IMG/VR virus record: IMGVR_UViG_3300034066_002888
Location: 1 to 29,113 of that record
DNA length: 29,113 nucleotides
DNA from: a virus
Reading direction: 5' to 3' (one strand)
The first letter of the stretch is position 1, and each line of letters begins with the position of its first letter. Under the pieces are notes generated by a model that did no database searches, was not told the DNA's origin, and worked only from the letters and a program-made list of their open reading frames with translations. The position numbers and the translations under genes were made by a program. Positions 1-29,113 of the stretch are shown piece by piece.

Positions 1-23
1 CGAAAAGTGCGATTAAAAATGAC

Positions 24-644
24 CTACTTTTTCGACTCTGTAGCACTGCGAACATATTCCACAAGAAGCAGTAGATCGTCAAGGTTCATATTATTTTTTT
101 TAGTATTCCATTTACACCCAATAATCCTGACGTTATTTTTTGTATAGCCCTGCGTGGAATCAATGCGATCTAGGGATGGGACGGCTAATTGTAAATCTTT
201 ATTTTGATCTAACTGCCTATCCCAATCAAAAGGAAGATTATCGACTGGGCAATAATCAGTAGCGATTGAGAGAAGGTAGTCAAGGTCGATGTCAAAAGAA
301 AGATTAGCAGCTTTTGCTCTGGCTTTTGCGCTACTCAACATCACTCTCAAATAACCCAGTTTCCCTGTTCGTTTTTGTTTCTTTCGTGCAAGGATGGCAT
401 TTTTGTTTTTATGGTACGAATCACGGTTTTGGCGCCTTTTTGATTCGCGATGCTTTTCATTGTATGTTTGCTTATGTTTCAACACTTGATCCGGGTGTTC
501 TTTTTTCCAGAGTGCAGTTCGTTGATTTTGGCAAGTTTTGCAATTGCTGCGCAAGCCGTCAGGGCTACCTTTGCGCTTGTGAAATTCCAGGATTGATTTT
601 ACTTCATTGCACATTGAGCAGCCTTTCTCTTGCAAGGGAAGCAT
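24..644 (-). CDS. HNH homing endonuclease, zinc-ribbon type
   Basis: A 206-residue protein from ATG at 644; an in-frame TTG at 680 would add 12 residues before the zinc motif. The N-terminus has two CxxC pairs (CSMC and CKTC) that look like a treble-clef zinc ribbon, followed by a Lys/Arg/Gln-rich linker. The C-terminal half carries PSLDRIDSTQGYTKNNVRII, the core of a phage HNH family in which the Asp-Arg-Ile-Asp and the Asn of the N-x-x-K stretch belong to the active site. Such proteins cut DNA and spread their own gene. It resembles the gene at 6189-6836 in zinc motif, core and length, so the two are paralogues. It stands alone on the minus strand, downstream of a hairpin-rich stretch. Function is inferred from motifs only. 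Confidence 0.8.
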   Translation of the reverse strand: MLPLQEKGCSMCNEVKSILEFHKRKGSPDGLRSNCKTCQNQRTALWKKEHPDQVLKHKQTYNEKHRESKRRQNRDSYHKNKNAILARKKQKRTGKLGYLRVMLSSAKARAKAANLSFDIDLDYLLSIATDYCPVDNLPFDWDRQLDQNKDLQLAVPSLDRIDSTQGYTKNNVRIIGCKWNTKKNNMNLDDLLLLVEYVRSATESKK

Positions 645-708
645 AATGTTCGGGCGAGCTTCCGAAATTGTAACCAGCAAAAACCTAGTCGCAGCATGCC
701 GAAAGCAA

Positions 709-740
709 GTCTGAAAGACGCCGCTTGAGGCATTTCAGAC
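709..740. repeat. Inverted repeat, 8-bp stem
   Basis: GTCTGAAA (709-716) pairs with TTTCAGAC (733-740). An inner GCC/GGC pairing closes a GCTTGA loop. It lies about 65 bases upstream of the HNH start at 644 on that gene's strand, so it could sit in its 5' leader. Confidence 0.5.
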
Positions 741-759
741 AATTAGCTTCTCCAATGGA

Positions 760-776
760 GACGGCCTCAAGCCGTC
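760..776. repeat. Inverted repeat, 6-bp GC stem
   Basis: GACGGC (760-765) pairs with GCCGTC (771-776) around a CTCAA loop. There is no T-run on either side, so it is not a standard terminator. Its core, GGC-CTCAA-GCC, resembles the core of the hairpin at 829-846. Confidence 0.45.
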
Positions 777-823
777 GGAATGACGCACCAAGAAAAAGCA
801 TTTTCCTTTGCATTGTTCTCAGC

Positions 824-846
824 AAAAAGGCGGCCTTAAAGCCGCC
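824..846 (-). terminator. Intrinsic terminator, minus strand
   Basis: On the minus strand the sequence reads GGCGGC, loop TTTAAG, GCCGCC, then TTTTTG. This is a 6-bp GC stem followed directly by five T. No minus-strand gene is recognised immediately upstream (to the right), so it may end an unseen transcript or insulate the HNH gene at 24-644. Confidence 0.55.
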
Positions 847-953
847 GTTCAAGCTTTTAAAGATAGACAAAAACAAAAAAAGTGCTTTCTTGGAGGCGAC
901 GCACACTACGGGCAGCCCATTACTTAGGAGCTGGGCCAGCCTTTCTTGCGCGG

Positions 954-1101
954 GCTTTTGATTTTCGCTGCTTGTCTGAGACCTTCGCCCTTTGGGGGCT
1001 CAGTTATCTGGAATTTCGCAGCTAGTCAAGCCTTTTGATTTCCGCCGCTTATATAGAACGTTCGCCTTTGGGGCTCACTGGTCTAGAAGCGCGGCTAATC
1101 A
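954..1101. repeat. Tandem imperfect repeat of about 76 bp
   Basis: Two adjacent copies, 954-1029 and 1030-1101, share TTTTGATTTyCGCyGCTT near their start, TTCGCC(C)TTTGGGG(G)-CTCA in the middle and a GC-rich closing segment. In copy 1, GCTGC (967-971) can pair with GCAGC (1018-1022). In copy 2, GCCGC (1044-1048) can pair with GCGGC (1091-1095). The T-A pair of copy 1 is a C-G pair in copy 2, a compensatory change that suggests a folded RNA. The copies differ at many other places, so the duplication is old. Confidence 0.6.
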
Positions 1102-1116
1102 TGCCTGCACTGGCTT

Positions 1117-1150
1117 GCGGAGCGCTTAGTAAATTTAAGCGAGGCTCCGC
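1117..1150. repeat. Two-step inverted repeat
   Basis: GCGGAGC (1117-1123) pairs with GCTCCGC (1144-1150). Inside it, GCTTA (1124-1128) pairs with TAAGC (1136-1140), leaving a GAG bulge. No T-run follows. It is part of the structured stretch upstream of 1323. Confidence 0.5.
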
Positions 1151-1176
1151 TTACGGCTATCGTATCTAGTGGTGTG

Positions 1177-1195
1177 GCTCAAATGTGAGCTTTTT
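1177..1195 (+). terminator. Possible weak terminator
   Basis: GCTCA, loop AATG, TGAGC, then TTTTT. The 5-bp stem followed by five T fits a weak intrinsic terminator on the plus strand. It would end any transcript carrying the tandem repeat just before the gene at 1323. Confidence 0.4.
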
Positions 1196-1322
1196 CGTAT
1201 CATGGCGATACAAAAGCTTAAAAATCTTCACAATTTCTTAAGGATTTATAGGGCAGAGTCGAGGGCAGGGTCAGGGCATGGTCATTTGCTGAAGAATGTA
1301 TTAAATAATGCATGCGTAATTT

Positions 1323-1553
1323 ATGAGAAGAACTAGCGTGGTAAAACTACGGACTATTGCCATGTTTGGTTTGCCAGAACGCCAGCCATTTAACTATGGT
1401 CCTTATAAGCTTTGGCCATGTTTCAGCAAGCCAGAGTTCCAATGGTTTAGCGCCATCAACGGCAGGCCGTACTATTTCAAAAGCTTGAACGAGGCCAAGT
1501 TGTTTATCAAAGATTTGGTCTCAAACGAGGACGCGGAAAATCTGTGCGACTAA
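1323..1553 (+). CDS. Hypothetical protein, 76 aa
   Basis: A small protein starting at ATG 1323. The composition looks like a real folded protein: aromatic-rich (FNYGPYKLWPCF, PYYF) with a closing amphipathic segment around NEAKLFIKDLV. I do not recognise the family. There is no clear Shine-Dalgarno sequence, which is common for genes in this window. It lies 84 bases upstream of nrdA on the same strand and may share its transcript, although a hairpin separates them. Confidence 0.5.
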   Translation: MRRTSVVKLRTIAMFGLPERQPFNYGPYKLWPCFSKPEFQWFSAINGRPYYFKSLNEAKLFIKDLVSNEDAENLCD

Positions 1554-1609
1554 AGGAAAACTTCCCTTTTCCATCGTCCTGTCTGAGCTAGCCTGCTTTG
1601 GTTGATCGC

Positions 1610-1629
1610 GCCCCGCTGAGCGGGGCTTT
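1610..1629 (+). terminator. Terminator-like hairpin before nrdA
   Basis: GCCCCGC (1610-1616), loop TGA, GCGGGGC (1620-1626), then TTT. The 7-bp GC stem ends 11 bases before the nrdA start. The T-run is short, so it may be an attenuator or mRNA-stability hairpin, not a full stop. Confidence 0.5.
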
Positions 1630-1637
1630 GTCGTCTC

Positions 1638-3089
1638 ATGAGCCTGAAAGAAAAAGCAAAATGCACTCCGATTGCCCGTACCGGGCGAGTGCAAGATTGG
1701 ATGGATAGCCCAGAAGGTCGTCTCGCAGTGAGTTGCACGGTTTTCAACGTAGAAGATTCAATGGAAGGACCAGATGGCATTGAAGCATCTTGGCGGTTTG
1801 TTAGCCACGGATTGCGCAATGGTGCGGGGGTCGCTATTCATCTTTCTTCTCTCCGTGAAAGGAATGCTGAAAATGGCAAGGGCCTGGTGGCAAGTGGACC
1901 AGTAAGTTTTGGCAAGATTTATTCCACGCTTAATGAGATTTTGCGTAGGGGCGGTGTTTATAAAAATGGCGCTGTAGTTTTGCATCTTGATTACGACCAC
2001 CCTGATGCTCTGGAATTTATTAATGCGTCGCGCAGTGAGCTGCCTTGGGTGAAGCGTTGTATTAATGTGGATGAGAAGTTTATTGAAAATAGCTCTCAAG
2101 AATTTATTGATGCATTGCTGAAAGGAATTGGCAATGGTGACATCTGGTTGAATAAGATTCGTTTCAATGCAAAAGGAGAGCGAATTCGGGCAAATGTTTG
2201 CCTGGAAGTATATCTTCCGCATCGCGGCACTTGTTTATTGCAGCATGTAAATCTTGGCGCCTGTAACTTTGATAATTTGCAAGGAGCTTTTATTGAAGGC
2301 ATGCAGCAGCTAGTTGATCTCCATCCCAATACTGGCGTGGGCGACACTGGAGAATATCTTCATCCCACCATTGATAAACAAATTGGTCTGGGCGTACTGG
2401 GCTTAGCTAATTTCCTTACCATCCATGGCATTAGCTATGAAGATTTCGGAAAGGCTCTTGAAGCATATCTCGACAATGATCCCCACCCCTGGGCTCACCA
2501 TTGGAAAGACATGCCTGCAGGCGAAGCCGTGTGGCAATTAGACCAAGGCATCCAGAAGGCTGCAGAAATTGCCCGCGAGCATGGCATGGAGCGTGCTTTC
2601 TGCATCGCCCCCACTGCATCGTGCTCTTATCGCTACCTCGACACTCGCGGCTTTACCACTGCCCCTGAAATTGCCCCTCCCATTGGTCGCATTGTTGATC
2701 GTGATTCAGGCACGTTTGGAGTGGAAACGTTTGACTATGGTGATGTAGAAATTGCCGCTGAAGTGGGCTGGGCTAATTACAAGCGCGTTGCTGATGGCAT
2801 TGTTTCGCTTTATCAGCGCACTGGTCTTTTCCATGGTTATTCGTTTAATTCGTGGAGTGATATGGTTATTTACGACGAAGCATTCCTTCGTGATTGGCTA
2901 GAATCATCTCAGACGAGCCTCTATTACAGCCTGCAAGTCCTGCCTGATACTCAGCGCAAGGACGATGCATATGCTGCATTGGACGACGATTTTAAGAGCA
3001 TGTTTGGCTTAGGCGAAGAGTCTGAAGCTGACGGATCTTCTGCGTCTTGCAATTTAGAGGCAGGTTTCTGCGCTGCATGCGCTGAATGA
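1638..3089 (+). CDS. nrdA: Ribonucleotide reductase, large (alpha) subunit
   Basis: Reduces ribonucleotides to deoxyribonucleotides for phage DNA synthesis. The protein has 483 residues, much shorter than typical class I NrdA (over 700), and lacks the N-terminal ATP-cone. Visible active-site features: Cys33 in LAVSC and Cys199 in TCLLQHVNLGA as the redox pair; the N186-V-C188-L-E190 motif holding the thiyl-radical cysteine and catalytic Glu; GVLGLANFL; the phosphate-binding APTASCSY loop; a Tyr-Tyr dyad in SLYYSLQ; and a C-terminal CAAC for reactivation by thioredoxin or glutaredoxin. The Tyr dyad and the adjacent nrdB argue for class I over class II. From memory, short alpha subunits of this kind form the 'Cyano SP' clade of cyanophage enzymes once annotated as class II. 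The start is ATG 1638; there is no clear Shine-Dalgarno sequence. Confidence 0.92.
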   Translation: MSLKEKAKCTPIARTGRVQDWMDSPEGRLAVSCTVFNVEDSMEGPDGIEASWRFVSHGLRNGAGVAIHLSSLRERNAENGKGLVASGPVSFGKIYSTLNEILRRGGVYKNGAVVLHLDYDHPDALEFINASRSELPWVKRCINVDEKFIENSSQEFIDALLKGIGNGDIWLNKIRFNAKGERIRANVCLEVYLPHRGTCLLQHVNLGACNFDNLQGAFIEGMQQLVDLHPNTGVGDTGEYLHPTIDKQIGLGVLGLANFLTIHGISYEDFGKALEAYLDNDPHPWAHHWKDMPAGEAVWQLDQGIQKAAEIAREHGMERAFCIAPTASCSYRYLDTRGFTTAPEIAPPIGRIVDRDSGTFGVETFDYGDVEIAAEVGWANYKRVADGIVSLYQRTGLFHGYSFNSWSDMVIYDEAFLRDWLESSQTSLYYSLQVLPDTQRKDDAYAALDDDFKSMFGLGEESEADGSSASCNLEAGFCAACAE

Positions 3090-3099
3090 TAAAGAAAAA

Positions 3100-3120
3100 G
3101 GGGGCTTGCGCCCCCTTCGC
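3100..3120. terminator. GC hairpin between nrdA and nrdB
   Basis: GGGGGC (3100-3105), loop TTGC, GCCCCC (3110-3115). On the plus strand TTCGCTTT follows, a poor T-run. On the minus strand TTTTTCTTT follows, a good one. Between two plus-strand genes it probably acts as a partial terminator or processing hairpin that sets the nrdA:nrdB ratio. Confidence 0.5.
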
Positions 3121-3153
3121 TTTCCTCACACACCATTGAATGATACTACGACC

Positions 3154-3882
3154 ATGACCGTCAAGAGCCCCTATCTGTCCATGATTGCCAAGAAGCGTCC
3201 TTGGCAGGCTACTCCCGTGGATAATTCACCCGTCAAGGAGGGTGCCGAGGAGACGCTCTACAAGGCTCTGGCGCTTCGTCACATTGAACTTCCTGTGAAA
3301 GACTTGCTGGAGCAAGGGCTTGCCAAAGATCTCCCGTCCACTCCTGGTGTGATCGAAGCATTGCGCTCAAATCAAACCGACGAAGAGCGTCACGATGAAG
3401 CTTTGAATTATGTAGCTGCTGCTTATGGCGTCGACGAAAAAGCAGAGCGCGAAGTAAAACAAATCTTAAAAGCTTGGATGGAGCATCCAGCACATCCGAT
3501 TCACAAGGTTTCAATTATTGAGCGTAGCATTTTCTTTGTTGCGCTTCCGTTCTTTCGCTTTAACGGCAACATTGGCATGCGCACTGTTTCCGCCGATATT
3601 AGTCGTGATGAGCAGGTTCACTGCGGGGTGCATGGATTGGTTGCCAAGGAACTAAACGAGAAAGATTCTCAGAGCCTCAACAAGCTTCGCGCAGCTACTG
3701 CTGCTTGGCTTTTTGAAAAGCTTAGCAGTCATGAGGACAAGTGGCTGGACAAAGATGCTTGGATGAAGCGTTCTGAGCGTCTTTTCTGGGAGGGTAAAAC
3801 ATCCGATATGCAAGAAAGTCGTGCATCGAGGATGATCAGTTTCTTTGAAAGTTCAAACGTGAACCTGCCTATGTATTCTTAG
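3154..3882 (+). CDS. nrdB: Ribonucleotide reductase, small (beta) subunit
   Basis: The ferritin-fold partner of NrdA that houses the metal site and starts the radical. From ATG 3154 it has 242 residues, well below the usual 320-380; an in-frame TTG at 3106 lies inside a hairpin and is unlikely. The likely metal ligands are visible: E77xxH80 in DEERHDE, Glu123 in IERSIFF, E153xxH156 in RDEQVHCG, and a first acidic ligand probably at Glu45. The classical radical Tyr lies four residues after the first His; here that position is Leu84, so no canonical Tyr is present. This suggests a Tyr-independent cofactor, as in subclass Ic or related phage enzymes. It is cotranscribed with nrdA, separated by a hairpin. 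Confidence 0.85.
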   Translation: MTVKSPYLSMIAKKRPWQATPVDNSPVKEGAEETLYKALALRHIELPVKDLLEQGLAKDLPSTPGVIEALRSNQTDEERHDEALNYVAAAYGVDEKAEREVKQILKAWMEHPAHPIHKVSIIERSIFFVALPFFRFNGNIGMRTVSADISRDEQVHCGVHGLVAKELNEKDSQSLNKLRAATAAWLFEKLSSHEDKWLDKDAWMKRSERLFWEGKTSDMQESRASRMISFFESSNVNLPMYS

Positions 3883-3914
3883 AGACCTTTCCATCTTTAC
3901 CGACTTATCCATGC

Positions 3915-3920
3915 TATAGT
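3915..3920 (+). promoter_or_regulatory. Possible -10 box before HNH gene
   Basis: TATAGT lies directly before the hairpin at 3921-3940 and 27 bases before the HNH start. There is no convincing -35. The arrangement of -10, hairpin and HNH start is repeated at 16776-16841, which raises interest slightly. Confidence 0.3.
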
Positions 3921-3945
3921 GGCGGAGCAAGTTCTCCGCCTTTTT
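3921..3945 (+). terminator. Intrinsic terminator after nrdB
   Basis: GGCGGAG (3921-3927), loop CAAGTT, CTCCGCC (3934-3940), then TTTTT. The stem and T-run are canonical, 39 bases after the nrdB stop. The T-run ends one base before the ATG at 3947, so the same structure also occupies the ribosome-binding region of the HNH gene. Confidence 0.75.
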
Positions 3946-3946
3946 C

Positions 3947-4600
3947 ATGGAAGAAATTTGGAAGCCTATCCCAGGGTATGAAGATCACTACGCCGCGTCT
4001 AGCTTTGGGCGCATCAAAAGCATTCGTCGCGTTGTCAAGGACACGAAAGATGGCAAAGAACGCGTTCGCATCTTTAAGGAAAAAATCCTTCGTTTTAATA
4101 CCCAGAAGAGGGACGGACGTCAATCTGTAATGCTTTCCAAAGAAGGCCGACTGAAAAGGATTCTTGTTGCACGCCTAGTATGCCTCGCTTTCCATGGACT
4201 ACCCCCAGAAGGCAAGGAAAATGTTTTGCATTATGATGACAACTGCCAAAATAACGTGCCAGAGAACTTGAGATGGGGCAGCCTTAAAGAAAATGCAGCC
4301 GATATGCTACGCAATCTTGGTTACTGGCCTGCGTATATTGATGGAAGGTCAAAGCGTCCTCGCAAGAAATGGGGAGTTCCGCTTTTGAATGAAGCTCAAG
4401 TGCGAGTGCTGTTGCGTCTCCCTGATGACATGCGTTGTTTGCGTGGTTTGCGAACAGAATTAGCGAAGGCATGGGGTGTTAAGCCTTCTAGTATCACTAG
4501 CGCCCGTAATGGCGAGAAGGGATGGCAAAATTTGAGCGATGAGCCGTTGTGGGGCATGGCGGAACGGCTTCAAGGCAATCTGCTTGGCAGGGACAAGTGA
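3947..4600 (+). CDS. NUMOD4/HNH homing endonuclease
   Basis: A 217-residue modular endonuclease. Residues 1-30 (EIWKPIPGYEDHY, SSFGRIKS) are a NUMOD4 DNA-binding module. The middle holds an HNH_3-type core: AFHGLPP, then HYDDNCQNN and NLRWGSLKEN. The C-terminal third (LNEAQVRVLL, LAKAWGVKPSSIT) looks like a helix-turn-helix specificity module. These enzymes cut at a site in a related genome and copy their gene across by repair. The ATG is immediately after a terminator hairpin, as if the gene had landed between nrdB and the following module. It is of a different subfamily from the two zinc-ribbon HNH genes in this window. Confidence 0.88.
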   Translation: MEEIWKPIPGYEDHYAASSFGRIKSIRRVVKDTKDGKERVRIFKEKILRFNTQKRDGRQSVMLSKEGRLKRILVARLVCLAFHGLPPEGKENVLHYDDNCQNNVPENLRWGSLKENAADMLRNLGYWPAYIDGRSKRPRKKWGVPLLNEAQVRVLLRLPDDMRCLRGLRTELAKAWGVKPSSITSARNGEKGWQNLSDEPLWGMAERLQGNLLGRDK

Positions 4601-5011
4601 AATAATGACCTGCCTCAGTACGGGCGGGCATGATATAGTTAGTGAGTTCCCGCTCTGCTTTTGCATCGGGCATCACCACCACTGCTGCTCTGTCGGCAGT
4701 GTGCAGCCAGTTCTGAGGTCCACCTTTGGTTGTGGAGTGCCTTTCCTGGCTTGCGTTTTGATAGAGGGCAAGCCTCTGTTTGGATACGCCTGGTTAACTC
4801 ACAGCCCGATTGTCGGTAGGCCAGTCACGCTTGCTCCATCACTCCCCTCCATGCTTAGCTCCCAGACGGGGACCATATTGTTGGCGCCAACAAAATGGTC
4901 TTTAGGGATGATGCACAAACAGGAGGGGCCCTGGGAGGCCAAGACAGCGCTATGCCCTAGAGCATAGAAGAGCTAGGTGCAATTCCTGGCCCTCTCGTTA
5001 TTATTCTGATT
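4601..5011 (+). ncRNA. Structured non-coding stretch, possible RNA
   Basis: About 410 bases without a credible gene; the frame 4539-4967 overlaps the HNH gene and has no domain-like features. Many complementary segments are visible: GGCTTGC/GCAAGCC around 4750-4780, a 15-bp-arm hairpin at 4871-4900, and CCCCTCC (4844-4850), CTCCCAG (4859-4865), GGAGGGG (4922-4928), CTGGGAG (4931-4937). The last four can pair in A-B-A'-B' order, a pseudoknot. Then come CTATGC-CCTAGA-GCATAG (4950-4967) and a T-arm-like CTAGG-TGCAATT-CCTGG (4973-4989). It ends 15 bases before the phosphoesterase start, so it could be a leader RNA or a separate RNA. Strand and function are inferred. Confidence 0.4.
4871..4900. 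repeat. Long near-perfect hairpin
   Basis: GACCATATTGTTGGC (4871-4885) pairs with GCCAACAAAATGGTC (4886-4900), with one A-A mismatch and a GCGC centre. Only TTTAGG follows on the plus strand, so it is not a good terminator. It lies inside the possible pseudoknot at 4844-4937. Confidence 0.7.
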
Positions 5012-5584
5012 ATGAGCGCGTTCCTTACGTCAGATACTCACTTCGGTCACGCAAAGATGATTGATTTTGTGCGTCCCGATGGTGAACCATTACGTCCATT
5101 TGCATCGTGCGAAGAAATGGACGAAACTATTATTGAACGATGGAACGCGAAAGTAGGCAAACGCGACACTGTTTACCATCTTGGCGATGTAGTCATTCCT
5201 CGCGCATCGTTAAAGCTTCTTTCTCGTCTCAATGGAAGGAAGATTCTCATTCGCGGTAATCATGATCAAGGAGCACTGAAAGACTATTCGCCATATTTTG
5301 AAGACGTGAGGGGAGCATTTTTTCATCCTTGTGACAGCACTTTTCCTGGCGGTTTAATCTTCACGCATATCCCTGTACATCCATCGTGTTTGTCTGGGCA
5401 TTACGCGGGCAACGTACATGGTCATTTGCATTGCCATCGTATTTTGGATGACAATGGGCAAATTGATAAGCGCTATTTCAACTGTTGTCTAGAAGTGAAT
5501 GACTTTGCTCCAGTAGCATTTGAAGATATAAAAGACTTTTTCCGTCGTGAGCGAGCGTCGAACGTTCAATACGCCTCTGCGTGA
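5012..5584 (+). CDS. Calcineurin-like metallophosphoesterase
   Basis: A 190-residue phosphoesterase with the full set of metallophosphoesterase motifs: D8-T-H10 in SDTHFGH, GDVV, GNHD, the His motif in THIPVHP, and NVHGHLH near the C-terminus. These residues hold a two-metal centre that hydrolyses phosphomonoesters or diesters. The SDTHFGH start and compact length match a family common in phages and bacteria whose substrate is not settled. It starts at ATG 5012 without a clear Shine-Dalgarno sequence, just after the structured stretch. The next small gene starts inside its 3' end. Confidence 0.88.
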   Translation: MSAFLTSDTHFGHAKMIDFVRPDGEPLRPFASCEEMDETIIERWNAKVGKRDTVYHLGDVVIPRASLKLLSRLNGRKILIRGNHDQGALKDYSPYFEDVRGAFFHPCDSTFPGGLIFTHIPVHPSCLSGHYAGNVHGHLHCHRILDDNGQIDKRYFNCCLEVNDFAPVAFEDIKDFFRRERASNVQYASA

Positions 5585-5774
5585 ACCGCTCAATCCAATC
5601 ATTTATCAATCATTGAGAGCCATTGATTGGCACAATGCTCAATTTTTCCGTACCATGGACCATTGGCATCTTGAAAAAGCTGCCATCATTAGACAGTATG
5701 TAACAGAACTAAAGGCTTGGATTTATGCGCAGGAAGAAGCTATGGAGGGTGTGGGCAAAGGCTCTGGGGAGTAA
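5547..5774 (+). CDS. Hypothetical protein, 75 aa
   Basis: A small protein from GTG 5547, overlapping the phosphoesterase gene by 38 bases. It has a mixed, soluble composition with a helical run (DHWHLEKAAIIRQYVTELK) that looks genuine. I do not recognise the family. The overlap suggests translational coupling. Confidence 0.5.
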   Translation: MSERRTFNTPLREPLNPIIYQSLRAIDWHNAQFFRTMDHWHLEKAAIIRQYVTELKAWIYAQEEAMEGVGKGSGE

Positions 5775-5805
5775 GGAGAGTAATTGCGACAAGGAAGCAG
5801 ATACA

Positions 5806-5931
5806 GTGGCAATTGTCCGCACCTTTATTTTTGCTTCGTATTTGATTACAAATCTGGCGATATGTGCTAATGCTTGGCGCCATTGGAATGACGGGCAATG
5901 TAGCCTTGAGGCTACACAAAGGAGTTATTAG
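5806..5931 (+). CDS. Possible small membrane peptide, about 41 aa
   Basis: From GTG 5806, with AAGGA about 10 bases upstream, the frame encodes a hydrophobic segment (IVRTFIFASYLITNLAICA) that could span a membrane, followed by a polar tail. An in-frame ATG at 5725 would give a longer product overlapping the previous gene. I see no family. The call rests on the hydrophobic run and position only. Confidence 0.3.
   Translation: MAIVRTFIFASYLITNLAICANAWRHWNDGQCSLEATQRSY
5899..5916. repeat. Hairpin, 7-bp stem
   Basis: TGTAGCC (5899-5905), loop TTGA, GGCTACA (5910-5916). There is no T-run on either strand. It sits at the end of the possible membrane peptide frame, in the zone between convergent transcription units. 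Confidence 0.45.
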
Positions 5932-5946
5932 TTGTCTCAAGGCAGC

Positions 5947-5968
5947 AAAAAAGGGAGCTTTCGCTCCC
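5947..5968 (-). terminator. Intrinsic terminator of the minus operon
   Basis: On the minus strand the sequence reads GGGAGC, loop GAAA, GCTCCC, then TTTTTT. The 6-bp stem with a GNRA-type loop and six T is a textbook terminator. It lies 20 bases past the stop of the small gene 5989-6108 and probably ends the transcript that begins near 10640. Confidence 0.85.
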
Positions 5969-5988
5969 AATGATTATTTGCTTAATGC

Positions 5989-6108
5989 TCAAAACCAGTG
6001 TGGCTTGGGCACATAAGCAACACCGCGATAAACGAGAGAAGCATGTTGAGCTTCACGCAGACGAGCAGCTTTCTCAAGCTGCTGCTTGATCAGAGCAAGA
6101 GGGTTCAT
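5989..6108 (-). CDS. 39-aa peptide with YRG motif (DUF4278-like)
   Basis: From ATG at 6108 the frame gives 39 residues: a helical Lys/Gln/Glu-rich first half (ALIKQQLEKAARLREA), then LVYRGVAYVPKPHWF. The 'L-x-YRG-x-x-Y' pattern resembles DUF4278, a short motif frequent in cyanobacteria and their phages; this match is from memory. A strong intrinsic terminator follows, which supports a real gene. No clear Shine-Dalgarno sequence is present. Function is unknown. Confidence 0.6.
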   Translation of the reverse strand: MNPLALIKQQLEKAARLREAQHASLVYRGVAYVPKPHWF

Positions 6109-6188
6109 GATGGTTCCCGATGATGCACAGTCCCGTTCCGTACCGTGCTGTTCATGCGCCCCATCGCTGGGGTGAACGTCTTTTCAGC

Positions 6189-6836
6189 TTAGCATGGGAG
6201 CTCTTGGCGAATAAAAGCCGCAATAGAGCTTTTTGATTGCGTGACCACAGCCGCGATCTTCCTGCAACTCCAGCCTTTGCTATGGAGATCACGAATAAGT
6301 TGCATCTCTTCTTGCGACATTCGCGTGTATTTTGGTTTTTTAACCACTGGACGAAGCTGATCAACAGCTCCCTGCTGTGGCAGTGAAACGTATTCAAATA
6401 ATGACTTAATTTGATTAACAGTCAAGCAGTTTTTTATTGAATTAGCGCGGTGGCTGATTATTGCAATATTGCCCTTGATATACCCACGGGAATTGTCAAT
6501 GCGATCTAGTGATGGCGACCGTTCGTCGGGTTGCCCTAGTCCATGTTGATACTCCCAGCGAAGTGGTGTTTTCAGCACTGGGCATTCAACCACGACGACT
6601 TCAAGTACATCCTCAAGTGTCAAATTGAAATCTCGCCCATAGTCCGCTGCTCTTCGCTTGGCCTGCGCAAGCATCATTGAACAAAGATACCGTATTGGAT
6701 TTTCTTTTTTCCATTTTTTGTTTTTTAAAGCAATACATTTACGGCAATGCCCATTTAGCCCGTCAGTACTATTCTTCCTGGGTCCAAACTCCCCCAGCGG
6801 TTTGGCGATCAAACACTTTGAGCAACGCTTGAGCAC
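6189..6836 (-). CDS. HNH homing endonuclease, zinc-ribbon plus HTH
   Basis: A 215-residue protein from GTG at 6836, chosen because it gives an N-terminus MLKRCSKC typical of this family. Two CxxC pairs (CSKC and CRKC) form a zinc ribbon. The core SPSLDRIDNSRGYIKGN is the same HNH type as in the gene at 24-644. A C-terminal part absent from that paralogue (MSQEEMQLIRDL, WSCRKIAAVVTQSKSSIAAF) resembles a helix-turn-helix. It starts 29 bases after the tRNA-Leu gene in the same direction. Phage homing genes often sit beside tRNA or conserved genes. Confidence 0.8.
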   Translation of the reverse strand: MLKRCSKCLIAKPLGEFGPRKNSTDGLNGHCRKCIALKNKKWKKENPIRYLCSMMLAQAKRRAADYGRDFNLTLEDVLEVVVVECPVLKTPLRWEYQHGLGQPDERSPSLDRIDNSRGYIKGNIAIISHRANSIKNCLTVNQIKSLFEYVSLPQQGAVDQLRPVVKKPKYTRMSQEEMQLIRDLHSKGWSCRKIAAVVTQSKSSIAAFIRQELPC

Positions 6837-6865
6837 GGAGATTGGATGCGCTCGCTTGATTTTAA

Positions 6866-6939
6866 TACCCTTGGCGGGATTCGGACCCGCACTGTCGAAC
6901 TTTTAAGGTTCGGGCCTCTACCTGTTGGGCTACAAGGGC
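6866..6939 (-). tRNA. tRNA-Leu (anticodon UAA)
   Basis: The minus strand folds into a complete cloverleaf of 74 nt. The acceptor stem GCCCTTG/CAAGGGT has one G-U pair; the discriminator is A. D-arm GCCC-AACAGGTA-GAGGC has a bulged A. Anticodon arm CGAAC-CTTAAAA-GTTCG gives anticodon UAA. The variable loop is only 5 nt, and the T-arm is GCGGG-TCCGAAT-CCCGC. CCA is not encoded. The anticodon and A73 indicate leucine, but bacterial tRNA-Leu normally has a long variable arm, which is missing here. It lies within the minus operon downstream of terL and directly before an HNH gene. Confidence 0.85.
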
Positions 6940-7127
6940 GTGAGGAGCAAAGGTGCTGAAGGCGGGGCTTCAATCCGCCGTTGTACAGCTTTTAACCATG
7001 GGTCGGCCCATGGCCTTCGATCCATTGTGGCAACGAACAGCATCCCCCGATACTGTTCTTTTAAAACGCTGGCCAGCGTGCTTCGCGAAAGCTTTGAAAT
7101 CATAACACGACGATGGTCAAGCGTCAT
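6930..7127 (-). CDS. Hypothetical basic protein, 65 aa
   Basis: From ATG at 7127, overlapping the stop of the upstream gene by 11 bases. The product is basic (RRVMISKLSRST, WLKAVQRRIEA) with a proline-rich tail. Its last codons overlap the tRNA-Leu 5' end by 10 bases. No family is recognised. Coupled position favours a real gene; the overlap with the tRNA counts against it. Confidence 0.4.
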   Translation of the reverse strand: MTLDHRRVMISKLSRSTLASVLKEQYRGMLFVATMDRRPWADPWLKAVQRRIEAPPSAPLLLTPL

Positions 7128-7359
7128 ATTCTCTTAAACTTTCACTGCCGTCATGGTCTGGCATGTAGTCGTCATCAGTGGCATCTGCTTCCCAAGAGCG
7201 CTCCAACTGCTCCTCTTCTTTTAAGCGCTTGACATGAGCTTTAAGCTTTGGGAGCAATGTAGGAATATATAGATGTTCCGCAGCAAGAAGCTGGAGAGAG
7301 GTTTGCTTGCTAGTGGGAGCGTTTTCTAATAGTGCTACGAGGAATTTAGTTTCCTGCAT
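7117..7359 (-). CDS. Hypothetical acidic protein, 80 aa
   Basis: From ATG at 7359 (an in-frame GTG at 7380 is possible). The first half is helical and begins ETKFLVALLEN; the second half is very acidic (EEEQLERSWEADATDDDY). It follows terL on the same strand after a 52-base gap. No family is recognised. Acidic helical proteins next to a terminase can be accessory packaging factors, but nothing in the sequence shows this. Confidence 0.55.
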   Translation of the reverse strand: MQETKFLVALLENAPTSKQTSLQLLAAEHLYIPTLLPKLKAHVKRLKEEEQLERSWEADATDDDYMPDHDGSESLREYDA

Positions 7360-7411
7360 AGTTAATTTGCAATAAGTCACTTCATGACAGAACTATTGTT
7401 TGAAAATCATA

Positions 7412-10147
7412 CTAGGAGATTAAGCTTTCGATCCAGCCAATGTCATCATCTTTACTCGCGGCAAGAATGGCACCAGCCATTGCAAATGCCAAGTCGTCAA
7501 TACCAGTGGCTTTACCACCAGTTACACTCCATTGCCCGCTTGGTTTATACACCACGGTTAAATTCTTGAGCTGCATAATTGCTTTTTCGTGGCGATAGAC
7601 ATTAATTTGTCCTGCATTGAACAGCTCTCGCATTTTGCTAAAAGCTTTCATTTTTGAACTAACTGTCCAAGTTAGTTCCGTGATGGGCAAATCACTGGCC
7701 AAGCTTTGGATGGTGCCAGCGCTGTTGAACTGGTCCATCACAATCGTGTCAAACACATATAGGCGATGCTGCTCCTTAATCCAATCTTCCACTGCATTGA
7801 TATTGACTTCCATCCTCCCATTGATTTCAAAATCAGCAACAAACGAATGGAACTTATCCACGACAAGAGTGCCATTTTCGTAGTGAACAATACAAGCAGT
7901 GTAATCGTCGCGGCCAACGCCACCACGGGCGGGGTCAAGGGCAAGGACGTAAGCTCCCTGGAATTCAGGGCGTGGTGGTAGTGCTGCGCGGCGATCATCA
8001 ATACAGGCATCAATAACATCGCTTGCAACAAGGGCTGAAAGATTACTCGCGAATTGAGCCCCATATTCCACCTTAAACTTTTCGGGGTCGCGCTGTCTTT
8101 CTGCGTCGAGAAACTCTTGAGAAATACTTGGGTTCATCTCCCATGTTGGGAGATTCACTGCTTGCATAAAACGAAACCTGCCGGAGCTTGCCTCTTTGAA
8201 ATGCTGGTAGAAGATGCCGTCAGTCAGCCAGGGAGAGGACAGTTCAAGGATGCGCCCCTTGCCTCCAAACTGTGCAATGGCAGGCGATAGAGCGTCATAG
8301 ATGCCACGACCACCACTGTTTGCATCGCCCTCGTTAGCAAAGGCAAGTTCGTCAAATACTGCGCCAGCGCAAGCGAGACCACGAGCAGCTCGTCCAGACG
8401 TGGGGATGGCCTTGAACACGCAATTATTGCTGAGTTCAATGATGTCGGCAGTTTCGCGAACAATTTCTTGAGCGAAGGGACTTTCAATGATTAATTGGCG
8501 GATGTTGTTCAGAGCAATACGGGCCTGATCTTGGCTGTTGGCCACCGTCACCACGTACCATCGCTCCCCTTTTCTAACTTTGCGGCGATATTCTTCTTCT
8601 AAAACAAAGCACATATAGAGGCATGCCACTGCAGCCATCAAGGTTTTGCCGCTGTTGTGATTGACTATGCCGTTTGCGACAAAAGCATTGCTAACTGGCA
8701 CATGAAAATCAAACACTTCTTGCTGGGGCTCTTTCTTAATGCTTGCTATTGGATCGTAAAAATAGCGAACATCTTTCAAATCCCTAAAATGATGAGCAGC
8801 TTCTCCGCGAATATTATTTTCATCAAGAAGCTTGATCAATCCAGGAAGACGCCTTGCATTGAACTCTTCTTTTCCGCCCTTGATAGCGTTGCCAACGCAT
8901 GCGCGGATTTTACTAAGCAGACCATCACCTTTTCTGTGCCCCAAGTCATTAGCGAGTCGTCGTAACCATTCTTTTTGGTGGGGGATGGCCAACGAATTGC
9001 CGCCATCTCGGGCTACGCTGAGACCGTCAAGAGCTTTTAACTGCTTACGTGGCAAGCGAAAGCTAATGTCGCGGCAAAACTGTTGACGTGCCTCAAGGCC
9101 AAGGAGTACGATAATCCAATAATTTTTTCCTCGTACTTTTTTGGCCTTGATCGTAGAGACAATCCCAAGATTAAAAAGAAGCATATGCACTTCTCGTGCC
9201 AGCATTTCACATGCTGTGCTGAACGAAATAGCCTGACCATTTTTCTCTACACATCCATCGGTATCAAATAGTCCCGAAAGAAATGCGCAAACAATGGATC
9301 GCGGGGATTGCATGATCACCCAAGGTATGCGTTTTTGATCTCGCTTAATATCAATAGTCCACCCAAGATCGCTCAAAAAACGCCTGTAATGTTGCGAGCA
9401 GAAATTCAATGAGCATGTAGACAAGCGACGATTGTCCCTTTTAAGCGTGAAAGGCACGCCAAGTCCTCGCTCCAAGGATTGACTCATGAATGATGCATCA
9501 TCTTCGTGAGAAGTCACTTGGATGCCACTTTTCATTGTCCAGGATCCATCCCCTACTAATACGCCAAGCGCGTAGGCAAAATCTTCAGTCAGACTAGAAG
9601 GTGGCTGAATTGGCTTGGAATAAGGAGATAGCTGCGCGGCTTCTTCTGCTTTGTGGGCAAGATGAGCGATAAACGGACGACTGTCAGACCATAAATCCGC
9701 ACCAGGCCGAGTGACCACTTGATCGCCTTGCTTTAATTCCCCAAGGGGACGCCATTCGTGAACGCCATTTTCGCTCATCACCATCACTGGGTGGTTGGGA
9801 GTGCCTGCCACTTCAAAACCGCGAGAAGTGCGAATGCGAATAATATCCTGCTTGCCGCCCTTGTAAAAGCGGGATGCTTCTCTCCTCTCATTGCGAGGCT
9901 GCGCAACTTCTAGACTGCAATGCTCCCATTCATCATCAATAGCATCGCCTAGTCCAGCAAGCGAACCAATTTCAACCATGCCAATATTGGTCGCCACAAG
10001 CGTATCGGCTACGACACAGCGGCGCCCCAAGGCCCACACTGCATGAGACTTTCCTGGCTGAAAAAATTCATCCAGAATGCGAGCCTGTGCTGGATAAAGT
10101 TCTAGGCCGAGGGCGTGCTTAGCGAATTGACTGCAAGTAAGGTTCAC
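7412..10147 (-). CDS. terL: Terminase large subunit interrupted by an intein
   Basis: The DNA-packaging motor: an ATPase that pumps DNA into the prohead and a nuclease that cuts the concatemer. The 911-residue precursor consists of 456 extein residues and a 455-residue intein. The N-extein (1-43) ends in LGRR and the C-extein starts SGKT, so splicing restores the Walker A loop GRRSGKT. Further motifs are Walker B AGAVFDEL and an RNase H-like nuclease with acidic residues in LALDPARGG, VMDQFNSAG and GIDDLAFA. It starts at ATG 10147, overlapping the upstream gene by 4 bases. It is transcribed away from the portal gene, an unusual arrangement, and no small terminase is recognised nearby. Activity requires the intein to splice out. 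Confidence 0.95.
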   Translation of the reverse strand: MNLTCSQFAKHALGLELYPAQARILDEFFQPGKSHAVWALGRRCVVADTLVATNIGMVEIGSLAGLGDAIDDEWEHCSLEVAQPRNERREASRFYKGGKQDIIRIRTSRGFEVAGTPNHPVMVMSENGVHEWRPLGELKQGDQVVTRPGADLWSDSRPFIAHLAHKAEEAAQLSPYSKPIQPPSSLTEDFAYALGVLVGDGSWTMKSGIQVTSHEDDASFMSQSLERGLGVPFTLKRDNRRLSTCSLNFCSQHYRRFLSDLGWTIDIKRDQKRIPWVIMQSPRSIVCAFLSGLFDTDGCVEKNGQAISFSTACEMLAREVHMLLFNLGIVSTIKAKKVRGKNYWIIVLLGLEARQQFCRDISFRLPRKQLKALDGLSVARDGGNSLAIPHQKEWLRRLANDLGHRKGDGLLSKIRACVGNAIKGGKEEFNARRLPGLIKLLDENNIRGEAAHHFRDLKDVRYFYDPIASIKKEPQQEVFDFHVPVSNAFVANGIVNHNSGKTLMAAVACLYMCFVLEEEYRRKVRKGERWYVVTVANSQDQARIALNNIRQLIIESPFAQEIVRETADIIELSNNCVFKAIPTSGRAARGLACAGAVFDELAFANEGDANSGGRGIYDALSPAIAQFGGKGRILELSSPWLTDGIFYQHFKEASSGRFRFMQAVNLPTWEMNPSISQEFLDAERQRDPEKFKVEYGAQFASNLSALVASDVIDACIDDRRAALPPRPEFQGAYVLALDPARGGVGRDDYTACIVHYENGTLVVDKFHSFVADFEINGRMEVNINAVEDWIKEQHRLYVFDTIVMDQFNSAGTIQSLASDLPITELTWTVSSKMKAFSKMRELFNAGQINVYRHEKAIMQLKNLTVVYKPSGQWSVTGGKATGIDDLAFAMAGAILAASKDDDIGWIESLIS
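8654..10018 (-). mobile_element. TerL intein with LAGLIDADG endonuclease
   Basis: The intein covers precursor residues 44-498. Splicing motifs are complete: Cys44 as first residue (CVVADTLVATNIG), block B TPNHPV with Thr116 and His119, and a C-terminal VANGIVNHN followed by Ser as the +1 residue. Two LAGLIDADG helices are visible, LGVLVGDGS (Asp200) and FLSGLFDTDG (Asp297), so it is a full-length homing intein, not a mini-intein. The insertion point is inside the ATP-binding P-loop, the most conserved spot of the gene, which guarantees a target site in related phages and prevents clean loss. Confidence 0.95.
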
Positions 10148-10638
10148 TTCAGTAAAGACAAAGAAAGTAGTTCAGTTTTGGGGACAAAATATGCGAGGCG
10201 CCCACCTGCTGGATCTTTTTTCCATTGTTCCTTCATTGCATCACCAGCCTTGATCCAGCCATGGATGAGGGTAATGCGATTTTGAATCGTGACGAGCACC
10301 AATATCTTACCTGGACTTTCGTCTAGTTGCACTATTAAATCGTAATAATGTTTGGAGCGAGTTTTAACATCAATATTTGGAGGAAGATCCGCAGAGCCAC
10401 GTTTTGCCTCTGTTTCTTGGTAGAGCTTATCTTCTATGCCAAGCATCGCGGCGACTGCCATTTCTCCCGCAGCTCCGAGTAAGTGATGGCGTAGTGCTAA
10501 ATCTCCTTTCTCCGCCCCATTGTTCCTGCCTTTTTTGCCTTGCTTTTCGTTGAGAGACTGCCTGCGAAAAGCTTCATCACGAGCCCGTTGGCGCTGATCA
10601 GGAGTGAAGGCAAAGGTGAGTGGCATTAACCAGTCCAT
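10144..10638 (-). CDS. PD-(D/E)XK nuclease-like protein
   Basis: A 164-residue protein from ATG 10638. The first 50 residues are basic and helical. The rest has the order seen in PD-(D/E)XK nucleases: Glu59 in GAAGEMAVA, Asp84 in SADLPP, then I-D90-V-K92-T and alternating hydrophobic strands (YDLIVQL, KILVLVTI). It overlaps the terL start by 4 bases, so the two are coupled. The place directly before terL is where a small terminase is often found, but I see no DNA-binding HTH. It could trim or cut DNA during packaging. The fold assignment is an inference from the residue pattern. Confidence 0.55.
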   Translation of the reverse strand: MDWLMPLTFAFTPDQRQRARDEAFRRQSLNEKQGKKGRNNGAEKGDLALRHHLLGAAGEMAVAAMLGIEDKLYQETEAKRGSADLPPNIDVKTRSKHYYDLIVQLDESPGKILVLVTIQNRITLIHGWIKAGDAMKEQWKKDPAGGRLAYFVPKTELLSLSLLK

Positions 10639-10712
10639 AATGGCCAGCTTCTACGGACAATGTATCCAGGAATTAGACTAAAAGCAATACAACATAGCCA
10701 TTAGCGTTCGTT
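10639..10712. promoter_or_regulatory. Divergent promoter region
   Basis: These 74 bases separate the minus-strand packaging operon (start 10638) from the plus-strand portal operon (start 10713). Promoters for both must lie here or within the flanking genes. AT-rich segments such as ACAACATAG and, on the other strand, TTGTATTGCTTTTAGTCT are candidates, but no clear sigma-70 pair stands out. Confidence 0.35.
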
Positions 10713-12980
10713 ATGGAAGGCGAAGCAATTGATTTGGGGCATGCTACGGCAGGTGGCATCCGTTCAGACGGCCTTCAAAACGTGCTGATTGGCATGGGGA
10801 CTGGTCGTGATAAGAGTCAGTACACGAAAACTACGGCCACCGTCTTCCTGCCGCAAGAGGATCTTGAAAATCTCTATGGAGAATGGCTGCCTCGCCGCAT
10901 TGTTGACATCTATGCCGATCAAGCCACGAGGAAAGGCTTTAAAGTGTTGTTCGGTGGTGACGGCGTAAGAGCCGAAGAAGTGCAAGGCATTGAGCAAACG
11001 ATTGAAGACCTTTACATCCTTGAACACCTCAACCTTGCAGCCAAAAACGCCCGCCTTTATGGGGGTGCTTGTCTACTTCTCTTTATTGACGATGGGCGTC
11101 CCGCTTACATGCCTGTCGATAAACGCAACATCCGTCGCATTGAAGAAATTGAATGTCTTGATAGATGGCAAATTGCTCCAGTTATCAACGAAGAAAACTT
11201 ATACGACTATTCAAAAGCCACTTATTATCAGATCATCTCTGGAGATTTAATTAACGAACCCACGCTTTCTTATATTCATAAAGATAGGATTTTACGGTTT
11301 GATGGTGATTGGCTGCCTTATCGCATTCGTCAAAGGAACTATGGATGGGGCATGAGCAGTTTACAAACTGTTTATGACAGCTTCCGTCATTACTGGACTG
11401 GTCTTAATTCCGCTGCAACGCTCCTCACTGAATTCGATATTTTTGTTCATAAAGTGAGGGGCTTGGCGGCAATGCTTGCTGCTGGCAAAGAAAGCTCTAT
11501 TCGTGATCGTTTGCAGGTGAATGATATGAGCAAGAGCATTTATCGCGGCTATGCGATTGATGCTGAAAAAGAAGAGCTTGAATTCATTAGTCGCAACTTC
11601 GGTGGCATCGGGGAAATTTTAGAAAAGCTTCGCGTGGATATTATTGGCGCCAGCAAAATTCCTCATACAGTGTTGTTTGGTGAAAGCCCGAGCGGACTTG
11701 GTTCCACTGGCCGTAGCGAAGAGCGTGATTTCGCCAAGATGCTTTCTGATTATCAGAGCGTCCATTTCAAGCGTCCCATGAAGAAGCTGATGGAATACAT
11801 CATGCTGAGCAAGGAGGGGCCGACAAAAGGAGAAATGCCCGACTCATGGCGCATCTCCTTTAATCCATTGTTTGAGCTTAATGAGCGCGAAATGGCTGAC
11901 GTAAGGGCTCGCGTAGCGGCTGTAGACGGCCGTTACATCCAACTAGGTGTCCTTACGCCTAAGGAAGTGGCGGACGCCCGTTACGGCGGTTCTGAGTGGA
12001 GCATGGAACTTACGCTCGATCCGTCAGTGGAACGCGCTAATGAGATGCCCACTCCAGAAATGAGTGGAGCCACCCAAAAACGGGGTGGTTTGGCAGTGCC
12101 GCCTGGCGGGCGCGATCCAATGAATGAAGAAAATGGCACGCTTCCCATGGATGGAAGCAGGGAAGTGGAAGACAGTGCTACTGGTCTTTTCCTGCCTCGT
12201 GATTTAGAAGAAATTCGTGGTGACGTAAAATTCACTGATGCTGAGCTTCATTCTCGTGCAGTAAGTGCTGCCAAGGCAAAATTTAAAGTGTGGCCTTCTG
12301 CCTATGCAAGTGGCTATGTAGTACAGCAGTACAAGCAAATGTACAAGAAGAAGCACGGATCCCTAGCTGGCGCCTTCAAGAGCGACGAAGGTGATTTGCA
12401 CGCCGATGATCTTGATAAATGGTTCAAAGAAAAGTGGGTGAGGATTGGAGCCAATGGTGAAATCCTTGGCCCTTGCGGCGCTCGCGAAAAAAAGGAAGGC
12501 AAGCCTAAATGCCTTCCTCAGGCAAAAGCTCAGGCCATGAGCAAAGAAGAGCGTCAGACAATCGTGCGCCGCAAGCGAGCTGCAGATCCAGACCCTGAGC
12601 GTAAGGGACCGGCAAAAATGGTCAGCAGCAAAACGGACGCCCAAGATCCGAGTATTCACATGTACAAAACGCAACAAGAAGCTGAGGCCACTGCTGCGAA
12701 AATTGGATGCGAAGGCTATCACGTTGAGCAAACTGAAGATGGCCCTGTTTACATGCCCTGCTCAACCCACGCTCTTTTTGAGAAAAAGCATAAAGAATTT
12801 GTATCTCAAAAACAAGATGCGATTGAACCCTTGAAAACCAGCGGACTCATTCTTGCTGATATTGACGAAGCTTCTCTCATTGATGAAGAGGACATTTCCG
12901 CTGCATTGAATCAATGGAAGGAAGAAGCGCCTGAGCGCTTCAAAGATATTCTGGAGGCAGAGGATGTCCAGCCTCAATGA
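10713..12980 (+). CDS. Portal protein (DUF1073 type) with C-terminal extension
   Basis: Forms the dodecameric ring at the head vertex through which DNA enters and leaves. The first 440 or so of 755 residues match the DUF1073 portal type: LPRRIVDIYADQATRKGF, ARLYGGACLLL, PVDKRNIRRIEE, VLFGESPSGLGSTG. The rest is an extension. KVWPSAYASGYVVQQYK begins a Lys-rich module including LDKWFKEKWVRIGANG, PKCLPQAKA and EERQTIVRRKRAA. A last module has IGCEGYHVE and YMPCSTHALF, a possible Cys/His site. I recall similar modules appended to portals in cyanophages and other phages, but not their role. The extension may line the inside of the head or act in assembly. It overlaps the next gene by 17 bases. 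Confidence 0.85.
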   Translation: MEGEAIDLGHATAGGIRSDGLQNVLIGMGTGRDKSQYTKTTATVFLPQEDLENLYGEWLPRRIVDIYADQATRKGFKVLFGGDGVRAEEVQGIEQTIEDLYILEHLNLAAKNARLYGGACLLLFIDDGRPAYMPVDKRNIRRIEEIECLDRWQIAPVINEENLYDYSKATYYQIISGDLINEPTLSYIHKDRILRFDGDWLPYRIRQRNYGWGMSSLQTVYDSFRHYWTGLNSAATLLTEFDIFVHKVRGLAAMLAAGKESSIRDRLQVNDMSKSIYRGYAIDAEKEELEFISRNFGGIGEILEKLRVDIIGASKIPHTVLFGESPSGLGSTGRSEERDFAKMLSDYQSVHFKRPMKKLMEYIMLSKEGPTKGEMPDSWRISFNPLFELNEREMADVRARVAAVDGRYIQLGVLTPKEVADARYGGSEWSMELTLDPSVERANEMPTPEMSGATQKRGGLAVPPGGRDPMNEENGTLPMDGSREVEDSATGLFLPRDLEEIRGDVKFTDAELHSRAVSAAKAKFKVWPSAYASGYVVQQYKQMYKKKHGSLAGAFKSDEGDLHADDLDKWFKEKWVRIGANGEILGPCGAREKKEGKPKCLPQAKAQAMSKEERQTIVRRKRAADPDPERKGPAKMVSSKTDAQDPSIHMYKTQQEAEATAAKIGCEGYHVEQTEDGPVYMPCSTHALFEKKHKEFVSQKQDAIEPLKTSGLILADIDEASLIDEEDISAALNQWKEEAPERFKDILEAEDVQPQ

Positions 12981-13644
12981 CCTTTCTCAATTTTCCGAAG
13001 CCATTGCTCGTTTTGATCAATCATCCTGGCGCTATGACCCTATCAGTGGTCGGTATCGCGGCACTAATGGACGTTTTCTCAGCGCTCGCGCAGTGGAAGC
13101 ATTGGTGGATGGTCGAATTAATAAGCTTGGCGCTGAGCTACGGCGTTTTACACGTATGCTTAGCGCTGGTGATATTACGCTTGATCAATGGCAAGGAAGC
13201 GTAAGGGAAGCGCTTAAGCTTGTCCATGTACAAGCGGCAATCATCGGCAATGGTGGACGAGAAGCCATGCAGGCAAGCGACTGGGGGCGCATTGGGCAGC
13301 GTCTCCGTGTGGAATATGCTTACTTACAGGGTTTTGCTCGCGATCTTTTGGATGGCCGCGTTTCTAGTGCCATGGCTCTTGCTCGTATCGGGCTGTATGC
13401 TCAGAGCGTGCGAGGTAGTTTTTGGGAAGGCGCCAGTATTCGTCAAGAAAAACAAGGCTATTCTCTAATGCGACGAGTCCTTGATTCACAGGCGAAGCAT
13501 TGTCAAGATTGCCTTGACTATGCTGCTCGTGGCATGGTTCCCATTGGCAGCGTTCCACTTCCTGGGCAGCGCTGCGCATGCCGCGCGAACTGCCGATGCA
13601 GCGTAAAATACTTCCGACAACAAGCGCCAACGGTGGCAGTTTGA
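12964..13644 (+). CDS. Minor head protein, MuF-like
   Basis: A 226-residue protein directly after the portal, starting at ATG 12964 with GGAGG 6 bases upstream, one of the few strong Shine-Dalgarno sites in the window. The N-terminus has the WRYDPISGRYRGTNGRFLS segment and helices follow. The C-terminus has a cysteine cluster, HCQDCLDY then PLPGQRCACRANCRCSV, typical of the closing part of phage Mu F-type head morphogenesis proteins. Such proteins sit inside the head at the portal and may be ejected with the DNA. Position and cysteine pattern support the call. Confidence 0.75.
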   Translation: MSSLNDLSQFSEAIARFDQSSWRYDPISGRYRGTNGRFLSARAVEALVDGRINKLGAELRRFTRMLSAGDITLDQWQGSVREALKLVHVQAAIIGNGGREAMQASDWGRIGQRLRVEYAYLQGFARDLLDGRVSSAMALARIGLYAQSVRGSFWEGASIRQEKQGYSLMRRVLDSQAKHCQDCLDYAARGMVPIGSVPLPGQRCACRANCRCSVKYFRQQAPTVAV

Positions 13645-13645
13645 A

Positions 13646-14371
13646 ATGGATGTTTTAGTTGGCAGCACGGGGCTAATCGGCAGCGTCCTTCGCGAGCACC
13701 ATGACTTTGACTGCCGTTTTAATTCCGAGAATATTCATCTTGCTCCATTGCTGAAGGAAGATATTGACACGCTTTACTTGGCGTGCTTGCCAGCGGAGAA
13801 ATGGAAGGCAAACCAGGCGCCAATAGCTGATTTCGACAACATGTATCATGCGCTGTCAAAGATGAGGCTATGGAAACCCAAGGAAGTTATTCTTTATTCG
13901 ACCATTGATATTTATAGTCAAACTTATAAATACGTTCAAGATTTTCCAGAAATACATGCCATTGACTATGGATCTGTCCGCTATATTTTTGAGCTGCTAG
14001 TTAAGCAAACATTCCCTGATAGTGTTGTTACGATTATTCGCCTTCCAGCATTATTTCATAAGCGCATCAAAAAGAACATCTTGTTTGACCTGTTGAATCG
14101 GCACAATGTAGAAAAGATCAATGCCAATTCTTGTTATCAATGGTACGATCTAAGCGATTTATGGGAGGACACTGAAGTATGCGAAAAAGGAAAAAGCCAT
14201 CAATGGTTTTCCGCTCCCATTGAAACACTAGAAATTATTGACAAATGGTTCCCATGGGCTAGAACAGAAGTTGATTGCAGTGTTCGCGTTGAATACAATT
14301 ATGGGCCTTATTTTGCTAGCAAGGAAGCAACCATGAAAAAGATGGAGGCTTTTATCAATGCTTGGAATTAG
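13646..14371 (+). CDS. NAD(P)-dependent sugar epimerase/reductase-like
   Basis: A 241-residue extended-SDR-like protein. It begins with a Rossmann loop G6-STG9-LIG12 (LVGSTGLIGSVL) for NAD(P). The catalytic Tyr region reads DYGSVRYIFE: the usual YxxxK is YxxxR here, so activity may be altered or use the second Tyr. IIRLPALF corresponds to the family's later substrate-binding strand. It should act on a nucleotide sugar. It starts one base after the minor head gene and begins a block of glycan genes; the next gene overlaps it by 14 bases. Confidence 0.7.
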   Translation: MDVLVGSTGLIGSVLREHHDFDCRFNSENIHLAPLLKEDIDTLYLACLPAEKWKANQAPIADFDNMYHALSKMRLWKPKEVILYSTIDIYSQTYKYVQDFPEIHAIDYGSVRYIFELLVKQTFPDSVVTIIRLPALFHKRIKKNILFDLLNRHNVEKINANSCYQWYDLSDLWEDTEVCEKGKSHQWFSAPIETLEIIDKWFPWARTEVDCSVRVEYNYGPYFASKEATMKKMEAFINAWN

Positions 14372-15098
14372 CGCTATTGGCTGGACCGATGAAGAAGAGG
14401 AGCAAATCTTAAGTGCAAACGCTGGGGCGTTTAACGTACTAGAGATTGTGCCTGCACGTATTTTTGCCCAAGGCAAAGACTGTGCCGATATTGCAAAAGA
14501 ATATCGCGAAAGCTACGGCTTGTGGGCATATTCAGCTCAAGCATTATTCTTTCAAAGCAATGTGCAAAGTTTTGAAGATACAGCAGCAGTGTCGGAGCAT
14601 TTACTGAAAGTGATTAGCCTTGGTTCTCTGATGGGAATCAAACGTTTTGTCCTAGGAAGTCCGAGTCTGAGAAAGGGAAGTCCATCGTGCTTAATGAATG
14701 TACTGAAGCGTATGGACGCAGTGTTGGAAGCAAATGGAGCCATCCTTTGCATCGAGCCTGTAGCAAAATGCTACGGAGGGTCATATTTCTTTACGGTCAA
14801 CGAGATTGTTAACCACATTGACTTTTGCAATCTTAAAAATGTCAAGACGATGCTTGACACCAATAATGCATGGCTGCAAGGTGATAGCCCTAAAAAGCTG
14901 TTGAACCATTACTGGCCCTACATTGCCCACGTGCATATTAGTGATACTGACAATGGCCCACTGCTCAACAAATACGAACACAAGCAAATCAAGAGAATGC
15001 TTGATGGCATCAACTACGAGGGTGCCATCGTAAGAGAATTATTCCAAGCCAAAAAGAACATGCGCGATTATCCGCTATTTCGCAGTATTTATGCTTGA
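14358..15098 (+). CDS. Sugar isomerase/epimerase, TIM barrel
   Basis: A 246-residue protein of the xylose isomerase-like TIM-barrel superfamily. The strand-end motifs occur in order: LCIEPVAK (metal Glu), MLDTNNAWLQG (Asp), AHVHISDTDNG (His and Asp) and IVRELFQ (last Glu). These side chains hold a divalent metal for keto-aldo isomerisation or epimerisation of sugars. The start ATG 14358 lies inside the previous gene, indicating coupling. Its 3' end overlaps the convergent FAD gene by 10 bases, with no terminator between. It probably works with its neighbours on sugar supply for glycan modification. Confidence 0.75.
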   Translation: MLGISAIGWTDEEEEQILSANAGAFNVLEIVPARIFAQGKDCADIAKEYRESYGLWAYSAQALFFQSNVQSFEDTAAVSEHLLKVISLGSLMGIKRFVLGSPSLRKGSPSCLMNVLKRMDAVLEANGAILCIEPVAKCYGGSYFFTVNEIVNHIDFCNLKNVKTMLDTNNAWLQGDSPKKLLNHYWPYIAHVHISDTDNGPLLNKYEHKQIKRMLDGINYEGAIVRELFQAKKNMRDYPLFRSIYA

Positions 15099-16066
15099 GA
15101 CATGGCTTCTTTTGCCATCTTTTCGATGGCATAAATGCCTTGAATTTTTCCCGTGTAAAAAGATAACAGATTGTCGTGTTGTCTAAAAATGGGAGTGCGT
15201 TGAGCACTAGCATTTTTGCTTTTTGCTTTAATTGATACCACGGGAAATACATATTGGAAGTAATCGTCAAATTCGGGCCAGTAGCTCATCACATGCTCTT
15301 CTATTGAACACCGACGGTCATACATAGAGCCATAATTATTGCCAAAACAATTAATTTGCTTTTGCTCAATGACGCCAAGTTTTACATGGCTTAGCGAAAA
15401 CATTGAAGAGCCATATGGATAGATGGAAAACAAATCTCCGTCGATGAAAGTGAGGGCGCCAAATGGCGGCGTTTTAAGTGGGCGATAAACGAACATCGCC
15501 ACTGCCTCAAAATAATCTCCATTGACAGCAGGCAAAAGAGAATTATTAGTGCAATCAAGAACAAAATCATAGTCTTGCTTGAGCAGCGCAATAGAGCTTT
15601 CGTTGATTTCTTCTCTCCTCACGATGGGAAGCAATAGCTCTTCAAAGTATTTGCCAGTAGCAGTTGGTGATATATACTTTTCGATGGTATGCAGAATCAA
15701 GGAGGAGCGGTTTAGCAGTCCCGCATCTGCTTCGGTGTGCGGCCAATCCTTGAAAATCAGTCGAATTGTTTCTGCATCTAACAAGCTTTCGTCTTCTGAC
15801 ACCGCATAGAAATTGTTTTGAATGCTCTCTGTTAGATGGCCATAGTCAAGCATAAATCGCTCAAACGTATTTCGGCACAACATGCGCGTAGCATGATTTC
15901 TGGCGTAGTGATAGCCATAATGCAAACGATTTTGATTGATCAATGAGGCTTCAGAAATAAGTATTTCATTGCGCTCAAACAATGTCACATCAGCTTCGTC
16001 TATCAAGCGCGATGCCAAATGACATCCCGTCCAGCCACCACCAACGATTGCAATCTTAAGCGCCAT
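15089..16066 (-). CDS. FAD-dependent oxidoreductase (DAO-like)
   Basis: A 325-residue protein from ATG at 16066. The N-terminus is a dinucleotide-binding fold, IAIVGGGWTGCHLASRL with G9xG11xxG14, and an acidic residue after the second strand in VTLFERN, which fits FAD. LINQNRLHYGYHYAR matches the region after the flavin loop in DAO-type enzymes. Substrate is not evident; by context it may oxidise or reduce a sugar. It overlaps the stop of the upstream gene on the same strand (TGATG), so the two are coupled. It is convergent with the isomerase gene. Confidence 0.75.
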   Translation of the reverse strand: MALKIAIVGGGWTGCHLASRLIDEADVTLFERNEILISEASLINQNRLHYGYHYARNHATRMLCRNTFERFMLDYGHLTESIQNNFYAVSEDESLLDAETIRLIFKDWPHTEADAGLLNRSSLILHTIEKYISPTATGKYFEELLLPIVRREEINESSIALLKQDYDFVLDCTNNSLLPAVNGDYFEAVAMFVYRPLKTPPFGALTFIDGDLFSIYPYGSSMFSLSHVKLGVIEQKQINCFGNNYGSMYDRRCSIEEHVMSYWPEFDDYFQYVFPVVSIKAKSKNASAQRTPIFRQHDNLLSFYTGKIQGIYAIEKMAKEAMSQA

Positions 16067-16755
16067 CAAATGTCAATACAAAGCGTTGGCTGCACTCCTT
16101 GCCAATTTGACTTGGCCTTGAATAAGTCCAACTGTGGGAAGTATTCTATGCGGCGAGGCATGCCGGTTCCATAGACATCAGCATGCCCTTGATAGTTCCA
16201 TTCATCTGGGCCATGCTTGTCTGGGTGGTAAAGGCCAGTAGGTGAATCCTGCAGCTTCCAGAGCATGTAGTCCTCGTTAGGCACTCCCCATTGCTTCCAT
16301 GCTTGCAACGCCTGTGGTGAACTGTCCATGTTCTTAATCGCCATGAGACGGTCCTTATGGTGCATGAGGTAGTCCATGCTGTAAAGGCCAATGCTCATTG
16401 ATGGTGTATGTTTCATCGCCACCTTTTCAAAACCTTCTGGAGGGCCGTAGACAAGGCTTTTGAAGGCAGGCCCAGCAATGCAAGTGTCGTGAAGGAGAAA
16501 CCAGAAGGGGCTTGTCAGATGGTGTTCAACAATTTCAATGAGGGGCGTATATTCAAAGGAGTTTTGCGGCGTGCAAATCATTGGCGCGTCGCCATAATGG
16601 TCAATTTGCCAGTTTTCTTGGCCTCCATTGATGATCAGGATTTCATTGGTGCCAATTCCAGCGCGAGTGAGAGAGGGGATAATTTTGGGCAGTGTATAAG
16701 CGGCAAACTTATTACAAGTGCTAATACAGAAGCGCACAGAGGATGGTGGCAGCAT
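16066..16755 (-). CDS. Putative glycosyltransferase-like protein
   Basis: From ATG at 16755, with AAGGAG 7 bases upstream, the product has 229 residues; a longer frame to 16827 has no such signal. The start RFCISTCNKFAAYTLPKII and the later EILIINGG, SPFWFLLHDTCIAG and ENWQIDHYG segments have the strand-helix rhythm of a GT-A nucleotide-sugar fold, with HDT a possible metal-binding position. No named family is certain. It is cotranscribed with the FAD enzyme on the minus strand, within the glycan block. Confidence 0.5.
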   Translation of the reverse strand: MLPPSSVRFCISTCNKFAAYTLPKIIPSLTRAGIGTNEILIINGGQENWQIDHYGDAPMICTPQNSFEYTPLIEIVEHHLTSPFWFLLHDTCIAGPAFKSLVYGPPEGFEKVAMKHTPSMSIGLYSMDYLMHHKDRLMAIKNMDSSPQALQAWKQWGVPNEDYMLWKLQDSPTGLYHPDKHGPDEWNYQGHADVYGTGMPRRIEYFPQLDLFKAKSNWQGVQPTLCIDI

Positions 16756-16775
16756 GGTTGTCTCCTTGTGCTGCC

Positions 16776-16781
16776 TATAAT
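16776..16781 (+). promoter_or_regulatory. Possible -10 box before HNH/GT operon
   Basis: TATAAT is a perfect -10 hexamer 60 bases before the HNH start at 16841. No matching -35 is seen 17 bases upstream. The expected transcript would begin at or near the hairpin at 16787-16814. Confidence 0.4.
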
Positions 16782-16786
16782 AATGT

Positions 16787-16814
16787 GAGCTGGCGAGTTC
16801 GCACCTCCCAGCTC
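16787..16814. repeat. Leader hairpin before HNH gene
   Basis: GAGCTGG (16787-16793) pairs with CCAGCTC (16808-16814) around a 14-base loop. It lies between the -10 box at 16776 and the HNH start, in the shared region of two divergent genes. No T-run follows. Confidence 0.5.
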
Positions 16815-16840
16815 GTGACCAACTCACTGGAGATGAGCCG

Positions 16841-17353
16841 ATGATTTATTGTAAACCGCTACCGACTTTGGCACGCCTTCGCTGGTTATTGGCGCTTCGG
16901 TCTGATGGGGTTTTAATTTGGAAGCGACCAACCAGTAATCGCGTAAGACCGGGAATGGAGGCAGGGCGTTGGAGTAAAAAATATCGCTATATCAATATTG
17001 ACGGAAAAGCTTATCCGCTCCACCGAATTGTATGGGCATTATCAAATAATAGGCTTCCGGGGCAGCTTGAAATTGATCATATAAATGGAAACCCGGCAGA
17101 TAATCGCCCTCAGAATTTGCGAGCTTGTTCGCACGAGCAGAACATGCTTAATTCTCGGCTGCGCTCGGATAATACGAGTGGCTTAAAAGGTGTTTCTTAT
17201 GATCCGTCGTCCAAGTCAAAACCGTGGCGCTCCTACTTTAAAACCAAGAGGCTCGGTCGTTTCGCCACGGAAAAAGAGGCTTTTGATGCACTGCAGGAAT
17301 TTGTGGCGAAAACAGGGGAGTCTTGTTACTACCGAACAGATTCTGCGCATTAA
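16841..17353 (+). CDS. HNH homing endonuclease with AP2-like domain
   Basis: A 170-residue endonuclease from ATG 16841, with GGAG 9 bases upstream. The HNH_3 core is complete: LHRIVWAL, then LEIDHINGNPADNRPQNLR and EQNMLNSRL. The C-terminal part (SGLKGVSYD, WRSYFKTKRLGRFATEKEAF) is an AP2-like DNA-binding domain as in many phage HNH genes. It lies between the divergent and plus-strand halves of the glycan block and was probably inserted there. It is unlike the other HNH genes in this window in domain make-up. Confidence 0.9.
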   Translation: MIYCKPLPTLARLRWLLALRSDGVLIWKRPTSNRVRPGMEAGRWSKKYRYINIDGKAYPLHRIVWALSNNRLPGQLEIDHINGNPADNRPQNLRACSHEQNMLNSRLRSDNTSGLKGVSYDPSSKSKPWRSYFKTKRLGRFATEKEAFDALQEFVAKTGESCYYRTDSAH

Positions 17354-17377
17354 CATTGGACAAGCTTACTTGGTTCC

Positions 17378-18601
17378 ATGGCAAAAATCTTGTATTGTGG
17401 CGATGCGTTTGTAGAAACCGGATTCGGGCGAGTCGCTCAGTATTTGCTCCCGGCTCTGGCTAAAGAGCATGAGGTTGTTGTACTGAGCGTAAACTTTCAC
17501 GGCGACCCTCACCCGGAAGCGAGAAATTACAAAGTTTATCCCGCGATGCTGCATGGATCTGATCCATTTGGCGCGCATCGCATCGCCGGTGTAATCCATA
17601 TTGAAAAACCGGATCTTGTTTGGGTGACAAATGATATTTGGATTGCCTTGAATCTCTGGGAAAAAGCCAAGCCCCTCCAAGCTCAGTTGGGATTTAAGTG
17701 GTTTGTTTACACACCTATTGACTCCTACGGACTGTTTCCAAATTTGGCGGGTCCGATGATGGAATGGAACGGATTAGCTACTTACACGCAGTTCGCAGAA
17801 AAAGAACTGCGCTTAATGGGCTACGACAAGCCCATTGATATTATTGGCCATGGCACTGACTTCGAGAAATTTTTCCCTCTTGACAGGCAGCAATGCCGCA
17901 AAGAGCTTGGCGTGCCAGAAGATGTGTTCATTGTTTTTAATGGCAATCGCAATCAGCCGCGCAAGCGAATTGACCTTACGTTGAAAGCGTTCATTAAATT
18001 TGCAAAAGACAAAGACGACGCGCGTTTATGGTTGAATATGGGCTCCAAGGATTTGGGATGGCCAATTATTGATTTGTTCAAGCGCATTGCTCGCGATGAA
18101 GGTTTCGACCCAACAAATAAGTTAATTTTGACAAGTCCTCATTTTTCTGTGGACAACTGTCTCTCTATTGAGCAATTAAACAAAGTGTATAACGCCACCG
18201 ATGTGGGCATCAATACTTGCATTGGTGAGGGTTGGGGCTTGGTCAATACTGAACATGGTTCCGTTGGCGTTGCACAAGTTGTTCCCGACCATACAAGCTT
18301 GGCTGAAATTTTTGACGAACTGCCACGCATTACTTGCAACGCTTCTGAAACCGACAGGAATTATGGCCTTGAGCGCCTACTTCCTGATCCTGATAGTGCC
18401 GCAGAAATCTTGTCGTATTACTACGAAAATCGCGATGCACTGAAGAAAGATGGGCAATGGTGCTACAAGCGGCTGCATGAAGAGCCATTCACTTGGCCGT
18501 ATATTCAGCAGCAATTGCTTGGCGTGGTAGAACGTACTCTCAATGCAAAGGCCGCTGAGCCCGAATTCAAAGGCTTTGGCACTCCCGCAAAAATTGTTTG
18601 A
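17378..18601 (+). CDS. Glycosyltransferase, GT4-like (GT-B fold)
   Basis: A 407-residue protein that should move a sugar from a nucleotide donor to an acceptor. N-terminal half: ILYCGDAFVETGFGRVAQ with a Gly-rich loop, then IDIIGHGTDFEKFFPL, the usual hinge region of GT4 enzymes. C-terminal half: FNGNRNQPRKRIDLTLKAF, the donor-site strand with basic residues, and GEGWGLVNTEHG, the E-x7-E motif that holds the nucleotide sugar. It starts at ATG 17378 without a clear Shine-Dalgarno sequence. Two further transferase-like genes follow in the same direction with almost no spacing. Confidence 0.88.
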   Translation: MAKILYCGDAFVETGFGRVAQYLLPALAKEHEVVVLSVNFHGDPHPEARNYKVYPAMLHGSDPFGAHRIAGVIHIEKPDLVWVTNDIWIALNLWEKAKPLQAQLGFKWFVYTPIDSYGLFPNLAGPMMEWNGLATYTQFAEKELRLMGYDKPIDIIGHGTDFEKFFPLDRQQCRKELGVPEDVFIVFNGNRNQPRKRIDLTLKAFIKFAKDKDDARLWLNMGSKDLGWPIIDLFKRIARDEGFDPTNKLILTSPHFSVDNCLSIEQLNKVYNATDVGINTCIGEGWGLVNTEHGSVGVAQVVPDHTSLAEIFDELPRITCNASETDRNYGLERLLPDPDSAAEILSYYYENRDALKKDGQWCYKRLHEEPFTWPYIQQQLLGVVERTLNAKAAEPEFKGFGTPAKIV

Positions 18602-18603
18602 TC

Positions 18604-19320
18604 ATGCAAATTTCACAAATCTTCCTTTCAACTGATCCATCAGAAGCGCTTAGCCCTTTTCTAAAGCACGCTACGGGAACTATCGACGCATGCTTTCCCG
18701 AGGCGAAGCATGTTATTTACAACAGCGACTCACTTCGCGCCTTCATTGCTGATAACTATGAAGAAGAAGTGTTGTGGGCTTACGACACGCTCAAGCCGTT
18801 TTCTTACAAAGCAGATCTTGGTCGTTTCTGCTTGCTAAACAAGCTTGGTGGCTGGTATTTTGATATTGGCGTGAGGGCTTTTAATGCAGTGGAGCTTGGT
18901 GATCGCATCAAGTTTCTTGCCTTCCGCGACATTCAGCGTTTTAGCTACACAAGCTGGGCGTGCGCCACAACAGTGCTTTATTCTCAGCCCGATAATCCCG
19001 CGTTGCAAACTGCCATTGAAATGATTGTGGCAAATTGCGTGCAACAATACTATGGCATCACTCCATTGTGCCCTACTGGCCCCACGCTGCTTGGCAAAGC
19101 TTTGGCAGCGAATGGAAGTCAAGCTGATTTTGTTTATGGAGACTACCTAGAGCTGACGCCCACTCACGGTCAAAAGAATAGGGCTTTTGTACTGCCCGAT
19201 GGCACAATCATGGCATGGAGCAAGCCTGCTGGTGGTGGCGATTTGACGGGGCTTGGCGCCAAGGGCGTTAATAATTACAATGAGCTGTGGCAAGCTCGCA
19301 AGGTGTACGGCGATGACTGA
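18604..19320 (+). CDS. Glycosyltransferase with DxD-like motif, GT32-like
   Basis: A 238-residue protein from ATG 18604 (a TTG at 18598 overlaps the upstream stop). KADLGRFCLLNKLGGWYFDIG matches the central region of GT32/OCH1-like or capsular-sugar transferases, where the usual 'GG-x-Y-x-D-x-D' reads GGWYFDIG; the second Asp is missing. LCPTGPTLLGKAL matches the later 'TGP' element. The degenerate DxD could change metal use. Part of the three-gene plus-strand transferase run. Confidence 0.75.
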   Translation: MQISQIFLSTDPSEALSPFLKHATGTIDACFPEAKHVIYNSDSLRAFIADNYEEEVLWAYDTLKPFSYKADLGRFCLLNKLGGWYFDIGVRAFNAVELGDRIKFLAFRDIQRFSYTSWACATTVLYSQPDNPALQTAIEMIVANCVQQYYGITPLCPTGPTLLGKALAANGSQADFVYGDYLELTPTHGQKNRAFVLPDGTIMAWSKPAGGGDLTGLGAKGVNNYNELWQARKVYGDD

Positions 19321-20023
19321 TAGCACGATTTATGCAGTTTGCATTCCTGGCGAGAAAGTGCGTTACACGGCCAAGTCTCGCGTTGTGCCGATTATGGGGG
19401 GAAGCCATGCGCTAACTGACAACGAGCGCGAAAAATTGCGCTTAGAGGGCTATGTTTTCGACGACGAAAATGCTTTTCTTTCTGGACTAAATAGTCGCTG
19501 TGGCGAACTGTCTTGCGTGCATTGGATGATTCGCAACGCCAATGAAGACAATATTGGCAATGCCCAGTATCGGCGCAATTGGATAGAGCCACAAGGTGAA
19601 TGGTATTGCCCAGAAACACTTTACTTGCCTGAGCCTGCTCAATTTTCTTGTACTCTTGAGCAACAATTTTATGGAGGACATTCTGCTTTTGATGCACCAG
19701 CGATCACACGAGAATTGGCTGACACAAAAGAATGGTTGTTTTCTCGGGAGGAAATAGATCAAATATGGGCACAATCTTCATTTATTGGCTGCAACATGGC
19801 GCGTGGTCCACGGCAAAGTTATAAGCAATTTATGGCGATCCTGCTTTCGGCATTGGGGCCAATTTGGTTTAAGCATAAGGAGCATTTTCGCTCCATTGAT
19901 GGTTATGACAAGCGTGCAATTGCTTTTATTGCAGAACGTTTGATTACTGGCATGGTTTTATGCAGGGATAGGATTTTGCCAGGCGTTAAGATAGCCACGG
20001 CTCCGATAGGATTTATTAATTGA
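19313..20023 (+). CDS. DUF4422-like glycosyltransferase
   Basis: A 236-residue protein from ATG 19313, overlapping the previous stop by 8 bases. The segment NSRCGELSCVHWMIRNA followed by DNIGNAQYRRNWI matches the DUF4422 pattern (an E-L-T-x-x-Y-W-x-W-K-N stretch and then Y-I-G-x-x-H-Y-R-R), here with QYRR in place of HYRR. DUF4422 proteins are found in polysaccharide clusters and are treated as glycosyltransferases. It is the last gene of the glycan block. Confidence 0.65.
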   Translation: MTDSTIYAVCIPGEKVRYTAKSRVVPIMGGSHALTDNEREKLRLEGYVFDDENAFLSGLNSRCGELSCVHWMIRNANEDNIGNAQYRRNWIEPQGEWYCPETLYLPEPAQFSCTLEQQFYGGHSAFDAPAITRELADTKEWLFSREEIDQIWAQSSFIGCNMARGPRQSYKQFMAILLSALGPIWFKHKEHFRSIDGYDKRAIAFIAERLITGMVLCRDRILPGVKIATAPIGFIN

Positions 20024-20041
20024 TTGCGCTCAAAATTGATC

Positions 20042-20305
20042 ATGACTACAAAAGAAAAGCAAGCAAAAATTGCTCGTGTTCTTCGCGAATTTAAAGCTGG
20101 CACTCTTAAGGGTAGTGGCGGTGAGAAAATTAAAGACAGAAAGCGTGCAATTGCCATTGCTCTTTCAGAAGCTGGCATGAGTCGTCAAGGTAAGAGCGAT
20201 ACCTATTGGGACAATTATTTCATGACTCTTATTGGCGAAGAGGAAGAAGAAGAGGAAGAGGGCATGGAAGAAATGGAGGACGGTTCCTGCGGAAAAAAGC
20301 GCTGA
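20042..20305 (+). CDS. DUF6496-type protein, short product before -1 frameshift
   Basis: An 87-residue product from ATG 20042; a TTG at 20024 is in frame but unlikely. Residues 4-47 (KIARVLREFKAGTLKG, KIKDRKRAIAIALSEAGMSR) match the DUF6496 pattern known from many phages. A run of Glu follows (about residues 62-82). The end, C-G-K-K-R-stop, contains A-AAA-AAG at 20293-20299 read in frame as GGA AAA AAG, so a fraction of ribosomes may slip into the -1 frame and continue to 20655. Role in the virion is unknown; I recall related modules near portal and head genes. Confidence 0.75.
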   Translation: MTTKEKQAKIARVLREFKAGTLKGSGGEKIKDRKRAIAIALSEAGMSRQGKSDTYWDNYFMTLIGEEEEEEEEGMEEMEDGSCGKKR

Positions 20306-20332
20306 GGGGTGACGCTGAAAGCTTTGCCCCTC
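20275..20332 (+). promoter_or_regulatory. Programmed -1 frameshift signal
   Basis: Three elements are in order. GGAGGA at 20275-20280 can act as an internal Shine-Dalgarno stimulator, 12 bases before the heptamer. The slippery heptamer A-AAA-AAG is at 20293-20299, in phase with the DUF6496 frame. GAGGGG (20304-20309) can pair with CCCCTC (20327-20332), a stem starting 4 bases after the heptamer. The zero-frame stop TGA is at 20303. The design matches the dnaX-type site of E. coli. Confidence 0.75.
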
Positions 20333-20655
20333 CTGCTGCTGTAAGAGCCGCTGCTCGTCGCGGCCTGGAGTTGCGCAAGAAGCATGGGAAAGGAGGATTG
20401 ACGACGCAGGAAGCGGGCAGGCAGGGCATTGGAAGCGGCGTTGCTCGCGCGACAAGCTTGGCCAATGGCGAGAAGGTGAGCTATGAGACCATTAAACGCA
20501 TGGCCGCATTTTTCTCAAGGCATCGCAAAAATTTTGCTGGGGGCGAAGATGACGCGGGATTTGTGTCGATGTTGTTATGGGGCGGAAGGAGTGGAGAAAG
20601 ATGGGCTCGCTCTATAATCAAGCGAGTTGAGCAACAGAAGAAAGATGGACTATAG
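20299..20655 (+). CDS. -1 frame extension with RGLELRKKHGKGG domain
   Basis: The -1 frame adds 118 residues to the first 86 codons, giving a 204-residue fusion. The added part starts ALRGDAESFAPPAAVRAAAR, then RRGLELRKKHGKGG, GVARATSLANGEKVSYETIK, FSRHRKNF and SMLLWGGRSGERWARSI. I recall this domain from phage structural operons, alone or joined to other modules, but know no function. The frame has no ATG or GTG before the domain; only a TTG at 20206 in the shadow of the Glu-run is available. That makes frameshifting the simplest way to express it. A plain frameshift mutation or sequencing error is the alternative. Confidence 0.7.
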   Translation, partial: ALRGDAESFAPPAAVRAAARRGLELRKKHGKGGLTTQEAGRQGIGSGVARATSLANGEKVSYETIKRMAAFFSRHRKNFAGGEDDAGFVSMLLWGGRSGERWARSIIKRVEQQKKDGL

Positions 20656-21301
20656 GCAGGCGTATATTCGCTTGATTGAGAGGGCAAAAGAAAGGACGGA
20701 AAAGGATTTAGATCTAAGTCAAAAATATGAATGGCATCATTACTTCCCTATTTGTTTCTGGCGTGACAGGAAAGAAAACAAGAAAATTGTTCCTCTGACT
20801 TTGAGGGAACACTGGGTCGCCCATCGCCTGCTGTTCAAAATGTTTCCATGCCACGGAACGGTTGCGGCGTTAATTTGCATGTCTAAGCGCGACCCCAAGA
20901 TGAACTCGCGCAAATTTGAGAGACTTAGACAAGTCCTTAGCGAGCACAATTGGACAAAGACTTCAGAAGGCAGGGCTTTCCTTTCTCAGCAGATGAAAAG
21001 GCGTGTCGCAGAGGGTTGGACAGTTTCGGAAGAGGGACGCCAAAAGATTTCAGAAACATCCAAGAAAACGCAGGACAAATGGAGAGAGGAAGGCGGTCAT
21101 CCGCTCTCATCGGATAAAGCACGCGCAGCATCTAGCGAAAGAGCAAAAGCTCGCAACAAGGAAATGAATGCATGGTTAAACAAAGAAAAGGGAAAAGTCG
21201 TGAGAAAATGCGAGAAGTGTGGGGCTCAGATACGCGGAACAATGGGAAATATGAAGCAGCATCAGCGTGGTGGTAAGTGCCGCCCGCAAAACGAGGCTTA
21301 A
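20645..21301 (+). CDS. HNH-type homing endonuclease with zinc-finger tail
   Basis: A 218-residue protein from ATG 20645, overlapping the preceding frame by 11 bases. The catalytic region is YEWHHYFPICFW then VPLTLREHWVAHRLLFKMFP, the 'HH-x-x-P ... L-T-x-R-E-H-x-x-A-H' pattern of a phage HNH group. SEEGRQKISETSKK is a NUMOD3-like DNA-contact motif. The C-terminus has RKCEKCGAQIRG and HQRGGKC, a likely Cys2-His-Cys zinc finger. It is the fifth free-standing endonuclease gene of the window and again of a different make-up. Confidence 0.8.
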   Translation: MDYRQAYIRLIERAKERTEKDLDLSQKYEWHHYFPICFWRDRKENKKIVPLTLREHWVAHRLLFKMFPCHGTVAALICMSKRDPKMNSRKFERLRQVLSEHNWTKTSEGRAFLSQQMKRRVAEGWTVSEEGRQKISETSKKTQDKWREEGGHPLSSDKARAASSERAKARNKEMNAWLNKEKGKVVRKCEKCGAQIRGTMGNMKQHQRGGKCRPQNEA

Positions 21302-21328
21302 GATGGTAGAGAGTCGCAAAAAAGACCA

Positions 21329-21640
21329 ATGAGCGAATACGTGCGTGTTATCGAAGAAGAGGACGAAGGCATTGGTCTTTTAAAGGCTCTCTCTATTCTT
21401 TCCGCTAACGAGCATCGCAATACTTCCAGGTGGGAACTAGTGGAGAAGCAGTGCTTTAAAAATGGACGACTAGATGAAACGCACATCTATGTAATGAGCG
21501 TTTACGAAAAGCCCGACCCTCATTTTGAACCGACAAAGTTTTTGACGTTTGAAATTGAGGCCATGGCAAAGTCCTACATTATGGAAGACATTGAAAATCA
21601 ACTTGCCAGTATTCGCGGCGAAGACGATGATGAGGACTGA
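21329..21640 (+). CDS. Hypothetical acidic protein, 103 aa
   Basis: From ATG 21329. The protein has acidic ends (VIEEEDEG and RGEDDDED) and a central strand-rich part (THIYVMSVYEK, TKFLTFEIEAMA). No family is recognised. It follows the endonuclease by 27 bases and is convergent with the XRE gene. It is probably expressed with the upstream head-associated genes. Confidence 0.6.
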   Translation: MSEYVRVIEEEDEGIGLLKALSILSANEHRNTSRWELVEKQCFKNGRLDETHIYVMSVYEKPDPHFEPTKFLTFEIEAMAKSYIMEDIENQLASIRGEDDDED

Positions 21641-21649
21641 TTATTGCGT

Positions 21650-21676
21650 TTCTTAATAAGCGCTTTTTATTGAGAA
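21650..21676. terminator. AT-rich hairpin between convergent genes
   Basis: TTCTTAATAA (21650-21659) pairs with TTATTGAGAA (21667-21676) with one G-T pair, around a 7-base loop. It lies in the 38-base gap between the plus-strand gene ending at 21640 and the minus-strand XRE gene ending at 21679. It could serve as a weak bidirectional terminator; low GC makes this uncertain. Confidence 0.4.
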
Positions 21677-21678
21677 AG

Positions 21679-21954
21679 CTAATTGATCTTTGCAATGAAT
21701 GATGGGTAGCCCATCAGCCACAGCACACTAATCCCATAGAGACCGCTGAGCGTGCGAATTTGTACGCAATCTGGCGGGGCTGTGCCTTTTTCAATGCGGC
21801 AATAAGAGCTTTGACTGATATGAAGTTCTTTTGCTACGTCATGTTGCGTGAGTCCAGCATTAAGCCGAGCCTCCTTAATGCGACTTGCAATAAGAATACG
21901 AGCTTCTTGGTGGGGAAGTTTAAGAGCATCCGTCGTGCTACGTGCCAAAAACAT
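21679..21954 (-). CDS. XRE-family transcriptional regulator
   Basis: A 91-residue protein from ATG 21954. The HTH_3 domain spans about residues 23-88: RIKEARLNAGLTQHDVAKEL is helix 1 and 2, HISQSSYCRIEKGTAPPD the recognition helix and following turn, then LSGLYGISVLWLMGY. It binds DNA as a dimer and represses or activates. It is divergent from the protease/scaffold gene across a 62-base gap, so it may control its own gene and the capsid operon. There is no toxin partner next to it and no cI-type peptidase domain. Confidence 0.85.
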   Translation of the reverse strand: MFLARSTTDALKLPHQEARILIASRIKEARLNAGLTQHDVAKELHISQSSYCRIEKGTAPPDCVQIRTLSGLYGISVLWLMGYPSFIAKIN

Positions 21955-22016
21955 CACGATGATTTATTCCGTTTTGCATAAGCCTATAAAGTATAACATT
22001 CGCTTCTTGATAAAGT
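21955..22016. promoter_or_regulatory. Divergent promoter/operator region
   Basis: Sixty-two bases lie between the XRE gene and the capsid operon. TATAAAGTATAAC (21985-21997) contains -10-like hexamers for plus-strand transcription. ATAAAGTAT occurs twice, at 21986-21994 and 22010-22018, 24 bases apart; the second copy overlaps the start codon of the protease gene. The direct repeat is a candidate site for the XRE regulator. Confidence 0.45.
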
Positions 22017-23216
22017 ATGAATATGAGCACCATTTCTTGCCGATACGATTTCTCTCCTATTGAGAAATACGAACTCACGCCAGAAGGTTATCTTCGAGCG
22101 TGGGCTTCAATCGCACGCACTGGCATCCAACACTACACAGATAGTGATGGCTCCATTCGTCGCGAATATCGTCCTGAAACAGAAGTGGCGTCTCCCGATA
22201 GTCTTGCTTCATTCGCGGGCAAGGCAATCACTTCTGAGCATCCGCCTGTACTGCTCGATTCTGAGAATACTAAGGACTACCAAGTAGGTTTTAGTGGTAC
22301 TGAAGTGGTGTACGACAATGGTTTTGTCAAGGCGGTGATGACAATCACTGACGAAGACACCATCAAGCGCATCATGAAAGGAGATGCTCGTGAGGTAAGC
22401 GCGGGCTATAGGGTGAATTATGATCCCACGCCTGGCGTTACAGAAAACGGTGAACATTACGATGGCATCCAAAAGGAAATCATCGGCAATCACATCGCTG
22501 TTGTTCGTCGGGGCCGCGCTGGCCCGCAAGTGAAGCTTCATCTTGATAGGCAAGATGCTGCTGACCCATCTTTGATCTCTAATGGAGGAGACCATCTCAT
22601 GACGGCAAAAGTCGTTTTTGATGGCGCCGAGTTCGAGGTGACTGAGAGCGTTGCTCTTGCAATCACCAAAGAACGCGAAGACGCCAAAATGTCCTACGAG
22701 GACATGAAACAAAAGTACGATGAAATGATGTCCAAAGCTTCCAAAATGAAGGAAGAGATGGACGCCATGGAAAAGGAAATGCAAGGCAAGTGCGATTCCG
22801 CTGAGGGTCGTGCTGACGCCCTGGCTGAGCAGGTGGAAGAGCTGAAAGGCGAACTTGCTGCTGCTCAAGAAATCAACCTTGATTCCATGGTTGAAGAGCG
22901 CGTGGCTCTCATTGAGAAAGCCAAGCCTGTCCTGGATTCTGCTTATGAATTTGCTGGCAAAACTGCCCGCGAAGTGATGGTTGATTCCATCAAAGCAGTG
23001 CGTGGTGACGAGCTTGATCTTTCTGAGAAGAGCGATGACTACGTGCAGGCAATGTTCGACACTCTTTCCGAAGGTCGTTCTGACTCTGCCACCACTGACG
23101 AGCTGCGTAAAGCCGTAGCTTCCATTGCTTCTCCTGTTTCTGCACCCTCTGCCTATATGGACATGCTGCAGAATGCCTGGAAGAAGCCCCTTTCCATCTC
23201 CAAGGAGGCTAAGTAA
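22017..23216 (+). CDS. Prohead protease/scaffold fusion (DUF2213 type)
   Basis: A 399-residue protein that cleaves head proteins and helps shape the prohead. Residues 1-180 match DUF2213: YLRAWASIARTGIQHY, ITSEHPPVLL, VKAVMTITDEDTIK, AREVSAGYRVNYD and IIGNHIAVVRRGRAGP; the Ser of SAGY and the His of GNHIAVV are the likely catalytic pair. From about 195 the protein is scaffold-like: a Lys/Glu/Met-rich coiled coil (about 225-285) and a C-terminal helical end. It starts at ATG 22017 or at ATG 22023. A strong internal start at 22599 could make the scaffold part alone. Confidence 0.82.
   Translation: MNMSTISCRYDFSPIEKYELTPEGYLRAWASIARTGIQHYTDSDGSIRREYRPETEVASPDSLASFAGKAITSEHPPVLLDSENTKDYQVGFSGTEVVYDNGFVKAVMTITDEDTIKRIMKGDAREVSAGYRVNYDPTPGVTENGEHYDGIQKEIIGNHIAVVRRGRAGPQVKLHLDRQDAADPSLISNGGDHLMTAKVVFDGAEFEVTESVALAITKEREDAKMSYEDMKQKYDEMMSKASKMKEEMDAMEKEMQGKCDSAEGRADALAEQVEELKGELAAAQEINLDSMVEERVALIEKAKPVLDSAYEFAGKTAREVMVDSIKAVRGDELDLSEKSDDYVQAMFDTLSEGRSDSATTDELRKAVASIASPVSAPSAYMDMLQNAWKKPLSISKEAK
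22584..22601 (+). promoter_or_regulatory. Internal ribosome binding site and ATG in protease gene
   Basis: GGAGGAG (22584-22590) lies 8 bases before ATG 22599, in frame with the protease gene. It would give a 205-residue scaffold protein ending at 23216, as phage lambda makes Nu3 inside gene C. Most genes here lack such a strong signal, including the protease gene itself. Confidence 0.6.
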
Positions 23217-23218
23217 TC

Positions 23219-23779
23219 ATGGCCGTAACTTTCTCTGCTTCGGGCACTGCCTCCGCTGGTGGCGTGCAACAGAGCTACGCTCTGGAGCATGACGCACTGC
23301 TGGAAGGTCAACTGTCTGACATTCGCGACAACACCATCGGCACCTACATCAACGAAACTGGCGCTGTGCTGCCTTTCGGTAATGTGGTTGTCTACAACAC
23401 CGCTGGTACTGCTGCAAACTCTGCTGCTACCATTTCTGGCGCATCTGACACCGTTCAGGGTGTGAACGTTCTCACCTATGTTGACGAAACCGCTCTGGAT
23501 TCCAACAACCGTCCTGGTGTGAAGAATCAGCAAGTGCTAAACGTGGCTAACGAAGGTGCAGTGGCTGTCTATGTGACCGGCGCTGTTTCGCCCACTGCGC
23601 CTGTGCGCGTGCTGTATTCCGCTAGCGGCACTGGCAAGGCTGGTCAGTTCTCGCATGCTTTTGCTTCTGGTAAAACTGTTCGCCTCGCTGGCGCACGTTT
23701 CCTGAGCACCACCACTTCCAGCGGCATTGCAATTCTGGAGCTGAATGGCCCCAGCTTTACTCTTTCCGCTGATTCTTGA
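23219..23779 (+). CDS. Head decoration protein-like
   Basis: A 186-residue protein from ATG 23219, with AAGGAGG about 10 bases upstream inside the end of the scaffold gene. It is rich in Ala, Gly, Ser, Thr and Val with beta-strand periodicity (GNVVVYNTAG, AVAVYVTGAV, GIAILELNG), which fits capsid cement or decoration proteins of the DUF2190 or Gp24 kind placed between scaffold and major capsid. Codon choice is strongly biased to C-ending and CTG/CGT codons as in the capsid gene, suggesting high expression. Family assignment is by position and composition. Confidence 0.65.
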   Translation: MAVTFSASGTASAGGVQQSYALEHDALLEGQLSDIRDNTIGTYINETGAVLPFGNVVVYNTAGTAANSAATISGASDTVQGVNVLTYVDETALDSNNRPGVKNQQVLNVANEGAVAVYVTGAVSPTAPVRVLYSASGTGKAGQFSHAFASGKTVRLAGARFLSTTTSSGIAILELNGPSFTLSADS

Positions 23780-23794
23780 TAGGAGGCCCTAACA

Positions 23795-24703
23795 ATGTCT
23801 GAATTCCGTATGGATGACGCGGGTCTGTTCCTTGAGCGTCAGCTTGAGTACATCCGCCCCCAAGTGTTTGAAGTGCAGTATGCGGATATTAAGTATCCGA
23901 CCATTCTGCCTGTCACTAGTGAAGCTGGCCCTGGCGCTCAGACCTTCACCTATCGCATCATGGACTCCACTGGTGAGTTCAAGCTGATCGCTGATGCTGC
24001 TGACGATCTGCCCCGTGCTGACATCAGCCAAGTTGAGAAGAGCATCAACATCCGCTCCTTCGGTGGTTCCTTCGGTTACACCGTGCAGGAACTGCGTGCC
24101 GCTCAGATGGCCAATATCGCCCTGGAGCAGCGTCGTGCTGCTGCTGTGCGTCGCGCCTATGAGGAGAAAGTGGAAGAAGTGGCTCTGTTCGGCGAGAGCA
24201 CTGTTGGTCTGTCTGGTTTCTTCAACAACTCCACTGTGGATGTTGTTGCTGCTGATAAATGGTTCACCGATAGCGGCACCACTGCTCAGGAAATGCTTGA
24301 GCTGCTGAACTATGGCGTGAGCGCCATTATCAACGCCTCCAAGATGAAGGAGCAGCCCGACACCATCCTCATGGCTTATGAGGACTACAACAAGGTGAGC
24401 ACCACTCGCAACTCCGACAGCTCGGACGTGACTGTGCTGGAATACTTCCTGCGCACCAATCCCTACATCCGTAACGTTGAGCCCATCAACCAACTGGATG
24501 CTGGTAACAGCGTGCTGAATACCAACCGCATGGTTGTGTACAAGCGTGATCCCGAGAAGGTGCAACTGCACATTCCTCAGCCCCTGGAACTCTTCCCGCC
24601 CCAACAGCGTGGTCTTGAGTTCATTGTTCCCGCTCATGCTCGCGTGGGTGGCGTGGCTCTGTACTATCCCAAGAGCGTTATCTACGTTCAAGCTTCGGCC
24701 TGA
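23795..24703 (+). CDS. Major capsid protein (DUF2184-like)
   Basis: A 302-residue protein from ATG 23795, with AGGAGG 8 bases upstream, the best Shine-Dalgarno site of the window. LEYIRPQVFEVQYADIKYP at the N-terminus, SFGYTVQELRAAQMANI in the middle and PLELFPPQQRGLEFIVPAHA near the end resemble DUF2184 major capsid proteins, a branch of the HK97 fold. The strong codon bias and position after scaffold and decoration genes support the main shell protein. A long antisense frame under it is a codon-bias artefact. Confidence 0.85.
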   Translation: MSEFRMDDAGLFLERQLEYIRPQVFEVQYADIKYPTILPVTSEAGPGAQTFTYRIMDSTGEFKLIADAADDLPRADISQVEKSINIRSFGGSFGYTVQELRAAQMANIALEQRRAAAVRRAYEEKVEEVALFGESTVGLSGFFNNSTVDVVAADKWFTDSGTTAQEMLELLNYGVSAIINASKMKEQPDTILMAYEDYNKVSTTRNSDSSDVTVLEYFLRTNPYIRNVEPINQLDAGNSVLNTNRMVVYKRDPEKVQLHIPQPLELFPPQQRGLEFIVPAHARVGGVALYYPKSVIYVQASA

Positions 24704-24758
24704 GGATAGTTAGTCAAGCGAGGGACGTTAAGCTATGGACAATTGTTTCTTTTGAACA

Positions 24759-25145
24759 ATGCTCATTGCTTATCGTCCCGAACTTGAGAACCCGCCCCGT
24801 GAAGGCGGGTTTGGCATTATTACGCAAACTGGCATGATTCAACTCACGCCTGGTCTTAATCAAGATATTCCAGAGCATCAATGGAAGGTGGCTCGTGAGA
24901 ATAGGGCGGTTAAACGCCTTATGAACATTGGAGCCATCGAGGAAGTGCGTGAGCAAATCATGGTGGAAGATATTCCACAAGATGTGCAAACGCTTTCTCA
25001 AATGCCAATGGTGGAAGCCATCCGCATGATCGAACTCATTCATGATCCCGATCAGTTGAATGGATGGAAGAAGATTGAAGGCCGTGTAAGGGTGCGTAAT
25101 GCCATTAATAAGCGCATTGAAAACATTCGTATTGGGAAAGCCTGA
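24759..25145 (+). CDS. Hypothetical protein in connector module, 128 aa
   Basis: From ATG 24759. The N-terminal 30 residues are Pro/Gly-rich (PELENPPREGGFG), the rest mostly helical (AVKRLMNIGAIEEVREQ, MVEAIRMIELIHDPDQLNGW). No family is named with confidence. It lies between the capsid gene and the DUF4054 connector gene. Two structures mark its start: ATTGTT/AACAAT (24742-24760) covering the ATG and an 8-bp hairpin at 24789-24811. These could lower expression relative to the capsid gene. Confidence 0.6.
   Translation: MLIAYRPELENPPREGGFGIITQTGMIQLTPGLNQDIPEHQWKVARENRAVKRLMNIGAIEEVREQIMVEDIPQDVQTLSQMPMVEAIRMIELIHDPDQLNGWKKIEGRVRVRNAINKRIENIRIGKA
24789..24811. repeat. 8-bp hairpin just inside a coding start
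   Basis: AACCCGCC (24789-24796), loop CCGTGAA, GGCGGGTT (24804-24811). It looks like the stem of an intrinsic terminator, but TGGCATT follows, not a T-run. It starts 30 bases into the gene at 24759 and may damp translation or transcription after the capsid gene. Confidence 0.55.
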
Positions 25146-25147
25146 TT

Positions 25148-25459
25148 ATGGCCGTCACTTATGCGAGTTTTCTTGAGCGGTTTCCTGAATTTACTCCCCA
25201 TCCATCGGGGATTGTAAATGGTGCCATCTCTGAAGCCACTTACGATGCTTCTGCAGATGTATTTGGGGAACAAACTGATAGGGCCGTGAAATTCCTCGCT
25301 GCTCATATTATTGCCATTCAGCTTGCGCAGATGGGCATTCAAATTGGTGCTACTGACGGCAAGGTGTATGGCGAGGGGCTAGATGCCACTCAATACGGTC
25401 AAGAGTTCAAGCGCATGCTGAATCTTCTTCCTTCTTCTTCTGTTGGTTTCGTTGTATGA
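25148..25459 (+). CDS. Head-tail connector protein, DUF4054-like
   Basis: A 103-residue protein from ATG 25148. The start TYASFLERFPEFTP, the central AHIIAIQLAQMG and the end LDATQYGQEFKRMLNLL followed by GFVV match the DUF4054 adaptor family, which forms the ring docked below the portal. It follows the previous gene by 2 bases and overlaps the next by 4, a tight operon. Confidence 0.75.
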   Translation: MAVTYASFLERFPEFTPHPSGIVNGAISEATYDASADVFGEQTDRAVKFLAAHIIAIQLAQMGIQIGATDGKVYGEGLDATQYGQEFKRMLNLLPSSSVGFVV

Positions 25460-25845
25460 GCAATTTCCTGGAGCCACTTGCCAATTCCGCGCTGGTATGG
25501 CCAGTGGCTTCGGCCTATGCGCTTGATAGCGAAACTGGAAATTACGTGGCTGTCGCAACGGGCATTACTTACTATGCATCGTTAAGACAAAAACGCAATC
25601 CTCAGTACGATTATTTGCTTGGTGCAGACCAGACTGCCGTCTATATGGAAGGTCGTCTTACTTTTCCGCTTACGCTATCTGGCGTGACGCCTGGAGATTC
25701 TGCTCAAGCAATTATCAATGGGAGAGAAGGGCGCTTTGAACTATTGCCAAACGAGGAGATTGCTATTCATTATTGGCAGTTCCTCGGCACACCAATTAGG
25801 GGAATTTTTAGACTAATTGGCAAAGGAAGCGTTGACAATGCTTAA
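25456..25845 (+). CDS. Putative head closure protein
   Basis: A 129-residue protein from ATG 25456, overlapping the DUF4054 gene by 4 bases. It is strand-rich (YVAVATGITYYASLR, GRLTFPLTLSGV, GRFELLPNE, GIFRLIGKG) with the small beta-barrel look of head closure or stopper proteins, and it stands at the place where such a gene is expected. No sequence family is named; the call is mainly positional. Confidence 0.5.
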   Translation: MSNFLEPLANSALVWPVASAYALDSETGNYVAVATGITYYASLRQKRNPQYDYLLGADQTAVYMEGRLTFPLTLSGVTPGDSAQAIINGREGRFELLPNEEIAIHYWQFLGTPIRGIFRLIGKGSVDNA

Positions 25846-25895
25846 TCGAGCATGGCGCCGCTTAATCATTCTTTCCTTCCATTGAGGATCTTCTC

Positions 25896-26474
25896 ATGCT
25901 TTACCATCCCACTGAGCTGGTGAAGAGCCAAGACGTGATTGTGCGCGTTGGCTCGATCAGCGGCACTGCACGTCCTGTGATCACCCAGAGCGGCGCTACT
26001 TTCACTGTGAGCGGCGCTCCCACCCTTTATACCCTTCAAGCTGCTACCACCGCTTCTGTTGCCTTTAACGATGGCAACCAAGAATTCTATCTGCTGGGCG
26101 GCGGCGGCTTTGCTGATAGCGTGATTGTTACTAGCCAAGCCACTGCTTCCATCACTTCCTACTTCCAAAAGGACGTTGATGGCACCACTTTCCTTCCGAA
26201 TAGCTTTGACGAAGCCTTCCAAGTGATCAGCTCTGCTCGTTACGACAAGAATGCTGAAGTGTACGTGGAAGTCAACAAGCAACTTGGCGCTTCTGGTACC
26301 ACTTACTACTATGATCGCGTGGCTTATGTGGGTCGTGTGATGAACTATAACGAGAGCTATCCTGCCGATAACCTCGTGGAATGCACCTTCGATCTGATTA
26401 GCCGTGGTCGCATTGGCATTCACCAGAATGCTGAGAACACTGGCTCGCTCATCCCTTCGGCTCCCAATAGCTAA
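25896..26474 (+). CDS. Probable major tail tube protein
   Basis: A 192-residue protein from ATG 25896 with GAGGA 7-11 bases upstream. It is rich in Ser, Thr, Gly and Ala with long beta strands, and has the same C-ending, CTG/CGT-biased codon use as the capsid gene, which marks it as a highly made structural protein. YDRVAYVGRVMNYNESYP near the C-terminus is distinctive. A strong terminator follows directly, as expected for an abundant product. A decoration or other tail protein is the alternative. Confidence 0.6.
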   Translation: MLYHPTELVKSQDVIVRVGSISGTARPVITQSGATFTVSGAPTLYTLQAATTASVAFNDGNQEFYLLGGGGFADSVIVTSQATASITSYFQKDVDGTTFLPNSFDEAFQVISSARYDKNAEVYVEVNKQLGASGTTYYYDRVAYVGRVMNYNESYPADNLVECTFDLISRGRIGIHQNAENTGSLIPSAPNS

Positions 26475-26498
26475 TTCATCTTTCCATAGTTCTTTGCT

Positions 26499-26527
26499 AG
26501 CCTCTCCTTACGGAGAGGCTTTTTATT
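26499..26527 (+). terminator. Intrinsic terminator after tail tube gene
   Basis: AGCCTCTCC (26499-26507), loop TTAC, GGAGAGGCT (26512-26520), then TTTTATT. A perfect 9-bp stem with T-run, 25 bases after the stop. The next gene begins at GTG 26528, right at the end of the T-run. Confidence 0.85.
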
Positions 26528-26938
26528 GTGAACATTACACAGCTTCGGGAAGTTGTTACTGAACTGCTATCTGCATCGCCCAATTTAATTGGCACTTATA
26601 CGCTGCCAAACAATTCAACTATTCCTGCCGTGTATGTAGTAGGAAGGCAAAGCGTGCCCAATGAATGGAAGGTGAAAGGGCTCGAAGTGACAATGCGAGA
26701 GTTTCCTCAGTTGAATCCCCGCTCTCCATTGGGAGGTGCTGTGAAGGTGAACCAGATATGGGAAGTAGTGCTCACGCAGTTCACGCCTAATAGCGGCACG
26801 CTTGCCAGTGCAATGGACAGGATGGTTAGACGTTTTCCTGATGCCACGCCACGATATTTTCCCGGAGACGATATTGCCTATGAGCGCTGTCGCTTCATGG
26901 TGCCCGATATGATTCTGCGCAATCTGATAGCACCATGA
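26528..26938 (+). CDS. Tail completion/terminator-like protein
   Basis: A 136-residue protein from GTG 26528. It starts with a helix (QLREVVTELLSA) then a strand (TIPAVYVVG), then LNPRSPLGGAVKVNQIWEVVLTQF and a second helix (ASAMDRMVRRFP), the alpha-beta order of tail terminator proteins that cap the tail tube. Its place before a gp10-like gene fits the neck module. The start lies at the end of a terminator hairpin, so expression depends on read-through. Family is inferred. Confidence 0.5.
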   Translation: MNITQLREVVTELLSASPNLIGTYTLPNNSTIPAVYVVGRQSVPNEWKVKGLEVTMREFPQLNPRSPLGGAVKVNQIWEVVLTQFTPNSGTLASAMDRMVRRFPDATPRYFPGDDIAYERCRFMVPDMILRNLIAP

Positions 26939-27402
26939 GCGGAATTATTGTCGGTGGTTCATTTAGCAATCCCAGTAATCTGGCGGCAAAACTTGCTAAA
27001 GCTTTTGAAGAATGGACAAGAGAAGATATTCAGAAAGATTATTGGGACGAGCAATTTAGAGACATGGGCCGATGGGAATATGGAAGGGAAACGCGCAGAA
27101 AAAATGGCGATTTAATTGGCGAAGGTCGTCGCGATATTTACGACCTTGGTGCTCTGTACGAAAGCGGGCTAGAGAGTTTCAATGTGAGCCTAGGCAGTTC
27201 TGCGATTGTCGCATCGTGGACATGGGACGCAACCAACCCCAAGAATGGCTATCACTATGCAGTGGATGTGCATGAAGGACTGGGAACAAGCGCTGGTTAT
27301 CCTCGACAATGGACAGACGAGCTTGCTTCGCCTGCATTGTTTGAAGGAAGCGATGTACAGTTAGCATTGAAACGCCGAATTAAATTTGCGTTTAGTGCAT
27401 GA
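26935..27402 (+). CDS. HK97 gp10-like neck/tail protein
   Basis: A 155-residue protein from ATG 26935, overlapping the previous gene by 4 bases. It begins with a helix-rich part (LAAKLAKAFEEWTRED) and ends with a strand segment holding YHYAVDVHEGLGTSAGYPR then LKRRIKFAF, the 'Y-A-x-x-x-H-E-G' type element of HK97 gp10-like proteins. These join head and tail. The ordering in a coupled cluster supports the call. Confidence 0.6.
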   Translation: MSGIIVGGSFSNPSNLAAKLAKAFEEWTREDIQKDYWDEQFRDMGRWEYGRETRRKNGDLIGEGRRDIYDLGALYESGLESFNVSLGSSAIVASWTWDATNPKNGYHYAVDVHEGLGTSAGYPRQWTDELASPALFEGSDVQLALKRRIKFAFSA

Positions 27403-27656
27403 ATATTGACTATCTATGGAGCGAAGACCGCTCTGTTCATGCCATTAATAATCAACTTGACGGAGCGTCCATGGAGGTGGGCATCCTCTGTCTTATTTCT
27501 TGTCGAGACGAGACCATTAGAATAAGCAACGAAAATCATTCATTGCTTGTTGAAGTGCCTAAAGAATTTCGCTCTAGTAGCGAAAGGGTGAAGGTGTTCA
27601 ACGCATTGTTAAACGTTCTTGATCATGAGCAAATACAGCTTCCTTCTGCAGACTAA
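27399..27656 (+). CDS. Hypothetical protein, 85 aa
   Basis: From ATG 27399, overlapping the previous gene by 4 bases. Alternating strands (EVGILCLISCRDETIRI, HSLLVEVPKEF) and a closing helix. No family is recognised. It overlaps the start of the tail chaperone gene by 32 bases, so it belongs to the same translation-coupled cluster. Confidence 0.6.
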   Translation: MNIDYLWSEDRSVHAINNQLDGASMEVGILCLISCRDETIRISNENHSLLVEVPKEFRSSSERVKVFNALLNVLDHEQIQLPSAD

Positions 27657-28161
27657 AGCCGAAGATTATTTTGAGCTTCTTCCTGAAATTCGCATGAAGA
27701 AATATGGTGGCTGGCTTGTTGCTGAAGCAATTGAACAGGAAGAAATTAGTAAGCTGCAAAGCCAGGCTACTATTAGGGCTGTGCAACTGGCTAAGCGCAT
27801 TGCCACTGCAAAGGACATTCCTCTTGACGAAGCTTTTGGCTTGCTTCAAGGCGGCGGAGGCTCCATTACTGAAGCCGAGCTTCTTTCGGAGTACACCGAG
27901 GAAACGCTGAGCATGATCACCAGTGGCTCTTCAGTGGAGAGCACCAACGCCCGCATGGTTACTGCCTTTATTCGCTCTCGCGGTCAAGGTTTGATTGATG
28001 GCGAATGGCAAGACCTCGCTGACTGGGAATTGGACGATACTAAAAATCTTCCTCGCAAAGCCATTGCAAAAGTGGTTGAGTTTATTGCTGAAGAGCAAAA
28101 CGCCGAGACGCAGGAGGCAATGGCAGCAAAAAAAGCGACGAAGAGGAATGGTCCTCAGTAG
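27625..28161 (+). CDS. Tail assembly chaperone, short form (G-like)
   Basis: A 178-residue protein from ATG 27625; the in-frame TTG at 27619 is less likely. It is mostly helical (VAEAIEQEEISKLQS, TIRAVQLAKRIATAKDI, KAIAKVVEFIAEEQ) and stands directly before the tape measure gene, the position of phage lambda gene G. Near the end, codons GCA AAA AAA give the heptamer A-AAA-AAA at 28128-28134, where ribosomes can slip to produce the longer GT-like form. The short form ends at TAG 28159. Confidence 0.8.
   Translation: MSKYSFLLQTKAEDYFELLPEIRMKKYGGWLVAEAIEQEEISKLQSQATIRAVQLAKRIATAKDIPLDEAFGLLQGGGGSITEAELLSEYTEETLSMITSGSSVESTNARMVTAFIRSRGQGLIDGEWQDLADWELDDTKNLPRKAIAKVVEFIAEEQNAETQEAMAAKKATKRNGPQ
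28112..28156 (+). promoter_or_regulatory. Programmed -1 frameshift signal of tail chaperones
   Basis: AGGAGG (28112-28117) lies 10 bases before the heptamer A-AAA-AAA (28128-28134), in phase with the short-form frame. After an 8-base spacer, GAGGA (28143-28147) pairs with TCCTC (28152-28156) around ATGG. Spacing and parts match known -1 sites. Confidence 0.85.
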
Positions 28162-28601
28162 CAGAAATGCTGGAAGCGCGAGCGCGTAACCAGCTTAAAA
28201 ATTTAACTGATTGGAACGAAATCTATTTTCGGCTTTCGGCATCAGATTTTAATGACAGGCGATGGCATGCAGATCAATTTGGCTTGCAGCCATTGTCTGA
28301 TATTAAGCGTGCATTGAAATATCTTGATAAGCATGACGTGGCAAAATACAATGTGCAGAGCGTTGCCATCGCCAAGCTTGGCACGATGGCGGCTGGCATG
28401 ATGGCGGGACGGAAGTCCAAGGTGAAGCCAGAAGATTTCTTGCCATTTGATACCAAAGCGATCAAAAAAGATACGGGCGTTACAGATGAAAGCTTGATCA
28501 TCTTCCAGCGCCTAATGAAGACGAGGCGAATGGATGGAAGAGTAATTGCGTTGTTGGCTGATGATTTAAAGGCTTTTGCTGGGCGTAATCAGGATCAATG
28601 A
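28134..28601 (+). CDS. Tail assembly chaperone, frameshift extension (T-like)
   Basis: After slippage the -1 frame continues AAA-AGC-GAC (K-S-D-E-E-E-W-S-S-V) into the frame containing MLEARARNQLKNLTDW, adding 155 residues to the first 170 for a 325-residue fusion. The extension is helical and includes PLSDIKRALKYLDKHDV and a C-terminal DGRVIALLADDLKAF. An ATG at 28167 lacks a Shine-Dalgarno sequence, so separate translation is less likely. In long-tailed phages the fused form binds the tape measure protein and recruits tail tube subunits. Confidence 0.8.
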   Translation, partial: SDEEEWSSVAEMLEARARNQLKNLTDWNEIYFRLSASDFNDRRWHADQFGLQPLSDIKRALKYLDKHDVAKYNVQSVAIAKLGTMAAGMMAGRKSKVKPEDFLPFDTKAIKKDTGVTDESLIIFQRLMKTRRMDGRVIALLADDLKAFAGRNQDQ

Positions 28602-28634
28602 TTATAGAATGTAGACAATAACGAGCAGTTGAAG

Positions 28635-29113
28635 ATGGCAGGTCAGAATGCTGATATGACCCTTAAGGTGGGTCTTGACCTTAGCTTCTTTAGGCAGCAA
28701 TTAGCAGGACTTGGAAGTGCTGCTGGCGGCTACTTGCTCCCAATCAATTTAAAGTTTGATCGCACAAGCCTTACTGAAGAATTGACGCGATTAAGCAATA
28801 GCCTTAGCCGCAAAAAGTATGATGTTGAAGTAAAAAGCATAAGCCTTCAAATATTATTAGATAAAGTAGAGGAATTCAAGAAAAACCTTGCCGCGCTTAA
28901 AGAAGAAGATATCTCTCTCAACGTAAAAGTTGAATCCAGTATTTCTGGAGTAAAAGCCGCCGAGGCAAGGCGCGATATCATTTCAAAAATTACAGGACCA
29001 AAAGGCGCAATTTTTGTGCCAATCGAAGTTAAGCCTCCTCTTGTTAAGAACATTAATGCAATCAGGAAGAGCATTAAAGATAGTCTTTCTGGAATTGTTA
29101 TTGAAGTTGAAGC
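28635..29113 (+). CDS. Tape measure protein, N-terminal part
   Basis: An open frame from ATG 28635 runs without a stop to the window edge (159 whole codons). It begins MAGQNADMTLKVGLDLSFFR, then long helical stretches alternate with short strands (YDVEVKSISL, ISLNVKVESS, AIFVPIEVKP). Tape measure proteins follow the two tail chaperones in siphoviruses, set tail length and are ejected with the DNA. Only the start is seen, so total length and tail length cannot be estimated. Confidence 0.75.
   Translation, partial: MAGQNADMTLKVGLDLSFFRQQLAGLGSAAGGYLLPINLKFDRTSLTEELTRLSNSLSRKKYDVEVKSISLQILLDKVEEFKKNLAALKEEDISLNVKVESSISGVKAAEARRDIISKITGPKGAIFVPIEVKPPLVKNINAIRKSIKDSLSGIVIEVE

Follow-up and report, generated by a model that had tools for sequence, protein, structure and literature searches.

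Comparative evidence for a programmed -1 frameshift linking DUF6496 to a head-module domain in S-CBS4-like phages

Conserved frameshifts in phages are known mainly for tail chaperones and for a few capsid or tail proteins. The tail assembly chaperones provide the G/GT -1 frameshift of the lambda type (Xu et al. 2004, reviewed in PMC5009743). The heptamer of lambda G/GT is G_GGA_AAG. Frameshifting also appends C-terminal domains in the T3 capsid, Lactobacillus phage A2 and Listeria phages, and these extensions are often Ig-like and carried on a major capsid or tail protein (PMC5009743). The -1 frameshift of Escherichia coli dnaX combines A_AAA_AAG with a downstream hairpin and an upstream Shine-Dalgarno-like element, and the shift there truncates the product.

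Here we describe a site with strong comparative support that lies in the head module of a virus and joins a gene pair for which we found no such report; the literature searched (selected passages, with subscription papers mostly outside it) contained neither a frameshift at this pair nor any paper on DUF6496. The site unites two genes of S-CBS4-like phages that have been annotated as separate unknowns. Comparative analysis shows a conserved signal, a conserved frame relation, constraint at the RNA level and natural in-frame fusions. On this evidence we regard a programmed -1 ribosomal frameshift at 20293-20299 as very likely. The evidence is comparative sequence only, and both slippage in vivo and its efficiency are inferred.

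Layout of the site and its relatives

The window, the whole stretch of DNA analysed, is a 29-kb virus record (29,113 nucleotides), possibly a fragment. Its relevant features are as follows.

20042..20305, + strand: ORF A, with the DUF6496 domain, an acidic tail and the slip site (PF20106 match, translation)
20275..20280, + strand: GGAGGA, Shine-Dalgarno-like, 12 nt 5' of the heptamer (sequence)
20293..20299, + strand: slippery heptamer A_AAA_AAG, X_XXY_YYZ in phase with ORF A
20299..20655, + strand: ORF B in the -1 frame, a predicted all-helical head-module domain (phrog_2859)
20303..20305, + strand: 0-frame stop TGA, one codon past the heptamer
20304..20332, + strand: putative frameshift-stimulating hairpin (fold z, covariation, synonymous constraint)
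22017..23216, + strand: head maturation protease (DUF2213, phrog_530), the next recognisable downstream head gene

ORF A begins with the ATG at 20042 and translates to 87 aa if unshifted, its 0-frame end reading GGA (20291) AAA AAG CGC TGA (20303-20305) and its protein ending in CGKKR. It matches Pfam PF20106 (DUF6496) at 33.8 bits, above the gathering cut-off of 24. The -1 frame is open to 20655, and the slip product would comprise 86 + 118 = 204 aa with B as its C-terminal part. The hairpin is a 9-bp stem, 20304-20312 pairing with 20324-20332, separated from the heptamer by 4 nt. A first-pass annotation made from the sequence alone had given the heptamer coordinates and phase, the GGAGGA 12 nt before it, the 204-residue fusion and the DUF6496 identity of the first frame, and sequence, translation and the Pfam match upheld all of these. 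It had also described a 6-bp GC stem 4 bases after the heptamer, of which the spacing held and the length did not. Its claim that all three parts of a dnaX-type signal are present holds for the window, while the Shine-Dalgarno-like part is not conserved in the family.

IMG/VR contains hundreds of relatives of domain B (20299-20652), and removal of identical stretches left 125 distinct loci. One isolate is close, Synechococcus phage S-CBS4, where A and B are annotated as the separate hypotheticals gp018 and gp019; its DNA at the site reads AGA AAA AAG GGC TAA GGGGCGACGC...TTCGCCCCTC, with the same -1 relation. The viruses appear to form a cyanophage-like family, an inferred host assignment that rests on S-CBS4 and gene order alone. 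The loci share ancestry and their counts are not independent events. The fusions and heptamer swaps counted among the IMG/VR loci are lower bounds.

According to the proposed mechanism, ribosomes translating ORF A would arrive at A_AAA_AAG and pause at the hairpin 4 nt downstream; in the window, the upstream GGAGGA would probably pair with 16S rRNA and add to the pause. In a fraction of passages the two lysine tRNAs would re-pair one base back, from AAA-AAG to AAA-AAA. Shifted ribosomes would read the -1 frame through domain B, and others would terminate one codon later, giving two products, a DUF6496 protein of 87 aa and an A-B fusion of 204 aa.

Conservation of the signal and of both frames

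The first-pass annotation had proposed that aligned homologues should keep the heptamer and both frames, and this check was passed, with the heptamer and the frame relation kept in 115 of the 125 distinct loci. In 113 of these 115 the heptamer is placed exactly 30 nt upstream of the GDAESF Phe codon; the other two (L223, L241) carry it at 33 nt and lack the stem, and the stem is disrupted at one further locus (L235). In loci of full architecture the first A-frame stop is at -20, -23 or -8 relative to this Phe codon. In-phase heptamers at other A-frame positions of these ORFs number only 5/5064. The fixed-register heptamer in 115/125 loci is thus far beyond chance.

Three heptamer types, A_AAA_AAG, G_GGA_AAG and C_CCA_AAG, occupy a single register. 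We scanned the fetched loci with a pattern that fixed only AAAG and the hairpin and left the first three heptamer bases free; because this pattern was derived from the same family, it tests the three free bases and not the prevalence of the signal. All 119 matches had AAA, GGG or CCC at the free positions (80 AAAAAAG, 33 GGGAAAG and 6 CCCAAAG), and 118 of them encode RRGL or RRGF when read in the B frame. The pre-slip amino acid varies (e.g. Gly, Arg, Ala, Glu, Lys, Met, Leu, Val, Gln), and the third base of its codon matches the next two bases. The heptamer is conserved by kind and not by letters.

The hairpin was evaluated by folding, covariation and codon choice. The window folds at -19.6 kcal/mol (z = -3.7), and none of 200 shuffles was as stable. 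Across 84 distinct sequences (alignment A1), 91.9% of stem cells are paired as against 87.4% in column shuffles (0/500 shuffles) and 54-71% in slid partner registers. Changes on both sides of the stem occupy 31 cells, compared with 12.7 in shuffles (0/500). In L100 and in L195, G-C pairs have been replaced by A-U through compensatory change. The third base of the stem Gly codon tracks the partner codon, being C or U with Ala GCC and mostly A with Ser TCC (chi-square 53, seven mismatches). Codon use in the stem differs sharply from that elsewhere in B: Arg is AGG in 111/113 vs 180/1206, Ser is TCC in 46/46 vs 38/914, and Ala is GCC in 62/65 vs 376/1591. Shared ancestry among the relatives makes p-values no more than indicative. 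The stem covaries and imposes rare synonymous codons, which demonstrates constraint at the RNA level. A Shine-Dalgarno-like stimulator was considered as a further conserved element and rejected; it is strong upstream in about half of the loci and missing from the RCxxYL sub-lineage (0/35).

Substitutions among 423 close pairs locate the change of frame. Upstream of the heptamer, differences distribute as 581/742/1925 over A-frame codon positions, third positions taking 1925 of 3248; downstream they distribute as 1379/573/7116 over B-frame positions, third positions taking 7116 of 9068. The same pairs have zero differences at AAAG. The codon phase of substitutions switches at the heptamer, and B is under strong coding constraint. 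Together the heptamers, the covarying stem and this switch exclude chance, sequencing error and decay, and they disfavour transcriptional slippage and internal initiation.

Of the remaining ten loci, seven (L009, L016, L080, L093, L104, L121, L145) fuse both domains in a single frame without a heptamer, the stem being weakened in most, and three (L107, L128, L138) are single-base indel variants; as phase was assigned from B, L128 and L138 still display the heptamer at -30. Uninterrupted homologues lacking the heptamer had been named beforehand as the observation that would refute a frameshift. They exist (7/125), but they are scattered within the frameshift clade. We built a tree from B with the signal left out (a quick search, many weak forks); it requires at least 21 changes of heptamer type or fusion state, and at least 5 between the fused and the frameshifted state. 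These counts are independent of the root, so direction is not shown, and repeated fusion inside a frameshifting clade is a possibility suggested by the scatter. With the heptamer lost in such scattered relatives, the fusion is evidently a viable product. With the naturally fused relatives one can ask directly why the ratio is kept fixed.

Domain B, its partner and rival explanations

We searched for the identity of B at several levels. No Pfam family was found, either with the single sequence or over 30 relatives, and no PDB relative was found by profile or by fold (best E 2.2). The N-terminal domain of lambda cI came up as a PDB look-alike and was rejected as not significant. By sequence B matches a phrog_2859-type module, and by fold it matches the module on prohead proteases, XkdF-like proteins and portals among predicted viral structures. 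The B module is N-terminal to a Peptidase_S78-capsid fusion in two phages, Synechococcus phage S-CBS3 and Roseobacter phage CRP-406. Vibrio and Limnohabitans phages have it at the start of an ORF that closely precedes the major capsid gene. In the window and S-CBS4, which have similar gene order, it is flanked by the portal region on one side and the head protease on the other. By these gene settings and fold matches B is a head-module domain. It is likely a mobile one, a conclusion drawn from sequence and predicted structure; its biochemical role is not established. A model of the natural fusion L016 (alignment A4, comprising fusions and B rows with isolate-phage rows left out) has mean pLDDT 75, with both domains helical and a low-confidence acidic linker.

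Several other features of the window were recorded. Homing-endonuclease-like genes lie at 20627-21301 and 16841-17353, one with a TTG start inside the end of ORF B. The portal protein (10713-12980) carries DUF5872 and DUF3721 at its C terminus, so that this head module has other small appended domains as well. The cargo at 13646-20023, which separates the portal region from the head genes, includes a DUF4422 protein and a TIM-barrel protein of the AP_endonuc_2 type; the corresponding position in S-CBS4 is taken by a glycosyl transferase and a methyltransferase. On the minus strand, a 911 aa protein (7412-10147) where the large terminase subunit would be expected contains an intein (Intein_splicing and LAGLIDADG_3), and the S-CBS4 terL is only about half that length. 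Genes for the large and small subunits of ribonucleotide reductase occupy 1638-3882, the small subunit scoring below the Pfam cut-off (22.7 vs 33.6 bits). A tail-chaperone candidate is located at 28128-28134, where an ORF (27619-28161) ends GCA AAA AAA GCG, with an in-phase A_AAA_AAA, and the -1 frame opens at 28092 and runs through the ORF at 28167-28601; its halves had no family match except a weak one to Minor tail protein T.

The partner of B is variable. In four loci (L035, L036, L039, L064) the cassette of heptamer, stop and stem follows a leader of some 25 codons that has no DUF6496 core, and fusion to DUF6496 is therefore not the constant function; L041 and L046 have a long extra stretch between DUF6496 and a CCCAAAG heptamer, which also makes the 0-frame partner variable. 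The earlier reading of the site as a frameshift fusing DUF6496 to a second phage domain is supported, with the correction that DUF6496 can be absent where the cassette persists. The constant part is likely to be frameshift-gated expression of B, with DUF6496 as its usual but dispensable partner. As for purpose, by analogy with other phage frameshifts the slip would most plausibly keep B to a small, regulated fraction of a head-assembly component, an inference we could as readily doubt as accept; the suggestion that the ratio sets the copy number of the second domain in the virion likewise stays inference.

The alternative that survives best is a variant of this explanation and does not exclude it. 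It holds that the frameshift is real, that it only limits the dose of B, and that the A product is a mere leader. The four loci that keep the cassette without the DUF6496 core indicate that limiting B may be the constant purpose, and the extra sequence in A of L046 is also in its favour. However, almost every other locus retains DUF6496, as does each of the seven fusions, and A is therefore apparently selected too. We lean slightly against this variant.

Independent translation of B, by internal initiation or by termination-reinitiation near the A stop, would reduce the overlap to gene packing. In its support, S-CBS4 gp019 is annotated from an internal GTG, and an in-frame GTG, the commonest candidate start, occurs in 32/115 loci and a TTG in 15/115. 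Against it, no start codon for B is conserved across the relatives, and 59/115 loci lack any in the region. The annotated gp019 start truncates the conserved GDAESFxPP, and the S-CBS4 peptide GDAEGFAPPASVR starts upstream of it. The first-pass annotation had stated that B lacks its own ATG or GTG; TTG codons are in frame in the window, yet none is a conserved start. Independent translation also leaves the heptamer, the stem covariation and the natural fusions unexplained, and we consider it very unlikely.

Transcriptional slippage, in which RNA polymerase slips on the A-run and yields mRNAs with one base more or less, would be consistent with the six-A run of the window. It is equally improbable, as G_GGA_AAG and C_CCA_AAG provide only short runs at the same place, and the hairpin spacing and in-phase X_XXY_YYZ rule suit tandem tRNA slippage. 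Sequencing error, or decay of a gene by one lost or gained base, could draw on the homopolymer site, the three one-base variants and the occurrence of in-frame fusions, but is all but excluded by the same -1 relation in 115 distinct loci and isolate S-CBS4, even without an A6 run, and by the strong coding constraint retained in B.

A bolder reading of the frameshift, which we favour by a narrow margin, is that the dose of a mobile head-assembly module is set by a frameshift switch that is family-wide and previously undescribed, the gate being kept while the N-terminal partner is swapped or lost and the heptamer is exchanged repeatedly among three types. If this is true, lineages with an in-frame fusion are a natural experiment on what the fusion ratio does.

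Comparison with known systems

As in G/GT, a -1 shift near the end of a short ORF would yield a minor fused product, and G_GGA_AAG of lambda is one of the three heptamers at this locus. Unlike G/GT, the site lies between portal and head protease, joins unrelated domains and has a strong conserved hairpin; the G/GT position directly upstream of the tape measure gene is not met. The resemblance to dnaX includes A_AAA_AAG, a hairpin a few nt downstream and, in the window, the upstream Shine-Dalgarno-like element, whereas the shift here would extend the product into a new domain and that element is not conserved in the family. As in the T3, A2 and Listeria cases, an extra domain would be placed on a fraction of a structural-module protein, but B is predicted to be all-helical and its partner is DUF6496. 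An Ig-like beta-sandwich is absent from the extension, the L016 model being helical in B and without a PDB fold match. Modules of the phrog_2859 type on proteases, capsid fusions, XkdF-like proteins and portals are encoded in one frame, whereas B here would be reached through a frameshift.
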